The translations under genes were made by a program, and so were the position numbers. A model generated the notes under the pieces. That model was not told the DNA's origin, did no database searches, and saw nothing but the letters and a program-made list of their open reading frames with translations. A stretch of DNA of 64,000 bases from Bacteroidales bacterium (lineage in GTDB: Bacteria > Bacteroidota > Bacteroidia > Bacteroidales > VadinHA17): NCBI GenBank assembly GCA_022865305.1, contig JALHSP010000147.1, positions 186,001 to 250,000 of the forward strand, in the 5' to 3' direction. Shown one piece after another: positions 1 to 64,000 of the stretch (position 1 is its first letter; every line of letters begins with the position of its first letter).

Positions 1-2
1 AT

Positions 3-707
3 TTCTCTTCGATAAGAGATAAAAATTATGGTAAGGATATCTTCTATTTTAATCTGTATGAATCTATACGACCTGATCCAGTTGCCTATTTAAAAGGAAA
101 GGTAACGGACAAAGAGACCGGCAGATTGCTGAAAGCAGATTACGAATTAATCAATTTGTCGACAAACAGGGTAACAGTTAAAAGTACCACTGATTCAGAT
201 GGAAGCTTCCTTGTTTGCCTTCCTGCTGGATTCAATTACGGATTGAATGTTACGAAGCCCGGGTACTTATTCTATTCAGAAAATTTTATGTTTGAGGGGA
301 AACATACGGTAATGGAGCCATTTATTAAAAGGATCAATTTAAGTCCGGTTAAAGTTGGAGAGAAGATGTTGCTAACGAATGTATTCTATGAGATTGATTC
401 GTGGGAATTAAAGAAAGAATCAATCGCTGAATTAAACAACCTGACCAGCCTGCTTTCTGATAACAAAGGTATAATCGTTGAAATAGGAGGGTACACCGAT
501 TCGACCGGTACTGATGAACACAACATGAGGCTGTCAGAAAAAAGAGCACTTTCTGTAGTTAATTATTTGATTAGTAAAGGTATATCTTCCGACAGGCTTA
601 AATATAAAGGATATGGGAATACTTTACCGATTGGTGATAATATTACTGTAGAGGGCAGAAAAATGAACAGGAGAACTGAAGCCAAAATTATCGGTAAGAA
701 ACAATAA
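3..707 (+). CDS. OmpA-family outer-membrane protein, 3' part only
   Basis: The reading frame is open from the first bases of the window, so the gene starts upstream and only its C-terminal 234 residues are present. The fragment begins with a stretch resembling the end of a PD40 beta-propeller, then a carboxypeptidase-regulatory-like beta-sandwich (around YLKGKVTDKETG), then a C-terminal OmpA domain containing GGYTDSTG and NMRLSEKRA, the usual peptidoglycan-binding signature. Proteins with this order are common in Bacteroidota, where they anchor the outer membrane to peptidoglycan and sometimes sit with T9SS or gliding loci. A TTG at 126 could be mistaken for a start, but the frame clearly continues upstream. 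A strong hairpin terminator follows the stop codon immediately. Confidence 0.85.
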   Translation, partial: FSSIRDKNYGKDIFYFNLYESIRPDPVAYLKGKVTDKETGRLLKADYELINLSTNRVTVKSTTDSDGSFLVCLPAGFNYGLNVTKPGYLFYSENFMFEGKHTVMEPFIKRINLSPVKVGEKMLLTNVFYEIDSWELKKESIAELNNLTSLLSDNKGIIVEIGGYTDSTGTDEHNMRLSEKRALSVVNYLISKGISSDRLKYKGYGNTLPIGDNITVEGRKMNRRTEAKIIGKKQ

Positions 708-738
708 AAATGGCCGTTTATTGGCAAACGGCCATTTT
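707..738. terminator. Intrinsic, probably bidirectional terminator
   Basis: A perfect 13-base stem, AAAATGGCCGTTT paired with AAACGGCCATTTT, with a 6-base loop, starts on the last base of the OmpA stop codon. The A and T runs at the stem ends serve either direction, so it can also stop transcription from the minus-strand kinase gene ending at 781. Confidence 0.85.
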
Positions 739-780
739 ATCTCATGTTGCAATGCATCCAGACATTGACAAAATCTGTTA

Positions 781-1593
781 TCAGATAGCAATCATGGTAT
801 TTACATATTTATTTATTGAAACTTCTGAGTTTGCTACCATTTTGATTGGTATTGAAAAATAGATACCACTTCCTGTCATACCATTACATTCAATCCAGAT
901 AGTCCCGCCCAGCAGTTGAATAAGCTTTTTGGCCAGGGTAAGGTTAATCGCTGAACTTGTATCATTGTGCTTGGTTAGCGATTCATTCAGATCCTCTGTA
1001 TGAAGAAATTCTTTGCATTTGAAATAACCCTGGCCGGAATCAAGAACATAAAAAGTCAGTTTATCATCCCTGAAATAATAACCAATCTTAATATATCCTG
1101 TTTTTGTGTTTTTAAGCGCATTATGAAACAAGTTGCGAAGTACCCTGAAGATTCTGTTTGAATCTATAAAAAATTCGGCCGTTTCATTATGATGATTTTC
1201 CGCTACAAAAACAAGATCCTTGTGTCCATCTTTCTTTATTATTTCCCTGAATTCGGAAAGAAGATCATCAAGGATATTATTGAGTTTACATACTTTTATA
1301 TCGGTTTTGGAATTACCAGAATCTATTATTGCTGAATCAAGAAAATTATCAAATAATCCTATCAGTTGCTCACATGAATTCAAGATTTGATTGCTGAATT
1401 CCTCCCGTTCTTCATTATTACATCCATTTTGATTCATGAGAAATGAAAATGCTACAATCGCATTCATATGAGTTCTCATTTCATGAGACATTCCGGTTAA
1501 AACCGGTAAACAATTAATCATACTGTTATTCCGTGAATTCACACCTTTGCAGTCATCACTTTTTCCCTGTGCTATATTAGTCACCGTGTTCAT
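781..1593 (-). CDS. Sensor-less histidine kinase
   Basis: This 270-residue protein has the core of a two-component histidine kinase. An H-box lies near the N terminus (MSHEMRTHMNAI, candidate phospho-acceptor His37), followed by a dimerisation helix pair, an N-box (RNLFHNALKNT), a G1 box (DSGQGYF) and a G2-like end (GSGIYFSI). No signal peptide, membrane segment, PAS domain or receiver domain is visible, so it is probably cytoplasmic and takes its input from another protein. It lies 39 bases downstream of the TPR membrane protein gene on the same strand and may share its transcript. No response regulator is adjacent. The kinase assignment is firm; the signal and target are unknown. Confidence 0.82.
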   Translation of the reverse strand: MNTVTNIAQGKSDDCKGVNSRNNSMINCLPVLTGMSHEMRTHMNAIVAFSFLMNQNGCNNEEREEFSNQILNSCEQLIGLFDNFLDSAIIDSGNSKTDIKVCKLNNILDDLLSEFREIIKKDGHKDLVFVAENHHNETAEFFIDSNRIFRVLRNLFHNALKNTKTGYIKIGYYFRDDKLTFYVLDSGQGYFKCKEFLHTEDLNESLTKHNDTSSAINLTLAKKLIQLLGGTIWIECNGMTGSGIYFSIPIKMVANSEVSINKYVNTMIAI

Positions 1594-1632
1594 TTCCTGG
1601 TCAGTAAGATTATCTAATAAACTGTAAATCAG

Positions 1633-2394
1633 CTACTTCAAATTTCTTAATATTTTTCTTGCATCCTTGCTGTAAATATTCTTTAAATTCTTTATATTAT
1701 TCAATTGTTCAATAGCCTGGTCCTGTTCGTCAGTTTTCAAATAGCATAACGCAAGGTACCATTGTGCATCCTCGATAAAGTAGTTATTATTATCTTTTAC
1801 AACTGTTCTGAATGACTGTTTTGCTACAGGAAAGTTTTTCATTTCAAAATTCGAAACTCCATATAATAAGGTCGTATTCATGTCGTCGGGTGTAATTTTC
1901 AGCACCTTTGTGAAATATATAGCCGCATTCTTGTAATCATGAACATTATAACAATCAATTGCATAACTGTAATCGATATTTAACTCGTCACTTAACTGCA
2001 ATTGTTCTGACCTCGTGCCAGTAGTAGTTTCATACGATTTATAGTAACGGTCAAAGATTTCATCATTAGTGAGGTTTCTGCTGCCTGTAAACACGGCAAT
2101 ACTTCCCAGGAGTACGAGTCCGGCAATCGCAGCTGCATATTTCATATTAATATGCTTACCCGGACTTTTTGCAGGAACTTCGGTTGCTCTTCTCTTCTCA
2201 ATCTCAGCAAGCTTACTTCTTAACTGGATGATATCATGATTTCTAAGGGCCAGATCAGTCTTCTTCCTGAACTCAACTTCATCACGAAGTTTTTTATTGC
2301 CCTCGAGCTCTTTCTGGAACCATTGTTTTTCTACTTCACTCATCTCTACGGCATTGTACCGCTCGATGAAATAGGAAAAGTCGATTGTTTTCAT
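1633..2394 (-). CDS. Membrane-anchored TPR protein, possible anti-sigma factor
   Basis: The 253-residue protein has a charged cytoplasmic-looking N-terminal segment (about residues 1-75), one membrane helix (about 80-100, YAAAIAGLVLLGSIAVF) and a C-terminal region of tetratricopeptide-like helices (about 135-250, including NAAIYFTKVLKITPDD). In Bacteroidota, proteins of this layout are often encoded near ECF sigma factors and act like anti-sigma factors, with the N-terminal part facing the cytoplasm. An ECF sigma gene lies in the same cluster at 6072-6665. The zinc-binding HxxxCxxC motif of classical anti-sigma factors is absent, so that role is inference from topology and context. It lies downstream of the leader-peptide gene on the same strand and 39 bases upstream of the kinase gene. 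Confidence 0.6.
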   Translation of the reverse strand: MKTIDFSYFIERYNAVEMSEVEKQWFQKELEGNKKLRDEVEFRKKTDLALRNHDIIQLRSKLAEIEKRRATEVPAKSPGKHINMKYAAAIAGLVLLGSIAVFTGSRNLTNDEIFDRYYKSYETTTGTRSEQLQLSDELNIDYSYAIDCYNVHDYKNAAIYFTKVLKITPDDMNTTLLYGVSNFEMKNFPVAKQSFRTVVKDNNNYFIEDAQWYLALCYLKTDEQDQAIEQLNNIKNLKNIYSKDARKILRNLK

Positions 2395-2614
2395 GATTAA
2401 TTTATCTTTAATAATAATTTAGTTTTACACTTCCAACATTTATCAAAACAACAATATTTCTATGTCAAACAACTGTATATTAAGTATATACCAAAACAGT
2501 ATACTTTGCTTAAAACATATATCTTTTATCCAGGCTAGCCAAAATGGCCTGTACTTTTATTCTCAATTTCTACAAGAGAACCAACGAAACAAATCCGCTA
2601 ATTAATATTTTAAA

Positions 2615-2752
2615 TCAAATCTTAACTGGTGGTTTAGGAAATGTTAAAGTTACTTCGGCACTGTCTCCGCCACGTACATTAATCATTTCTTCATTGGATA
2701 AAGCAAACTCAACTAAAATGTCTTTTGACTTTTGGATCTTCAGGGTTTTCAT
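2615..2752 (-). CDS. Double-glycine leader peptide, putative exported peptide precursor
   Basis: A 45-codon minus-strand gene begins with MKTLKIQKSK and carries FALSNEEMINVRGG, ending in Gly28-Gly29. It matches the double-glycine leader consensus at Leu -12, Ser -11, Glu -8, Met -7, Val -4, Gly -2 and Gly -1. Cleavage after Gly29 would release a 16-residue peptide, DSAEVTLTFPKPPVKI, which has no cysteine and contains three prolines. Such leaders are the substrates of C39-peptidase ABC exporters, and one is encoded 4 kb away at 6796-8982. The gene starts at ATG 2752 and stops at TGA 2615-2617; no clear Shine-Dalgarno is seen, as is normal in this phylum. The gene is too short for routine calling, and a longer antisense reading frame covers it. 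Function of the mature peptide is unknown; bacteriocin, signal peptide or protease substrate are all possible. Confidence 0.72.
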   Translation of the reverse strand: MKTLKIQKSKDILVEFALSNEEMINVRGGDSAEVTLTFPKPPVKI

Positions 2753-2815
2753 AATTTAAGATTTTAGTATTGAATTAATTCAGGGTTATACACTCTTTTT
2801 ATTATTCATTTTCAA

Positions 2816-2847
2816 TACTACATGTCAGTAACCCCATGTTTGTGACA
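2816..2847 (-). promoter_or_regulatory. Candidate ECF-type promoter or operator for the leader peptide
   Basis: Read on the minus strand, TGTCACAAAC is followed after a short GGGG-containing spacer by TGACATGTAGTA, about 60 bases before the leader-peptide ATG. The two TGTCA/TGACA arms form an inverted repeat with a 15-base spacer (2823-2827 and 2843-2847). The two-block arrangement would fit an ECF-sigma promoter; the dyad would also fit a repressor site. This is pattern recognition only, with no second copy noticed in the window. Confidence 0.35.
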
Positions 2848-2932
2848 CAAAAAAACAAAAAAAAATTGAATTATTTTAAACATTAACAGAAAATCAGTTA
2901 CTTATGGATTAAAAATCTTAAAGAAAAAACAG

Positions 2933-2940
2933 TAGTTTTG
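2933..2940 (+). promoter_or_regulatory. Candidate -7 element for the CHAT gene
   Basis: TAGTTTTG matches the Bacteroidota -7 consensus TAnnTTTG and lies 75 bases before the ATG at 3016. No convincing -33 element is visible at the usual distance. Confidence 0.35.
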
Positions 2941-3015
2941 ATGCTGTTAATGCATTTTGAATAGAATAACAGGGAAAAAATCCGGAAATCTGTTTTTTGG
3001 ACTTAAAAGATTCTT

Positions 3016-6000
3016 ATGTTCAGAATTTTAAAGCTTTCTTTTTTGGCATCGTGGCTGATGTGCATCTCATTTAAGCCAGCGGATATTGATAATTCGCGGC
3101 CTTATGGTATATGGCCAACCGAGATTGCAATCCAGCAAAGAAATCCGGACGAATCATCCGAAATTCAAAAGATTGCTGCTTTACTTCAGAGACTGAACTC
3201 CAGACGAGATCTAGAAGGTATACAACGTCTTTCCGATAGCTTAAAAGAATCAATAGAGAAGATTCTTCCGGATAGTTCAATTTTAGGTGAATCATACTAT
3301 TTTGTCGGAGTTTGCAATTTACTTACAGGCAAATATAATGATGCAATTACCTGGTTGAAACGATCGGTTTCCGTTAAAAACAATCTCAATCTGACAGATG
3401 AATATTCAGCTAAGAGTAATTATAATATAGGAGTAGCGTACAACTACCTCGGTGAATTTACCCGGATGAAGAATTATATGCTGGAATACATCCGGATTAG
3501 TAAAATTATATACAGTGAATTTAGTCCTGAAGTCGCCTCCGGTTATACATATCTTGTAAGTGCTTCGATAGAACTTCAGGAATATGAGAGTACCATAAGC
3601 TATGCATCAAGTGCACAGGATATTGTAAAAATTAATAAAATTGCCTTGCACGAAGACGAACTAAGTAACCTATATGCTACTGTAGGAACATGCTATGGCA
3701 GGATGTCCGACTATGCAAAGGCACGGATTTATTTTGAAAAAGCTGAATCTGTTCTGAATACCAGTCGTAATGTTTCAGGCGAAAACTATATTAGTCTCAT
3801 TAATAACCTTGCTATTATATATGGAAATCTTGGACTGACTGATAAACAAAGCTATTACTATGAAAAAGGAATTGCTCTTGCTCAGGTCAGTAATTCATCC
3901 CTTGCATATAACCTGGTTAATAGCTATGCTGTATTTTTGGGAAATACAGGACAAATCATAAAAGGAGAAAATTTATTATCTGGTTTAGTGGAAAAAGCCA
4001 GAAACTTTTATGGGATTAATTCAAGAGATTATATCGAGGTGCTTAATAATTTTGCAAATTATTTAAGGGTTTATAAAAATGACAATATTAATTCTCTTAA
4101 AGTTTATTCAGATTGCATCAATTACCTGAAGAATCATGATGAAGAGGTCATCCTGAGAGATCCCGTTAATATTGGATATGCACTGGCTCTTTCAGAAAGT
4201 GGTGAATCTCTGATGGCCCTCGAAATAATCCAGGAACTCCTTTTCTATGAGCTTGATATGAATATTGAGGATAAACTTTATGCCAATCCTGAGCTGATTT
4301 CATTGAAAACCGACAGAAAATCCCTCAATATTTTAAGAGCCAAACATGATATCTTATGGGATATTTATTCAAAATCAGATAAATATGCAGCACTCGAAGC
4401 TGCGGCAAGTACCTCCGAACTTTTGATTTCACTCCTTGAGAAAGTCAGAATCAATATCAGTGAGGAAGAGAGTCGTCTTTTACTTGGAGACCGTTACAGA
4501 GATTCTTATCTTATTGCAATAAGGGATTTTGAATTGTGTTACAGGACTACTCAACAGATTCGGTTTCTTGAAAGAGTTTTTGAATATCTGGAAAGGAGCA
4601 AGGTAGCCGGATTACTGGCAGCAACCAGGGAACTGGACGCAGTTCAGTTTCATATTCCTCCCGATATTTCAGAGCTTGAAAAATCTTTTGAACGGGAAAT
4701 AAGCCTTTATAATGCAAAAATTAATTCGGAAAACAGCAAGGAATCACCAGATGAAAATTCCATTTCTGACTGGAATGAAAAAGTGCTGAAGGCTACCCAG
4801 AGAAGAGATTCTCTGGTACTTGAATTTGAAAATAAATATCCTGATTATTATTCGCTAAAGTATAATACCAGAGTCTTAAAAATGGATGAAATTCCCGAAA
4901 TCACAGGATGGAACAGCAACTATCTTAGTTATGTGGTATCAGATTCCTTACTTTATCTCTTTCTTGTCAACCGGAAACATCAGCAGCTGCTGACATTCAG
5001 GATAGATTCTGCCTTTTTTTACAAAATCCGGGAATTCAGGAGACTTCTGTCAATGCCTTCACCATCAGCAAATGCCAGAAAACCGTTTGAAGATTATCAG
5101 GAAATTGGATATGATCTTTATAAAATCCTGATAGAGCCAGTACAAAAATATTTCATTTCAGACAAAATATTGATATCGCCTGATAATATTCTTTCCTATC
5201 TGCCATTTGAAACTTTATTATCTGCAAAGTATTCAGGAACGGGTATTCTTTATCGTGAATTACAATACCTTATGAATGATTTCAGTATTTCGTATACATA
5301 TTCTGCAACGTTTATGGAAGAATTAGTGAAAAGAAACTATGGCAGAAAAAATGAACTGGTAGCATTCGCTCCAACTACCCCGGCAATCAGCATCGATTCT
5401 ATTCTTTTGAAAAGGCAACAACAGGGGAAAGGAATTTTATATGATCTTCCTTATGCCCGTCAGGAAGCCGAGTATATTTCTCATGTCACAGGAGGCAGGT
5501 CATATTTAAACAACGAAGCAAAAGAATCTGTGTATAAAACAGAATCCCCGAAGTACGATATTATTCATCTGGCAATGCACACATTTTTAAACGATCAGTA
5601 CCCGATGAATTCTGCAATGATATTTTCACAAATCAATGACACAACTGAGGATGGCATGCTGCATACATACGAGGTTTACGGGATACCCCTGAAGGCCAGA
5701 ATGGTTGTTCTCAGTTCCTGTAATACAGGTATGGGACTTTTATTTTCAGGGGAAGGTATTTTGAGCCTTGCCAGGGGTTTCCTCTATTCAGGGAGTCAGT
5801 CTGTGGTGATGTCAATGTGGGAAATTGAGGATAAATCAGGATTAGAAATAATGAAAATGTTCTATGATAACCTGAAGAGGGGAAATTCCAAAAGTGAATC
5901 CCTTAAAAAAGCAAGAGCAAATTACCTGGGGAAAGCAAATCAGATGACATCGCATCCATATTTCTGGTCATCCCTTGTTGTATATGGGAATAATGCACCC

Positions 6001-6099
6001 TTGTATAGTTCAAGGAAATACTTTATCGCAGGTTTTAGTATTCTTTTTGTCGCTGCTGCCTTACTTGCTCGTTATTTCCTGAAACGCAAATATTCCTGA
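3016..6099 (+). CDS. TPR-CHAT caspase-fold protease, exported and membrane-anchored
   Basis: The 1027-residue protein starts with a hydrophobic signal-like segment, continues with many tetratricopeptide repeats (about residues 70-450) and a helical linker, and carries a CHAT domain at about 700-985. The expected catalytic dyad is visible: His855 in IIHLAMHTF and Cys902 in LSSCNTG, followed by the conserved GEGILSLARGF and SMWEIEDKS blocks. A C-terminal membrane helix (about 1003-1020) ends in a basic tail (RKYS), which places the protease and TPR region in the periplasm if the signal segment is cleaved. CHAT proteases cleave specific partner proteins and are often activated through their TPR regions. 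The gene's last 28 bases overlap the tail of the convergent sigma-factor gene. The substrate is unknown; the neighbouring leader peptide or membrane TPR protein are candidates. Confidence 0.85.
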   Translation: MFRILKLSFLASWLMCISFKPADIDNSRPYGIWPTEIAIQQRNPDESSEIQKIAALLQRLNSRRDLEGIQRLSDSLKESIEKILPDSSILGESYYFVGVCNLLTGKYNDAITWLKRSVSVKNNLNLTDEYSAKSNYNIGVAYNYLGEFTRMKNYMLEYIRISKIIYSEFSPEVASGYTYLVSASIELQEYESTISYASSAQDIVKINKIALHEDELSNLYATVGTCYGRMSDYAKARIYFEKAESVLNTSRNVSGENYISLINNLAIIYGNLGLTDKQSYYYEKGIALAQVSNSSLAYNLVNSYAVFLGNTGQIIKGENLLSGLVEKARNFYGINSRDYIEVLNNFANYLRVYKNDNINSLKVYSDCINYLKNHDEEVILRDPVNIGYALALSESGESLMALEIIQELLFYELDMNIEDKLYANPELISLKTDRKSLNILRAKHDILWDIYSKSDKYAALEAAASTSELLISLLEKVRINISEEESRLLLGDRYRDSYLIAIRDFELCYRTTQQIRFLERVFEYLERSKVAGLLAATRELDAVQFHIPPDISELEKSFEREISLYNAKINSENSKESPDENSISDWNEKVLKATQRRDSLVLEFENKYPDYYSLKYNTRVLKMDEIPEITGWNSNYLSYVVSDSLLYLFLVNRKHQQLLTFRIDSAFFYKIREFRRLLSMPSPSANARKPFEDYQEIGYDLYKILIEPVQKYFISDKILISPDNILSYLPFETLLSAKYSGTGILYRELQYLMNDFSISYTYSATFMEELVKRNYGRKNELVAFAPTTPAISIDSILLKRQQQGKGILYDLPYARQEAEYISHVTGGRSYLNNEAKESVYKTESPKYDIIHLAMHTFLNDQYPMNSAMIFSQINDTTEDGMLHTYEVYGIPLKARMVVLSSCNTGMGLLFSGEGILSLARGFLYSGSQSVVMSMWEIEDKSGLEIMKMFYDNLKRGNSKSESLKKARANYLGKANQMTSHPYFWSSLVVYGNNAPLYSSRKYFIAGFSILFVAAALLARYFLKRKYS

Positions 6100-6665
6100 T
6101 ATTCCGGATCTTTTTTTACCACTTCCAGCAGAGCTTCCTTGCACAGGTATTTCTTCCGGCGTGCATACATCTCATTCTTAAGATTCATTTTTGAGGCAAT
6201 CTCTTCATAAGAATGCCCATCAGAAAATAAGGTTAATATAGCCTGGCAATCAGGTTTCAATTTCTGGAATGCTCTGCCGATAATTCTTTCAAATAAAGGA
6301 TCATTTGCATCCTCTTCTGTCTCGTCCGGAAAATCCAGTTCCAGTTCAGTCGTTTTTCTTTTTTTCCTGAGACTGGCACTCCAGATATTTCGGGCAATTC
6401 CGAAAAAATATCCTTTCAGATCTGTTGTCAGATTAAGGTTGTTCTCGGAAATCTGCCTGTAAAGTATAATAATTGTATCCTGAAAAACGTCGGAAACATC
6501 TTCTGCTGATCCGCTGTTTTTAATTACATGATTCTTAACTGTTTGAAAATAATTATCATACAGCCAATTCAGGGTTTTGTCATCCTGCCGTTTTATGCCC
6601 TCTATCAGGCTTGTATCTGAATTTTTATTAAACAACCCCTGCGATGATTGAGAATCAACTGACAA
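6072..6665 (-). CDS. ECF-type RNA polymerase sigma factor
   Basis: This 197-residue protein has a sigma-70 region 2 (about residues 25-95, including AEDVSDVFQDT and LKGYFFGIARN) and a region 4 helix-turn-helix (about 130-180, LKPDCQAILTLFSDGHSYEEIASKM), with no region 1 or 3. This is the ECF layout, close to the Bacteroidota ECF groups paired with membrane regulators. It is transcribed away from the exporter gene at 6796, sharing a 130-base divergent intergenic region, and its 3' end overlaps the convergent CHAT gene by 28 bases. The likely regulon is the surrounding peptide/export cluster, and the membrane TPR protein at 1633-2394 is a candidate antagonist; both are inferences. Confidence 0.88.
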   Translation of the reverse strand: MSVDSQSSQGLFNKNSDTSLIEGIKRQDDKTLNWLYDNYFQTVKNHVIKNSGSAEDVSDVFQDTIIILYRQISENNLNLTTDLKGYFFGIARNIWSASLRKKRKTTELELDFPDETEEDANDPLFERIIGRAFQKLKPDCQAILTLFSDGHSYEEIASKMNLKNEMYARRKKYLCKEALLEVVKKDPEYQEYLRFRK

Positions 6666-6795
6666 ATATAATATTTCCCCTATGGAAAACTATTTAAATA
6701 TCCCTTTAGCTTATGATTTTATATGGAATAGCGACATTTTTTAAATAAAATATAAATATCTTTACTTACAGTTAATTTATCTCCACAAACAAAAG

Positions 6796-8982
6796 ATGTC
6801 ATTCCCTTTTGTAAAACAACCTGACGCAATGGATTGCGGACCAGCCTGCCTGAAAATGGTTGCTGGATTTCATAAAGTGAATTTTTCCCTTGAAACACTT
6901 CGGAAAAAATGTTATATCACCAGGGAGGGAGTATCTTTTCTTGGACTTTCAGAAGCTGCCGATAATCTTGGCTTCCGGACCATGGGAGTGAAAATACCCT
7001 TTGAAATGTTGAACGAAAATGTGCCGTTACCATGCATAGTTCATTGGCGGCAACGACATTTTATTGTGGTTTACAGGATAAAAAATGACAAAATATGGGC
7101 TGCTGACCCTGCAATCGGACTGGTAAAGTACACCCGTGATGAATTTATCCAGAACTGGGCATCGACACTTTCTGATGGAAAGCCTGCAGGACTTGTATTG
7201 ATAATTGAACCAACACCTGCTCTGTATGAAAAAGAAAGTGAACACGAAAAATCACAAGGCTTCAGATTCCTTTTAAAATACTTCCGGCTATACAGAAAAT
7301 ATCTTTTCCAGTTACTCCTGGGTCTGCTACTGGGAAGCTGTATTCAGCTTGTTATCCCTTTCCTTACCCAATCGATCATTGATATTGGTTTGAACAATAA
7401 TGACATAGGCTTTATTTACCTGATACTTCTTGCCCAGCTTGCTCTTGTTATCGGAAGATTATCAGTAGAATTCATAAGAGGTTGGTTGCTTCTCCACATT
7501 GGAACCAGGGTAAATGTTGCCATTATTTCCGGCTTTTTACAAAAACTGATGTCTCTGCCTATAGCTTTCTTTGATACAAAGCTGACCGGAGATATCCTCC
7601 AGCGTATCGATGATAACAACAGGATAGAAGAATTCCTGACATCAGCAAGTCTGGCTATTTTATTCTCTTTCTTTAATCTTATTGTTTTTGGAATAGTACT
7701 TGCAATTTTCAACCTAAAAATTCTGGTACTATTCATTGCAGGATCAGCATTATATATATTATGGGTTTCTCTTTTCATGAAATCCCGGGCCAGACTTGAT
7801 CATCAGCGTTTTAAACAGATGTCTGTGGTCGGGAACAAGATGATAAACATAGTTAATGGCATGCAGGAAATTAAGCTTACACAAAGTGAATTAAGCATGC
7901 GATGGGATTGGGAGAAGCTCCAGGCTTCCCTGTTCAGGTTAAAGATAAAGGGACTTGGCATTGCGCAATACCAGACAGCCGGCGCTACTTTCATAAACGA
8001 GGTGACTAACTTATTCATCACTGTAGTTGCCGCAACGGCTGTTCTAAAGGGAAGCATGACTCTCGGTATGATGCTTGCAGTTCAATTTATTATAGGCCAG
8101 TTGAACGTACCTGTCAGTCAGATTATTACTTTTTTCCGGATGTCTCAGGATGCAAAGATGAGCCTCGACAGGCTCGCAGAGGTACATGAGATGCAGGACG
8201 AGGAGCAGGAACTTGAGATGAAAGTGAGAAAACTTCCTGAAAAGAAGGACATATTCATAAACAATATTTCCTACCAGTATGAAGGACCTCACTCACCGTT
8301 TGCGCTGAAAGATGCAGATCTGTTTATAGAAGAGAATAAAACTACTGCAATTGTTGGTATCAGCGGGAGCGGAAAAACAACTTTGCTCAAATTGCTATTG
8401 GGATTTTACCAGCCGGTTAAAGGCGAGATACTTATCGGAGATACACGTCTGTCAAACATTAGCTTAAAGTTATGGCGCGAAAAAGTAGGGGCGGTGATGC
8501 AGGACGGATTTCTGTTCCCCGATACCATAGCGGCAAATATTGCACCAGGCAGCGGAGAGATTGATGAGGACAGGCTGGTTAAAGCTGCCGAATTGGCCAA
8601 TATAAAGGGATTTGTTGAATCATTGCCCCTCGGATATAATACTAAAATAGGAGCTAATGGCCATGGTTTGAGTGAAGGTCAACAACAACGGTTGCTTATT
8701 GCCAGGGTTATTTATAAGAATCCCGAAATTATCATTCTTGACGAAGCAACAAATTCTCTTGATGCCGGTAATGAAAAAGTGATAGTTGAAAATCTTGCCG
8801 GATTCTATAAGGGTAAGACGGTTATTGTTGTTGCTCACCGGCTGAGTACAGTAAGGGATGCTGATAAAATCGTGGTAATGGACAATGGAAGGATAGTTGA
8901 AACCGGCGCTCACGATTCGCTTATTGGCATGCGTGGAGCTTACTATCATCTGGTAAAAAACCAGCTGGAACTAGGAACCTGA
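6796..8982 (+). CDS. Peptidase-containing ABC transporter (C39 PCAT)
   Basis: The 728-residue protein combines leader-peptide cleavage with export. An N-terminal C39 peptidase domain (about 1-140) shows Cys14 in AMDCGPACL, His88 in RQRHFIVVY and Asp104 in AADPA, the complete catalytic triad. An ABC membrane domain with about six helices follows (about 165-450). The C-terminal ATPase has Walker A GISGSGKTTL, the signature LSEGQQQR, Walker B IIILDEATNSLD and the switch His in VAHRLSTV. Family knowledge: such proteins cleave after Gly-Gly and pump the mature peptide across the inner membrane. The HlyD gene starts 9 bases after the stop. The leader peptide at 2615-2752 is the obvious local substrate. 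Confidence 0.93.
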   Translation: MSFPFVKQPDAMDCGPACLKMVAGFHKVNFSLETLRKKCYITREGVSFLGLSEAADNLGFRTMGVKIPFEMLNENVPLPCIVHWRQRHFIVVYRIKNDKIWAADPAIGLVKYTRDEFIQNWASTLSDGKPAGLVLIIEPTPALYEKESEHEKSQGFRFLLKYFRLYRKYLFQLLLGLLLGSCIQLVIPFLTQSIIDIGLNNNDIGFIYLILLAQLALVIGRLSVEFIRGWLLLHIGTRVNVAIISGFLQKLMSLPIAFFDTKLTGDILQRIDDNNRIEEFLTSASLAILFSFFNLIVFGIVLAIFNLKILVLFIAGSALYILWVSLFMKSRARLDHQRFKQMSVVGNKMINIVNGMQEIKLTQSELSMRWDWEKLQASLFRLKIKGLGIAQYQTAGATFINEVTNLFITVVAATAVLKGSMTLGMMLAVQFIIGQLNVPVSQIITFFRMSQDAKMSLDRLAEVHEMQDEEQELEMKVRKLPEKKDIFINNISYQYEGPHSPFALKDADLFIEENKTTAIVGISGSGKTTLLKLLLGFYQPVKGEILIGDTRLSNISLKLWREKVGAVMQDGFLFPDTIAANIAPGSGEIDEDRLVKAAELANIKGFVESLPLGYNTKIGANGHGLSEGQQQRLLIARVIYKNPEIIILDEATNSLDAGNEKVIVENLAGFYKGKTVIVVAHRLSTVRDADKIVVMDNGRIVETGAHDSLIGMRGAYYHLVKNQLELGT

Positions 8983-8991
8983 AAATGTAAA

Positions 8992-10281
8992 ATGAAAACG
9001 AACAAACCAGAATTAATATATTCAGATCCTGTTAAAGAAATCATGGGTAATCCTCCCCGAAGAATACTCAGGTGGGGTACATCTGTATTATTCGGGGTAT
9101 TCGTATTGTTTCTGATTTTCGCATGGCTCATAAGGTACCCTGATACTGTGCCGGCTCCTGTTGAAATCACAACCGTAAATCCTCCTGTAACGCTTGTCAG
9201 CAAAATAACCGGCCGGATAATAAAAAAATATATAGATGAAAAAGATACTGTTGCCCCCGGAAAACTTCTTGTAGTGATGGAAACAGCTGCATCAATAGAG
9301 GAGGTGACAAAGCTGAAGCAGATTGTTGACACTATTAAGAGACCGGAATTTCTCTCCACTGAACTTCTTCCTGATTTTTCAGAGCTTGGTGAATTACAGG
9401 TTTATTGGGCTTCTTTCCGTAAAAAGCTGTCGGATTTCAACAATTATGTTACCAATGATTTATACGGAAGTCAAATAACATCAACTAGTAAAGAAATAGA
9501 TGAAATTTTAGTTTATATAGGAAGGGTGAAGGATAAGGAAAAGTTATATGCTGAAAATCAGCGGCTTGAGGTAAAAAAATATGCGAGAGACTCGTCTCTT
9601 TTTGCAAGTGGAGTGTTTTCTGAAAGCGAACTTGAGAAATCCCGGCAGACTCTTATCAGGATTAATATTGAACTCCAGGATGTCAGACTGGATCATTCAT
9701 TGAAGTCAATCGAACTGGCACAAAAAAATCAACTTCTGCAGGAATTCAGGATTAAACGGGTAGTAGATATGGAGAAATTCTATTCTGAACTTAACGAATT
9801 GTTGCTTAATCTGAAAGCTCAGATGAAGATATGGGAAAATACCTACACGCTTGTATCACAAATAGCTGGTATTGTAACATTTACTAAAATAATGAGTGAA
9901 AACCAGTCGGTAACAAAAGATGAACCTGTTCTTAGTATTGTACCTCTGGAAACGGGTGACTTTGTAGGCAGGATAAACCTGAAAATGCAGCGTTCAGGTA
10001 AAGTCGATACCGGGCAGACAGTGAATATCAAATTAAGCGGATACCCTTATCTTGAATATGGAATGGTGAGGGGTGTTGTAAAATCCAAATCTCTCGTTCC
10101 CGCAAGTGATGCATATGTAATTGAGATCTACTTTCCTAACGGGTTGACAACATTATACGGTAAAAAACTCGACTTCACGCAGAACATGCAGGGTACTGCA
10201 GAAATAATTACTGAAGATTTAAGACTTCTCCAGAAGATAGTAAATCCTTTCCGGCACCTGATCTCAAAGAATAAAAGATAG
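8992..10281 (+). CDS. HlyD-family periplasmic adaptor of the peptide exporter
   Basis: The 429-residue protein has a short cytoplasmic N terminus, one membrane helix (about residues 28-48), a lipoyl/barrel-sandwich start (VSKITGRIIKKYIDEKDTV), a long coiled-coil region (about 110-285) and a returning beta region with a membrane-fusion-protein signature (GRINLKMQRSGKVDTGQTV). It would link the C39 ABC transporter to an outer-membrane channel. No TolC-like gene is present in the window, so the third component must be encoded elsewhere. It is co-oriented with the exporter at a 9-base gap and is followed by a short hairpin terminator, so the two genes form a closed transcription unit. Confidence 0.9.
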   Translation: MKTNKPELIYSDPVKEIMGNPPRRILRWGTSVLFGVFVLFLIFAWLIRYPDTVPAPVEITTVNPPVTLVSKITGRIIKKYIDEKDTVAPGKLLVVMETAASIEEVTKLKQIVDTIKRPEFLSTELLPDFSELGELQVYWASFRKKLSDFNNYVTNDLYGSQITSTSKEIDEILVYIGRVKDKEKLYAENQRLEVKKYARDSSLFASGVFSESELEKSRQTLIRINIELQDVRLDHSLKSIELAQKNQLLQEFRIKRVVDMEKFYSELNELLLNLKAQMKIWENTYTLVSQIAGIVTFTKIMSENQSVTKDEPVLSIVPLETGDFVGRINLKMQRSGKVDTGQTVNIKLSGYPYLEYGMVRGVVKSKSLVPASDAYVIEIYFPNGLTTLYGKKLDFTQNMQGTAEIITEDLRLLQKIVNPFRHLISKNKR

Positions 10282-10298
10282 CCTGATCGCAGGCGTTT
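10281..10298 (+). terminator. Short intrinsic terminator after hlyD
   Basis: GCCTG and CAGGC form a five-base stem with a four-base loop directly after the stop codon, followed by GTTTTA. The stem is short, so termination may be weak. Confidence 0.45.
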
Positions 10299-10314
10299 TA
10301 CACACCAGGTATGG

Positions 10315-10986
10315 TTAAAGGGTCGTAAAGCTTTCATTATCCCCGTATCCTGTTTTTCCGGCGCTATTAGTCGCATAGGCCCGTACATGATACTTGGTAT
10401 TTGCCGATAACCCGGTCAGAATGCTTGAAAAGCTGCCGAAGCTGGTGCCGTCTGTAGTTATGCTGTTATCTATTGTTGGATTAGCTTTGGTGGCCCAGCA
10501 TACACCACTGGCTGTTACAGGTGCCCCACCATCGCTGCTGATATTACCACCGCTTAAGGCGGTGGTTTGAGTTATCTCAGAGATTTTTGTCGTAGAAATA
10601 ACTGGGAGTGATGGTTCATTTGTGGAAAAATATTTTTCTTTCCCATAAGCATATTCATTTCCATTTTTAACGTAAGCTTTAATATAGTATGTAGTCCCAC
10701 CTGCCAGGTCATGCAGTTCACTGATAAATAATCCAGTATCTCCAGGAACTCCCAGTGATGTTTTTAAACTGGTATAACTTACATTTGGTGATTTTGCATA
10801 ACAGTGACCATGTTCAGTGATTCCTTCGCCAAGATCAATTATCAAACCCGTAACTTCTGCTGAATTAATCTGGATATCGGTCACTACACCTGTTGAAACC
10901 ATCATCTCTTTCACTGGCTTAGTACATTCAGAGAAAAAGATCAATCCTGACAGGAGGAACAGCAGGATCAGTTTTCTGTTAAACAT
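10315..10986 (-). CDS. Fibronectin type III-like surface lipoprotein
   Basis: The 223-residue product begins with a signal peptide ending at a probable lipidated cysteine (FFSECTK). It then carries about two fibronectin type III-like beta-sandwich repeats; the second ends with TKYHVRAYATNSAGKTGYG, the usual form of these repeats in Bacteroidota surface proteins. It probably sits on the outer membrane as a binding or spacer protein. It lies 43 bases downstream of the caspase-like gene on the same strand and may be the last gene of a three-gene operon. No catalytic domain is seen. Confidence 0.75.
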   Translation of the reverse strand: MFNRKLILLFLLSGLIFFSECTKPVKEMMVSTGVVTDIQINSAEVTGLIIDLGEGITEHGHCYAKSPNVSYTSLKTSLGVPGDTGLFISELHDLAGGTTYYIKAYVKNGNEYAYGKEKYFSTNEPSLPVISTTKISEITQTTALSGGNISSDGGAPVTASGVCWATKANPTIDNSITTDGTSFGSFSSILTGLSANTKYHVRAYATNSAGKTGYGDNESFTTL

Positions 10987-11029
10987 GGTCTTTTCAATTT
11001 ACTGATATCTGAATTAAATCTTTAACTGT

Positions 11030-11944
11030 TTAATCTCTGAGTATAAAAATAAAATCACCTCCTTCGTCCCCGACATCTTTTATTTCTCCAAACTGCGGTA
11101 CTACATTACTATTATTTATCACTGCTATCTTGAAGCTGCTGAATAATTGCTCGGATGAAAGATATTTTTCCGTATTATTCTGCAACCTCTCAATCAGGTA
11201 CTTAAGGAAAGCGCTCTGATCGGGTACCTCAGAAAGTGTGCCGCTTGTCATCGCTTTTCTGCTCGGAAGCTCATATAATTTCCTGATGGCAGCAGGTACT
11301 TCGTCACTGAAAGCACCACGGGTTTTTAATATTGATCCGCCAAAACAGGCATCGGAAATTAGCAGTGTGTGCTTTGATTTGATTTCGCGCAGGTAATCAC
11401 GAAGTGTACTGTTCCGGAACCAGGCAAGCTTAGAGTTCTTCCTGGCATCGGAAGGAAGCCAGAAGCCTATCTCAGATGCGCTATCCCATATCCCGTGTCC
11501 CGCAAAGAAAATCAGAAAATTATCATTCGGGCGAACTATGTTTGCAAAGTAATCGAGCGCACCCACAATATCAGCCATCTTGGCATCCTTTATAAAAGTA
11601 ACATTTTCCTTATCAAAAATGTACCTGGTTGTGATGGTATTATAAAACATCTCAGCATCCCTTAATGGCCAGTTAAGAGGATTAAGCGTCGGATCGGTAT
11701 AATTGTTTATACCGATAATAAGAGCATAATATTTCCCACCTGGAAACGGAAGCTCAAGGTTTACTTCTGGGCGAATAATTTCACTGTCTGGTGAAATAAA
11801 TGGATTCTCGTAATACCTAAGTTCCTGTTTAACCTTATTGTTTATCCGGACTGTTGCCTTACCGCTTCCGACAACCTGCGCGGAAATATGTGTTGTACAG
11901 ATCAGAAAAAATGTAATTATATAAATAAAGAGCTCCTTTTTCAT
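11030..11944 (-). CDS. Exported caspase-family (C14) protease
   Basis: The 304-residue protein has an N-terminal signal peptide (cleavage expected near ISAQ) and a caspase/metacaspase p20-like domain from about residue 70. The start of the fold is clear (YYALIIGINNY), and the catalytic dyad is His150 in FFAGHG and Cys200 in SDACFGGS. This predicts a periplasmic or surface cysteine protease cutting after a basic or acidic residue; specificity cannot be read. It lies 4 bases downstream of the 248-residue envelope protein gene and is certainly co-transcribed with it. It is the second caspase-fold protease near the peptide exporter, after the CHAT protein at 3016-6099. Confidence 0.88.
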   Translation of the reverse strand: MKKELFIYIITFFLICTTHISAQVVGSGKATVRINNKVKQELRYYENPFISPDSEIIRPEVNLELPFPGGKYYALIIGINNYTDPTLNPLNWPLRDAEMFYNTITTRYIFDKENVTFIKDAKMADIVGALDYFANIVRPNDNFLIFFAGHGIWDSASEIGFWLPSDARKNSKLAWFRNSTLRDYLREIKSKHTLLISDACFGGSILKTRGAFSDEVPAAIRKLYELPSRKAMTSGTLSEVPDQSAFLKYLIERLQNNTEKYLSSEQLFSSFKIAVINNSNVVPQFGEIKDVGDEGGDFIFILRD

Positions 11945-11948
11945 TTTA

Positions 11949-12695
11949 TTAAAAGGTCAAGCTTAAAGTAATCAGCGGAGTACCAGAATTATAGACCGGA
12001 GTTGGCTTCAAGGAAAGGTTCAGATTCTGCAGATGCTGATACCTGTTCGGCGTAAAAGTAACCCATAAAATATTCACGCCCCATATTGCGGCACCTGAAC
12101 ACAGCAGAGCAACAGCATTATTATATTGTCTTCTTGAGTGTTTAAACAGATCAGCCCGCACCTTTGCATCGTCCGCTTCACTTCTGTAGTTATCATAGGT
12201 CGCAACATAATCCTGATAACACAAATATCCGCCCGCCAGAGTACCGTAAAATGCCAGGCCGGTCAGCCACCATGGCTTACCATTGCTGATATTTGTCTGT
12301 CCCCATCCGGGAAAAATTATCGACCGGAGTATCATTGAACCTCTGTAGAAGGATTTCATATATTTTTCAGCTTTTACTTCAACAAAAATATCTTCATCCA
12401 AAAAGATGGAATCCTGTTTAGGGATCCATATTATTTTTTTACTGTTACCTCTTTTAACGTTATATCCCACATCACCTGATAGATTTTTTGCTTCGATAAT
12501 CTCTCCGTTTGCTCTTTCCATTTCAACCCAAATATAAAATTGATCTTCAGGATTCTGGGCAATGATATTATAGAATATCAACAATTTAGTACCGTCAAAC
12601 ACCAGCCTTGGTTTAGTTAACTGAAAATCCTGAGAATAGGATTTAAAGGAAAAGAAAAGAAAGACCAGGAAGAATATAAATCGCTTCTTCTTCAT
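11949..12695 (-). CDS. Envelope protein with DUF5683-like membrane region
   Basis: The 248-residue protein starts with a signal peptide (ending near KSYSQ). A beta-rich region follows (about 25-110), then a hydrophobic section with the phrase IIFPGWGQ and nearby WW, typical of DUF5683-type proteins, and two or three membrane helices (about 125-215). The C-terminal residues form beta strands ending in TLSLTF, like an outer-membrane-associated protein. It is encoded 4 bases upstream of the caspase-like protease, so it probably acts with that protease as an anchor or activator. No enzymatic residues are visible. Confidence 0.6.
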   Translation of the reverse strand: MKKKRFIFFLVFLFFSFKSYSQDFQLTKPRLVFDGTKLLIFYNIIAQNPEDQFYIWVEMERANGEIIEAKNLSGDVGYNVKRGNSKKIIWIPKQDSIFLDEDIFVEVKAEKYMKSFYRGSMILRSIIFPGWGQTNISNGKPWWLTGLAFYGTLAGGYLCYQDYVATYDNYRSEADDAKVRADLFKHSRRQYNNAVALLCSGAAIWGVNILWVTFTPNRYQHLQNLNLSLKPTPVYNSGTPLITLSLTF

Positions 12696-12881
12696 GGGCT
12701 GATTTTTGATTATTTATGCGAATATAAAACCTTTCACATGGCAAAATTAATAAAATTCTTAACCATGTATAAGGATTTTTAAACATTTGAACAAATAGGA
12801 TCATTATTGAAACAAGTTAAATCCATTAACTTTTTTCAAAAAACTAAATTTGTATTTCTGATTTTCCCCGTGAAAAATTAT

Positions 12882-13055
12882 TTACTTTCTTGAATATGGT
12901 TCATAATCATCATCTTTTGATGAAGATGAAAATGAAGAATCAGTTGTTGTCCCCGCGCTGGATTTACCCTGGTTTTTCTTGACATATTTCTGATACATGC
13001 GAATACCCAGAACGGCGAAAGCTACGGATATAAGAATAATTTCAATTGCATCCAT
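12882..13055 (-). CDS. Small single-span membrane protein
   Basis: A 57-codon gene has one N-terminal membrane helix (AIEIILISVAFAVLGI), a short basic stretch (YQKYVKKNQ) and a Ser/Thr/Asp-rich polar tail ending in YEPYSRK. The topology predicts a helix with a cytoplasmic tail. Codon use resembles that of its neighbours and the stop is TAA. It lies alone in the 650 bases between the caspase operon and the DUF349 gene. The rest of that interval (12696-12881 and 13056-13351) is AT-rich and shows no other gene. The function is unknown; the gene is called from composition and topology only. Confidence 0.55.
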   Translation of the reverse strand: MDAIEIILISVAFAVLGIRMYQKYVKKNQGKSSAGTTTDSSFSSSSKDDDYEPYSRK

Positions 13056-13351
13056 TTTAATGTCTTTATAAATTCAATACTGTTATCCAAAGAACAGTCA
13101 GTACAAAAATTATTTTCAAATATATAATTTATTCGTACAAGTCATACCCGGTATACAATAAAACTGGTTTTAGATATTAGATTGATTTTCCGTCAATTCT
13201 GCTTTGATTGCCATTAAAATTCAATATATTATTTATTTATATCAAAACTTTGAGTATTATTAAATATTTCAATATTTTCGTAATCTGAAAATTCCATGGC
13301 TTGCCATGGTGCAGGATACTGTTGTTGAGCTCAACTATTATAGGATTGATT

Positions 13352-15340
13352 ATGACAAGTAAAAATCCGGATGACTCTGTTCGTAAAGAACAATCCGGGG
13401 CTATTGAAAAAGCCGCCGGAACTGAGAATGCCACGCATAATGAAAAAGCGCAGGAAACTGAATCTTCGGAAAGCAGTGAAACTACTGAAAAGAGCCTTGA
13501 AGATGTCAGTGAAAAAGAAATGAATAAATCGGAAGAAGCGCCTGCAGCAAAATTTGAAGAAGGGGACCAGAAAATTGAAGAAATTGAAGACCTCGATAAT
13601 ATTGTTCTTCCGCCTGTTGATTATTCAGGTTATTCAAAACATGATCTGGTCGAAACTCTGGGTCTGATAATTGAAAACAGACCTCCTGCTGAAATCCGGA
13701 ACGATATTGACCGCATCAAGGTTCTGTTTTATAAAAAGCTTAAACTGGAAGCCGAAGAGAAAAAGAATAAGTTTCTTGACGGAGGAGGTAAGATTGAGGA
13801 TTACAGAGTATGGGTTGATCCATCAGAAGCCCAGGTAAAGCACCTGCTTCAGAAATACAAAGAGAAAAAAACAGATTATAACAAAATACAGGAGGCTGAG
13901 AAATACGAAAACCTGAAGAAAAAATATGATATAATTGATAAAATCAAAGACCTCGTAAACCGTGAGGAATCAATTAATAAAACGTTTCACGAATTCAGGG
14001 CTCTTCAGAATGAATGGCATACAACGGGTGTTGTTCCTCAGTCAGCTTTAAAAGACCTTTGGGAAAATTATCATCATTATGTTGAGATCTTCTATGATTA
14101 TATCAAGATCAATAAAGAGCTGCGGGATCTGGATCTGAAGAAGAACCTCGAAGCAAAAGTACTTTTATGTGAGAAAGCCGAGGAACTCCTCCTTGAACCT
14201 AATCCTATAAACGCGTTCAGGATTCTGCAGGATTATCATAACCAGTGGCGGGAGATCGGACCTGTACCACAGGAATCTAAAAATGAAATATGGGAAAGAT
14301 TTAAGGAAGCCACTTCCCAGGTCAATAAAAGACATCATGAGTATTTTGAAAAACAAAAAGATGATCAGCGGAAAAACCTTGAAGCTAAAATAGCACTCTG
14401 TGAAGAAGTTGAAGCAATCAATGTGCTTGAAATAAAAAATTTCAGGGATTTCGATGAAAAGGCTGAAAAAGTTGTTGCACTGCAAAAAATGTGGCGAACA
14501 ATCGGCTTTGCTCCAAAAAAGCAAAATAATAAGGTATATCAGAGGTTTCGGGATGCCTGTGATAGTTTTTTCGAAAAGAAAAGGGCTTTCTATTCTGATA
14601 ATAAGGAGATACAGTTAAATAACCTTCAGTTGAAAACTGAATTATGCATCCAGGCTGAATCACTTCAGGAAAGTACTGACTGGAAGGCCACTTCTGATGC
14701 CCTTATAAGACTTCAGAAAGAATGGAAAGAGATTGGTCCTGTTCCCCGGAAGCAATCTGAAAAAAGCTGGAGACGATTCCGGAAAGCGTGTGATCAATTC
14801 TTTAACAAGAAAGCTCAATTTTTCGCTGAATTAGACACATCTTATGAGGATAACCTAAAAGCCAAACTGGCCGTCATCGAAGAACTTGAGAAATTTGAAC
14901 CTGGTACTGATGTCCAGGCAGCATTTGAGCGGCTGAAAGAAATGCAGAGAAAATGGACAGAAATCGGTTTTGTCCCTTTCAATATGAAAGATGAAATTAC
15001 AAACAGGTACCGGAATGCTTTGAATAAAGAATTTGATAAACTGAAAATAGGGGATGAGGATAAAAGTATTCTGAAATACAAAACGAAACTGGATAACCTC
15101 AAAATAAATCCTAAAGCAAACAGAAAAATCAGGAACGAAAGAGACAAGTTCCTGACCAAGATCAAACAAATGGAAAATGACATCGTTCTGTGGGAAAATA
15201 ATATCGGCTTTTTCGCAAAATCAGCCAACGCTGACACAATGATAAGAGAGGTCGAAGATAAAATAGAAAACGCGAAAAAAATGATAAAGACACTTGAGGA
15301 AAAAGTCAAGATGATAGACCAGTCAGGCCTTGGCGATTAG
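13352..15340 (+). CDS. DUF349 repeat protein
   Basis: The start is taken at ATG 13352 (MTSKNPDDS) rather than the TTG at 13301, giving 662 residues. After an acidic, Ser/Glu-rich disordered N terminus (about 1-95), the protein carries about five helical DUF349 repeats, recognised by the recurring pattern LQ..W..IG.VP and the following WERF/YQRF block. The C terminus (about 585-655) is a charged coiled coil. DUF349 proteins are abundant, cytoplasmic and of uncertain biochemical role in Bacteroidota. The gene is followed 42 bases later by pyrG, a pairing that suggests a housekeeping operon. Confidence 0.88.
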   Translation: MTSKNPDDSVRKEQSGAIEKAAGTENATHNEKAQETESSESSETTEKSLEDVSEKEMNKSEEAPAAKFEEGDQKIEEIEDLDNIVLPPVDYSGYSKHDLVETLGLIIENRPPAEIRNDIDRIKVLFYKKLKLEAEEKKNKFLDGGGKIEDYRVWVDPSEAQVKHLLQKYKEKKTDYNKIQEAEKYENLKKKYDIIDKIKDLVNREESINKTFHEFRALQNEWHTTGVVPQSALKDLWENYHHYVEIFYDYIKINKELRDLDLKKNLEAKVLLCEKAEELLLEPNPINAFRILQDYHNQWREIGPVPQESKNEIWERFKEATSQVNKRHHEYFEKQKDDQRKNLEAKIALCEEVEAINVLEIKNFRDFDEKAEKVVALQKMWRTIGFAPKKQNNKVYQRFRDACDSFFEKKRAFYSDNKEIQLNNLQLKTELCIQAESLQESTDWKATSDALIRLQKEWKEIGPVPRKQSEKSWRRFRKACDQFFNKKAQFFAELDTSYEDNLKAKLAVIEELEKFEPGTDVQAAFERLKEMQRKWTEIGFVPFNMKDEITNRYRNALNKEFDKLKIGDEDKSILKYKTKLDNLKINPKANRKIRNERDKFLTKIKQMENDIVLWENNIGFFAKSANADTMIREVEDKIENAKKMIKTLEEKVKMIDQSGLGD

Positions 15341-15373
15341 TAATAACAAAATCATTTAGTTGACCCTGAATAA

Positions 15374-16987
<1,614 letters not shown>

Positions 16988-17034
16988 GGTTTTGTGTCGA
17001 AGTTAATCAGAAAGTAATATTTTAAACAGGAAGC

Positions 17035-19005
17035 ATGGACAAAAATACAGTAACCGGTATAATTCTGATTTTTGTAATTTTTATTGGTTTTAGTGTTTAC
17101 AATAACAGCCGGTTAACCAAGGCCTACAAGCAGGCCATGACAGAGGCGGAGGCAAACATTGCTAAAGGAGATTCGGCACAAGCCCGGGAAGATTATATTA
17201 AGGCCATCAACGTTAAGCCCAATCAGCCTGAACCCAGAATAAAACTTGATGAATTAAACCGTAAATTAGGTTTTACTCCTCCCGAGGTGGAAAAAGATAG
17301 TGCAGGAATAAAACCGGAATCAGAAGAGACTGCTCCGGCCACCTCTGCACCGATTACCGGCAACGCTGATCAATATGGTCAGTTTGCAGATGCTGCGATC
17401 GGTGAAAATGATTTCATTACTCTTGAAAATAACAAAATTGAACTGAAAATATCATTAAAAGGAGGAAGGGTATATTCGGCGCGTCTGAAGGACTACAGGA
17501 CTTATGATTCACTTCCTCTTATTTTATTTTCAGGAGATTCAACAATTTTTGGCTTCAACTTCTTCACTGCTGACAATAAAGCAGTTCAGACAAATAACCT
17601 ATACTTCAAGCCTGTCACAGAAGAAAAATCATTTAATGTCACTACTCAGCCTCAGAGTGTCACACTGAGGCTTATGGCAGACAATGACAGATACATCGAA
17701 TATAAATATACTCTGGCTCCTGAAAAGTATATAGTTGACTTTAATGTGACTTTTAAGAATCTGGAAAGTATTCTGCCCCCGAATCAGAATAGTATATCCC
17801 TCGACTGGAAAATGTACATTCCGCAACAGGAGAAAGGCAGAACCAATGAAGAGAATTATGGAACTGATGTTAAATACAAATATTACCAGGATGAGGTCGC
17901 AGGACTGAAACCCAGGCAGCAAAAGGAGGTTGAAAAGACAGATATTCCTACCAAACTGAGCTGGGTTGCATTCGTGGACCAGTTCTTTTCATCAGTAGTT
18001 ATTACAGAGGATTTTTTTCTGAACGGTTCTCTTTCATCAACCAGAACACTTACTTCTGAAAAGTATATACGTTATTTCACTTCTGAGCTAGGTGTTCCGT
18101 TTACTCCGGGCACTGAAACAAAACTCGGGCTGAAATTGTACTTTGGACCGAATCATATTTCTACCCTGAGAAAAGAGGGGCTTCAGCTTGAAAAAATAGT
18201 AAACCTGGGCAAAAATGTTATAGGCTGGATCAGCAGGTTTGTCATCATTCCTATTTTCAACTGGCTTGAAAAATATATAAGCAGTTACGGCCTGATAATC
18301 CTTATACTTACTATTCTTATCAAAGTTGTTCTCTTTCCGCTTACTTTCAAATCATACCAGTCCCAGGCTAAAATGGCAGTCCTCAAACCATTAGTAGAGG
18401 AATTAGGGAAGAAATACCCCAAAAAGGAAGATGCCATGAAAAAACAGCAGGCAACAATGGATCTCTACAAAAGAGCAGGGGTGAATCCAATGGGAGGTTG
18501 CCTTCCCATGCTGCTCCAGTTTCCGATCCTTTTTGCAATGTTCAGATTTTTCCCGGTATCTATTGAATTGCGGCAGGAACATTTTTTATGGGCTACTGAC
18601 CTGTCTACATATGATTCTATACTGACCCTCCCTTTTAAAATCCCCTGGTACGGGGATCATGTAAGTCTGTTTACCCTGCTGATGACAGCTTCCTCGGTTC
18701 TTACAATGAAAATGACAGGATCCTCGCCGGGGCAGAATCAACCAGGCATGAAGATGATGACCTATATGATGCCTGTAATGTTTATGTTTATGCTGAATAA
18801 TTTTTCTGCGGGTCTTACCTACTACTATTTTCTTGCAAACATGCTGACATGGATTCAAAATCTGATATCAAAGAGATTTATCAATGCGGATAAAGTATTA
18901 GCTACTCTCGAGGAGAATAAGAAGAAGCCGGTAAAAAAGTCAAAATGGCAGCAGAGAATGGAAGCCGCGGCAAGACAAAGAGGGATTAATCCTCCTAAAA
19001 GATAG
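17035..19005 (+). CDS. yidC: Membrane protein insertase YidC
   Basis: The 656-residue protein has an N-terminal membrane helix (TVTGIILIFVIFIGFSVY), a large periplasmic beta-sandwich (about 120-365), and the conserved C-terminal insertase core with five helices, including the GGCLPMLLQFPILFAMFRF block. The tail is strongly basic (KKPVKKSKW and RQRGINPPKR), as expected for ribosome contact. It inserts inner-membrane proteins alone or with SecYEG. Directly behind pyrG in the same orientation. Confidence 0.97.
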   Translation: MDKNTVTGIILIFVIFIGFSVYNNSRLTKAYKQAMTEAEANIAKGDSAQAREDYIKAINVKPNQPEPRIKLDELNRKLGFTPPEVEKDSAGIKPESEETAPATSAPITGNADQYGQFADAAIGENDFITLENNKIELKISLKGGRVYSARLKDYRTYDSLPLILFSGDSTIFGFNFFTADNKAVQTNNLYFKPVTEEKSFNVTTQPQSVTLRLMADNDRYIEYKYTLAPEKYIVDFNVTFKNLESILPPNQNSISLDWKMYIPQQEKGRTNEENYGTDVKYKYYQDEVAGLKPRQQKEVEKTDIPTKLSWVAFVDQFFSSVVITEDFFLNGSLSSTRTLTSEKYIRYFTSELGVPFTPGTETKLGLKLYFGPNHISTLRKEGLQLEKIVNLGKNVIGWISRFVIIPIFNWLEKYISSYGLIILILTILIKVVLFPLTFKSYQSQAKMAVLKPLVEELGKKYPKKEDAMKKQQATMDLYKRAGVNPMGGCLPMLLQFPILFAMFRFFPVSIELRQEHFLWATDLSTYDSILTLPFKIPWYGDHVSLFTLLMTASSVLTMKMTGSSPGQNQPGMKMMTYMMPVMFMFMLNNFSAGLTYYYFLANMLTWIQNLISKRFINADKVLATLEENKKKPVKKSKWQQRMEAAARQRGINPPKR

Positions 19006-19050
19006 ATAATCAGCAACGTAAATTGTCATTTCAGTATATTCATTCTTGTT

Positions 19051-19084
19051 ATTGAAAATTGGAGGGTCAACTCCAATTTTCAAT
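19051..19084. repeat. Perfect 14-bp inverted repeat between yidC and the LacI gene
   Basis: ATTGAAAATTGGAG is followed after a six-base loop (GGTCAA) by its exact complement, CTCCAATTTTCAAT. The hairpin may end yidC transcription, but there is no T tract after it on either strand. Because a LacI-family gene begins 66 bases later, an operator role for autoregulation is also possible. Confidence 0.7.
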
Positions 19085-19149
19085 AAAAGTTAAAAATCTT
19101 TAATAAAATCCTCATTTTACAAAAAAGAACTAAATTTAATATTTCCAAT

Positions 19150-20196
19150 GTGACGGGGAAAATGAGGAAAAAATTTAAAAACAAAGATTTAGCTGTTAAA
19201 CTCGGTGTATCAGGTACTCTGGTATCACTTGTGCTAAACAATAAAGCTGATCAGCATGGTATAAAGAAAGAGACACAGGAAAGGGTATTTTTACTTGCCC
19301 GGCAAATGGGATATTTTGATTCACTTGATGAAAAGAATGAAATTGCCCCTGTTGAGCAAAAGCCAGGTATCCTCGGAATGATAGTTCCCTCTCTCAACGA
19401 TTCTTTTGTAATGGGCATAACTCCATACATGCAGAAAGCATTCTCGAGTATCGGTGTTGGATTCTCCATTGTTACTAAAGATCCTGATGACCTGAGATTT
19501 GACAGGATGGTGACAGCTTTTAAGAAATTTTTTAGCGGATTGATACTTGTTGGTGAGGCAGCTGATGATAATACTGTTCGTACACTCAGGTCTTCAGACT
19601 ATCCATTCATACTACTTGAAAAAACATTTAAAAACCTAAGGCTTAATACTGTATGTACTGATACAATGGCCGGATCCAGACTGGTTGTTAATCATATTCA
19701 AAAACTCGGGTATAAAAATGCTTTAATTGTTGCCGATCGTAAATCAATACTTTTAGATAATCCTGAGTTTAAGGATATTTTTGATGCATTAAGCCAGAAT
19801 GATCATATAATTAAATCCCAGGTAGTTGAAATAGATACTCCTCGTTCAGGTGATGAAATTGATTTTGAACAGTTGGAGAAATTCCTGCGTCCGCCATTCA
19901 GGGCAGATGTCTTAATCGTACTTCATGCAGACCTGGTGTACCCGATAATGGCAATGTTCAGGGGGAAAAAATTGCGTGTTCCTCAGGACATTGCGATAAT
20001 ATCGATGGAAGAAGGTCCGGGATTTGATCTGATGTTCTCTCCTGTAACATGTCTCAGGAAGCCTCTTCCGGGGATAGCGAGTAAAGCAGCCAATATGATA
20101 TGGTCAGAGGTCAGAAATGCAGGAAAAGGGAAATTTAAACGACAGGTGAACTTACCACCGGAACTGATAATCCGAAACTCCTGTGGGACATTATAA
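19150..20196 (+). CDS. LacI-family transcriptional regulator
   Basis: The protein has an N-terminal LacI-type helix-turn-helix (KDLAVKLGVSGTLVSLVLNN) with the hinge region after it, followed by a periplasmic-binding-protein-like sensor domain (GILGMIVPSLNDSFVMGI onwards) and the terminal PPELIIRNSCG typical of the family. The start is either GTG 19150 (348 residues) or ATG 19162 (344 residues), and ATG 19162 is about as likely. The effector is unknown. The only adjacent downstream gene is the decayed transglutaminase-like gene 14 bases on, so the original regulon may be partly lost. Confidence 0.9.
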   Translation: MTGKMRKKFKNKDLAVKLGVSGTLVSLVLNNKADQHGIKKETQERVFLLARQMGYFDSLDEKNEIAPVEQKPGILGMIVPSLNDSFVMGITPYMQKAFSSIGVGFSIVTKDPDDLRFDRMVTAFKKFFSGLILVGEAADDNTVRTLRSSDYPFILLEKTFKNLRLNTVCTDTMAGSRLVVNHIQKLGYKNALIVADRKSILLDNPEFKDIFDALSQNDHIIKSQVVEIDTPRSGDEIDFEQLEKFLRPPFRADVLIVLHADLVYPIMAMFRGKKLRVPQDIAIISMEEGPGFDLMFSPVTCLRKPLPGIASKAANMIWSEVRNAGKGKFKRQVNLPPELIIRNSCGTL

Positions 20197-20210
20197 TATC
20201 AGATAGACTT

Positions 20211-22377
20211 ATGAAATATTTCCGGCTTTTAACAACCGCAATCATAATTTTAGTTGCAGGTTGTTCAGACCTTCATTTAATTAACAACAGAGAATATCTG
20301 AAGATTGTCGAAAGTGCATTCGCTGAAAGGGAGCAAATTGCTGAAAACAGGAAAGAGGCATTGCTTGATGTGTTCGATAAAAATCTTACAATCCGGCAGG
20401 AGGAAGCGTTGAAATTTCTTATTGCGTACATGCCTTTAAATGATCTCGCGGATTATTCAGGTGAATTTTATCTGACAAATATTAATATGTCATTGAAAGC
20501 AATTGAGGATACTCCTTGGGGAAGTACTATTCCAGAGGATATATTTCTTCATTATGTCCTTCCTGTAAGGGTAAATACTGAAAACCTTGACTCTTTCCGA
20601 ATTATATATTACGATGAGATTCTTAACAGGGTGAAGGATAAGAATATCACGGAAGCTGCTCTTGAAATCAACCACTGGTGTCACGAAAAAGTAACCTACC
20701 AGCCGTCAGACTCAAGGACTTCTGCTCCTGTAAGCACGGTCCAGTCAGCAAGGGGTAGGTGTGGAGAGGAATCTGTATTCACTGTAGCTGCCCTTCGTAC
20801 TGCTGGCATCCCGGCCCGTCAGGTTTATACTCCCAGGTGGGCTCACAGTGATGATAATCACGCCTGGGTGGAAGTCTGGATAAATGGCGAATGGAAATAT
20901 ATGGGCGCTTGTGAACCCGAACCGGTAAACCCGTAAAAGATGCCATGGTTGAATACCAGCTCTATAATTATGCAGAATTTTACCCTCTTGCTGTAGTACC
21001 CACTAACGAAAACGGAGTCAGCAGTTTTGAAACAGGGCTTGGTGACCTGCCGGTTCCGGTTGCGCGTTCACCATTTCAGGGACCTGCACCGGAACTTATT
21101 GCACAAAACAACCAAAAACTTGATAATGAAAACTCTATCCGTCAGAAATATATCAATTCATGGATTAAACCTGAGGAAGCAAAGACTCTGGCATTACAAA
21201 TAAATGAGGATACATCAAAGATAATGGCAATAATTGCCAGGAGCATGGGCAATTACAGGAACATAAAATCATTTCTAATTAATACCCCTGATTCCCTCAG
21301 GAATCTGGCTATTGACCTCCTGGAAATAATTTCTGAAAAAGATCTGAGGGATACAAAAGAAGAGATTCTTACAGACCACCTTATGAACACTGCAAAAACT
21401 GATATTTCCTTTCCTGACTCGGAGGAAAGATTATTTAATGAGTATGTTCTCAATCCCAGAGTCGCAAATGAGAAATTGCTACCTTGGCATAGCAATTTAT
21501 TTAAAGTGCTTCCTGCAGAGCTTAAAATAAACGCATCTGATGATCCATCACTAATAACCAGTTTTTTAAATGATAATATTGAAATAGCTGACAGCGAGAA
21601 TTATTACAGGGTTCCTATAACACCTGCAGGTGTCCTTGAACTTACAGTTGCAGATACAAAATCAAGATCTATCTGCTTTGTTGCAATTTGCCGGAGTTTA
21701 GGAATACCGGCAAGGCTTGAGCCAGGTAGTAATGTTCCACAATATTTTCACGGTTCAAAATGGCATGATGTTTACTTTTCTGATCAGAAACCACCATCAC
21801 AGGAAAAAGGCTACCTTAGGCTGATATCTTCTGAAAGCAATCCAGTTCCTGAATATTATATACATTTCACAATTGCCAGGTTTGAAAACGGCCGCTACAA
21901 AACCCTTGAATACGATTATAATAAAAGGATAAACGATTTTAAGGAAGATCTTCAACTGACACCCGGACATTATATGCTGGTCACAGGGAACAGGCTTAAT
22001 GATAGCAAGATACTTTCTGATATAACTTTCTTTGATCTGCGGGAAAATGAGCACAAAACAATTAGTGTCAGCCTCAGAAAAGATATTTCCCCTCCTGAGA
22101 TTCTTGGGAAGATTGATCTCCTTAATTTTCTTAATACTATTAAAGCTGGCGCAGGATTGAAGTCTATTTCTGTTGAAAAGAGGATTGTAATGCTATGGAT
22201 TGAACCTGATAAAGAGCCGACAAAGCATATTTTTAATGATCTGCCTCCTCAACAACAACACCTGCAATAATAAATTACCCGTATATCGTAATGATAGATA
22301 AAGAAGGTAATAACCTTTTCAGATCAGAGGGCTACAGGATAGGAATTGGGGAACAGATCCTGAAATGTGTAAAATAA
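20211..22377 (+). pseudogene. Decayed transglutaminase-like lipoprotein gene with internal deletions
   Basis: Three collinear pieces of one gene remain. Piece 1 (20211-20936) encodes a lipoprotein signal (LVAGCSD) and a transglutaminase core with Cys in GRCGEES and His in DNHAWVEVW, and breaks just after GACEPEPV. Piece 2 (20945-22270) starts in another frame; read backwards it continues as GKPVKDAMVEYQLYNYAEFY, and it holds the second transglutaminase-like domain (ITPAGVLEL, AICRSLGIPARLE). Piece 3 (to 22377) encodes YIVMIDKEGNNLFRSEGYRI and GIGEQILKCVK, the usual thioredoxin-like C-terminal end of such proteins, again out of frame. From memory of Bacteroidota homologues, roughly 60-80 residues are missing at each junction. 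Homologues are secreted proteins of unknown substrate. An assembly error is the main alternative. Confidence 0.75.
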
Positions 22378-22426
22378 ATGTTAACAAATGTTGATATCTG
22401 ATAATCGCTTTTAATTAAAATTCAAT

Positions 22427-22434
22427 TACCTTTG
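22427..22434 (+). promoter_or_regulatory. -7 promoter element for the corrinoid-uptake operon
   Basis: TACCTTTG matches the Bacteroidota -7 consensus TAnnTTTG exactly and lies just before the first conserved bases of the cobalamin riboswitch, where transcription should begin. Confidence 0.55.
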
Positions 22435-22437
22435 TGA

Positions 22438-22632
22438 TGTTATGGTGTTACAGTGAAATAAAATCATTGTAATGAAAAGGGAATGCGGTGTGAATCCGCG
22501 ACAGTACCCGCTGCTGTGATACCCGATCGTTCTAACGATGATGGTTCTATGATAACCTGCCACTGTCCGCCAGCCGGCGGATGGGAAGGCTTCATTAAAC
22601 CGGGATAAGTCAGAAGACCTGCCATATAAAGC
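22438..22632 (+). promoter_or_regulatory. Cobalamin riboswitch
   Basis: The leader has the hallmarks of the adenosylcobalamin riboswitch: GGTGTTACAG near its start, the core GGGAATGCGGTGTGAATCCG followed by CGACAGTACCCGCTGCTGTG, a variable stem around CCGCCAGCCGGCGG, and the B12 box AGTCAGAAGACCTGCC at about 22609-22624. It ends about 95 bases before the TonB-receptor start. Binding of cobalamin should shut off expression of the four downstream uptake genes. Boundaries are approximate. Confidence 0.93.
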
Positions 22633-22725
22633 CATATTCAATGCTTTCGGGAAGAAAAGCTCCGAATCATAAACTGATTCCGTCCTTATTCTCCTGTCAG
22701 CCTCGGATAATGGTCATCCAAACAG

Positions 22726-24678
22726 ATGGATAGTATTATTATGGAGAAAAAAAATAAGCAGGAAATAATAAAATTCATTACAAGAGTAAACATCTTGTTA
22801 ACAGCCTGCCTTATATCCTTGCCATTAAAGGGACAATTATCTTTTCAGAGCGATACACTCAAAATTCAGGAATTGATCATAACGACAAAACAGATCACTT
22901 CAGAGCAGCCGGGCTTTAAATTCTATAGTATTGATTCCGTTCAATTGAAAGCTTATTCTCTATCCTCTTTGACCGAGGTGCTCAATGCAACTACTCCTTT
23001 ATTTATAAAATACTATGGTTCAGGAGGATCTGCAACATCCTCTTTCAGGGGAACTTCTGCCGGGCATACACAGATAACCTGGAACGGTATTAATATAAAT
23101 GATCCGATGCTGGGGCAGTCTGATTTTTCCCTGATACCTTCCGGTATGATCGATAATGTCATGATCAGCTTCGGAGGTGCCTCTATGGATCTGGGAACCG
23201 GAGCCATCGGGGGAATTATAAACCTTGAGAATGAACCTTCCTGGAAGAAGCAGGCACTTTTTGATGTCACTTTGGGCGCAGGAAGTTTTGGCAGATATAC
23301 CGGATTAGTGAGAGTTAACACAGGAAGTGATTATTTCCAGTCTGTTACAAAGGCTTATCTGAACGCATCCCGGAATGATTTTCCCTATTTTGATATAAAA
23401 GCATTACCTGAGCCTCTGTGGGAACATAGAACGAATAATCAAATGTTTCAAAAAAGTTTTATGCAGGAACTCTACCTCGGGAAGTCTGAAAATTTACTCT
23501 CTGCAAGATTCTGGTACCAATCGGCAACAAGGGATCTTCCAGGTTCGACACTTTATGGATATTCAGGTGAAAAGCAATCTGATGAATCACTGAGGAGCCT
23601 CATAAACTATAATTTTGTAATGAGAAAACAAGAATACTTCACGACCATTGCGTGGTTGTCAACAAAACTAAACTATACAAGCGAGCTCTATTCCATTGAT
23701 TCCAGAAATAAGGCCAACACCCTGGTATTTAAGGGTGGAATAACAACACCCCTCGGGCAATTTGCACGTCTTAAAATTGTCCTAAGTGATGAATTCAATA
23801 TTATTGAATCAAATAATTATAATGAGAGTATTAAACACAACAATGCTTCTGTCACTCTGTCTGCTGAAAGAAAAAAAGGCAAAAGGTTCGGTGCGGTGAT
23901 CCTACTCCGTGAGACCCTCGATGATAATTCATTGATGGTACCTGATTTTTCTGCCGGGTTCGAATTCAGGCTGATCAGCGGTGAGGATCATTACCTTAAA
24001 TGGAATGTTGCCAGAAATTCCAAAATTCCGTCTTTGAATGATTGTTATTGGAATCCGGGAGGTAACCCTGATCTTAAAAACGAATATGCATATTCATTTG
24101 AACTGGGCTATAAGATGGATCAGAAAATATCGTCATCCTTAAATATCGGAACTGAAGTAAGCTTGTTTAGCAATTATATAAAGGATATGATCCAATGGCA
24201 GCAGGGGGAATCTTCATACTGGATTCCAGATAATATCAGTAGTGCAAATACCTCAGGTTTAGAGTCTTCCATATCTTTCAGGTATTCGGTTAGCAGATTT
24301 CTCTTGAACTTCAATGCCGGTTACTCATATGTCAGGGCTGTCAGCAAAGAATCTGAAACACCTGGAAGACAACTGATTTATATTCCTAAAAACCAGGGAA
24401 ATGGCTCACTTCAAATAGGTTATAAAAAGCTCTATTCGATCTGGCTGACAGATTTCACAGGCCGCACTTTTATAACCGCCGATAATGTTGATTATCTGCC
24501 GGGATACACCGTAAATAAAGTGATAGGCGGTATAAAAATAGATCTCAGGAAGTGTGTGCTTGACTTAAATTTCAAAATAGAGAACCTGTTTAATGTAAAT
24601 TATCAGACAATAGAATTTTATCCTCAACCTGGCAGGTCATTTTTTATGACACTTTCGTTCCAGCTTAGAAAACAATAA
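22726..24678 (+). CDS. btuB: TonB-dependent corrinoid receptor, BtuB-like
   Basis: The 650-residue outer-membrane protein has a signal peptide (about residues 15-37), a plug domain (about 60-170; SSFRGTSAGHTQITWNGI and FGGASMDLGTGAIGG) and a 22-strand-type barrel ending in FFMTLSFQLRKQ. The amphipathic terminal strand is typical of BtuB-like receptors. It is the first gene after the cobalamin riboswitch, which supports corrinoid as the ligand. The start may be ATG 22726 or the ATG five codons later. The stop codon is followed immediately by the binding-protein gene. No carboxypeptidase-regulatory N-terminal domain or SusD partner is present, which argues against a glycan receptor. Confidence 0.88.
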   Translation: MDSIIMEKKNKQEIIKFITRVNILLTACLISLPLKGQLSFQSDTLKIQELIITTKQITSEQPGFKFYSIDSVQLKAYSLSSLTEVLNATTPLFIKYYGSGGSATSSFRGTSAGHTQITWNGININDPMLGQSDFSLIPSGMIDNVMISFGGASMDLGTGAIGGIINLENEPSWKKQALFDVTLGAGSFGRYTGLVRVNTGSDYFQSVTKAYLNASRNDFPYFDIKALPEPLWEHRTNNQMFQKSFMQELYLGKSENLLSARFWYQSATRDLPGSTLYGYSGEKQSDESLRSLINYNFVMRKQEYFTTIAWLSTKLNYTSELYSIDSRNKANTLVFKGGITTPLGQFARLKIVLSDEFNIIESNNYNESIKHNNASVTLSAERKKGKRFGAVILLRETLDDNSLMVPDFSAGFEFRLISGEDHYLKWNVARNSKIPSLNDCYWNPGGNPDLKNEYAYSFELGYKMDQKISSSLNIGTEVSLFSNYIKDMIQWQQGESSYWIPDNISSANTSGLESSISFRYSVSRFLLNFNAGYSYVRAVSKESETPGRQLIYIPKNQGNGSLQIGYKKLYSIWLTDFTGRTFITADNVDYLPGYTVNKVIGGIKIDLRKCVLDLNFKIENLFNVNYQTIEFYPQPGRSFFMTLSFQLRKQ

Positions 24679-25830
24679 ATGAAAATCTCCGCCTTTCTTG
24701 TTCTTCTTATCCCTGTAATTCTGTTAAATTCCTGTTCAGGCAGGACTGAAAGACAAATGGAAATAAAATCATCCTGGCAATCAGATGTTGTTATTAAAGC
24801 AGAGAGATTTAAACTTCAAAAGACAGATAGCTGTACAATAGTGACTATTCTTAATCCTTGGCAGGGGGCAAACGGCATTAACCATATTTACTATCTTGTA
24901 AACCGGGATTCAGAATTGTCTTGTAAAGCTGATCCGGCCAGCATCATCTATGTTCCGGTAAAGAAAATAATCTGCATGTCGACCACTCATCTGGCTATGA
25001 TAAAGGCTTTGGAAGAGGAGAATACAATTTATGGGATTTCGGGTGCAGGTTTCATTTATGACAAAAACATCTCAGAAAAGGTAAAAAGTGGCCATATCAG
25101 TGATATCGGATATGAAGCCGGCTTTAATAATGAGTTGATAATCAATATATCACCAGATCTGGTTATGATGTATGGCATCGGTAGCGAATCTTCCGGTTAT
25201 CTTGGAAAAATTATGGAGCTTGGAGTAAAAGTAATGTTTGATGCAGACTATCTGGAAAACGATCCGCTGGGTAAAGCTGAATGGATCAAACTTTTCGGAG
25301 CACTCTATTGCAAAGAAGAATCAGCACCAAGAATTTTTAATAACATCAGCCAGGAGTACAACCAGATAAAAGCTTTCATAAATCAGAATACCGATACGAG
25401 ACCAGACGTCCTGCTCGGACTTCCCTTCAGGGACACCTGGTATATTTCACCCGGAAATTCATATATAAGCAGGCTTATAAACGATGCAGGTGGTAACTAT
25501 CTATGGCAGAATACTGAGTCTGATTTTTCCATGCCAATGGGAATTGAAAATGTTTATTTACAGGCATTGAAGGCTGAATTCTGGCTAAACATCGGTAATA
25601 TAAGTTCAAAAAATGAACTGACAGCTATCGATCCCAGGCTTGAAAGCATCCCATGCTTTATAAAAAATAATCTGTATAACAATAATAAGAGGATTACCTC
25701 CATGGGAGGAAATGACTACTGGGAAACCGGAACTCTTAATCCGCAAATTATTTTGAAAGATATTGCTTCTGTCTTGCATCCCGGATTGTTTGACAGTCAT
25801 GAGTTGTATTATTACAGAAAAATTGAATAA
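24679..25830 (+). CDS. btuF: Corrinoid ABC transporter substrate-binding lipoprotein
   Basis: The 383-residue protein has a lipoprotein signal (LLNSCSG) and a type III periplasmic-binding fold. Conserved segments include the N-lobe start (RIICMSTTHLAMIKALEEEN as KKIICMSTTHLAM), the central DLVMMYG, and the C-lobe GGNYLWQ and SIPCFIKNN. Bacteroidota BtuF-like proteins receive corrinoid from the outer-membrane receptor and pass it to the permease. It abuts the receptor gene and its last 32 bases overlap the permease start, so translation is coupled. Ligand assignment rests on the riboswitch. Confidence 0.85.
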   Translation: MKISAFLVLLIPVILLNSCSGRTERQMEIKSSWQSDVVIKAERFKLQKTDSCTIVTILNPWQGANGINHIYYLVNRDSELSCKADPASIIYVPVKKIICMSTTHLAMIKALEEENTIYGISGAGFIYDKNISEKVKSGHISDIGYEAGFNNELIINISPDLVMMYGIGSESSGYLGKIMELGVKVMFDADYLENDPLGKAEWIKLFGALYCKEESAPRIFNNISQEYNQIKAFINQNTDTRPDVLLGLPFRDTWYISPGNSYISRLINDAGGNYLWQNTESDFSMPMGIENVYLQALKAEFWLNIGNISSKNELTAIDPRLESIPCFIKNNLYNNNKRITSMGGNDYWETGTLNPQIILKDIASVLHPGLFDSHELYYYRKIE

Positions 25831-26911
25831 AAATTTCACCCTGAAACTTAAAAAACAGAATACAGAATATATTGCAGCACAACACGCAGGAAAACGGAAT
25901 ACACTTTTCTTCATTGTGCTTGCTTTACTCGTGGTCTGTTTCTTTATTCTTGACATTTTCTTTGGATCGGTAAGTATAAAAGTTAATGATGTCCTAAAAG
26001 CAATTTTCAACAGTACCGGTAACAACATTGAAACCATTATACTTAAATTCAGATTACCTAAAGCCATTACTGCATTAACTGTTGGTATAGCTTTGTCTTT
26101 GAGCGGTTTGCAAATGCAAACTGTTTTCAGAAATCCTATGGCCGGACCATATGTCCTGGGAGTAAGTTCCGGAGCAAGCTTAGGTGTCGCTTTCGTAATT
26201 CTGGGATTTTCGGGCAGTCTCACCCCAGGTAATTTACACAGCCTGGGCAATTGGATACTTGTTGCTGCATCATGGATAGGAGCAGGAGCAGTTACGTTAT
26301 TGATAATGTTCATTTCGTCAAAAGTCAGAGATATAATGACCATCCTTATAATAGGAATAATGCTTGCAAGCGGTATATCAGCGATTGTAAGTATTATGCA
26401 GTATTTCAGCAACGAAACTTTACTTAAAGCTTATGTTATCTGGACGATGGGTAGTCTTGGTAACCTTTCTGCCAGTCAGCTTCAGGTATTGCTGATTTCT
26501 GTTTCTATAGGAATGTTAATAAGTATATTTTCGGTTAAAATGCTAAATGCACTATTGCTTGGTGAAAATTATGCCGGAAGTATAGGTCTTAATGTCAGGT
26601 TCTCCAGGACGGTTATATTCACCTGTACAAGTATTCTCGCAGGCAGTGTGACTGCTTTCTGCGGGCCAATCGGTTTTATTGGTATAGCAGTACCGCATAT
26701 TGCAAGAATTATTTTTAAAACACCCGATCACAGAGTATTAATTCCCGGTACAATATTGACCGGTGCCTTAATTATGCTGATAAGTGATATTGTTTCCCAG
26801 TTACCAGGATCAAATAATGTTCTTCCGGTAAACTCTGTAACATCATTGATCGGGATTCCTGTGGTGATATGGGTGATTCTGAACAGAAGAAAGGATTCAG
26901 GTTTATTCTGA
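25799..26911 (+). CDS. btuC: Corrinoid ABC transporter permease (FecCD family)
   Basis: The chosen start is ATG 25799 (MSCIITEKLN), which gives 370 residues; a TTG at 25763 is less likely. About ten membrane helices are predicted, and the FecCD-family signatures are present: KLPKAITALTVG as RLPKAITAL, SGLQMQTVFRNPMAGPYVLG and FIGIAVPHIARIIF. The protein forms the inner-membrane channel for vitamin B12 or related corrinoids. Its TGA stop shares bases with the ATPase start (ATGA), a tight translational coupling. Confidence 0.9.
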   Translation: MSCIITEKLNKNFTLKLKKQNTEYIAAQHAGKRNTLFFIVLALLVVCFFILDIFFGSVSIKVNDVLKAIFNSTGNNIETIILKFRLPKAITALTVGIALSLSGLQMQTVFRNPMAGPYVLGVSSGASLGVAFVILGFSGSLTPGNLHSLGNWILVAASWIGAGAVTLLIMFISSKVRDIMTILIIGIMLASGISAIVSIMQYFSNETLLKAYVIWTMGSLGNLSASQLQVLLISVSIGMLISIFSVKMLNALLLGENYAGSIGLNVRFSRTVIFTCTSILAGSVTAFCGPIGFIGIAVPHIARIIFKTPDHRVLIPGTILTGALIMLISDIVSQLPGSNNVLPVNSVTSLIGIPVVIWVILNRRKDSGLF

Positions 26912-27918
26912 TGGATATAAGTAAAACGAAAATATTGTCTATCGATTCTTTAAAAATCGGATATGCTTACGGAAAGCGTCAGAAAATCCTTCTTCCTCCG
27001 CTGACAGCATCAGCTCGTAAAGGGGAACTCATTGCAGTAATTGGCAGGAACGGAATCGGGAAAAGTACACTGTTGCGCACAATAATTGGCCTGCAACCAT
27101 CTTATGGCGGAACAATCATGATTATGGGGAAAAAAATCAATGAATATTCCCGGTTAGAGATGGCACAACAAATCGGATATATCTCTACCGAGGTAGTGAA
27201 AGTCAGTAATATGAGAGTCAGAGACCTTGTTGCGCTTGGTCGATTTCCACATACAAACTGGACCGGAAAAATTACGGGCAAGGATTTTGAAGTAATAACA
27301 GAATCAGTCAATAAAGCAGGTATGTCAGGTTTTGAAAACAGGTTTATTTCTGAACTTTCTGATGGAGAACGGCAAAGAGCAATGATAGCCAGAGTCCTGG
27401 CTCAGGATACAGAGATAATGCTGATGGATGAACCTACGGCATTCCTTGATATAAACAGCAAATTTGAGGTTGTAAACCTGATGCTCGAGCTTTCGAAAAA
27501 AGGAAAAACAATTATATTTTCGACACATGATTTCAATATTGCTGTAAACCAGGCAGATAAAATATGGTTAATCATTGAAAATGAACTAACGGAAGGTGCG
27601 CCGGAAGATCTTGTTTTAAGAGGTTCATTTGATCATTTATTCGATACTTCAATGGTCAAATTTAATTATGAAGACGGCAGCTTTTCGTTCCGGAAAGAAA
27701 ACAGAAGCAAAATCTATATCGCGGGTGAAGGTATAATGAGATATTGGACTGAAAAAGCAATAATCCGCGCAGGGTATTCCGTTTCCGATACTAATACTCC
27801 TGTGTTTATTCAGGTCCCTTCAGAAAACAATAAAAAGTGGGTGCTTTTTTCCGGCGACTCATCTGTTTTATTAAATTCATTGTACGATTTAGTCAGCAGG
27901 CTTCAAAAGGGAATATGA
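26911..27918 (+). CDS. btuD: Corrinoid ABC transporter ATPase
   Basis: The chosen start is ATG 26911, giving 335 residues. The ATPase shows Walker A GRNGIGKSTL, a Q-loop region, the signature LSDGERQR, Walker B IMLMDEPTAFLD and the switch His in FSTHDFN. About 85 residues follow the usual end of the domain (from about VKFNYEDG), a C-terminal extension seen in some Bacteroidota iron and corrinoid ATPases and of unknown role. It energises the permease encoded just upstream. Confidence 0.9.
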   Translation: MDISKTKILSIDSLKIGYAYGKRQKILLPPLTASARKGELIAVIGRNGIGKSTLLRTIIGLQPSYGGTIMIMGKKINEYSRLEMAQQIGYISTEVVKVSNMRVRDLVALGRFPHTNWTGKITGKDFEVITESVNKAGMSGFENRFISELSDGERQRAMIARVLAQDTEIMLMDEPTAFLDINSKFEVVNLMLELSKKGKTIIFSTHDFNIAVNQADKIWLIIENELTEGAPEDLVLRGSFDHLFDTSMVKFNYEDGSFSFRKENRSKIYIAGEGIMRYWTEKAIIRAGYSVSDTNTPVFIQVPSENNKKWVLFSGDSSVLLNSLYDLVSRLQKGI

Positions 27919-27923
27919 ATTTA

Positions 27924-29342
27924 CTATCTGGCAAATCTTCTGTAGTTATTAATAAACGAGGGAATATCTTCAACCGACAGTTTTTTGGCAATTATGGTTT
28001 TATTCCTGTCGAGAATGTAAATCAAAGGTGTTGATTGAACATTGTAGTAATAGTCGAAATGTGATGCCCTGTCAGGATCCCATCCGTTTATCCATATCAG
28101 TTTATTGTCTTCGATGTACTTTGTCCATGCCTGCCTGTCACCTGTTGTACAGACTGCAAATACCTCTATGCCTTCATTTCTCGCTTTTTCATAAAAAGTT
28201 TTAAGCTTAGGTGTAGCTTCCTTGCAATGACCGCAATCAGGTTCCCAGAAATAGATAATTGTAAAATCCTTCTCGATATCATAAAGGGACACAAAAATCC
28301 CTTTAAATGAATCCATTACAAGGTTTTCTGCCTTCATACCAATAAGGTTGTGTCTGAGAAGCTCAATCTGTTTGCGCAGATCATCCTTAAATTCCTTTGA
28401 TACCCAATCAGCCTTTCCTGACAGATAAATATCATCTGCTATCTTTACCAAAACAGCATCATGCCCCATTATCTCGCTTTCCCTGAAATGGTTAAACAGA
28501 TATACCGAGATAAATTGAAATATTTTACTGTTGCTTTGGCATTTTGGAATCAGCTTGTCAATTTCCTTATTTATCGAATCAGGATATTGAATAACAACAT
28601 TGGTAAAAAAAGCCTCAAGCCGTGCATACAAAATAGGTGTCCGAAGTAATCTCTCATCAGTAAGATCAAGATTGTCAAAAAAATGGTCCTTATTGTAGTT
28701 ATATTTCTTAATCCATTTTATGGAGTCAGGATTTGGAGCGCCGGCAGGAACAACAAATTCCGGTACCTCAAGCGGCAGTAATGCTTTGACCAGTGTTGAA
28801 AGGAGATTGTTATTATTATCTTTAATTACCTCCTTCAGATAAGCTTTCATGTTTTCTTCCTGAAGTTTCTGTTTCCCGGTCAGTATCCTGAGAGAATCGC
28901 TGTTCTGTTTGTTATTTTGTATTCTTTTAACAATCCCGGAGGCTTTTTGCTGCATAGCTCCCCATTTTTTCTGGTATTCTAAAAAATAGGAGTTTTCTTC
29001 AGACCCGGAAAATCTTAAGGTATTAAAATAATCTTTATACAAACAAGTGATGATAAAATGCTGATCTTCAGATATGAGAATTTCAAAATATTTTTTCCCG
29101 GGGAGAACTATCATATAAATCCCCTGAGGCAGAACCTCCTGATCCTTGAAAACGCCATATCCTTTTTTATCCAGTTTTACAGTATCCTTAATATATTGTT
29201 TGTCTCCATAATGATAGGCAAGAAAAATAGCTGAATCCTGCAGTCCTGTAACTGTAATGGAAATATTATAGCCGCTTTTAGTCTGACTGAAAGAAGATAC
29301 GGTAATCATCAATAGAATGAAACCCAGAAACGTTTTTTTCAT
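27924..29342 (-). CDS. TlpA-like thioredoxin with DUF4369-type N-terminal domain
   Basis: The 472-residue protein has a signal peptide, a beta-rich DUF4369-like region (about 20-125), a helical middle (about 130-335) and a C-terminal thioredoxin fold. The redox motif is Cys370-Gly-His-Cys373 in WEPDCGHCKEA, and the cis-proline block follows as STPLIYILD. Proteins of this kind act in the periplasm as thiol-disulfide oxidoreductases in Bacteroidota. The 3' end lies 5 bases from the convergent btuD stop, so it is a separate transcription unit. Partner proteins are unknown. Confidence 0.85.
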   Translation of the reverse strand: MKKTFLGFILLMITVSSFSQTKSGYNISITVTGLQDSAIFLAYHYGDKQYIKDTVKLDKKGYGVFKDQEVLPQGIYMIVLPGKKYFEILISEDQHFIITCLYKDYFNTLRFSGSEENSYFLEYQKKWGAMQQKASGIVKRIQNNKQNSDSLRILTGKQKLQEENMKAYLKEVIKDNNNNLLSTLVKALLPLEVPEFVVPAGAPNPDSIKWIKKYNYNKDHFFDNLDLTDERLLRTPILYARLEAFFTNVVIQYPDSINKEIDKLIPKCQSNSKIFQFISVYLFNHFRESEIMGHDAVLVKIADDIYLSGKADWVSKEFKDDLRKQIELLRHNLIGMKAENLVMDSFKGIFVSLYDIEKDFTIIYFWEPDCGHCKEATPKLKTFYEKARNEGIEVFAVCTTGDRQAWTKYIEDNKLIWINGWDPDRASHFDYYYNVQSTPLIYILDRNKTIIAKKLSVEDIPSFINNYRRFAR

Positions 29343-29430
29343 CGAAATTTCATATTAATAGATCTCTGCAAAAATAGTCATTGCAATTTCTTTGCCAAAA
29401 CCGGTTCTGTATTATATTGGAAATATATTG

Positions 29431-29438
29431 TATTTTTG
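29431..29438 (+). promoter_or_regulatory. Candidate -7 element for the glycosyltransferase gene
   Basis: TATTTTTG matches TAnnTTTG and lies 28 bases before the ATG at 29466. Confidence 0.4.
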
Positions 29439-29465
29439 TATTGTTAATTCTGGCGGGTAAATCTG

Positions 29466-30455
29466 ATGACGATTTCATTACTTATTCCGGTTTGTGATTA
29501 TGACATTATTGCACTTGTTCAAAGCATGAGAACCTGCCTTGAAACAATTCCCGAATTCATTGAAATTCTAATTGGTGATGATGGATCATCTGTTGAGAAC
29601 AGGAATAGATATAAATCACTTGAGGGAGATGGGGTCAGAGTTATTGTTTCTGAAAAGAATATAGGGAGGGCAGCAATAAGAAACAGGCTTGCGCTGGAAG
29701 CCAAAGGTAATTACCTTCTCTTCATCGATGCTGATGCGATGATACCCGGCACTGCTGAAGCTTATATTAGTAAATGGATTCCCATGATGACCATGGCCAG
29801 AGTTATCTCTGGCGGGATTTTATATCACAAAAGTCCTCCTGGCGATCCTGATAAAATCTTAAGATGGAAATATGGGAGGAAAAGAGAACAAAGAAAAGCA
29901 TCCGACAGGAACAAACGTCATAATGCTTCTTTTTCGACTTTCAATGTTCTGATGGACAAGACTATTTTTTCGATGTTGAGATTTAATGAAGAGCTGAAGC
30001 AGTATGGTCATGAAGACACACTTCTCGGTTACCAGTTAAAAAAAGCAGGAATTGAGATACTGCATATTGACAATGGTCTGATACATGAAGGGCTGGAATC
30101 AAACAGAGAATTCATCAATAAAACAAAGCTGGGCATTGAAAACCTCAGTAAACTATATGACGATATAACTGATAAAAGGGCTTTCTCATCAACTGTCAGG
30201 ATACTCAGAATCTATAACAGGATCCGGATTCTCAGGCTTAACTTAGTTCTTGCATATATATTTATAAGATTCAGAGAAAGAATGGAAATCCGGATAGATT
30301 CATCCAATCCTCCTCTATGGTTATTCAGCTTCTACAAGGTGTGTATGTTCTGCACTTTTCGTGAAATTCACTGGAGAAAACAACTAACCATACATTTTAA
30401 TCCAAAATCCTTTATTAAGAATAAAATAATTCATACGAAGACGGAAAATAAATGA
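29466..30455 (+). CDS. Family 2 glycosyltransferase
   Basis: The 329-residue protein has a GT-A fold: the N-terminal nucleotide-binding strand (ISLLIPVCDYD), EILIGDDGSS, then NIGRAAIRNRLA and the metal-binding LLFIDADAM (DxD). The acceptor region has GHEDTLLGYQLKKAG, typical of GT2 enzymes that build polysaccharide or modify surface glycans. The C-terminal 70 residues are basic and partly hydrophobic and may touch the membrane. It stands alone between two convergently oriented genes, so its pathway cannot be inferred. Donor and acceptor are unknown. Confidence 0.88.
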   Translation: MTISLLIPVCDYDIIALVQSMRTCLETIPEFIEILIGDDGSSVENRNRYKSLEGDGVRVIVSEKNIGRAAIRNRLALEAKGNYLLFIDADAMIPGTAEAYISKWIPMMTMARVISGGILYHKSPPGDPDKILRWKYGRKREQRKASDRNKRHNASFSTFNVLMDKTIFSMLRFNEELKQYGHEDTLLGYQLKKAGIEILHIDNGLIHEGLESNREFINKTKLGIENLSKLYDDITDKRAFSSTVRILRIYNRIRILRLNLVLAYIFIRFRERMEIRIDSSNPPLWLFSFYKVCMFCTFREIHWRKQLTIHFNPKSFIKNKIIHTKTENK

Positions 30456-30512
30456 TGCCATTTCATTTATTCGTACACATTTGTCTATTATTGTCAAGGA
30501 ATTTTCTGAATA

Positions 30513-31205
30513 TTAAATATCGATTTTCGACAGATCAATATTTCCGTCGAGTCTTTTTTCACCTCTCAGAATAAACCTGAACCTGTCGGTCATTGTACAA
30601 AGGAAAAAATCAGTTGGAGGGGAAAAATCAATATTTTCAGGTTGAAAAAATCGTTTACCTGCACTTAGTCTTAAATCGGAGATTCTCTTTTCAAAATCTT
30701 CATTCACATTTCTAAGTCCTGCCGCTATCATTTCAGCACAAACAAGGTCTTCATCAGCGGATTCAGCAGCCCGGTAACCCATTGCCACAAGAGATACTAT
30801 TCCCGGATCCAGTGCCCTGATATATTTAACGATTGCACCTGCATTTACGATGCTTCCTGTTAAAACGATATCAGCGTTTTTTGAATTAGTCAATCCGCTG
30901 GTTCCAGCTGTTGTGGTCAGGATCACAGTCTTACCACGAAGGTCGGATTTTATGATCTCAGTAGGGCTGTTTCCAAAGTCAAATCCTTCAATTTTTCTTT
31001 CATTCCTCTCACCCACAAGGACAGAATTCCTGTATTTGCTTTTCAGATTAAATGCTTCTTCAACTTTTGCAGTGGCAATTAATTTTACTGCACCTGCATC
31101 AAATGCATAACATGCTACCGAAAAGGCTCTGAAGACATCTATGATTACCGTGATTCCTCTTGCTTTTTGTGCTCCTTCTGCAAACTCAAGAATCTTAATG
31201 TCCAT
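30513..31205 (-). CDS. comB: 2-phosphosulfolactate phosphatase-like protein
   Basis: The 230-residue protein shows the ComB-family pattern: VIIDVFRAFSVACYAFDAGA near the N terminus, VGERNERKIEGFDFGNSP, the block TTTAGTSGL and DEDLVCAEMIAAGL. ComB removes phosphate from 2-phosphosulfolactate in coenzyme M biosynthesis in methanogens; bacterial homologues are widespread and their real substrate is often unclear. No other coenzyme M or sulfolactate gene is nearby. The gene is flanked by unrelated, oppositely oriented genes. Confidence 0.85.
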   Translation of the reverse strand: MDIKILEFAEGAQKARGITVIIDVFRAFSVACYAFDAGAVKLIATAKVEEAFNLKSKYRNSVLVGERNERKIEGFDFGNSPTEIIKSDLRGKTVILTTTAGTSGLTNSKNADIVLTGSIVNAGAIVKYIRALDPGIVSLVAMGYRAAESADEDLVCAEMIAAGLRNVNEDFEKRISDLRLSAGKRFFQPENIDFSPPTDFFLCTMTDRFRFILRGEKRLDGNIDLSKIDI

Positions 31206-31261
31206 TTCTCAGTTTGTTTTCCGCTGTGAAAATAGTAATTATTTTTATCTGAGGTATTTCG

Positions 31262-31269
31262 TATATTTG
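31262..31269 (+). promoter_or_regulatory. Candidate -7 element for the YihY-family gene
   Basis: TATATTTG matches TAnnTTTG and lies 40 bases before the ATG at 31309. Confidence 0.4.
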
Positions 31270-31308
31270 AACCGGAGAGTCCGGTTGAAACATTTGTAAC
31301 TGACTATT

Positions 31309-32688
31309 ATGAAAGGTGACTTTAAGGCAGACCCTGCATCGTGGGCACTAAATAAGGTCAAAAGTATAAATGATGCCATATGGCATACTCCTCTTTCTGA
31401 ATTATCGAGAAGGAAAAGTTTTCTTATCAGGCATATGAGGATAATTGTTCTGGCTGCCCGTAACTCCTTAAATGACAAAGTATATTTGAGGGCATCAGCA
31501 CTTACATTTTATACGCTTTTGGCTATTATTCCAGTGGCTGCAATAGCCCTGGCTATAGCCAAGGGATTCGGGCTCGATCAGAACCTTGAGTCCATAATTA
31601 CAAATACAAACTTTTTTAAATTATACAGTGAACAACTAACCCCATATCTTGAAAGTGCAAAGAATACAGTTCAGCAGACACGGGGCGGTTATATCGCCGG
31701 AGTGGGAGTCATAATTCTTTTCTGGTCTGTCGTGTCATTGCTTGATCAGATCGAGACCTCTTTCAACCACATCTGGCAGATCTCATCATCCAGACAATGG
31801 TTCAGGAAGTTTACCGATTACCTTACAATCATGCTTATTGCCCCGGTGTTGCTTATACTGTCAAGCAGCATAACTGTATTCGTCTTTTCCGAACTTAACG
31901 ATTTTATGGAGAGGGCTCCCATTCTCCATTCATTTAAATGGTTAATCAGCTTCCTTATAAAGTTTGCTCCCTATTTAATTACCTGGATCACTTTAACATT
32001 GCTATATATCATAATGCCAAACGCAAAGGTCAGCTTCAAATCTGCGCTTATATCGGGTATTATAGCCGGAACTTTCGTGAAGCTTCTTCAATGGTTGTAT
32101 ATCGGCCTTCAATTTGGAATTTCAAAGTTAAGTGCGATATATGGAGGGCTCGCATTTATACCTTTATTACTTATTGTCCTGCAGACAACCTGGATTATAA
32201 TACTTCTCGGAGCTGAACTCTCATTTGCCAACCAGAATATCTCAAGGTACGAATTTGAATCTGTTGCCCTGAATATCAGCCCATTTCGGAAACGCGCAAT
32301 AGTGCTGATGATAATGCATATGATAATCAGAAACTTTGCTATAGGTGAAAAACCGGTAAGCGCTGAAGCAATCGGAAAAACCCTGAAGATACCGGTTCGT
32401 CTCGCAAGGGATATTCTTGAAGATCTGAGCAAGGTGAATCTGGTTTCGGAAATTCATGAGCATGAACATAAACAAAGCCTGTACCAGCCTGCCCTGGATA
32501 TCAATAAACTGACAATAAGCTTTGTATTATCCCGGCTTGACAAAAAAGGCACGGAAAACAGAATTACTCTTAACTATTTACCAGAATTACCCCAAAATAA
32601 GGAATACGACAAAGTGATCGGAATACTTGAGAAATATGAAAATCTGATGGCAAAATCAGATTCCAACATTTTGATCAAAGACCTTTAA
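31309..32688 (+). CDS. YihY/BrkB-family inner-membrane protein
   Basis: The 459-residue protein has an N-terminal cytoplasmic segment, a six-helix membrane core (about residues 50-305) with LRASALTFYTLLAIIPVAA and AIYGGLAFIPLLLIVLQTTW, and a C-terminal winged-helix-like region (about 325-400; EAIGKTLKIPVRLARDILED). The membrane core is the YihY family, once mislabelled ribonuclease BN. Function is unsettled; some members move solutes or lipids. Its last 14 bases overlap the convergent hydrolase gene. Confidence 0.9.
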   Translation: MKGDFKADPASWALNKVKSINDAIWHTPLSELSRRKSFLIRHMRIIVLAARNSLNDKVYLRASALTFYTLLAIIPVAAIALAIAKGFGLDQNLESIITNTNFFKLYSEQLTPYLESAKNTVQQTRGGYIAGVGVIILFWSVVSLLDQIETSFNHIWQISSSRQWFRKFTDYLTIMLIAPVLLILSSSITVFVFSELNDFMERAPILHSFKWLISFLIKFAPYLITWITLTLLYIIMPNAKVSFKSALISGIIAGTFVKLLQWLYIGLQFGISKLSAIYGGLAFIPLLLIVLQTTWIIILLGAELSFANQNISRYEFESVALNISPFRKRAIVLMIMHMIIRNFAIGEKPVSAEAIGKTLKIPVRLARDILEDLSKVNLVSEIHEHEHKQSLYQPALDINKLTISFVLSRLDKKGTENRITLNYLPELPQNKEYDKVIGILEKYENLMAKSDSNILIKDL

Positions 32689-33406
32689 CAGTTATCGTTA
32701 GCTGTTTCTCTTTCTTCGGTCTTATCTTTCTGTGATGCTCAACAAAGCTGATAAAATCAGTATATGATTTCCATTCATGAAAAAAATAATGGGGCAGGGG
32801 TAAAATAATGTGCCTGGTTTCTTTTTCCTTTTTCCAGTAGTTGTTTAAATTATCAGCCGGAAACACCCGGTCAATCTCGCTTATTACAGCATAATCCCAC
32901 CTGATTCCGGATTCTTTTTGTTCCATAATCCGGTTATAAAGCCATCTCAGTTCATCATGGAGTGATTTGATTGTCCGGTGTGGTATCCAGTCCTTGTTTA
33001 ATTCATAAGTTTTCTTATCACCGAACATCCTTAAATAGAACTTCTCCATGTTCTCCTCAGTAATATTATTAAGAGTTCCTTCGAAAATATGAAGAGGAAT
33101 GCCATATTGATCATCAGCGGGTATTGGTGTACCATTTACTGCTATGGTAACATCAGGCATGATGCCGGTTTTTGGTAAAAGGTATTCAGCAGCCCATACC
33201 CCAATTGACCAGCCGATCAGGGTGATCTTTTTATATGTTTTCATCTCCGGCAGAACCAGAGCTTCATCAGCAGAATAGTTGTAAAACAATATGAAGTCAA
33301 AATCATCATTGCATAACGGAGTAAAAATATTTTCATCTGTTCCCCATCCTCCAAATAAAACAACAAGGTGTTTATTCTTTTCTCTTCTTCTGATAAAAGT
33401 CTTCAT
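32675..33406 (-). CDS. BioG/DUF452-like alpha/beta hydrolase
   Basis: The 243-residue protein begins with a strand-turn pattern (LVVLFGGWGTDENIF) and has the nucleophile Ser67 in LIGWSIGVW. The probable acid and base are near SEIDRVFPADN and LPLPHYFF, giving a Ser-Asp-His triad. BioG frees pimeloyl-ACP from its methyl ester in biotin synthesis. In this window no other bio gene is present, so the name is by family resemblance only. Its 3' end overlaps the convergent YihY gene by 14 bases. Confidence 0.65.
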   Translation of the reverse strand: MKTFIRRREKNKHLVVLFGGWGTDENIFTPLCNDDFDFILFYNYSADEALVLPEMKTYKKITLIGWSIGVWAAEYLLPKTGIMPDVTIAVNGTPIPADDQYGIPLHIFEGTLNNITEENMEKFYLRMFGDKKTYELNKDWIPHRTIKSLHDELRWLYNRIMEQKESGIRWDYAVISEIDRVFPADNLNNYWKKEKETRHIILPLPHYFFHEWKSYTDFISFVEHHRKIRPKKEKQLTITVKGL

Positions 33407-33546
33407 TACTCTTTCTGAAAATTAGGAAGGATCTATTGTCAATTCCTTTTATTTCTGAATTAAAGATACTGCAATTATTTAAACACATTAAGTGCTATTA
33501 TTCAAATAAAATTAATTGTATTAATGCCAGACATATTCAAAAAAAA

Positions 33547-33738
33547 TAAGAGGAGGAAGGGTGGTTGTGAAAATCAGGGAGCGGGTTTTATTAATGAGAT
33601 AATTCCCGTGTCTACTGTCTGATAAAAGGATGGAACCACGAAAAGCTGGCGCTAATCCTACGGTTCCGGATGTGAAAGTCAATGTCTGCAATACAATCCT
33701 GTTGATTTTCACTCCCAACCCTTGCTCATCTCCTCTTA
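33547..33738. repeat. MITE-like element with imperfect terminal inverted repeats
   Basis: The 490-base gap between the hydrolase and AraC genes holds an approximately 190-bp unit. Its left end starts TAAGAGGAGGAAGGGTGG and reaches GTGAAAATCA; its right end, read in reverse, starts TAAGAGGAG, then shows AAGGGTTGGGAGTGAAAATC. Nine outer bases match perfectly, with a gap of about six and then about 20 similar bases. Inside, GGAACC and GGTTCC form another stem. No transposase is encoded. A structured RNA is the alternative. A 76-codon minus-strand frame across it looks accidental. Outside the unit I see nothing else in the gap. Confidence 0.5.
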
Positions 33739-33898
33739 ATACCAATAGCATGAGCTTGGTAACAAATATAAATAATAAATTTATATAATCAAATTAAACT
33801 GGGATAAATATGAATCAATTTTTGACGGAGATTGATAAATTATTGATAAAATAATGATTAAATTTGATAAGATACCTGTTTTTTAAAAACTCACCGAC

Positions 33899-34747
33899 AT
33901 GGTTGCTGAACTTGAAAAAATTACATATGATGACGGAGGTGGCTTCAGAGCTGCATATATAAGTGACACTGGCGGCCTGTGGCATTTTCATCCCGAGTTT
34001 GAACTTGTGCTGAATATTAAAAGTAACGGGACACGTATTATAGGTGACAGTGTTGAATTATTTGACCAGTACGACATGGTCTTTATTGCCGGAAACATAC
34101 CACATTCCTGGAACTATTACAAGCACGACAGAACTCTTCCGGATAATCATGGAATTATGGTTAATTTTAAGCTCTCGTCACTTGGTGAGGCCATACTTTC
34201 CCAGCATGAAATGCATAAAGTCAAAGAACTCCTCATTGATGCCGAACGGGGTATCGCCTTTTCTTTTGAAGATGCTAAAAAAGCTGAACCACATCTGGTT
34301 AAGATGATCAATAATAAAGGCATTGATAAAATGATCGATTTTTTCAATGTCTTGAAAATAATTTGTTTATCAGAGAAAAAAGGATTTCTCTGCTCGGAAA
34401 ATTATCGACAGGCATTTGATGAACGAGGAAATAAGAAAATGGCTGATGTATACACTTACATACGGGAAAACTATTTCAAACCGATATCACTGGAAAAAAT
34501 ATCGAAAATAGCAAGGATGAGCCCGTTTACTTTCAGCAGGTTTTTTAAGAAGAATTGTGGTGCCTGTTTTGTCGAATATCTTAATCGCGTCAGAACAAAT
34601 AAAGCATGTTATCTTCTTCGTGAAACAGATTACCAGGTGCACGATATTGCACAAGAATGTGGTTTTGAAAGCATATCGAATTTCAATAAGCAATTCCGGA
34701 AAACAGAGGGACTTTCTCCGAGAGATTACAGAGCACAATTCAAATAA
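33899..34747 (+). CDS. AraC-family transcriptional regulator
   Basis: The 282-residue protein has an N-terminal cupin-like sensor domain (GLWHFHPEFELVLNI, and GNIPHSWNYYKHD) and a C-terminal pair of helix-turn-helix motifs of the AraC type (ISLEKISKIARMSPFTFSRF and VHDIAQECGFESISNFNKQF). It lies 49 bases upstream of two tandem hydro-lyase genes in the same direction and probably controls them; a TAAATTTG -7-like element lies at 33859-33866 ahead of it. The inducer is unknown but may be an organic acid handled by those enzymes, or a sugar. Confidence 0.92.
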   Translation: MVAELEKITYDDGGGFRAAYISDTGGLWHFHPEFELVLNIKSNGTRIIGDSVELFDQYDMVFIAGNIPHSWNYYKHDRTLPDNHGIMVNFKLSSLGEAILSQHEMHKVKELLIDAERGIAFSFEDAKKAEPHLVKMINNKGIDKMIDFFNVLKIICLSEKKGFLCSENYRQAFDERGNKKMADVYTYIRENYFKPISLEKISKIARMSPFTFSRFFKKNCGACFVEYLNRVRTNKACYLLRETDYQVHDIAQECGFESISNFNKQFRKTEGLSPRDYRAQFK

Positions 34748-34796
34748 TCTCTGTCGTTTATTATTCAACAACTCTTATTACTATATATTTGAAAAA

Positions 34797-36611
34797 ATGG
34801 CAATGACCTTGCTTGAAAAAATACTCACTGCACATTCAAAATCCAAAATTGTTCAGCCTGGTGACATTGTTGATATTGAGATCGACGCAAGAGTAGCCCG
34901 TGATTTCGGGGGAGCTAATGTCGTCAGGAATATCAGAGAGCACGGATTGAACATTGACAATCCTGAAAAAACTTTATTTACATTTGATTGTAATCCTACT
35001 GGTTCTGATCAGAAATATGCAGTAAACCAGCATATATGTCGTCTCTTTGCACGGGAATACGGAATTAAAGTATTTGATATTGATGCAGGTATTGGCACAC
35101 ATATCCTTATCGATGAAGGATATGTCGGACCCGGTTCGACTGCCGTATCAACTGATTCCCATGCAAATATACTTGGAGCGGTTGGTGCTTTTGGTCAGGG
35201 CATGGGAGATATGGATATTGCTGCTTCCTGGCATAAAGGCAAAATCTGGTTTAAAGTACCCGGGTCGGTTAAGATGTTACTGAACGGTGATTTACCTGAA
35301 GGAGTCAGTGCAAAAGACATTATTCTGAACCTTCTCGGAATTTTTGGTGCTTACTTTCTCCTGGGGTACTCAATAGAAATGTATGGTCAATCTGTTGACA
35401 GGCTCACCCTTGATGAGAGGATAACAATCTCATCCATGGCAACAGAAATGGGAGCTGTTATAATTTTATTTCCTCCCACCCGGGAGATCATTGATTACTG
35501 CTCAAAGCGTTCAAAACATACATTTAAACCGGTTTATGCTGACACTGATGCTTCTTATGATAAAAAAATTGACATTGATGTGACAAAATTCCGGATAATG
35601 GTCTCTCGTCCCGGAGAACCCCACGACACTGTCAGTGTTTCAGAAGCCGGAGGTCAGAAAATCGATTCGGCATTTATCGGAAGCTGTACAAATGGAAGAA
35701 TGGAAGATATGCATAAAGCAGCTGTAATACTTAATGGGAAGAAGGTGGCACCAGGAGTGGTCCTTAAAATTGTGCCTGCAACAGACCAGGTTTGGAAAAA
35801 ATGCCTTGCCGAAGGATTAATAGAGATATTTAAACAGTCAGGTGCCCTTGTTTCTAATGCCGGATGTGCAGGCTGTGCTTCAGGTCAGGTAGGTCAGAAT
35901 GGACCCGGGGAGATCACAATCAGTACAGGAAACAGAAATTTTCCAGGGAAACAGGGAAAAGGCAGCGTTTATCTTGCTTCGCCTGAAACAGTTGCTGCCT
36001 CTGCTATTGCCGGATTTATTACCACACCTGATAAAATACCCACTCATCCTGCTGTTTTCGAAAAACCAGTGCAACAAACCGGGAAAAATGATTTGGAATC
36101 AGTAAAAAGATCTAAAGTTGAAAAGCCTGAAATTATCAAGGGAAGGATATGGCTTATTCCGGGTGATAATATTGATACCGACATTATCTTTCATAACAGG
36201 TACCTTGCAGTTACCGAAATGAAAGAGATGGGAAAATATACTTTCGATAATCTGAAAGGTTTTGAAGACTTTTCAAAAAAGGCCCTTCCCGGAGATATTG
36301 TTGTGGCTGGCAAAAACTTTGGAAGCGGCAGTTCAAGGCAACAGGCAGTCGATTGCTTTATCTCACTTGGGATTGCAGGTATTATTGCAGAATCCTTTGG
36401 TGCAATTTATGAGAGAAATGCGATCAATGCCGCTTTACCGGTAATTATCTGCAAGTCGATAAAAGAGCTTGACCCGGTTGAAGGTGATATTATAAAAATA
36501 AACCTTAAAACTGGAGAGATGGTGAACCTCAGGAATCAGAAAAACACATCAGCTGAACCTTTTCCGGATGTTCAGTTTGAGATCTATATGAATGGCGGTT
36601 TATTTGGTTAA
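34797..36611 (+). CDS. Fused large-small aconitase-superfamily hydro-lyase A
   Basis: The start is ATG 34797 (MAMTLLEKIL) because the frame upstream overlaps the AraC gene and shows no conserved sequence; this gives 604 residues. The large-subunit region carries [4Fe-4S] ligands Cys297 (GSCTNGR) and Cys357/Cys360 (GCAGCASG). A linker at about 430-445 precedes a small-subunit swivel domain with PGDNIDTDIIF and GSGSSRQQAV. Related enzymes include 3-isopropylmalate dehydratase, homoaconitase and dimethylmalate or methylmalate hydro-lyases, mostly as separate subunits. The Arg in the substrate-binding SSRQQ loop is retained. Substrate cannot be assigned; the neighbouring paralogue implies two steps or two halves of one conversion. 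Confidence 0.85.
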   Translation: MAMTLLEKILTAHSKSKIVQPGDIVDIEIDARVARDFGGANVVRNIREHGLNIDNPEKTLFTFDCNPTGSDQKYAVNQHICRLFAREYGIKVFDIDAGIGTHILIDEGYVGPGSTAVSTDSHANILGAVGAFGQGMGDMDIAASWHKGKIWFKVPGSVKMLLNGDLPEGVSAKDIILNLLGIFGAYFLLGYSIEMYGQSVDRLTLDERITISSMATEMGAVIILFPPTREIIDYCSKRSKHTFKPVYADTDASYDKKIDIDVTKFRIMVSRPGEPHDTVSVSEAGGQKIDSAFIGSCTNGRMEDMHKAAVILNGKKVAPGVVLKIVPATDQVWKKCLAEGLIEIFKQSGALVSNAGCAGCASGQVGQNGPGEITISTGNRNFPGKQGKGSVYLASPETVAASAIAGFITTPDKIPTHPAVFEKPVQQTGKNDLESVKRSKVEKPEIIKGRIWLIPGDNIDTDIIFHNRYLAVTEMKEMGKYTFDNLKGFEDFSKKALPGDIVVAGKNFGSGSSRQQAVDCFISLGIAGIIAESFGAIYERNAINAALPVIICKSIKELDPVEGDIIKINLKTGEMVNLRNQKNTSAEPFPDVQFEIYMNGGLFG

Positions 36612-36642
36612 AACTCCGTGTGATGAAACAAATTAATGAACA

Positions 36643-38418
36643 ATGAAATCACAGACCTTTGCTGAAAAAATATTTAAGGCTCCCACAGGTGCAATAGTCT
36701 TTGCCCGACCTGATATTATCCTTACACACGACAACACATCAAGCATCTTTAAAACATTCCAGAAGATGGGAGGACAAAATGTCGCAAATCCCGATCAGAT
36801 GCTGGTTGTTCTTGATCATAATGCACCTCCGGCCGATGCCAGACTGGCTACTCAATACCAGGAAATAAGGGATATTGTGCGTAAGCAGGGGATCAAAAAG
36901 TTCTATGATTCAGGCAAAGGAATTTGCCATCAGATAATGTCTTATCACGCACAACCGGGAATGCTGATAGTCGGGAGCGATAGTCATACTTCCACAGCCG
37001 GAGCATTTAATGCTTTTGCGGCTGGTATCGATCGTACGGAATCGGCAGGTATATGGAAAAGAGGGGAGACTTGGTTCAGGGTTCCCGAATCATTAAAGAT
37101 ATCTCTTTCCGGCAGGCTGCAGGACGGAGTTTCTGCAAAAGACCTGGCTCTGTGGATAATAGGTATGATAGGATCAGATGGAGCTAACTACCTTTCGATT
37201 GAGTATCATGGTGAAGGTGTAAAATACTTAAACATATCAGACAGGATGACAATAACAAATCTTGCATCGGAAATGGGGGCAAAGAATGCAGTCTTCCCTG
37301 CCGATGATGTTCTTTACAATTTTTTTGGCAGGAAGGTGGAGGGACTATGGGCTGATAGCGGTGCAAAATATTTCGGGGAGATTAATATTGATCTCGATAA
37401 AATCGTTCCCGTTGTGGCAGCCCCGCATAATGTCGATAATGTTAAATCAGCTGCTGAAGTTGCCGGAACCGTAGTGCATGAAGGACTTATCGGAACATGT
37501 ACAAACGGCAGGATAGAGGATTTAAGAATTGCTGCCGGAATATTGAAAGGGAAAACCATTAAAGAAGGTTTCCAGCTTAATATTATACCTGCATCACAGA
37601 AAATATTTCTTCAGGCAATAGAGGAGGGATTGATAACTGCTCTGATAGAAGCAGGAGCAAATATTCTTACTCCCTCCTGCGGACCATGTCTTGGAACAGG
37701 CCAGGGTATTCCTGCAAGCGGTCATACAGTGATTTCAACAGCTAATCGAAATTTCCTGGGAAGAATGGGAAATAAAAATGTGGCAATCTATCTGGCATCA
37801 CCCGCTACTGTTGCCGAATCTGCGTTGGCAGGAGTAATTGCTGATCCCCGGAAGAAGCACCGCGGCAGGAAATTCCCATATAAAGCTGCACAAAGCAAGA
37901 CCTATGAGATTAAACCGGGTGATTTCAGAAAAGCCGGCAATATCTGGAATTATTCTGATGTTGATAATTTCAATACCGACCAGATGTTTGCAGGAAAACA
38001 TACTTATAAAATACTGAGTACAGATCCTGACGCAATATTGCCATTCCTTTTTGCAGATTTTGATCCTGCATTCAGCAGAAATGTCAGTAAAGGAGACATT
38101 ATTATTGCCGGAGAAAATTTCGGTTGTGGAAGCTCAAGGGAACATCCATCAGTCGGACTGGCTTATGCAGGAATAAAAGCTATCATAGTGAAGTCGGTAA
38201 ACAGGATATTCTATCGTTCATCAATTAATCAGGGACTTGCCCTTATTGTTCACAAGGGGGCTGTAGAAGCCTATAAACGCGGGGATAATGTGGATATTAA
38301 TTTCGACCGTGGAGAAATTCTGGTCGGTTCCGCCAGCTTTACATTTGAACCATTACCCGAAAAACTGAAGCAGATCCTTGACAAAAAAGGACTTGTGAAC
38401 TACATGAAATCCTTATAA
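36643..38418 (+). CDS. Fused large-small aconitase-superfamily hydro-lyase B
   Basis: The 591-residue paralogue of the preceding gene, 31 bases downstream, also fuses a large and a small domain. The large part has the conserved VVLDHNAPPA and SDSHTSTAGAFNAFAAG blocks and three cluster ligands, Cys286 (GTCTNGR), Cys346 and Cys349 (PSCGPCLGTG). The C-terminal swivel domain contains YSDVDNFNTDQMFAGKH and GCGSSREHP. The SREHP motif is closer to LeuD/homoaconitase than the SRQQA motif of gene A, so the two enzymes probably act on different acids. No leuA, leuB or other leucine genes are adjacent, which argues against ordinary leucine synthesis. Confidence 0.85.
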   Translation: MKSQTFAEKIFKAPTGAIVFARPDIILTHDNTSSIFKTFQKMGGQNVANPDQMLVVLDHNAPPADARLATQYQEIRDIVRKQGIKKFYDSGKGICHQIMSYHAQPGMLIVGSDSHTSTAGAFNAFAAGIDRTESAGIWKRGETWFRVPESLKISLSGRLQDGVSAKDLALWIIGMIGSDGANYLSIEYHGEGVKYLNISDRMTITNLASEMGAKNAVFPADDVLYNFFGRKVEGLWADSGAKYFGEINIDLDKIVPVVAAPHNVDNVKSAAEVAGTVVHEGLIGTCTNGRIEDLRIAAGILKGKTIKEGFQLNIIPASQKIFLQAIEEGLITALIEAGANILTPSCGPCLGTGQGIPASGHTVISTANRNFLGRMGNKNVAIYLASPATVAESALAGVIADPRKKHRGRKFPYKAAQSKTYEIKPGDFRKAGNIWNYSDVDNFNTDQMFAGKHTYKILSTDPDAILPFLFADFDPAFSRNVSKGDIIIAGENFGCGSSREHPSVGLAYAGIKAIIVKSVNRIFYRSSINQGLALIVHKGAVEAYKRGDNVDINFDRGEILVGSASFTFEPLPEKLKQILDKKGLVNYMKSL

Positions 38419-38445
38419 GTATTACTATTAATAAAAGTGTGTTAC

Positions 38446-38545
38446 CGGTTGCTGGTTGTTGAGTCCCGCACTGCGGGACGAAATCCCGAGAGCGAAGCGA
38501 ATCGGGACTGGTTGCTGGTTTCCCCCTTTGAAGGGGGAGAGGGGG
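38446..38545. repeat. Repeat element with hairpins, upstream of tRNA-Arg
   Basis: GGTTGCTGGTT occurs twice as a direct repeat flanking two hairpins, GTCCCGCACTGCGGGAC and one with arms ATCCCGA and TCGGGA. A third dyad, TCCCCCTTTGAAGGGGGA, follows. No protein is encoded here. Elements with these arms are the kind of intergenic repeats found dispersed in Bacteroidota genomes; copy number could not be tested. Confidence 0.6.
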
Positions 38546-38597
38546 ATGTATTTTCTTGCATCATTTGAAAAATAATGTAATTTTGCAGCCGGAAAAT

Positions 38598-38671
38598 GGT
38601 TCCGTAGCTCAGTTGGATAGAGCAACAGCCTTCTAAGCTGTGGGTCGCGCGTTCGAGTCGCGCCGGAATCA
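38598..38671 (+). tRNA. tRNA-Arg (anticodon TCT)
   Basis: The 74-base sequence folds as a cloverleaf: acceptor arms GGTTCCG and CGGAATC, D-arm region TAGCTCAGTTGGATAGAGCA, anticodon stem ACAGC/GCTGT with loop CTTCTAA (anticodon TCT at 38632-38634) and T-arm with GTTCGAGTC. The discriminator base is A and no CCA is encoded. It probably reads AGA codons. It borders an accessory stretch with phage remnants. Confidence 0.95.
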
Positions 38672-38682
38672 CCCGGTTAATC

Positions 38683-38716
38683 AAGGAGTTAGAGCAGTTT
38701 AACTCCTTTTTTATTT
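38683..38716 (+). terminator. Intrinsic terminator of the tRNA gene
   Basis: AAGGAGTTA and TAACTCCTT pair across a short loop and are followed directly by a T-rich run (TTTTTTATTTT), 12 bases after the tRNA. Confidence 0.85.
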
Positions 38717-38783
38717 TCTGATTTGCACGTTATTTGCATACAGCGATAACAGATACCATACTCTGAAATAAAGAATATAATAA

Positions 38784-38812
38784 AAAGCCTCCGGAGCTGA
38801 TTCCGAGGGCTA
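38784..38812 (-). terminator. Intrinsic terminator of the FISUMP gene
   Basis: On the minus strand the hairpin with arms AGCCCTCGGA and TCCGGAGGCT (one bulge) is followed by TTTTTATTATA, about 90 bases past the stop codon at 38900. A near copy occurs at 43641-43672. Confidence 0.75.
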
Positions 38813-38899
38813 TTATTCTCATTTCAATCATTTTTGGAGTCAGTATTATGAACTCAGCTGAGGATGTGCGACCTCCGCTGCTTCGAGCTCACAGCTCAC

Positions 38900-40174
38900 T
38901 TAATCCTTAATGCATCTGATACTGAAGCCTACTTTTTTATTAACAAACTCTTCGTAGAAATATTTGCCCATAGTTGTCCAGTAGTCAAGATAAAATCCAT
39001 GACCAGCTATATCAGAGTAGGATGTGGAAGTCCAGAATTCACCGGTTTCACGGATCTCCTGAAATTTGCTTGTGGAACCCCGCCATCCTCCAGGCAGACC
39101 TGTAAAGCCAGATTCATTTGTGGCTCCATAGTTAGGCATATACCAGTGAGCAAGACCTGTTTCTTTCATTTTAGCGCCTGCTTTCGAGTATCCTCCAAGG
39201 AAATCGTGGAGTTTAACATATTCCTCTCTGATCGGGACATGCCATCCGACCGGGCAGAGTTTGCTGTTACTGGCAGCATAGAAGTTATATAAAGCACCAT
39301 AAACATTCTTGTAAGCTGCCTCATTATTCCAGTAGAAACAATAGCCAGGTGTCGTGAGGCCAAGCCATTGCAGACTGTCAGCAACGAGTGGAATTGTTGT
39401 GCCATCATTGTACTTTGTCGATTTAAGGTTTTCCGCCATATATAACTGGGTACCTATCTGTACCACCGGGTAGTTATTTTTTTCAAAATCGGTACAGGCT
39501 ATAAAATTGAATGTGATAGTCTTGGTCTGTGTCGGATCGTCAACAAATACAGTTGAATAGTCCCCGGACTTGCCGGTAAATTTCAGCCTGTCGCCTGCTG
39601 TATATGACATATCAACCGTAGTCATAGATCCTTTATATTCATTATTCGATGGTTTTATATTAACTGCTGAGATATTGCTGATTCTCTTAATTTTTACTGT
39701 ACTACCTCTGATATTACTATTGGATAATATTTTCGCTGAGTAATTATATGTATTGCCCCTGACACTTATCAGATGCAATCCATTACCGAGACCGGAAACC
39801 TGAAATTCCTGGGGATAATTTTCGAGAAAGTGCTTAACCCGGGCTACTTGTCTGCCGGTCAGATCGTAGAGTGAGATCACGGCATCCCCTTGTGCCGGTG
39901 GGGTAAACTGGATTTTCACGCTACCGGCAGAAGGGTTAGGGAAGACCATTAAATCTGATGACATCCCGTACACATCTGAGTTTATTCCTGTTGTTAAATT
40001 CAAACGCAGAATATCACCTCCGTTGAGGTTGATTGAAGTGCCGGTTTTTAAGTTTTCGACGATTACGGACCCAACGGTATTGGAAGCACCACCTCCGGCA
40101 AAGGAGATTTGGTAAGTCTGTGCATTTGCAGTTAATGTACAGAATAAGGTTAATAGAAATAATACTTTCTTCAT
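38900..40174 (-). CDS. Secreted FISUMP-domain protein with internal sorting-like domain
   Basis: The 424-residue protein has a signal peptide (ending TANAQ), then a T9SS-like beta-sandwich of the sort used as a C-terminal sorting domain (about 78-150: VFPNPSAGSVKIQF, SLYDLTGRQVA), and ends in a FISUMP domain (about 245-424; LYMAENLKSTKYNDGT, LCPVGWHVP, GFSIRCIKD). The sorting-like module lies in the middle instead of the C terminus, which is unusual and makes its sorting role doubtful. Secretion is likely; the ligand or surface role is unknown. A terminator follows the stop. Confidence 0.8.
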   Translation of the reverse strand: MKKVLFLLTLFCTLTANAQTYQISFAGGGASNTVGSVIVENLKTGTSINLNGGDILRLNLTTGINSDVYGMSSDLMVFPNPSAGSVKIQFTPPAQGDAVISLYDLTGRQVARVKHFLENYPQEFQVSGLGNGLHLISVRGNTYNYSAKILSNSNIRGSTVKIKRISNISAVNIKPSNNEYKGSMTTVDMSYTAGDRLKFTGKSGDYSTVFVDDPTQTKTITFNFIACTDFEKNNYPVVQIGTQLYMAENLKSTKYNDGTTIPLVADSLQWLGLTTPGYCFYWNNEAAYKNVYGALYNFYAASNSKLCPVGWHVPIREEYVKLHDFLGGYSKAGAKMKETGLAHWYMPNYGATNESGFTGLPGGWRGSTSKFQEIRETGEFWTSTSYSDIAGHGFYLDYWTTMGKYFYEEFVNKKVGFSIRCIKD

Positions 40175-40202
40175 GATATTTTATATTTGATTTCTATATC
40201 AA

Positions 40203-40925
40203 TTACCTGAGTTTTATTTCCTTATCTTTGGTTGGTATAATTAGTTTGTCTTGCCTTGACTTGGTATTTATGCTGTCTAATTGATACAACAGGGGTAGTC
40301 CTGTCACATCTAAATTCTGATGAGGTATTTTTATTTTAATTGGCTTCGTGAAATCAAACACATCTGTAGATATTGAAATACAGGATAAGAAAAATGAATT
40401 TTCATCAGTATAGATTGTTGCCAGTGAATTGGCTTCATCAAAACCAAGAATTTCCACTTTTATATCTTTAGGTGCACTCACCGCTCCTATGGGCACTTTA
40501 ACCTTTATTCCTGATGGTAAAAGAAATACTCCTCCCATACTGTCTACTGTAAATTGGTTGCTTCCGGTTATTGTAACCTTTTCGATCAGAAATGCCGTAA
40601 CTGACATTACCGGGTAACAGGTCCCTTCAATGTAGGTAGCTCTGTAATACGCAGAACTGTCAATCCTTACACGCAGTGAATCATTATGCTTATCAAGAGA
40701 TCTCCAATTCACAAGATCGGAACTTGCCTGCCAGTCGATCGTTCCCGGGTATGTGGCTCTCAAATCAATATAATAATCTAAATTATCCTCATTAAAATAT
40801 AATAGAACTGAATCACTCTCCAGGCTCAGCGATTCATATATTGACTTAAGGTAATACTGAGAAAAGGCAATCTCTTCAGATCCCAGGAACACTATCGCTA
40901 ATAATATGTATTTGAAAATCTTCAT
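40203..40925 (-). CDS. Secreted protein of unknown function
   Basis: The start is taken at ATG 40925 (MKIFKYILLAIVF), giving 240 residues; a TTG just upstream is possible. A signal peptide (cleavage near AFSQ) is followed by beta-rich sequence with a pattern like an immunoglobulin or fibronectin fold around VDWQ as IDWQASSDLVNW. The rest (about 120-240) resembles a ZU5-like region (FLLPSGIKVKVPIGAVSAPKDIKV), common in Bacteroidota surface proteins. It is nearly adjacent to the T9SS-type gene upstream and probably shares its transcript. Function unknown. Confidence 0.65.
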   Translation of the reverse strand: MKIFKYILLAIVFLGSEEIAFSQYYLKSIYESLSLESDSVLLYFNEDNLDYYIDLRATYPGTIDWQASSDLVNWRSLDKHNDSLRVRIDSSAYYRATYIEGTCYPVMSVTAFLIEKVTITGSNQFTVDSMGGVFLLPSGIKVKVPIGAVSAPKDIKVEILGFDEANSLATIYTDENSFFLSCISISTDVFDFTKPIKIKIPHQNLDVTGLPLLYQLDSINTKSRQDKLIIPTKDKEIKLR

Positions 40926-40934
40926 AATCTCCAA

Positions 40935-41588
40935 CTATTTAATTATAATGACCTTTTGTCTGTAAATAATCCTGCTGCCTTTTTTTACCAGAATATAATA
41001 TGTGCCCGATCTGATAGAAGGCATAATTATCTTTCCGGAATACTCATTATTGCTGCATTCCAGTATTTGGTTGATCAACTGCACTCCGGCTAAATTGATC
41101 ATCTCTATAGTAAAACCCGGCTGGCATTCTGATATTGTAATATCAAATGTCCCTGAATTCGGATTGGGATATATGTTAATAGATTGAGTATTTCCCCTGT
41201 TATATTTAATATCTTCGATACCAGTGGTTTCTATACTTAAAAAAATCGAATCGTAATATGAGCATCCATACTCATTGATAATGGTCAGATATAAAACTCC
41301 ATCATTAGTTAGAGTGAACCAGGGATCATCCAATGTCTGAATTGTTGATCCTGAACGAAATTTCCACTGACGGGTATATGATATACCCTGACTATAAACA
41401 GTGAAAAATTCATCCAGATTGATTTCTTCTCCAATCTCATCATCTGTTAAATAGATTGTATCATCGGGATAGAGATCAATGAGTATTATGTTAGGCATTT
41501 GAATTCCCAGCTCATAGGATTGCTGACTGAAAACAGGTTTTAAACTTAAAAAGAAAATTGTAAAAGCAAATAGTATTAGTTTTTTCAT
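40935..41588 (-). CDS. Secreted protein with C-terminal T9SS sorting domain
   Basis: The 217-residue protein has a signal peptide (ending PVFSQ), a short beta region (about 25-120) and a typical type A T9SS sorting domain at the C terminus (NIYPNPNSGTFDITIS, then SGTYYILVKKGSRIIYRQKVI). The sorting domain directs transport across the outer membrane and surface attachment. The passenger is short and has no recognised catalytic motif. It lies 9 bases upstream of the 240-residue gene on the minus strand. Confidence 0.85.
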   Translation of the reverse strand: MKKLILFAFTIFFLSLKPVFSQQSYELGIQMPNIILIDLYPDDTIYLTDDEIGEEINLDEFFTVYSQGISYTRQWKFRSGSTIQTLDDPWFTLTNDGVLYLTIINEYGCSYYDSIFLSIETTGIEDIKYNRGNTQSINIYPNPNSGTFDITISECQPGFTIEMINLAGVQLINQILECSNNEYSGKIIMPSIRSGTYYILVKKGSRIIYRQKVIIIK

Positions 41589-41759
41589 CTTACCTCTGAA
41601 TTAGGTATAAATAATACACAACGGGAATTTAAAATAACTCTCTAACCCGGTTCTTAAACAAAGTTAAATCTTATTTAAACAAAAGTCAATTTATTTTAAA
41701 GAAAGGGCGCCCGGATTTAATCGGAACGTCCGATCCGCACCACGATTTGAGAAAAACTA

Positions 41760-42426
41760 TTATAAATGCCATGTTTGCAAACTTGGAGTCCTGACATTCA
41801 TAAAATGCTGAAATATGTATCGCAAGGCATCAATTAAATGATTGTACTGATCCACAGAAATGCCCGCTTTCTTATCGTTCCAGATATAATTATCCAGTTC
41901 CTTCGCCAGATTCTTGCTGCTTTCAGTTATCACTATCTTGTAATCCTGCATCATCTTTAATGCCTCGGCAATAGTCCATTTGACTTTGTTGGTAGGTACA
42001 ATATTGAAATATCTCTTTAATTCAGATATCATACGAGCATCAGCAGCATCAGCAATGATAAGATCATTCCTCTGCACATGACTTCCAATAAGATGACGAA
42101 GCTGATCAGAACTATTACCTTCCTTATAAATTTTCTCGTCACAGTAAATGATCTTCCGATTCCGATCAATTGCAACCTCCAGGGTACCAAGTTCCCCTAA
42201 TCCATATACCCGCCACCACATTTCACAGCCTGGCTTATTCCTTTTCATCAGGATATTGTTCTTTCCCGTTCTGGCAGCCAAGGATTATGGAGATAATTGC
42301 TTTTAATAAGAACATGCGGAAAATTAGGGATGACTTTATCATGTAACCAGAATGTCTGGTCAGGATTAAAGTCCAGAAAAACACACCGCTGAGTCCTGGT
42401 ACTTAATTGATCAAATACATCGTATG
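41760..42426 (-). pseudogene. Phage terminase large subunit, broken fragment
   Basis: The fragment covers the nuclease half of a PBSX-type terminase. The upstream part is in a different frame and reads YDVFDQLSTRTQ, FLDFNPDQTFWLHDK and NPWLPERERTIS before a stop. The downstream part (41760-42281) continues as WWRVYGLGELGTLE, NDLIIADAADARM and DQYNHLIDALRYIFQHF, with the Asp residues of the RNase H-like nuclease. A frameshift lies at about 42258. The N-terminal ATPase half is missing, and the 5' boundary abuts the truncated neighbour at 42427. Terminase is the DNA-packaging motor, so this is a prophage relic. Confidence 0.82.
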
Positions 42427-43026
42427 TTATCTTTCTGTTGCACTCATTAATGAAAAGAATATCTCTCTAAATTCAAACTTTTCCAGATAATAAGAAATTT
42501 TATATCCTAATGCCTTATTTTCAATTAATAGTGGTTTTATCGAATAAGCTTTAATTGTTTCATCAATAAAGCTGTATTTAAAAACAATGTCATTTCCATT
42601 TGTAATTTCACATTGCTGGGCATTCAAAGTCCTTCCTATAAAAACCTCTCTAAAAAATTTAATATTTGCCTTTCTTTCTCTTCTTATTTTTGCATTACCC
42701 TTAGCACTTATGACGACTTCATCTAATTCAAATATCTTGGGTTTTAGGTATATTCTATAATATTTATCGGATGAAAGATAAGACACAGTAGTAGAATAAT
42801 ATCCTAATGCACTTATTATTAATGGCATAGATAAATTCTTTGATATATCTAGTTCAAAATAACCATTTTGATCTGAATGAGTACCAACAAATGTTCCATT
42901 GAAATAGACTGTAGCAAAGCTAATGGGACTCTTCGTAGATTGGTCTTGAATAATCCCTTTAATAATCTGATTATAAGCTATTGTACAGAAATCGATGAGC
43001 ACAAATACTAATGTTATCTTCCTCAT
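42427..43026 (-). CDS. Carboxypeptidase-regulatory-like domain protein, probably truncated
   Basis: The start is ATG 43026 (MRKITLVFV), giving 199 residues. A signal segment is followed by a regulatory-like beta domain (IIKGIIQDQSTKSPISFATVYF, GYFELDIS, LIISALGYYS) and about 110 further residues (ELDEVVISAKG onwards). Homologues remembered from Bacteroidota are about twice as long and continue past KALGYKISYYLEKFEF. Here the frame stops soon after at a position that directly joins phage terminase sequence. It was probably cut by a recombination event and may not be functional. Confidence 0.6.
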   Translation of the reverse strand: MRKITLVFVLIDFCTIAYNQIIKGIIQDQSTKSPISFATVYFNGTFVGTHSDQNGYFELDISKNLSMPLIISALGYYSTTVSYLSSDKYYRIYLKPKIFELDEVVISAKGNAKIRRERKANIKFFREVFIGRTLNAQQCEITNGNDIVFKYSFIDETIKAYSIKPLLIENKALGYKISYYLEKFEFREIFFSLMSATER

Positions 43027-43096
43027 AACGGGTCGGTTAAAATTACCGCTAACTCGTTTATATGCCAACTAAAGGTAAACATAATTGACCATCGAC

Positions 43097-43516
43097 TCAC
43101 TTTGTATATTTTAGCCTGAGATCAATAACTCTATCATAAACAAAATAACACGGAACGTTACATTTAACGTATCTGACCCTTGGAGTTGCCGAATCAACAG
43201 CAATGTAATAATCAGGTGGTTTAAAATAGGTAGCAGTGACAGTATATTTCTTATTTACGGATACAGAATCAGGAATTATAGTTGGACTTGTATGAGCATT
43301 ATATGAGTTATATAGGACACCATCTTCAAGGTTGCCTACATAAACCTTTATCAATGTAGAAGGACCCCAATAATTTATATCGAGTTTAATTTCAAGATTG
43401 GTTTTTAAAGGTTCTTCCAGAGTGCAGTCGCAAAAATCGACAAAAAGACCCTGTTCCTCACATGAGAAGAAGAAAATCAGAACAAGAAAAAGGAATAATT
43501 TTTTGGCAATTCTCAT
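43097..43516 (-). CDS. Small cysteine-rich lipoprotein
   Basis: The 139-residue protein has a strong hydrophobic signal ending in the lipobox FFFSC (Cys19). The mature part has beta-strand-like sequence, including IKLDINYWGPSTLIKVYVG, and several Cys residues (DFCDCTL; KCNVPCYF). No enzymatic motif is seen. It is probably anchored on the envelope. Its minus-strand neighbours are equally unassigned. Confidence 0.65.
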   Translation of the reverse strand: MRIAKKLFLFLVLIFFFSCEEQGLFVDFCDCTLEEPLKTNLEIKLDINYWGPSTLIKVYVGNLEDGVLYNSYNAHTSPTIIPDSVSVNKKYTVTATYFKPPDYYIAVDSATPRVRYVKCNVPCYFVYDRVIDLRLKYTK

Positions 43517-43640
43517 GATGTTTATTAATGCTATTTTATCTTTTGTCTGACATTATCGAAAGAAAGATTAGAAGAACCAATTGTTTTTCATCTCATGTAA
43601 TCAAAGTTACTAATTTCCTGAGAATAGGATTCTTAAAACA

Positions 43641-43672
43641 AAAAGCCCCCGGAGCTGATTTCCGAGGGTGTA
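43641..43672 (-). terminator. Intrinsic terminator of the 43698 gene
   Basis: On the minus strand arms ACCCTCGGA and TCCGGGGGCT form a hairpin followed by TTTTTGTTTT, 26 bases after the stop codon. It is nearly the same as the terminator at 38784-38812. Confidence 0.75.
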
Positions 43673-43697
43673 CAATAAGTTATTGTTCAATATTAGT

Positions 43698-44090
43698 TCA
43701 AAACCTTAATGTTATTCCTAACCCAACCGCCATTGAATTTTCTGGCGGTATATTAAACTTCTGCAAAGTAAACTCCTCTTTAGCCTTTCTGCTACCTCCG
43801 ATTGCCCATAAAGGAATGCCAACTATTGTAGTAGCAATGCCAACCATGCCAGTAATTCCTATGACAGGAAAATAAGCCGTATGCTCCGGCTCCGGCTGAT
43901 CAGGGTCGGAGTCAGGTTGTATAATTTCTGCAATAATAAAACCTGTTACCACTATACCGACACCGCCAAATGTTAAAATCATCCCTGTATTTCTCATTGT
44001 AACTGTTTTATCCTTGTACAGATTAAGCTGGTCAATATCTAAAGTATCAAGGTTAACTTTCTGCGCCATTATGCTACTGGAATAAAACAC
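43698..44090 (-). CDS. Two-helix membrane protein with probable 5' frameshift
   Basis: The readable frame gives 130 residues with two membrane helices (TGMILTFGGVGIVVTGFII and FPVIGITGMVGIATTIVGIPLW) and a polar acidic stretch between them (PDSDPDQPEPE). The C terminus ends GLGITLRF, like an outer-membrane strand. Upstream, ATG 44140 opens a signal-peptide-like frame (MKQNPFSIRRVILIILVCF) that would join this protein in frame if the A run at 44084-44087 had one more base. Either the gene is frameshifted or a GTG start at 44090 is used. Function unknown. Confidence 0.55.
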   Translation of the reverse strand: MFYSSSIMAQKVNLDTLDIDQLNLYKDKTVTMRNTGMILTFGGVGIVVTGFIIAEIIQPDSDPDQPEPEHTAYFPVIGITGMVGIATTIVGIPLWAIGGSRKAKEEFTLQKFNIPPENSMAVGLGITLRF

Positions 44091-44325
44091 ACTAAGATTA
44101 TCAAAATGACTCTTCTTATAGAAAAAGGATTTTGTTTCATATCCAGCAGTTTACAATATGCCAAAGTTACACCAGTAAAAAGCCAAAGTCAATTTTATTT
44201 TAATATGGTCTAAACTGAAGTAAAATACAATTTTGAAATTTCACATTGCTCTCTTACCTGTTGTTCACCACAGAAGGTTAAAAAGGCAACCAAAGGCAAA
44301 TAAGATATTTCGAGTTGCTCCGAAA

Positions 44326-45015
44326 TCACAACCTTTTAAACGGAACAAACCTTACAAATGTCAGACGCTTTTGCTCAGGTTTCCCGTTCCTTTTTGTAAC
44401 CAGTATTAACTCCTGTACAGCCGATGGAGCACCTACAGGTATTACCAGCCTACCATTTTCCGCAAGCTGGTCAATCAAAGGCTGCGGGATATGATCAGCA
44501 GCGGCAGTAACAATAATAATATCAAATGGCGCATGCTCCGGCCATCCCTTGTAACCATCACCAAATTTACATTCTACATTTTTGTATCCGTATTTTTTTA
44601 ATCTTTCCGAAGCCTCCTTTGCCAGCTCAGGGACTATTTCGATTGTATATACCTTTTCCACGATCTCGGCAAGTACGGCTGCCTGATAACCGGAGCCTGT
44701 TCCTATTTCAAGTGCCTTTTTCCTGCTTGTTGGCCTGACAATATCAGTCATGTATGCCACGATATAAGGTTGAGAAATTGTCTGACCATAACCGATTGGT
44801 AAAGGATAATCATTATAAGCTTCACTTTCATATTCCTTCGGGATAAACAGATGCCTGGGTACTTTTTTCATTGCATCAAGCACTGCAGTATTCGAAAGTC
44901 CACGATCCATAATCTGGGTTTTTACCATCCGGATCCTGGCAGGTTCATATTTATCGACCTGGGACAAAATAAATCCTCCTGTGATCATGCATAATATTAA
45001 AAGAGTTGATTTCAC
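44326..45015 (-). CDS. pcm: Protein-L-isoaspartate O-methyltransferase, exported form
   Basis: The 229-residue protein matches Pcm: RHLFIPKEYESEAYNDYPLPIG, the SAM-binding ALEIGTGSGYQAAVLAEI and FDIIIVTAAADHIPQPL. The enzyme methylates damaged L-isoaspartyl residues to start their repair, using SAM. The N terminus (MKSTLLILCMITGGFILSQ) is hydrophobic and looks like a signal or anchor, which is notable because SAM is cytoplasmic. Either the helix only tethers it with the domain inside, or the true start lies downstream. It is alone in its transcription unit. Confidence 0.9.
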   Translation of the reverse strand: MKSTLLILCMITGGFILSQVDKYEPARIRMVKTQIMDRGLSNTAVLDAMKKVPRHLFIPKEYESEAYNDYPLPIGYGQTISQPYIVAYMTDIVRPTSRKKALEIGTGSGYQAAVLAEIVEKVYTIEIVPELAKEASERLKKYGYKNVECKFGDGYKGWPEHAPFDIIIVTAAADHIPQPLIDQLAENGRLVIPVGAPSAVQELILVTKRNGKPEQKRLTFVRFVPFKRL

Positions 45016-45123
45016 AACAATCTTATTTTCTGCAATATACTAAATTTATTACACTTTTCAAAGTGCTTCAGTAGCCTGATAATTATGAGATCCGCAGACA
45101 ATAAAACATTCTGACAGGTACAC

Positions 45124-45771
45124 TTAGAAATGAATTCCCAGCAGCGAAAGAAATCCATAGCCGAGAAAGGAAATAACCGGCCAGATCGGGAAGAAGTTTA
45201 TTTTCGTTAGCATCGATCCCACAATTAGAGCCAATAAAACAAATGTGCCATATTTGTAAAGTCCTGCATATAGATTGGGAAATTTTTTGAATTGACTAAG
45301 CAAAAGATGAGATCCGTCAAGAGGAGGAATAGGAATCAGGTTAAAGATAAATAAGCTCCAGTTAATAAGAATTGCATCAAGAAATACCTCAGTATAAAGC
45401 GGCATTTCATGATAATCATAGAGCGGCACAAACTTATTCACAACGAAAAAGCAAACTGAAAGTACTATTGCTGCCACCGCATTGGAAAGAGGACCTGCCA
45501 GCGCTATCTTAATGACATCTTTTCCGGGATTTCTAAGATTCAGCTCATTGAACTGGACCGGCTTTGCCCAGCCGAAACCTGCAATGAGGAGCATTATAAA
45601 TCCAAGCGGATCAATATGTTTAAGTGGATTAAGGGTAACTCTTCCCTGATCTCGCGATGTGGAATCACCACATCTGTGGGCCATAAACGCATGGCTGAAT
45701 TCATGTATTGTCAGCCCCAGAATGATCCCAGGCAGTAATTTCAGCGTCTGGACCAGATTAATACCGTCCAT
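45124..45771 (-). CDS. Site-2 protease family membrane protease (M50)
   Basis: The 215-residue protein has about six membrane helices. The first carries the zinc motif HEFSH (residues 23-27), with the second metal ligand near NLIPIPPLDGSH (Asp). Such intramembrane metalloproteases cleave single-pass regulators, including anti-sigma factors. Its start overlaps the end of the upstream lipoprotein gene by 14 bases, so the two are co-transcribed. No substrate is obvious locally. Confidence 0.88.
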   Translation of the reverse strand: MDGINLVQTLKLLPGIILGLTIHEFSHAFMAHRCGDSTSRDQGRVTLNPLKHIDPLGFIMLLIAGFGWAKPVQFNELNLRNPGKDVIKIALAGPLSNAVAAIVLSVCFFVVNKFVPLYDYHEMPLYTEVFLDAILINWSLFIFNLIPIPPLDGSHLLLSQFKKFPNLYAGLYKYGTFVLLALIVGSMLTKINFFPIWPVISFLGYGFLSLLGIHF

Positions 45772-46558
45772 CCTTATTTTTTTTAACAGGTACGAAAAAA
45801 TCTTCCTGTGTGAGCTTGCACTTCCTGATCATCTCAAGAGCATATTCCGCTCCTGAAAATTTACTGTCGGCATTGTTGGTTCCGACGGTGAATTCAACAC
45901 CGGCTTCTTTCGCTCTTTTTATAAAATCATAAGAAGGAATCTTGTACCTGTTATTGATTTCGATTGCAACATTGTTTGTTTTTGCAGCATTTATCACCTT
46001 ATCCATCCTTTCTGCTGTCCAGAATGTATCGTACCGGTCTGCCATCTGTTCAGGCAAAAATGTAGGATTTACGTAAATGTCAACAGGTTCCTCATTCAGG
46101 ATTTTTACGATTGTATTGACAAGGTAATCCATAAAAGCTTCTTCATCATCAATCCATGTCTCATTTTTGATCCATATTCTGTTTCTCCTGCCTTTTTCAT
46201 CCGTAAAAGTCATGGCATCCGTAAATACATAATCAAATTTATTTATAGATTCTTTTGAAAACATATTAACCCATTCCCTTCCTTCTGCCTGCATAGCGAT
46301 GAAGAACTGAGGATAATCTTTTAAAGTAAGAATTACGGAATCAATCTGACTATCCTGATGAATTGGAAATTTCAGTCCACAGTTAATGGCGATCCCGTAT
46401 TTTATATTCTCAGCTTCTGATTTTTTTAAAGCCTCATCAATTCCAAAATCACCTTTTAAATGAATATGCAGATCTGTAATCGGGAATTGTTCATTTTTCC
46501 TGCAATTCATCGAAATTATTGATATGGCCAGAATCATTAATGCAATCCTTCTTTTCAT
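45758..46558 (-). CDS. PHP/amidohydrolase-like metal-dependent lipoprotein
   Basis: The 266-residue protein starts with a lipoprotein signal (ISMNCRKN, lipid Cys near 19). The mature part looks like a metal-dependent TIM barrel: DLHIHLKGDFG gives the HxH pair, IAINCGLKFP follows, and TVGTNNADSKFSG resembles the C-terminal metal-binding end. It may be a periplasmic hydrolase of the PHP or amidohydrolase type; the reaction is not clear. The end overlaps the protease gene by 14 bases. Confidence 0.65.
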   Translation of the reverse strand: MKRRIALMILAISIISMNCRKNEQFPITDLHIHLKGDFGIDEALKKSEAENIKYGIAINCGLKFPIHQDSQIDSVILTLKDYPQFFIAMQAEGREWVNMFSKESINKFDYVFTDAMTFTDEKGRRNRIWIKNETWIDDEEAFMDYLVNTIVKILNEEPVDIYVNPTFLPEQMADRYDTFWTAERMDKVINAAKTNNVAIEINNRYKIPSYDFIKRAKEAGVEFTVGTNNADSKFSGAEYALEMIRKCKLTQEDFFVPVKKNKDGRY

Positions 46559-46645
46559 GGTATTAAATAGTTTTATCGTTAATTTGATCCAAAGATTATA
46601 AAAAATATTCTTTCTAAAATCAGTTATTTAAACATATCACAATTC

Positions 46646-47737
46646 TTATTCTTTTCCTGTTATCTCTTTAAGCAGGCTGAAGAACTGTTTTTTTCTGTCA
46701 GAGTTGATTCCCCAGTCGACCGGTACGCTCTGGTAGCCATTTTCGAAAGATTCATCTTTCATTCTGAAATCAAAATAACCCCATGAAGCATAACCCTTCA
46801 ATGCTGAAACAAAATTATTTTGCTCCCTGTCAAAATCGAAATGATCATCCTCATTAAATAGTATCGGTTTTGGCGTATATCCTTCGACCTTCCTGGTTTC
46901 ATTGACCATTTCCAGAATTCTTGCAGGATCGGAAACTCCGTTCCCATGTATAAGTATAAAATCGGACGACTTTACAACATTTGGCAATGGGATAAATCCG
47001 CCACCATAACTTGTACCTGCATAAAACCTGTAACCATTCTTTTTTGTTGTCTTAACCAGATTTATAAGCTCATGTATTCTTTCCGGCTTCAGAATTTCAT
47101 GATCGTATCTGACATTACATTCGTTATTAATTTCGATAAGGATATTTCTGTAATTTCTTTCGAAGAGCCACTCAGTTACATTATTAACAGCACTGATAAC
47201 AGCTTTTTCGTCGCGAAGACGTTCATCCTGACCAAAATAAAACAGTCCCAGGATAGGTACCATTCCTAACTCATCAGCATTATTGAGTATTTTTTCAAGG
47301 CGCGCCATATACTCCGGTCTCAAGGATCCATCTTCATTATATCCAGAATTATGCCATGGCTGTAACCGGGAATAACCCTGCGGGCTTCCTCCCTGTATGT
47401 TGATGGTAAATGAAAGCAATCCATGTTCATACCATTTTTGCATGTTTTCAATAAATTCCGCTGTGTTTCTCTCCGGATCCCATTTTTTAGTGTCAGGGTA
47501 TGACCAGATATTTATTGTTTCCGGATTCAAATCATCAAAAATGCCCTGCACCATCCTCGAGTTCAGAAGTAATCCTTCAATTTTGATCCCTCTCCAGCAC
47601 CTCTGTTCATATGTTGGTTTGCCATTAATATAAAACTGGTCGTTTCTGATTTCTACAATTGTCTTATAATGATTCTTTGCACAACCAGCAAATAGTAAAA
47701 GGAAAAGTACAGGAGATAAAAAAACAATACTTTTCAT
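46646..47737 (-). CDS. Glycoside-hydrolase-like lipoprotein (clan GH-A type)
   Basis: The 363-residue lipoprotein (lipobox LLFAGC, Cys19) has a TIM-barrel-like sequence. The first strands include EIRNDQFYINGKPTYEQRCW, a form found at the start of GH5-like enzymes. Glu206 in ILIEINNECN fits the acid/base and Glu296 in PILFNEDDHF fits the nucleophile of clan GH-A retaining glycosidases. Substrate is unknown; no carbohydrate-binding or SusCD partners lie nearby. It sits 87 bases from the adjacent metal-dependent lipoprotein gene, in the same direction. Confidence 0.75.
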   Translation of the reverse strand: MKSIVFLSPVLFLLLFAGCAKNHYKTIVEIRNDQFYINGKPTYEQRCWRGIKIEGLLLNSRMVQGIFDDLNPETINIWSYPDTKKWDPERNTAEFIENMQKWYEHGLLSFTINIQGGSPQGYSRLQPWHNSGYNEDGSLRPEYMARLEKILNNADELGMVPILGLFYFGQDERLRDEKAVISAVNNVTEWLFERNYRNILIEINNECNVRYDHEILKPERIHELINLVKTTKKNGYRFYAGTSYGGGFIPLPNVVKSSDFILIHGNGVSDPARILEMVNETRKVEGYTPKPILFNEDDHFDFDREQNNFVSALKGYASWGYFDFRMKDESFENGYQSVPVDWGINSDRKKQFFSLLKEITGKE

Positions 47738-47906
47738 AAATAATCGCTGTTATTTTTAATAATTACCGTAAAACAAGTATTTCAGGATAATCTGCAATTT
47801 AATGAAAATCAAAAAAAATCCTGTTGTTTTGAATGCTATTTCCATTCTTATTTGCACTTTCGTATTTGCAAAAAAAAATTCAGGTTTTATCAAACGATTT
47901 TGACCA

Positions 47907-49094
47907 ATGAAAAAATTAATTCTTGCCATTTCAATAATATTGCTGAACGGATCATTTAATCTTTTCGCCCAGCAGGTCCCTGAAACAGAAATATTTCTGC
48001 TCACGTGTTCTCCTGGCACAGCAACTTACTCAATATATGGACACAGTGCTTTGAGAATTGTTATTCCGGAGCAAAACAGTGACCTCGTTTACAACTGGGG
48101 TGTGTTTGATTTCAGCACACCAAACTTTGCATGGAAATTTGCTAAAGGCAGACTTGAGTACATGCTTGGAGTATATTCTTATAAAAAGTTCTTACAGGAA
48201 TACTTTATGGAACAAAGGTCTGTCTACCTGCAGAAAATAAATCTCGAAATACCTGAAAAAGAGTTGTTAATCAGATTAATAAGTGAAAATCTTAAACCTG
48301 AGAATATTAAATACAGGTATGATTTCTTTTATGATAATTGTTCCACACGTATAAGGGATATCCTTGAAAAAAGTGTAGGGGGAAAGCTTTTTTACCCTCC
48401 TGATGAAAGAAAAGGCATCCCGACATTCAGAGATAAGATCGGTGAATACCAGAGTCCCTATCCCTGGCTGAAACTTGGAGTAGATCTTTTAGTAGGTACG
48501 CCGGGTGACAAAAAGGCTTCGTTCAGAGACAGGATGTTCCTTCCGATTGACATGCAGAAAGGATTATCTGAAGCTCTTATTAGCCGTGATGGGAAGATGA
48601 TCCCGATGCTCAGTAATCCGGAAACTGTTCTTGAATTTGATCCCCCGGTAATAAAGCAAAAGCTCTATACTTCTCCGATTTTTATTTTCTCTTTACTTCT
48701 TGTAGTTATTATCCTGTTTTCAGCCTTCTATAGAAATAAAACTGCGAATAAGGTGCTCGATATTATGATCTTCGTAATTTTTTCAGTTCTGGCGCTTTTA
48801 ATGATATTCTTTAATTTCTTTAGTGATCATCCCCAGCTTAAATGGAACCTGAATATAATATGGCTAAATCCATTTATTATTCTGTGTCTTGCAAGCGTAG
48901 TGTTGAACAGGGACTGGCATGTCTGGTTCAGGATTGTATTCTTTATGGCTTTGCTTTTGACAGTTATCCTGTTGATTTTTCCTGGTGCATTCAATAATGC
49001 TTTCATACCCCTGTTACTGATACTTCTTTTAAGAAGCGCCGCCAGAGCTGGATTTAGTTGGAATCCACTGTCAGTACACACTGACCAAAGCTGA
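47907..49094 (+). CDS. DUF4105 protein with C-terminal membrane region
   Basis: The 395-residue protein has a signal peptide (LFAQQ) and an N-terminal DUF4105 domain (Lnb N-terminal periplasmic type; about 28-225): SPGTATYSIYGHSALRI, NWGVFDFSTPNF and DFFYDNCSTRIRD, with the His and Cys that suggest an NlpC/P60-like fold. Five membrane helices follow (about 255-375). These proteins are common and envelope-associated in Bacteroidota, with unknown function. A separate transcription unit. Confidence 0.88.
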   Translation: MKKLILAISIILLNGSFNLFAQQVPETEIFLLTCSPGTATYSIYGHSALRIVIPEQNSDLVYNWGVFDFSTPNFAWKFAKGRLEYMLGVYSYKKFLQEYFMEQRSVYLQKINLEIPEKELLIRLISENLKPENIKYRYDFFYDNCSTRIRDILEKSVGGKLFYPPDERKGIPTFRDKIGEYQSPYPWLKLGVDLLVGTPGDKKASFRDRMFLPIDMQKGLSEALISRDGKMIPMLSNPETVLEFDPPVIKQKLYTSPIFIFSLLLVVIILFSAFYRNKTANKVLDIMIFVIFSVLALLMIFFNFFSDHPQLKWNLNIIWLNPFIILCLASVVLNRDWHVWFRIVFFMALLLTVILLIFPGAFNNAFIPLLLILLLRSAARAGFSWNPLSVHTDQS

Positions 49095-49203
49095 ATTTAA
49101 CACAACTTTAACACTTGTTAACACCCCTTTATTAATTTTGCGATTTCTTTTGTGTACTTTATTTTCAGAGAGAAATCTGAAGGTATTTATTTCCTCATTT
49201 AAT

Positions 49204-49211
49204 TATATTTG
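49204..49211 (+). promoter_or_regulatory. Candidate -7 element for the moxR-bat operon
   Basis: TATATTTG matches TAnnTTTG and lies 20 bases before the ATG at 49232, implying a very short leader. A second match, TAATTTTG, lies at 49133-49140. Confidence 0.45.
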
Positions 49212-49231
49212 CAACTTAAAATTTTAAAACC

Positions 49232-50227
49232 ATGGAGCAAACTGCAGATATCAGAATTCTGAATGAAAAAATTGAAAAAGAGAGCGCTTTTGTTGATATC
49301 ATCAGGATGGAAATGAATAAAGTGATTGTAGGTCAGAAGCACCTGATTGACAGTCTGATGATAGGACTTCTTGCCAATGGTCACATTTTGCTTGAAGGAG
49401 TTCCGGGGCTCGCAAAAACACTTGCAATTAAATCGCTGGCATCAATAATAGATGCAAAGTTCAGCAGGATCCAGTTCACTCCTGATCTTCTGCCTGCTGA
49501 CCTGATCGGGACAATGATTTATAGTCAGAAAAAGGAGGAGTTCATAGTGAAAAAAGGACCTGTATTTGCGAATTTCATACTTGCTGATGAGATAAACCGT
49601 TCTCCTGCAAAAGTGCAAAGCGCCCTGCTGGAAGCCATGCAGGAAAGGCAGATCACAATTGGTGAATCGACATACAGGCTTGATGAACCTTTCCTGGTTC
49701 TTGCTACCCAGAATCCGATAGAGCAGGAGGGAACTTATCCTCTCCCCGAAGCACAGGTTGACAGATTCATGTTAAAAGTTCTGATCGATTATCCATCAAT
49801 GGATGAAGAAAAACTTATAATCAGGGAGAACCTTGCAAAAGAATTTCCCGGAACCAGCAAGGTTTTGAAACCATCAGATATTACCAGGGCAAGAGAAATA
49901 GTAAGAGAAGTATATATGGATGAAAAGATCGAGAACTATATTCTGAATATAGTCTTTGCCAGCCGTAATCCTGAAAAGTACGGTCTTCCTGCATTCACCA
50001 ATATGATATCGTACGGAGCATCCCCGCGTGCTTCAATATATCTCTCACTCGCTGCAAAAGCTTTTGCATTCATACGCAGAAGAGGATATGTCATACCTGA
50101 AGATGTTAGAACAATATGTTCTGATGTAATGCGACACAGAATAGGTCTTACCTATGAAGCTGAAGCAGAAAACATTAATCAGGACAAAATAATTTCTGAA
50201 ATCCTGAATGTTGTTGAAGTACCATAG
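49232..50227 (+). CDS. moxR: MoxR-family AAA+ ATPase
   Basis: The 331-residue protein has Walker A GVPGLAKT (residues 56-63), Walker B FILADEINRSPAK and the sensor region LATQNPIEQEGTYPLPEAQVDRFM, all typical of MoxR. It is a cytoplasmic chaperone-like ATPase that usually acts with von Willebrand factor A proteins. It heads a long co-oriented operon with DUF58 and Bat proteins. The 134-residue envelope gene follows after 10 bases. Confidence 0.95.
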   Translation: MEQTADIRILNEKIEKESAFVDIIRMEMNKVIVGQKHLIDSLMIGLLANGHILLEGVPGLAKTLAIKSLASIIDAKFSRIQFTPDLLPADLIGTMIYSQKKEEFIVKKGPVFANFILADEINRSPAKVQSALLEAMQERQITIGESTYRLDEPFLVLATQNPIEQEGTYPLPEAQVDRFMLKVLIDYPSMDEEKLIIRENLAKEFPGTSKVLKPSDITRAREIVREVYMDEKIENYILNIVFASRNPEKYGLPAFTNMISYGASPRASIYLSLAAKAFAFIRRRGYVIPEDVRTICSDVMRHRIGLTYEAEAENINQDKIISEILNVVEVP

Positions 50228-50237
50228 AAAAAACCTC

Positions 50238-50642
50238 ATGAAAAGTTTTACGCTAGCTGCAATTTTTATAATAACAAATATGATTGCTTCCGGTCAGAAC
50301 CTTATCGGATATGACAGCAGGGAGATAAAAAAATATATGAAAGAGAATTGTAAGGATATGAATATTAATGATGTAAGAAATACCAGATTTAAATATCTTA
50401 AATACTCCGATAATTATGACAATCAGACGGTTTTATTCTTTTTATCCACTGACTCTGTCTGTAAAAGTGTAAGACAGATTTGCGATTTGAGCCTTAAACC
50501 TCAAAAAGTGAAAGAATTTAATTCAATATATAATAAGGTTGGTGAAAACAGCTGGATTGAAACCAGAAATAAAAAGGACTACCTCGTTGTGATAAGGGAA
50601 GAGGAATGGACATTCATTGTTACTATAGAACCTGCAAAATAA
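50238..50642 (+). CDS. Small exported protein inside the bat operon
   Basis: The start is ATG 50238 (MKSFTLAAIFI), not the upstream alternative that overlaps moxR. This gives 134 residues with a signal peptide (ending MIASGQ) and a mixed alpha/beta mature part (IKKYMKENCKDMNINDV; KKDYLVVIREEEWTFIVTI). I recognise no family. It lies between moxR and the DUF58 gene, an insertion not usual for Bat operons, and 10 bases separate it from each. It may modulate the Bat complex, but that is only from position. Confidence 0.7.
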   Translation: MKSFTLAAIFIITNMIASGQNLIGYDSREIKKYMKENCKDMNINDVRNTRFKYLKYSDNYDNQTVLFFLSTDSVCKSVRQICDLSLKPQKVKEFNSIYNKVGENSWIETRNKKDYLVVIREEEWTFIVTIEPAK

Positions 50643-50652
50643 TTCATGCAAA

Positions 50653-51516
50653 GTGGAAGCTACGGAATTAATAAAGAAAGTCCGCAGAATAGAAATAAAA
50701 ACAAGAGGATTGACCCGGCATATATTTGCCGGTCAGTATCATAGTGCTTTCAAGGGTCGGGGAATCGCTTTCAGTGAGGTCAGGGAATATATTTATGGCG
50801 ATGACATAAGAAGTATTGACTGGAATGTCACTGCACGGTTTAACCATCCTTATGTCAAGGTTTTTGAAGAGGAAAGGGAACTCACGGTTGTGTTGCTTAT
50901 TGATGTCAGCGGTTCGGGTAACTTCGGGACGACTGTCAGCTTTAAGCGGGATGTTATGACTGAGATTGCAGCAGTGCTTTCATTTTCTGCTATATTTAAC
51001 AATGACAAGATCGGTGTTATATTCTTTTCCGATAAAGTAGAGAAATTTATCCCCCCAAAAAAAGGAAGGAAACATATTCTCAGAATAATCAGGGAACTTC
51101 TTGATTTCACTTCAGAAAGCCGGAAAACTAACCTGAATGTACCATTGCAATTTCTGACAAATGCTATCAAAAAGAGATGTACAGCTTTTATCATTTCCGA
51201 TTTTATTGCCCCGGATTTTGAGGATGCGTTGCGCATTGCATCAAAAAAGCATGATATCGCGGCGTTGAAAGTATTTGATCCTGTAGAAACATCAATCCCG
51301 AATATCGGACTGATTAAAATATCAGATTCGGAAACCGGAGCTGAAAAATGGATTGATACTTCGACAAAGTCATCCAGAAAAGCGTACGAGCAATGGTGGA
51401 GAGAACATACGGGAATTATAAAAGATATTTTTAAAAGATGCGGGGTGGATGCAGCCTGTTTCAGTACGGGTGAAGATTATGTAAAACCTCTCATTAACCT
51501 GTTCAAGACCAGATAA
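50653..51516 (+). CDS. DUF58 protein of the bat operon
   Basis: The 287-residue protein begins at GTG 50653. It shows the DUF58 block YIYGDDIRSIDWNVTARF and a von Willebrand A-like fold with the degenerate metal site LLIDVSGSGNF. DUF58 proteins are regular partners of MoxR ATPases. The gene is followed 5 bases later by the next member of the operon. The protein is cytoplasmic, without membrane segments; the exact role is unresolved in the family. Confidence 0.92.
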   Translation: MEATELIKKVRRIEIKTRGLTRHIFAGQYHSAFKGRGIAFSEVREYIYGDDIRSIDWNVTARFNHPYVKVFEEERELTVVLLIDVSGSGNFGTTVSFKRDVMTEIAAVLSFSAIFNNDKIGVIFFSDKVEKFIPPKKGRKHILRIIRELLDFTSESRKTNLNVPLQFLTNAIKKRCTAFIISDFIAPDFEDALRIASKKHDIAALKVFDPVETSIPNIGLIKISDSETGAEKWIDTSTKSSRKAYEQWWREHTGIIKDIFKRCGVDAACFSTGEDYVKPLINLFKTR

Positions 51517-51521
51517 CTTAT

Positions 51522-52502
51522 ATGAAGAGTCTTCCTGTTCAGATATTAATGATTGTTGCATTTTCCTTACCGGCAAAGGGACAGGATGTAAAAGTTACAG
51601 CTGGTTTTGATTCATCAAGAATCTATATCGGCGATCAGATTCATTTTACCGTCACAGTTGAACAACCTTCTGACCTTGTTGTTGCACTTCCGGTACTGAA
51701 GGATACTTTGTGCAGGAACATAGAAATACTTTCAGGCAGCGAGATTGACAGTTCTCTTGTTGGTGATAACAGAATCAGAATTACCAGTAGATATCTGATA
51801 ACTTCTTTTGATTCTGGCTTTTATCATGTGCCACCGGTCTTCGCGGAAATAAAAAATGAAAATGGAATCAAACGGTTTTATTCTGAATACTCACTTCTCG
51901 AGGTAATGAGAGTTATGATTGCTCCTGCAGATACTACAGCAAAGATCTATGATATTATTGAACCATATCGCGCACCGGTTACATTAGGGGAGGTGCTCCC
52001 CTGGATTTTTCTTGCGGTAATTGCGGTTGCTGCAGCCTGGTTTCTTGCTAAATTATTTCGTAAACTGATAAAAAAACGAACAGGAAAAGAACCAGTTATC
52101 AACCCTGATCCGGCTCATGTTATTGCCTTCAGGGACTTAGAAAAGTTAAGAGAAGAAAAACTCTGGCAAAAAGGTGAAATTAAACAATATTATTCAAGGC
52201 TGACAGAAATAATCCGTCAGTATCTGGAGAACAGGTTCGGGGTCTTTTCTCTTGAACTTACCACCTCAGAAACCCTGGATGCACTTATCAGAACAGGTTT
52301 TAAAAAAGATAATTCATACGCAAAACTCAAATCAGTACTGACAGGTTCAGACCTTGTGAAATTTGCCAGGTATAAACCTGAGCCGTCAGAGAATGAATTG
52401 CACTTTGAAGATTCCTGGGAATTTGTACTTACTACTAAAAAACAGGATGAGATAACCGAACCTGTTAATAAGAAAGATACAGAGAAGGAGGAAACCGTAT
52501 GA
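51522..52502 (+). CDS. Membrane protein of the bat operon, BatD/DUF4381-like
   Basis: The 326-residue protein has a signal peptide (LPAKGQ), a periplasmic beta domain (about 20-140; FDSSRIYIGDQIHFTVTVEQP), one membrane helix (about 158-178) and a cytoplasmic helical tail (about 190-325; EIKQYYSRLTEIIRQYLENRF). This matches short BatD/DUF4381-type proteins found between DUF58 and BatA genes. Its stop shares bases with the batA start (ATGA). Confidence 0.82.
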   Translation: MKSLPVQILMIVAFSLPAKGQDVKVTAGFDSSRIYIGDQIHFTVTVEQPSDLVVALPVLKDTLCRNIEILSGSEIDSSLVGDNRIRITSRYLITSFDSGFYHVPPVFAEIKNENGIKRFYSEYSLLEVMRVMIAPADTTAKIYDIIEPYRAPVTLGEVLPWIFLAVIAVAAAWFLAKLFRKLIKKRTGKEPVINPDPAHVIAFRDLEKLREEKLWQKGEIKQYYSRLTEIIRQYLENRFGVFSLELTTSETLDALIRTGFKKDNSYAKLKSVLTGSDLVKFARYKPEPSENELHFEDSWEFVLTTKKQDEITEPVNKKDTEKEETV

Positions 52503-53491
52503 CAGTAATTAAATTTGCTGAACCGCTTTTTCTTTATCTCCTGGTCATTGTTGCAGGAATGATAGCTTTTTATGTTCTGAAACAACAAAAGACAAATGCA
52601 TCATTGCAAATGCCGGGATTGCAGGCATTTGGCAACACAGGAAATACCTTCCGCAACTACCTCAGACATATCCTTTTTGCCTTACGCACAATTGCAGTAA
52701 CACTTCTTATTATTGTACTGGCACGTCCTCAGAAGACAGATATTTTCCAGGACGTTACAACCGAAGGAATTGATATAGTACTGATACTCGATATCTCAGG
52801 CAGTATGCTTGCCCGCGATTTCAAGCCTGACAGGCTTGAAGCATCAAAAAATGTTGCAACCGAATTTATCTCAGGCAGACCATATGACCGAATGGGACTT
52901 GTGGTTTTCAGTGGCGAAAGTTTCACCCAATGTCCTCTGACGACAGATCATGCAGTCCTGATAAACCTGATGCGTGAGATTCAGAGCGGAATGATTGAAG
53001 ACGGAACAGCAATCGGGATGGGGCTGGCAACAGCAATTAACAGAATAAAAGATTCCGATTCGAAAAGCAAAGTAATAATTCTGCTGACAGATGGCATTAA
53101 TAACAGGGGCGAGATAGCCCCTGCAACTGCTGCAGATATCGCAAAGACATTTGGTATTAGAGTTTATACAATTGGCGTTGGAACACAGGGTATGGCTCCC
53201 TATCCCGTTCAAACGGCTTTTGGAATCCAATACCAGAATATGCCGGTGGAAATCGATGAGGCAATTCTTAAAGAAATTGCAGAAAAAACCGGCGGAAAGT
53301 ACTTCAGGGCAACAGACAATACCAAACTGGTCCAGGTTTACAGTGAAATCGATAAACTGGAAAAATCAAAAATTGATGTAAGGCAATTTACCAGGAAGGA
53401 AGAAAAATACCTTCTTCCTGCAATTATTGCCTTCAGTTTGCTGGTCCTTGAAGTTTTGCTCAGGCTTACAATATACCGAAACCTCACCTAA
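52499..53491 (+). CDS. batA: BatA, von Willebrand factor A protein
   Basis: The 330-residue protein has two N-terminal membrane helices (about 10-25 and 58-76), a von Willebrand A domain with a complete MIDAS site (LILDISGSML, then a Thr and Asp downstream in LLTDGINNRG) and a C-terminal membrane helix (about 305-322). BatA was first linked to aerotolerance in Bacteroides fragilis and to oxidative or envelope stress in related bacteria. It overlaps the gene before it and is 12 bases from batB. Confidence 0.95.
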   Translation: MTVIKFAEPLFLYLLVIVAGMIAFYVLKQQKTNASLQMPGLQAFGNTGNTFRNYLRHILFALRTIAVTLLIIVLARPQKTDIFQDVTTEGIDIVLILDISGSMLARDFKPDRLEASKNVATEFISGRPYDRMGLVVFSGESFTQCPLTTDHAVLINLMREIQSGMIEDGTAIGMGLATAINRIKDSDSKSKVIILLTDGINNRGEIAPATAADIAKTFGIRVYTIGVGTQGMAPYPVQTAFGIQYQNMPVEIDEAILKEIAEKTGGKYFRATDNTKLVQVYSEIDKLEKSKIDVRQFTRKEEKYLLPAIIAFSLLVLEVLLRLTIYRNLT

Positions 53492-53503
53492 ATCGAGACG
53501 ACA

Positions 53504-54544
53504 ATGCAGTTATTCAGATTTGCATATCCCGATTTCCTGTACCTGTTTCTTTTGCTTCCGGTTATGGTTTTATTGTGGGTCTTAAATGAAGCAAGAAAAC
53601 GGAAAGCATTGAAACGGTTTGGCGATACCATGCTTGTTAACAGATTGCTTCCTGAACGCTCGACAATAAGACCCTCCGTTAAATTTATCATTCAGATCCT
53701 TGCATTATCAGCGTGTATCATCATTCTTGCAAGACCACAATTCGGTTCAAAACTTGAAGAAGTGAAAAAGCAGGGTGTGGAGGTAATAATAGCTCTTGAT
53801 GTCAGCAATTCAATGCTCGCAGAAGATATCCAGCCAAACAGGCTTACAAGGGCAAAACAGGCACTGACAAGGCTTATCGATAATCTCTATAACGACAAAA
53901 TAGGATTAATTGTATTTGCCGGCGATGCATATACACAGATCCCGATAACAACTGATTACATATCTGCAAAAATGTTCCTGTCAACAATTAATCCGGATAT
54001 GGTACCTAAACAAGGTACAGCCATTGGTGCTGCTATTGATTTGGGAATGAGGTCATTCAGTCCAGGTGAAGGTAAAAGCAAGGCAATGATAATCATCACA
54101 GACGGAGAAAATCACGAAGATGATCCTGTTGCAAAAGCTTCTGAGGCTTCTAAAAATGGAATCGTTGTCCATACTATAGGAATAGGATCATCCGAAGGAG
54201 TTCCTGTACCAGTGCTTGTAAATGGCAAGAAAGATTTTCTGAAAGACGCCGACGGGAATACAGTAATTACAAAACTGGATGAAGAAATACTTAAAAAGAC
54301 TGCAATCAGTGCAAATGGCAATTATGTGAAAGCCAGCAATACCAATTTAGGACTTGACGAGATCTTTAATGAGATTAAAAAAATGAAAAACCAGGAGTTG
54401 GAAAGTACAATGTACACCGAATACAATGATCAATTCCAGATTTTTGCTGCAATTGCTTTGTTTTTGCTGGTTATTGACTTCATTATTATGGATAGAAAAA
54501 ACAGGAAACTCGCAAAGATAAAATTGTTTAAATTCAGAATTTAA
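53504..54544 (+). CDS. batB: BatB, von Willebrand factor A protein
   Basis: The 346-residue paralogue of BatA has the same layout: two N-terminal membrane helices, a von Willebrand A domain with MIDAS-like IALDVSNSML and ITDGENHED, and a C-terminal helix (about 312-330). BatA and BatB are thought to form a membrane complex with BatC. The spacing and order match Bacteroidota bat operons. Confidence 0.95.
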   Translation: MQLFRFAYPDFLYLFLLLPVMVLLWVLNEARKRKALKRFGDTMLVNRLLPERSTIRPSVKFIIQILALSACIIILARPQFGSKLEEVKKQGVEVIIALDVSNSMLAEDIQPNRLTRAKQALTRLIDNLYNDKIGLIVFAGDAYTQIPITTDYISAKMFLSTINPDMVPKQGTAIGAAIDLGMRSFSPGEGKSKAMIIITDGENHEDDPVAKASEASKNGIVVHTIGIGSSEGVPVPVLVNGKKDFLKDADGNTVITKLDEEILKKTAISANGNYVKASNTNLGLDEIFNEIKKMKNQELESTMYTEYNDQFQIFAAIALFLLVIDFIIMDRKNRKLAKIKLFKFRI

Positions 54545-54562
54545 TAAAATACTAATAATCAG

Positions 54563-55294
54563 ATGTTCAGAAAAACCATATATATGGAAAAACAATCTGC
54601 ATCCAAAATCCTGATTACTGTCATATTTCTTGCTTTAGCTGAAATTATCAATGCACAGAGTGATAAAAAGTTTATAAGACAGGGTAACAGGGAGTATGAG
54701 AAAGATAAATATTCCGAGGCTGAGACCTCCTACAGAAGGGCTATTGACAAAAATAAAGGATCTGCCGATGCAGTGTTTAATATCGGAGATGCATTATATA
54801 AGCAGAATAAATTTGATGACGCAGGAAAGCAATTTGTTGATAATCATTATCTTATTGAAGACAAAGAAAAGAAATCCGCCAGTTTGTATAACCTGGGGAA
54901 CTCCTTGTTGATGGCAAATAAGGTTCAGGAGAGTATTGAAGCATTTAAAGGGTCTCTTAAACTTAATCCTTCAAACATGGAAGCAAAATATAACCTTGCT
55001 TACGCTCAGGACCTTCTTAAACAGCAGCAACAAAAGAATCAGGAGCAACAGGATCAGAATAAGAATGGCCAGAATAAGGATCAGAACGAAAAGCAGGGAA
55101 ACAAGGATCAGGAGCAAAACCAGGATCAGAATAAAGAACAACAGCAGCAACAGCAGGAACAGCAGCAGGAAATATCTAAGGAAGATGCACAACGGTTGCT
55201 AAATGCGCTGGCAAATGATGAAAAAAATGTTCAGGAAAAAGTTAAACTCGCAAAAGCAATGAAAGCTAAGGTCAGAACAGTTAAAAACTGGTGA
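54563..55294 (+). CDS. batC: BatC, TPR protein with Gln-rich tail
   Basis: The protein has a signal segment (start at 54563, or ATG 54584 for MEKQSASK), three tetratricopeptide repeats (about 35-150; SEAETSYRRAIDKNKGSADAV and SIEAFKGSLKLNPSNMEAKYNLA) and a long Gln/Asn/Lys-rich low-complexity region (about 155-205). The terminal 35 residues (AQRLLNALANDEKNVQEKV) are the usual BatC end. It lies between batB and batD. Confidence 0.92.
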   Translation: MFRKTIYMEKQSASKILITVIFLALAEIINAQSDKKFIRQGNREYEKDKYSEAETSYRRAIDKNKGSADAVFNIGDALYKQNKFDDAGKQFVDNHYLIEDKEKKSASLYNLGNSLLMANKVQESIEAFKGSLKLNPSNMEAKYNLAYAQDLLKQQQQKNQEQQDQNKNGQNKDQNEKQGNKDQEQNQDQNKEQQQQQQEQQQEISKEDAQRLLNALANDEKNVQEKVKLAKAMKAKVRTVKNW

Positions 55295-55308
55295 TCTGAA
55301 TCAGAAAA

Positions 55309-57078
55309 ATGAAAAGAATAATATTATACAGCCTTTTTATTTTGTCATCGCTGACCATTTCAGCCCAGGATATCACGGTACAGGCTGAATATCCGTCAGT
55401 AGTTGTGGCTGGTCAGCAGTTTACCGTTGAGTGGACAGTAAATTCAGGAGGTGGTGAATTTTCCGCTCCTTCATTTGAAGGATTTTATAAACTAATGGAA
55501 CCACAGACTTCATACAGCTCCAATACTCAGATAATTAACGGGAAAATGTCACACCAGACATCTTACAGCTATGTTTATTATCTTCAGGCTGTTAAGGAAG
55601 GTAAATTTACTATTGCACCTGCTGTCTTTACCCTTAAGAATAAAACCTACGCTTCAGATTCGATGCGTATTGAAGTAATAAATAACAATACTCCACGTCA
55701 AAATGTTGAGGCCGGGAGCGATATTTTCCTTAATTTTTCACTTAACCGCAAAGAGGTCTATCTTGGTGAGCATATAGTTGCCACAGTTAAAATTTATACA
55801 AGAGTTAACCTTTCCGGAATAAATGAAATAAAGTACCCTCCGTTTACAGGTTTCCTCAAAGTAGATCTGGAAACACCTCCGCTTACATCACTTAAACAGG
55901 AAAATGTGAACGGGACTAATTACGGAACTGGTATCATTCAGCAGTTCCTGCTTTATCCCCAGGTAACCGGTGAGATCACTATTGATCCGGTTCAGATTTC
56001 TGTTTTGGTTCAGCAGAAGGTAGGTCAGGACAATTCATTTTTTGGAGATTTTTTTAACAATTACCAGACTATCCCAAAAGCAGTTATTAGTCAGGCTGTT
56101 AAGATAAATGTCAGGCAACTACCGGGTATTAAGCCTGACGATTTTTCCGGTGTTGTCGGGAAACTGGATCTTAATGCGACTGTCAGTAAAGATTCAGTTA
56201 ATGTAAATGACGCAGTCAATTTCAGGGTAACCATTTCGGGAAATGGAAACCTGAAGCTTGCAGCTGTTCCCGAACTAAAATTACCACCCGATGTTGAAAT
56301 ATATGATCCAAAAATTTCAGATGAAATCAGGAATGGAATTAACGGTTCCTCTGGTCAGAAAACGTTTGAATACCTTTTAATTCCACGTCATTATGGAGAT
56401 TTTACTATTCCTCCGGTTTCATATTCCTATTTTAATACCTCGAAAGGACAATATGAGAGATTGACAACTGATGAATTTCATTTCCATGCCAGAAAAGGAA
56501 CTGAGCAGAATACAGAAATTACAGTCTATGGCGGTGTTTCAAAAGAAGATGTCAAATATGTCGGGAAAGATATCCGGTTTATCAAATCAGATCCCGGAAG
56601 ACTTTTAAAATCATCAAATATTCTTTTATCAGGACGATCCTTTTACACTGCATATGCATCGGCATTGTTTGTGTTCCTGCTTGTACTTTTTATCAGGCGG
56701 GAACATATAAGGCGAAACGCTGATCTAAATGCTGTCAGAAACCGTAAAGCCGGTAAAGTTGCTGTGAAAAGACTTCACGAAGCATCAAAATGCCTTAACC
56801 ACGGACAGATCGACAGGTTTTATGAAGAGATATTAAAGGCTATATGGGGTTACCTGAGCGATAAACTGAATATTCCTGTATCAGAACTTACAAGAAATAA
56901 TGCCGTTAATGCTTTGACAGAAAAAGGTATTGACGAAGTAAAAATCAAAAATCTGACAGATATTCTTGATAATTGTGAATATGCCAGATTTGCTCCTGCT
57001 GCATCAGGCACAGAAGCTGCTGCTGTTTATGAAGGAGCATCTGAGTTTATCCGGTCCGTAGAAAATTCAATAGGGTAG
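55309..57078 (+). CDS. batD: BatD, large envelope protein
   Basis: The 589-residue protein has a signal peptide (LTISAQ), several periplasmic beta-sandwich repeats (about 20-400; SVVVAGQQFTVEWTVNSGGG, then FSLNRKEVYLGEHIVATVKIY), a membrane helix (about 443-463) and a cytoplasmic helical tail. The PF13584-type BatD layout is clear. BatD is needed for the aerotolerance phenotype in some Bacteroides strains. batE starts 3 bases after its stop. Confidence 0.95.
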   Translation: MKRIILYSLFILSSLTISAQDITVQAEYPSVVVAGQQFTVEWTVNSGGGEFSAPSFEGFYKLMEPQTSYSSNTQIINGKMSHQTSYSYVYYLQAVKEGKFTIAPAVFTLKNKTYASDSMRIEVINNNTPRQNVEAGSDIFLNFSLNRKEVYLGEHIVATVKIYTRVNLSGINEIKYPPFTGFLKVDLETPPLTSLKQENVNGTNYGTGIIQQFLLYPQVTGEITIDPVQISVLVQQKVGQDNSFFGDFFNNYQTIPKAVISQAVKINVRQLPGIKPDDFSGVVGKLDLNATVSKDSVNVNDAVNFRVTISGNGNLKLAAVPELKLPPDVEIYDPKISDEIRNGINGSSGQKTFEYLLIPRHYGDFTIPPVSYSYFNTSKGQYERLTTDEFHFHARKGTEQNTEITVYGGVSKEDVKYVGKDIRFIKSDPGRLLKSSNILLSGRSFYTAYASALFVFLLVLFIRREHIRRNADLNAVRNRKAGKVAVKRLHEASKCLNHGQIDRFYEEILKAIWGYLSDKLNIPVSELTRNNAVNALTEKGIDEVKIKNLTDILDNCEYARFAPAASGTEAAAVYEGASEFIRSVENSIG

Positions 57079-57081
57079 AAG

Positions 57082-57852
57082 ATGAATTACAGAGTATTTT
57101 ACATATCGGTTTTGTCAGCAATTCTTTTATTCCCCGGAACTGTCCTTCCGCAGGATACAAAAGATGATAAATTCAAAAAAGGAACAGAATATTTTTCTTC
57201 CGGTAGTTATAAGGAAGCGCTGGAACAGTGGATCGATATTTATAATACAGGCTATCGTTCCGCACAACTGGATTACAATATCGGGAATGCGTATTTTAAG
57301 CTGGATAACATCCCTGGGGCAATTTTATTTTATGAACGGGCATATATGCTTAATCCTGCTGTTGAAGATATAACTTATAATCTGAATATAGCGAGGACAC
57401 TTGTTGTGGATCGGTTTGAAGAAATCCCGGAGCTTTTCTTTGTTAAATGGTATAATTTCATGTCGCTGATTATGTCTGGAAACAGCTGGGCTAAGATCAG
57501 CATAGTTACATTTGTTCTCTGCCTTCTGTTCCTGTCACTATATTTTTACTCATCCAGATACAGGTACAAGGTTATTGGATTCTGGCTGGCAGTTTTTTTA
57601 CTTTTAGTGTCTGTCACCTCTTTTGCCCTCGCTGCCAGAAATAAATCACTTGTGCATGACAGCCATAAAGCGATTATATATAGCCCTTCAGTCAACGGTA
57701 AAAGTTCTCCTGACAACAGCGGGACTGACCTGTTTGTCCTTCATGAAGGAACAAAAGTAACTGTTGAAGATGAAGTAGGTGAATGGTACGAAATCAGGCT
57801 TTCTGACGGAAATAAAGGATGGATACCAGCAAATAGCCTTGAAATAATTTAA
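57082..57852 (+). CDS. batE: BatE, TPR and SH3-like protein
   Basis: The 256-residue protein has a signal peptide, two or three tetratricopeptide repeats (about 30-110; AQLDYNIGNAYFKLDNIPGAILFYERA), two membrane helices (about 140-180) and a C-terminal SH3b-like domain (about 195-256; LFVLHEGTKVTVEDEVGEWYEIRL and GNKGWIPANSLEII). This is the standard last gene of Bacteroidota bat operons; the operon appears to end here. Confidence 0.93.
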   Translation: MNYRVFYISVLSAILLFPGTVLPQDTKDDKFKKGTEYFSSGSYKEALEQWIDIYNTGYRSAQLDYNIGNAYFKLDNIPGAILFYERAYMLNPAVEDITYNLNIARTLVVDRFEEIPELFFVKWYNFMSLIMSGNSWAKISIVTFVLCLLFLSLYFYSSRYRYKVIGFWLAVFLLLVSVTSFALAARNKSLVHDSHKAIIYSPSVNGKSSPDNSGTDLFVLHEGTKVTVEDEVGEWYEIRLSDGNKGWIPANSLEII

Positions 57853-57919
57853 ACTGTCTGCAACTTATTTACTAATTTTAGGGTCAATTATAAGTTGGTA
57901 AAACTAAATAAAGCCGGTC

Positions 57920-58315
57920 ATGAAAAAGTATTTCTTCATTTTAGTGATCCTGTTAACGGTTTTTGCCTGTAAAAAAGTTAAATTTTCACCAGAAGGCCCC
58001 ACCGATGTCAGAGTAAGAAACCTTTCAGATCTGACTTTCTATGAAGTAATTGTCAATACATCAGGTGGTATTGATACTCTTGGCGATATTGGTCCCGGAA
58101 ACGAATCTGAATACTATCGTTTTGATAAAGCTTACCCGAAAGCGGAGATTTCTGCCACCATCAATAGTGAGAAGTTTTATACCGGACCTGTAAATTACAC
58201 TTACATGCAATATCTTGGACAGGACAAGATCACTTATGAAGTCGATATCTCAAGCATGTCCAACAAGACGCTGACGATCTTTAATGTCATTCATGAAGAA
58301 CCGATAAATCCATAA
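57920..58315 (+). CDS. Small lipoprotein of unknown function
   Basis: The 131-residue protein has a lipobox in LLTVFACKKV (Cys17). The mature part is a short beta sandwich (VRVRNLSDLTFYEVIVNTSGG, YTYMQYLGQDKITYEVDI). It has no known catalytic motif and lies 67 bases after the bat operon, which may or may not be co-transcribed. A strong terminator follows. Confidence 0.75.
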   Translation: MKKYFFILVILLTVFACKKVKFSPEGPTDVRVRNLSDLTFYEVIVNTSGGIDTLGDIGPGNESEYYRFDKAYPKAEISATINSEKFYTGPVNYTYMQYLGQDKITYEVDISSMSNKTLTIFNVIHEEPINP

Positions 58316-58333
58316 TAGTTTGCAATCCTTACC

Positions 58334-58362
58334 AGAGAGGCATTAAGGCCTCTTTCTTTTTA
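58334..58362 (+). terminator. Intrinsic terminator after the small lipoprotein
   Basis: AGAGGC pairs with GCCTCT across a short AT-rich loop and is followed by TTCTTTTTA, about 20 bases past the stop codon. Confidence 0.75.
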
Positions 58363-58375
58363 CCGGTTATATTGA

Positions 58376-58383
58376 TAAATTTG
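58376..58383 (+). promoter_or_regulatory. Candidate -7 element for the Mo-enzyme operon
   Basis: TAAATTTG matches TAnnTTTG and lies 17 bases before the ATG at 58401, directly behind the preceding terminator. Confidence 0.45.
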
Positions 58384-58400
58384 CCATTATCTGAAGAGTA

Positions 58401-60431
58401 ATGGATGAGTTTATCACGGTATGCCCGCGAAACTGCTATAGCACCTGCTCTTTCAAAGTACAGGTCGAGAATAATAAAATCAGGAGGATCCTTCCCTGCA
58501 AAGAAAACCTTGCTACCCCAGAAGGTCCTTGCATTAAAGGATTATCATATATTGAAAGAGCTCATTCGTCGCAAAGGATAATTCATCCCCTTCTGAAAAC
58601 TTCAAATGGATCATTCAGACAGATTACTTTAACTGAAGCGCTCAATATTATCAGTGAAAAGTTATCTGATATAAAACGGAAAAACGGACCACAAAGCATT
58701 TTATGGTACAGGGGAAGCGGGATATCCGGTCTTACAAATGAGATTGGGAACTCATTCTGGAGGTCATTTGGCGGGGCAACAACCACTTATGGCAATCTTT
58801 GCTGGCCGGCAGGATTAGAAGCGGTAAGACTTACACTGGGATCTGTAAAACACAATGCACCATGGGATCTTGAAAATGCCAGGACAATCATAATATGGGG
58901 TAAAAATCCTGCAGAAACCAATATCCAGGAAATGGCATTTATTGCATCTGCATGGGAAAAAGGCAGCAGGATCATTGTAATAGATCCGAGGAGGACTCCA
59001 ACAGCTGATAAAGCTGATATGCTTGTCAGCCCTGTTCCCGGTACTGATGGAGCTCTTGCTCTTGCAATTGCCCGTATACTGATTAATAACAACCATATTA
59101 ATAAATCTTTCATCGAAAGATATGTATCAGGATTTAATGAATTCATAAATAATTTAAAGATCACTCCGGAGGATGCTGAAAATATTACCGGGATACCTGT
59201 TGAAACGATAGTTGAACTTGCCAATATCATTGCAATGAACAGTCCGGTGACATTTCTCCCGGGTTACGGTCTTCAGAGGCACTCAAACGGAGGTCAGACT
59301 ATCAGGTCTGTTCTTTCTCTTGCAGTTCTCACGGGTAATATCGGGAAATCCGGTTCGGGATTTAATTACGCAAATCTTCAAAGCTATATTTTCGACTCTA
59401 TGAAGGAGCCATTATCCTATTACCCTGATCCGGTAAAAGATTTACCTTTCCGCCGGGTGATCTCAATGGCAAAGCTGGGAGAGGATATACTTAAGACCAG
59501 TAATCCGGAAATTAAAGCAGCATGGATTGAAAGAGGGAATCCGCTGATTCAATCGCCTGACACTAATACAGTAAGAGCAGCTTTTGCAGGAATGGAGTTT
59601 AAAGTAGTTGTCGACCAGTTTATGACCGATACTGCTTCAATAGCTGACATAATCCTGCCGGCAAAAGATATGTTTGAACAATCGGATATTGTCAGCTCAT
59701 ACTGGTCACCTTACATTCATTTCAAACCTAAGATTCTGAAAGCAGAAGGAGAAGTAATTCCGGAAAGTGAAATTTATTTTCATCTGGCAAAACGACTGAA
59801 CCTGCAATTTAATGATAAGCAGATCCCGGAACCAGGTAATGATAACATCGAGAGGTGGCTTGAGTACAGGATCAGGGATTACACTGATCTGACACTAAAC
59901 GATCTGCAAAACGGACCTGTCATTGCCCCTGGTTACCAGGAGATTGCTTATGAGGATATGAAATTTGACACTCCTTCAGGTAAAATTGAACTATTTTCAG
60001 CAGCGGCTGAAGAAAAATGGGGAATTTCTCCATTACCGGAATATATATCAAACAACCTTCAGGAATGTCAGCAAAAATATCCTCTGATCTTTATTACTCC
60101 AAATACGGGAAGCCGTATCCATTCTCAATTTGGCAATCTTGATATTATAAGGTCGATAACGCCTGAACCGGCATTGGAAATATCTCCAATTGATGCGTCA
60201 AGACGTAATATTCTTTCAGGTGATATAATAAAAATATTTAATGACAGGGGCGAAATAAAGAGTTTAGCAAGAATTTCAAACAGGGTGCCTTCAGGATCTG
60301 TCATTCTGCCAAATGGTATCTGGATGGATGAGTGGGGTGGGGGTAACCTGCTTGTAAGCCCGGAAGAAACAGATATGGGTTATGGTGCAGCATTTCATGA
60401 TACACGGGTTGAAGTAATGAAAGTCAATTGA
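58401..60431 (+). CDS. Molybdopterin oxidoreductase catalytic subunit
   Basis: The 676-residue protein belongs to the DMSO reductase superfamily. The N terminus binds a [4Fe-4S] cluster through Cys8, Cys12, Cys16 and Cys44 (VCPRNCYSTCSF and GPCIKG). The bis-MGD-binding region follows, including WYRGSGISG and IIIWGKNPAETN, and a C-terminal MopB domain (LFITPNTGSRIHSQFGN, LPNGIWMDEWGGG). Cys134 in GNLCWPAG is at the position of the molybdenum ligand, which suggests Cys coordination as in polysulfide or formate-type enzymes rather than Ser. No Tat signal is visible, so it may face the cytoplasm or be carried by a partner. Its stop overlaps the start region of the FeS/membrane subunit gene. The substrate is unknown. 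Confidence 0.9.
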   Translation: MDEFITVCPRNCYSTCSFKVQVENNKIRRILPCKENLATPEGPCIKGLSYIERAHSSQRIIHPLLKTSNGSFRQITLTEALNIISEKLSDIKRKNGPQSILWYRGSGISGLTNEIGNSFWRSFGGATTTYGNLCWPAGLEAVRLTLGSVKHNAPWDLENARTIIIWGKNPAETNIQEMAFIASAWEKGSRIIVIDPRRTPTADKADMLVSPVPGTDGALALAIARILINNNHINKSFIERYVSGFNEFINNLKITPEDAENITGIPVETIVELANIIAMNSPVTFLPGYGLQRHSNGGQTIRSVLSLAVLTGNIGKSGSGFNYANLQSYIFDSMKEPLSYYPDPVKDLPFRRVISMAKLGEDILKTSNPEIKAAWIERGNPLIQSPDTNTVRAAFAGMEFKVVVDQFMTDTASIADIILPAKDMFEQSDIVSSYWSPYIHFKPKILKAEGEVIPESEIYFHLAKRLNLQFNDKQIPEPGNDNIERWLEYRIRDYTDLTLNDLQNGPVIAPGYQEIAYEDMKFDTPSGKIELFSAAAEEKWGISPLPEYISNNLQECQQKYPLIFITPNTGSRIHSQFGNLDIIRSITPEPALEISPIDASRRNILSGDIIKIFNDRGEIKSLARISNRVPSGSVILPNGIWMDEWGGGNLLVSPEETDMGYGAAFHDTRVEVMKVN

Positions 60432-60433
60432 TC

Positions 60434-61750
60434 ATGCGCAATGGATTTATTTTCAATGAAAACTATTGTGTAGGCTGCCAGGCCTGCATTGCAGCCTGTG
60501 TTCTTGAGAACGGATGGTCTTTTCAACCCAGATGTCTCTATACCTTTAATTCCGGCGCACATCCTTCTCTTCCCCTGACTAATCTTTCCCTGGCATGTAA
60601 TCATTGTGAAAAACCGGCTTGCCTTGATGGTTGCCCTGCAGGGACCTTTTTCAGGGATTCTGATACAGGAGCCATTTTAATCGATGAAAAGAAATGCATC
60701 GGTTGCAATTACTGTAAATGGAAATGCCCTTATGATGCGCCTAAATATGACTATGTTAAACGAGTTATTGTAAAATGCAACCTGTGTTATTCAGGATTGA
60801 CTGAAGGGAGAATTCCCGCTTGTACTTCTGCATGTCCGACCGGAGCTCTTGGTTTTGGGGAAATCCCTGAAAAGGTTGATAATAAAAACCTTTCGTGGTT
60901 CCCTGATACAAACATGAATCCTGCAATCAAACTACAGACAAACAGAAGACCAGTAACACTTAGAATAATACCGGAAAGAAGTTTTGATACAGTAATAGTA
61001 GAAGAAAAAGATAAAAAAAATATTGCCGGAGAGTGGAGTTTAATTGGCTTCAGTTTCCTGGTCACAGTTTCTGTTGCAATGCTGATTTCATCTCTGATGA
61101 ATGGAATCCTCACTGATAAAGTGCTGTTTCTCTCTCTCGTAATTTCAGCAGGATGTTTATCCCTTGCCCATCTTGGAAAAATATTCCGTGCATGGCGAGC
61201 TGTAACAAATATTAAAAGATCTCTTCTGAGCCGTGAAATAGCTATTTATTTGGCTTACCTTTTTATCTCTGCAGCTGCTCTTTTTTCAGGATACTCATTA
61301 CTTATTCTCGCCGCATCATTAACAGGTCTTCTTCTTCTGATCGTTATCGACAATGTATATACCAGCTCCGACAACCGGAGGATTATAATATTACACAGTG
61401 GTCAAACATTTCTGACAGGCTTGCTTATTGCTTCATTCCTTTCCGGAATGATATATCCATTTGTTTTTATTGCGGCAATTAAATTAATTTCAACTATTTA
61501 TACAATAACAAAAAACAATGTAGTCACAACACCTTTCTGGATAAGGTTTTTCAGGATTGCTCTTCTTATCATTGCCGGTGTCTCCTTATTGACGGGTATA
61601 TCTTATCCTGAACCAGTCATCATTATTATTTTCCTTGTCGGGGAATTCATTGACAGAATATTATTTTATTACGATTTTAATCCACTCAATATTAATACAT
61701 TAATAACTGAACAAATTAATTCTGCAATCAATGAAAAGAAAAGAGATTAA
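60434..61750 (+). CDS. Fused ferredoxin/membrane-anchor subunit (DmsB-DmsC type)
   Basis: The start is ATG 60434 (MRNGFIFNE), giving 438 residues; a TTG two codons upstream overlaps the previous stop. Residues about 1-150 hold four [4Fe-4S] cluster motifs (YCVGCQACIAAC; NHCEKPACLDGCP; CIGCNYCKWKCP; CNLC and CTSACP). The C-terminal half (about 205-430) has about eight membrane helices and resembles a DmsC-type quinol anchor. Usually the two are separate genes, so this is a fusion. It passes electrons between the quinone pool and the catalytic subunit. The last 20 bases overlap the PLP-enzyme gene. Confidence 0.9.
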   Translation: MRNGFIFNENYCVGCQACIAACVLENGWSFQPRCLYTFNSGAHPSLPLTNLSLACNHCEKPACLDGCPAGTFFRDSDTGAILIDEKKCIGCNYCKWKCPYDAPKYDYVKRVIVKCNLCYSGLTEGRIPACTSACPTGALGFGEIPEKVDNKNLSWFPDTNMNPAIKLQTNRRPVTLRIIPERSFDTVIVEEKDKKNIAGEWSLIGFSFLVTVSVAMLISSLMNGILTDKVLFLSLVISAGCLSLAHLGKIFRAWRAVTNIKRSLLSREIAIYLAYLFISAAALFSGYSLLILAASLTGLLLLIVIDNVYTSSDNRRIIILHSGQTFLTGLLIASFLSGMIYPFVFIAAIKLISTIYTITKNNVVTTPFWIRFFRIALLIIAGVSLLTGISYPEPVIIIIFLVGEFIDRILFYYDFNPLNINTLITEQINSAINEKKRD

Positions 61751-62906
61751 CAGTTCGCGAATACCGGTGTACAGGGATACCGGTTTTGAACTTTCAGATG
61801 CAGAAACTGCATCAGGAGCTTTCAGACAAGAAACTGAGAACAAGCGTGAGCCGGATTTATATATTTACTCCCGTTACCGTAATCCCACTGTTGTAGCTGC
61901 TGAGGCAGAGATCATGAAACTGGAAGGTTCTGCATGGGCTCTGTTGACTCAGTCGGGTATGTCGGCTATTGACACGGCACTCTCCATATTTCAGAGAGGA
62001 GGAATCACCCGTCCATGGCTTTTTTTCAGTGAGATATACGGAGGCACGATATCATTTGCTGAATCAATCTTAAAGAAACGCAGAGGTCTTGATATTCACA
62101 GCTTTGTGCCTGTTAATGAGAGCTATGACCTGGCAATGTTTAAAAGTGTAATAAGTACACTTAATCCTGAATTGGTCTATATCGAGACTATTTCAAATCC
62201 AATGCTGATAGTACCTGATGTTGCCGGGATAATAAAAATTGCACGCAAGGATGGGTCAAAGATCATTGTCGATAATACTTTTGCAACACCATTTCTCTGG
62301 AAACCTCTTGAAAGTGGTGCTGATATTGTTATTCACAGTGCTACCAAGTATTTTTCCGGACACGGGAATATCACAGCAGGTGTTTTGTGCGGAAACGATC
62401 CTGGCATAATGAAGGATGCAATTGAATACCGGAAATTAGTCGGTCATATGCTTTCTGCCGATGATGCTTACAGACTTCACTCCCAAATACAAACTATTGA
62501 GCTCAGATTCAGGCAACAATGCAGGAATGCTTCTCAGGTAGCTGAAATTTTAAGTCATGCAAAACAAATTCGGAGAGTATGGTATCCCGGATTAAAGGAG
62601 CATCCCAGTTACGCTGATGCGAAAAAACTCTTCGGTGTAAAAGGATTCGGCGGAATGGTCACATTCGATTTTGCAGGCAAAACAGGATCAGAAAAGAGAA
62701 AAAGACGAGATAATTTCATTAAAGCTGTATCGGATAAAATAAGGCTGATACCAACCCTTGGAGACCCTCGGACTATTTTGTTGCCGGTTGAAGCTGTGTG
62801 GGGATTAAAATACCCGGAACCCGGGATGATAAGATTATCAGCGGGTTTTGAAGATCCTGAAGAGCTTTTAGTAACTATTAAAAAAGCTTTGAAGAAAATA
62901 ACATAA
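61731..62906 (+). CDS. PLP-dependent C-S lyase (Met gamma-lyase/cystathionine family)
   Basis: The 391-residue protein is a Cys/Met-metabolism PLP enzyme. The N-terminal YSRYRNPTVVAAEAEIMKLEG is typical, as are SNPMLIVPDVAG and the PLP lysine Lys206 in IHSATKYFSGHGN. Related members cleave methionine, cystathionine or cysteine C-S bonds. It overlaps the FeS/membrane subunit gene by 20 bases, tying it to the Mo-enzyme operon; a sulfur compound is therefore a likely shared substrate or product. Exact specificity cannot be read. Confidence 0.88.
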   Translation: MKRKEINSSRIPVYRDTGFELSDAETASGAFRQETENKREPDLYIYSRYRNPTVVAAEAEIMKLEGSAWALLTQSGMSAIDTALSIFQRGGITRPWLFFSEIYGGTISFAESILKKRRGLDIHSFVPVNESYDLAMFKSVISTLNPELVYIETISNPMLIVPDVAGIIKIARKDGSKIIVDNTFATPFLWKPLESGADIVIHSATKYFSGHGNITAGVLCGNDPGIMKDAIEYRKLVGHMLSADDAYRLHSQIQTIELRFRQQCRNASQVAEILSHAKQIRRVWYPGLKEHPSYADAKKLFGVKGFGGMVTFDFAGKTGSEKRKRRDNFIKAVSDKIRLIPTLGDPRTILLPVEAVWGLKYPEPGMIRLSAGFEDPEELLVTIKKALKKIT

Positions 62907-62941
62907 AATTTATCCGAAGTTTTATACCCCCTTTTAATTGA

Positions 62942-63116
62942 GGCTGTATAAAAAGTTATTTAAACCACCCTGTCAGGTCTGTATGTACCTGACACCCCTC
63001 CTTTAAAAAGGAGGGGAAAGTATTGATATATAATACAATTACTTTCTCCTCCTCTTCAGAGGAGGAGTACCCTGACTGATAAGTCAGGGGGAGGTGGTGA
63101 GCTTTTTAGACAACCC
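62942..63116. repeat. MITE-like element with nested inverted repeats
   Basis: The ends look like terminal inverted repeats: GGCTGTATAAAAAG at the left, and GGTTGTCTAAAAAGC when the right end is read in reverse, followed on both sides by ACCACC. Inside are three perfect or near-perfect hairpins, CCCCTCCTTTAAAAAGGAGGGG as arms CCCCTCC/GGAGGGG, CTCCTCCTCTTCAGAGGAGGAG as arms CTCCTCCTC/GAGGAGGAG, and arms CCCTGACT/AGTCAGGG. No coding capacity. It fills the 283-base gap between the PLP-lyase gene and ung; nothing else is seen there. Confidence 0.55.
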
Positions 63117-63189
63117 AAATCAGTTCTATATTTAAATGAAATTCAGATAAATGATAATATTTTTCCGGTGAAGTCGGGAACGGATCACC

Positions 63190-63855
63190 CTACCTCCAGT
63201 CTATCGGTTCTATTCCTTGTTCTGACAGATAGTTGTTGCATCGGCTGAAGTGTTTATTGCCGAAAAATCCTCTTGCAGCGGAAAATGGAGAAGGATGGAC
63301 TGATTCGAGAACAAGATGTTTGGATCTGTCTATTGATTCACCTTTCTTCTGTGCATAGGCACCCCACAGGAAGAAAACAATATTTCTTTTTTCCCTGTTT
63401 ATCAAACTTATTACTGAATCGGTAAATATTTCCCAACCTTTATTTTGGTGAGAACCAGCCATGTGGGCCCGTACCGTCAGTGTAGCATTAAGCAGCAATA
63501 CACCCTGGGCAGCCCACCGTTCAAGGTCTCCAGATAAGCCGGGCTTATACCCAAGGTCAGACTCTATCTCTGTGAAAATATTTATCAGGCTTGGAGGAAA
63601 ACTGACACCTTCCCTGACTGAAAAACATAATCCATGAGCCTGCCCATGACCATGATACGGATCCTGACCTATAATAACGGCTTTTACCTTGTCAAACGGG
63701 CAAAGATTAAAAGCATTGAAAATGAGTTGACCCGGAGGATAAATAGTGTTTAATCTGTATTCCTCCTTTACAAATTCAGAAAGCCGGGTAAAATAATCCT
63801 TCTCAAATTCATCAGATAATCTTGATTTCCAGCTTAATTCAATCTTTACATCCAT
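63190..63855 (-). CDS. ung: Uracil-DNA glycosylase
   Basis: The start is ATG 63855 (MDVKIELSWK), giving 221 residues; a GTG seven codons upstream is less likely. The family motifs are present: GQDPYHGHGQAHGLCFSV with the catalytic Asp65, LLLNATLTVRAHMAGSH, and HPSPFSAARGFFG near the C terminus. The enzyme removes uracil from DNA to begin base-excision repair. A separate transcription unit. Confidence 0.97.
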   Translation of the reverse strand: MDVKIELSWKSRLSDEFEKDYFTRLSEFVKEEYRLNTIYPPGQLIFNAFNLCPFDKVKAVIIGQDPYHGHGQAHGLCFSVREGVSFPPSLINIFTEIESDLGYKPGLSGDLERWAAQGVLLLNATLTVRAHMAGSHQNKGWEIFTDSVISLINREKRNIVFFLWGAYAQKKGESIDRSKHLVLESVHPSPFSAARGFFGNKHFSRCNNYLSEQGIEPIDWR

Positions 63856-63883
63856 AATGCATTTGCTGGCCTTCACCAGCTGT

Positions 63884-63912
63884 AAAAAAACCGCTCCGGA
63901 GGGAACGGTTCT
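63884..63912 (-). terminator. Intrinsic terminator of the gene entering from the right edge
   Basis: On the minus strand AACCGTTCC and GGAGCGGTT pair around CCTCC and are followed by TTTTTTTAC, about 20 bases past the stop at 63932. Confidence 0.8.
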
Positions 63913-63931
63913 TAAATATGTTGAACAAATG

Positions 63932-64000
63932 TTATTGTAGTGAAATCAGCACCATAATCTTTCCTGTACCTGAACCGGAAAAGCTTTCAACTGCTTTACC
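63932..64000 (-). CDS. 3' end of an unidentified gene
   Basis: The minus strand is open from the window edge to a TAA at 63932-63934. The visible 22 codons end in GKAVESFSGSGTGKIMVLIS plus LQ. A terminator follows at once, which supports a real gene end. Too little is present to identify the family. Confidence 0.6.
   Translation of the reverse strand, partial: GKAVESFSGSGTGKIMVLISLQ

Follow-up and report, generated by a model that had tools for sequence, protein, structure and literature searches.

The window (the whole stretch of 64,000 nucleotides analysed here) carries a locus encoding a double-glycine (GG) leader peptide, a membrane TPR protein (TMTPR), a TPR-CHAT protease, an ECF sigma factor, a C39 PCAT exporter and an HlyD-family adaptor (Table 1). 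This gene set, proposed in a first-pass annotation made from the sequence alone, was confirmed in full by the open reading frames of the window and by matches to Pfam and TIGR profiles, and the locus proved to be conserved. A histidine-kinase-like (HK-like) gene absent from that annotation lies 40 bp downstream of the TMTPR gene, and by its strand and spacing is likely the last gene of a peptide-TMTPR-HK operon; the G2 motif of its ATP lid is degenerate. The promoter-like box upstream of the peptide gene and the C-terminal membrane anchor of CHAT (Table 1) had likewise been overlooked in that annotation. The protease matched Pfam CHAT (PF12770) with 180.2 bits against a gathering score of 24 (E = 7.7e-53) and keeps its His855-Cys902 dyad intact, which places it among the CHAT proteases of clan CD. 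The sigma factor, with sigma70 regions 2 and 4, reached 61.3 bits on TIGR02937 (cut-off 42.9), as expected for a member of the ECF family. Cys14, His88 and Asp104 of the exporter lie in motifs presumed to be those of the C39 triad and, with a GG-leader peptide gene nearby, its gene content is that of a PCAT double-glycine export system. An Rfam scan of window positions 1-16000 gave no match above the gathering scores.

Table 1. Genes and features of the locus, in window positions.
Feature	Position	Strand	Remark
Histidine-kinase-like protein, soluble (HisKA + HATPase_c)	781..1593	-	H-box retained, ATP-lid G2 motif degenerate
TMTPR, single-pass membrane TPR protein, proposed anti-sigma factor	1633..2394	-	
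TMTPR Arg128-Ser129 codons, predicted CHAT cut site in juxtamembrane linker	2008..2013	-	
GG leader peptide, 45 aa; leader ends at Gly29; 16-aa core DSAEVTLTFPKPPVKI	2615..2752	-	
Promoter-like box, ECF-type, conserved, TGTCACAAA-N12-GACATGTA, pointing to peptide gene	2819..2847	-	
TPR-CHAT protease, with N-terminal hydrophobic signal-like segment and C-terminal TM anchor	3016..6099	+	
CHAT Glu817 codon, proposed S1 acid	5464..5466	+	Covariation with partner Arg128
CHAT His855 codon, catalytic	5578..5580	+	
CHAT Cys902 codon, catalytic	5719..5721	+	
CHAT Asp939 codon, second proposed S1 acid	5830..5832	+	Asp in 61/62 CHATs with Arg partners
CHAT C-terminal transmembrane anchor and basic tail	6013..6096	+	Model helix 1000-1026
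ECF sigma factor	6072..6665	-	Tail-to-tail with CHAT, 28-bp overlap
C39-peptidase ABC exporter (PCAT)	6796..8982	+	Cys14/His88/Asp104
HlyD-family periplasmic adaptor	8992..10281	+	

The core of the locus is a triad composed of an anchored, predicted periplasmic TPR-CHAT protease, TMTPR and the ECF sigma factor. The family of the window was represented by 98 genomes, of which 84 have a CHAT homologue of some kind (E ≤ 1e-20), and the genome of the window itself contains a second triad (L004) that the first-pass annotation had not reported. TMTPR and sigma genes both lay at most four genes from the CHAT gene in 60 of 67 distinct type A CHATs, 16/16 of type b, 7/8 of Marinifilaceae and 7/14 of other Bacteroidales; of the 15 Bacteroidales loci that do not have the two partners together at this distance, 8 lie within about 400 bp of a sequence end upstream of CHAT. 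A PCAT gene was found near 59 of the 67 type A CHATs, one of the 16 type b and none of the 8 Marinifilaceae CHATs. The frequency of CHAT homologues in the family, together with that of the partner and PCAT genes at type A loci, indicates that the grouping is not due to chance.

The protease is predicted, from its N-terminal hydrophobic segment and C-terminal anchor, to be held in the membrane on the periplasmic side. In 60 phylum-wide Bacteroidota stretches (L177-L236), which give the stricter count, the triad partners were found near 24 of 38 anchored CHATs in comparison with 4 of 25 unanchored ones. The corresponding values were 35/57 and 4/31 in a wider set that also comprised L297-L316, picked by searches for anchored CHATs, and L005 and L093-L096 from the window's own family, and in which L213 and L226 were counted as unanchored by the hydropathy threshold although their tails resemble membrane anchors. 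A C-terminal TM segment was present in 70 of 74 CHATs paired with a TMTPR and in none of 19 unpaired CHATs. Nevertheless, the anchor is no strict mark of the triad, since genes for a single-TM protein and an ECF sigma also adjoin the unanchored CHATs L182, L187 and L189.

TMTPR is predicted to have a cytoplasmic N-terminus of about 80 aa, a TM segment at residues ~85-104, a periplasmic linker and TPRs, in that order, and Lys and Arg residues before the TM segment outnumber those after it in 117 of 122 TMTPRs. As judged from hydropathy and K/R distribution, this is the layout of a proteolytically released anti-sigma factor, single-pass, with its N-terminus in the cytoplasm and the protease outside. 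TMTPR could not be assigned to a recognised anti-sigma class: no anti-sigma family was present among the 25 commonest of the 90 Pfam families matched by 63 TMTPRs, and its best 50 Foldseek matches were TPR-type folds. The window protein also showed a sub-threshold match to DUF4179 (E = 0.034). The proposed anti-sigma role therefore relies on context, topology and analogy, and the longer and different N-termini of the type b proteins were counted against it. A sigma-TMTPR fusion considered in L308 was discarded as an over-long ORF start. The lack of a recognised anti-sigma domain would also suit a TMTPR acting as a positive partner or scaffold of sigma, in which case cleavage by CHAT would turn the response off, and the position of TMTPR downstream of the promoter-like box is one that feedback inhibitors and co-activators could equally occupy. 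On the other hand, the usual arrangement for an anti-sigma factor is just this one, a single-pass protein with a cytoplasmic N-terminus whose gene adjoins that of an ECF sigma. The partner cut by the CHAT protease of Craspase inhibits sigma (PMC10028731). A positive role for TMTPR seems very unlikely.

The cut predicted for the protease lies in the periplasmic linker of TMTPR. Arg128 is invariant in the TMTPR alignment (89/89) and is followed by Ser129 in 76/89 sequences; residues 126-131 form a low-confidence juxtamembrane stretch (pLDDT < 50). Across Bacteroidota, Glu817 was present in the 62 CHATs whose partner TMTPR carries an Arg in the linker and in none of the 13 whose partner does not, and all 13 of these retain His855 and Cys902. 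Among the CHAT-domain columns, 817 held the most information on the partner, followed by 853, 867 and 939. Furthermore, two later test sets, labelled before residue 817 was looked up and with duplicates (L237, L238, L248, L251, L253, L259, L262 and L301) excluded, fitted the Arg/Glu rule in 10/10 and 12/12 cases. The Fisher value of 7.9e-15 for this covariation ignores kinship. The data correspond to about four independent Arg/Glu co-changes, a number too small for a sign test to reach significance, which would take at least six; the four changes were counted on a tree built without column 817, two of them forced by well-supported branches.

The Arg and non-Arg labels were read by eye from each TMTPR linker. 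The first covariation set contained 44 Arg, 5 Met and 2 Lys labels, 21 of the Arg labels being chosen representatives of type A, type b and other Bacteroidales loci and not all such loci; among the 34 distant TMTPRs, a small residue preceded by Arg was read in 26, Met in 5 and Lys in 2, and one (L189) showed no clear site. L216 and L198 were initially set aside and moved to Arg once their Glu was seen (60/60 without them), and L213 was given a Met label and contains a further Arg (TRL) shortly before the site. Pairing is less sure in L204, L210, L215, L224 and L303 because TMTPR lies some genes away from CHAT. A CHAT entered the covariation only if a TMTPR was present in the stretch read, and L189 and L220, where a TMTPR-labelled gene accompanies an unanchored CHAT, were kept among the unpaired ones. 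As a separate observation, an Arg-Ser that would agree with the rule, at a greater distance from the membrane, occurs in the single-TM proteins next to three unanchored CHATs (L186, L187 and L189), and the neighbour of L182 showed no clear site in the stretch read; all four neighbours were left out of the counts.

Glu817 was also found in all 19 unpaired CHATs, which indicates that Glu is the general state at this position, and three of the non-Arg partner TMTPRs have Lys at the site although their CHATs have lost Glu. Column 817 appears to correspond to the S1 acid of relatives with Arg specificity. In both separases and gingipain R, the P1 Arg is bound by an acid of the S1 pocket; separases have Glu or Asp at the position of gingipain R Asp163 (PMC4626109), and their substrates require a P1 Arg in an unstructured stretch (PMC10317155). 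Conservation of the linker Arg might instead reflect another function, such as docking, if the real substrate of CHAT were the peptide or some other protein. Several peptide cores do have an Arg or Lys close to their end, and clan CD proteases may have several substrates; however, the core alignment contains no conserved Arg, and Arg128 is placed in a low-confidence linker and tracks the column that appears equivalent to the S1 acid. We regard this explanation as improbable. The suggestion in the first-pass annotation that CHAT might cleave the peptide becomes unlikely for the same lack of a conserved core Arg. Its alternative suggestion, that sigma is released through the action of CHAT on TMTPR, gains support from the invariance of Arg128 in the linker and its covariation with Glu817, from the periplasmic side that both proteins are predicted to share and from the conserved triad.

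Where 600 bp or more upstream of a type A CHAT were available (62 cases), the GG peptide gene was found there in 56, in comparison with 10 of 545 control windows, and three of the six misses (L041, L047 and L145) do carry it on other inspection. The cores comprise about 12-30 aa, mostly without Cys, and dN/dS values were 0.16 for the leader and 0.30 for the core over 60 close, non-independent pairs. Marinifilaceae carry near-identical peptide copies in tandem, and both this group and type b retain the peptide with hardly any PCAT close by. In one relative, other, Cys-richer GG peptides were seen close to two type b loci (L084 and L088). Export of the peptide by PCAT is plausible, mainly in type A, given the GG leader and the adjacency of the genes. 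No GG peptide was found at any of the 87 CHATs of the wider phylum set with enough upstream sequence, so the peptide cannot be a universal signal. Comparison of the CHAT and PCAT neighbourhoods thus upheld the sigma and TPR genes as conserved components but not the peptide and exporter, which had been taken as defining parts; with homologous clusters lacking the peptide, an outcome that the first-pass annotation had named as contradicting its proposal, these genes are best described as a layer added to the protease/TPR/sigma core.

The adjacency of GG leader, PCAT and HlyD in type A would also agree with a bacteriocin-like export cluster, in which PCAT/HlyD secretes a GG peptide antagonist and CHAT, TMTPR and sigma merely regulate it under envelope stress, and the Cys-richer peptides mentioned above point the same way. 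The short, mostly Cys-free cores argue against this possibility, as do the retention of the peptide in groups with scarcely any PCAT and the nine g10 loci read (L060-L068), all with PCAT and with HlyD undetected. In addition, the neighbourhoods showed no other conserved gene among ORFs of at least 70 aa, which leaves the proposed role in competition without support. We therefore consider a bacteriocin-like cluster unlikely.

An ECF-like box precedes the peptide gene in 57/57 non-redundant type A spacers, with a 9-mer also present in 57/57 and fixed spacing. Sites with at most one mismatch occurred in 59 of the 98 genomes, the reversed pattern giving one match, and the window's genome has a single such box. 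Upstream of CHAT, TTGTTAC was found in 12/16 type b and AGGTAACC in 8/8 Marinifilaceae loci, both only loosely like the type A box. The box is thus established by its conservation, and the sigma factor of the locus would be the one that uses it.

Altogether, the data point to a periplasmic proteolytic anti-sigma switch resembling Craspase, with the peptide as probable ligand, a reading to which we assign a probability of roughly 0.65. The cytoplasmic N-terminus of TMTPR would hold the ECF sigma factor until the anchored CHAT, once activated, cuts TMTPR after Arg128 in the disordered linker just outside the membrane, as sequence covariation suggests. Sigma would then be freed by further proteolysis, for instance by a site-2 protease. 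From the conserved box it would drive expression of the genes for the GG peptide, TMTPR and the HK-like protein, joined in relatives by some export-related and surface-related genes, making the loop self-reinforcing. For the lineage of the window, PCAT would cut and export the peptide, which would most likely be the periplasmic ligand that sets CHAT activity through its TPR domain; this is the weakest step of the mechanism. The same switch might instead be triggered by envelope damage sensed by the CHAT TPRs, the peptide being an output only, as the lack of a peptide at the phylum-set CHATs and its probable status as a target gene of the box would allow. The maintenance of the peptide position over several families, the tandem copies in Marinifilaceae and the purifying selection on the core speak against a mere output, and we consider a damage trigger somewhat unlikely.

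Extending the anti-sigma switch beyond this lineage, we tentatively propose, at a little less than even odds, that anchored TPR-CHATs are periplasmic, separase-like, Arg-specific site-1 proteases that control ECF sigmas throughout the phylum by cutting TPR anti-sigmas of an unrecognised class, and that Bacteroidales added a self-made exported peptide read by the TPR domain, a pheromone-sigma circuit without re-import. A class I anti-sigma domain is encoded near only 6% of Bacteroidetes ECF sigmas against an average of 32% over phyla (PMC7406223). The module would offer a control route for a recurrent subset of Bacteroidota ECFs, with a proposed protease, cleavage partner, cut bond and promoter. 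No description of it was found in the accessible portions of the literature searched, a body that left most subscription papers outside its scope.

Several known systems share parts of this arrangement. As in the regulated proteolysis of membrane anti-sigma factors (DegS/RseA/RpoE and RsiW), the first cut would be periplasmic and on a single-pass protein encoded beside an ECF sigma, but here a CHAT cysteine protease of clan CD would make the site-1 cut, and the anti-sigma would be of no recognised class. The RRNPP (Rap) systems likewise combine a TPR protein with a short peptide encoded close by, and Rap proteins were among the matches of a CHAT profile search against PDB sequences, whose output was dominated by TPR proteins; likeness of TPRs does not by itself show kinship. 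The window CHAT, predicted to lie outside from its N-terminal hydrophobic segment and C-terminal anchor, would not belong to this family of cytoplasmic TPR regulators with re-imported peptides, and its peptide would be read in the periplasm. In the Foldseek ranking of the CHAT model, the transmembrane anti-sigma factor DdvA (8rw5 and 8rot) took ranks 6 and 8, although with a high rmsd (~29) and as a match to CHAT and not to TMTPR. The first rank corresponded to separase (9hn0), which shares the combination of helical repeats and a caspase-like domain and, as predicted here, an Arg P1 in an unstructured substrate stretch and an acidic S1 pocket; unlike separase, the window CHAT is bacterial, predicted periplasmic and membrane anchored.

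Ranks 2 and 3 were taken by TPR-CHAT structures of Craspase, the type III-E CASP system (Csx29 TPR-CHAT, Csx30 and CASP-sigma), where the genes of a TPR-CHAT, an ECF sigma and a further partner likewise occur together, and where cleavage of that partner was proposed to relieve sigma inhibition (PMC10028731). Unlike in Craspase, a scan of 11 window ORFs gave no Cas match, and thus no Cas7-11 effector, window positions 1-20000 contained no CRISPR-like repeat array, and the Csx29 profile scored 14.8 bits on the window CHAT (curated cut-off 300; E = 0.009), which places it outside type III-E. Its CHAT is also predicted to be periplasmic and anchored, its partner is a membrane TPR protein, and the cut is predicted to have Arg at P1, unlike that of Csx30, which falls between residues 427 and 429. 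If the proposed switch is correct, the Craspase arrangement of TPR-CHAT, inhibitor and ECF sigma would fall within a wider class that operates without CRISPR, and CHAT proteases would gain a rule for substrate choice, in which Glu817 goes with an Arg at P1.

The genes that the first-pass annotation had claimed for this locus, namely those for a single-pass membrane TPR protein (TMTPR), a double-glycine (GG) leader peptide, a TPR-CHAT protease, an ECF sigma factor, a C39 PCAT exporter and HlyD, were all present in the window, in the order listed in the table. Judging from strand and spacing, the genes for a histidine kinase (HK)-like protein, TMTPR and the GG peptide look like one operon; the CHAT and sigma genes converge tail to tail, with an overlap of 28 bp. 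In most other loci of this kind (type A) that were read, the block is flanked by an OmpA-like gene and by DUF349-PyrG. A group encoding an FN3 protein, a caspase C14 and a DUF5683-like protein lies between HlyD and DUF349 in the window and appears to have been inserted in this genome, since the other type A loci read mostly have DUF349 directly after the block. This caspase matches the EACC1-associated type with an E value of 5e-21, below the cut-off of that type. The nearest named relatives found were uncultured Bacteroidales, Bacteroidia and Bacteroidota MAGs.

Features of the locus in window coordinates
Feature	Position	Strand	Residues
HK-like protein	781-1593	-	
TMTPR	1633-2394	-	Arg128 (predicted cut site)
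GG leader peptide	2615-2752	-	
TPR-CHAT protease	3016-6099	+	His855, Cys902 (catalytic)
ECF sigma factor		-	
PCAT exporter	6796-8982	+	
HlyD		+	
FN3, caspase C14, DUF5683-like group	10315-12695		

Three CHAT genes were found in the host genome. The second, in locus L004, belongs to another triad (TPR-CHAT forward, TMTPR and ECF sigma reverse, plus an HK-like gene) that defines type b, with no PCAT within the 18 kb read; the third (locus L005) had no sigma or TMTPR gene nearby. The HK-like protein of the window retains the phospho-acceptor His box. An alignment of type A orthologues reads NDTSSAINL-like where the ATP-lid G2 motif (GTGLGL) is expected; the type b HK adjoining L004 retains GTGLGLAI.

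A CHAT homologue of any kind (E≤1e-20) was detected in 84 of the 98 genomes of the window's family. After removal of duplicate CHATs, genes for TMTPR and sigma factor were both located within four genes of CHAT in 60/67 type A, 16/16 type b, 7/8 Marinifilaceae (Marinifilum and Labilibaculum) and 7/14 other Bacteroidales loci. A search of the phylum yielded CHAT matches (E≤1e-30) in 113 of 296 genomes. In 60 stretches from this search (L177-L236), both partners were found near 24 of 38 CHATs bearing a C-terminal TM anchor vs 4 of 25 without it; when another 20 stretches were included, together with five more CHATs from the window's family, the counts became 35/57 and 4/31, respectively. These counts indicate a core of three components: TPR-CHAT with its anchor, TMTPR and the ECF sigma factor. 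Anchoring does not mark the module strictly, as in three of those stretches (L182, L187 and L189) an unanchored CHAT also has genes for a single-TM protein and an ECF factor beside it. In these and in L186, the single-TM protein gene is convergent with that of the unanchored CHAT, with an ECF gene in three of the four, and the neighbours in L186, L187 and L189 carry an Arg-Ser farther from the membrane; the four may represent a second form of the module.

A gene for a GG peptide was found no more than 900 bp upstream of CHAT in 56/62 type A, 11/14 type b, 5/5 Marinifilaceae and 6/11 other Bacteroidales loci (CHATs with at least 600 bp of upstream sequence), over a background of 10/545 control windows; of the six type A loci without it by this rule, three had it when the rules were relaxed. 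By the stricter rule, it was found at 0 of 87 CHATs of the phylum set. The composition claimed by the first-pass annotation is a Bacteroidales elaboration of a wider module. Leaders of these peptides are alike, and the cores (ca. 12-30 aa) are frequently proline rich; in 60 pairs, which were close and non-independent, dN/dS was 0.16 in the leader and 0.30 in the core. The Marinifilaceae peptide (30-33 aa) can be repeated in tandem, with as many as four near-identical copies; four such copies, mostly ca. 168 bp apart, precede CHAT in L165, L166, L167 and L172. A PCAT gene was located near 59/67 type A CHATs vs 1/16 type b and 0/8 Marinifilaceae; in the g10 loci read, PCAT was present in 9/9 and HlyD was detected in none. 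One genome encodes additional GG peptides near two of its type b CHAT loci (L084 and L088); these contain several Cys and resemble bacteriocins more than the peptide of the module does.

TMTPR has one TM segment, preceded by more Lys/Arg than follow it in 117 of 122 proteins, so its N-terminus should be inside and its TPRs outside. CHATs with a TMTPR partner encoded nearby carried a C-terminal TM in 70/74 full-length cases (with a basic tail as well in 69/74) and an N-terminal hydrophobic segment in 58/74, with uncurated start codons; no C-terminal TM was found in 19 unpaired CHATs. From this topology and the anchor, both partners should meet in the periplasm. An alignment of 89 TMTPRs from type A, type b and other Bacteroidales loci showed Arg128 in every protein and a Ser directly after it in 76, and types A and b differ greatly outside this site. 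In the AlphaFold2 model (mean pLDDT 84.0), residues 126-131, one of two such segments, scored below 50, so Arg128 is not obviously kept for the fold. In 34 distant TMTPRs with linkers read by eye, the site was Arg before a small residue (26), Met (5) or Lys (2), with no clear site in one.

Residue 817 of CHAT followed the partner: it was Glu in 62/62 CHATs with an Arg partner and A, L, S, T, I, V or M in 13/13 with a non-Arg partner (10 Met, 3 Lys). Of these pairs, 22 (10 + 12) served as tests once the rule was in place, and all fitted it. This column was the most informative about the partner in the CHAT domain, followed by 853, 867 and 939, the last being Asp in 61/62 with Arg partners and Glu (10), Asp (2) or Asn (1) with the others. 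The 13 CHATs with non-Arg partners all retained His855 and Cys902, so specificity rather than activity seems to be altered. Unpaired CHATs also had Glu817 (19/19), which makes Glu the general state. The Fisher p value of the association (7.9e-15) ignores kinship; a tree built without column 817 showed four label changes, at least two forced by well-supported branches, and with so few independent events a sign test cannot reach significance. Seven loci (L192, L197, L203, L298, L307, L309 and L310) combine a Met-Ser linker site with a non-acidic 817 and might constitute a Met-specific branch. The best three Foldseek hits of the CHAT model (mean pLDDT 84.5) were human separase (9hn0) and the Craspase TPR-CHAT (8d9g, 7y8t). 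According to PMC4626109, separases carry Glu or Asp at the place of gingipain R Asp163 in S1; PMC10317155 describes substrates that are unstructured around the cut and whose P1 Arg pairs with a conserved Asp, which is Asp2070 in the human enzyme. Judging by position, one ahead of the His and the other behind the Cys, Glu817 and Asp939 would be the residues matching these S1 acids.

Between peptide and CHAT, 83 type A spacers were found, 57 of them different. The element TGTCACAAA was invariant in 57/57, followed at fixed spacing by GACATGTA, each base of which was shared by 50 or more of the 55-56 rows that extended far enough. ECF -35/-10 boxes have such an appearance, and the promoter-like pair is directed into the peptide gene. 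At up to one mismatch, the host genome contained one site, and sites occurred in 59/98 family genomes, with one hit for the reversed control; at three mismatches, the host genome gave 71 sites and the reversed control 56, most of them background. A comparison by hand placed 50 of the 81 family sites no more than ca. 0.5 kb from a CHAT match. Of the remaining 31, six, all exact matches, were read; in each, the first long ATG-started ORF (uncurated starts) begins 44-90 bp after the box start. Named from motifs, these ORFs presumably encode an HlyD-like adaptor (L351), a FISUMP-like lipoprotein (L348) and, in three genomes of one genus (L349, L350 and L352), a secreted S74/tail-fibre-like protein followed by one bearing a T9SS-like tail; in L347 the product is a hypothetical protein. 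The ECF sigma factor of the locus probably uses this box.

Anatomy, conservation, compositional membrane sides, covariation and box are read from sequence, and they suggest a model. TMTPR would hold the sigma factor until CHAT cuts it after Arg128; this cut and later proteolysis would free the sigma factor, which would drive the peptide, TMTPR and HK genes and, in relatives, export and surface genes as well. In Bacteroidales, the PCAT-exported peptide would be the most likely signal received by the TPR domain of CHAT, putatively by binding to it. The finding holds and has a wider reach than first stated, and the module offers a testable cut site. No account of a CHAT/TMTPR/sigma module was found in the literature searched, and the wider protease/anti-sigma/sigma module is apparently undescribed. 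Class I anti-sigma domains lie near only 6% of Bacteroidetes ECFs (PMC7406223). The module is no member of Craspase: the Csx29 profile scored 14.8 bits against the window CHAT (cut-off 300), the matches obtained with 11 window ORFs included no Cas effector, and no repeat array was found in window positions 1-20000. In Craspase, the Csx29 TPR-CHAT cuts Csx30, an inhibitor of an ECF sigma factor (PMC10028731), and the present module would work like this Csx29/Csx30/ECF sigma arrangement.
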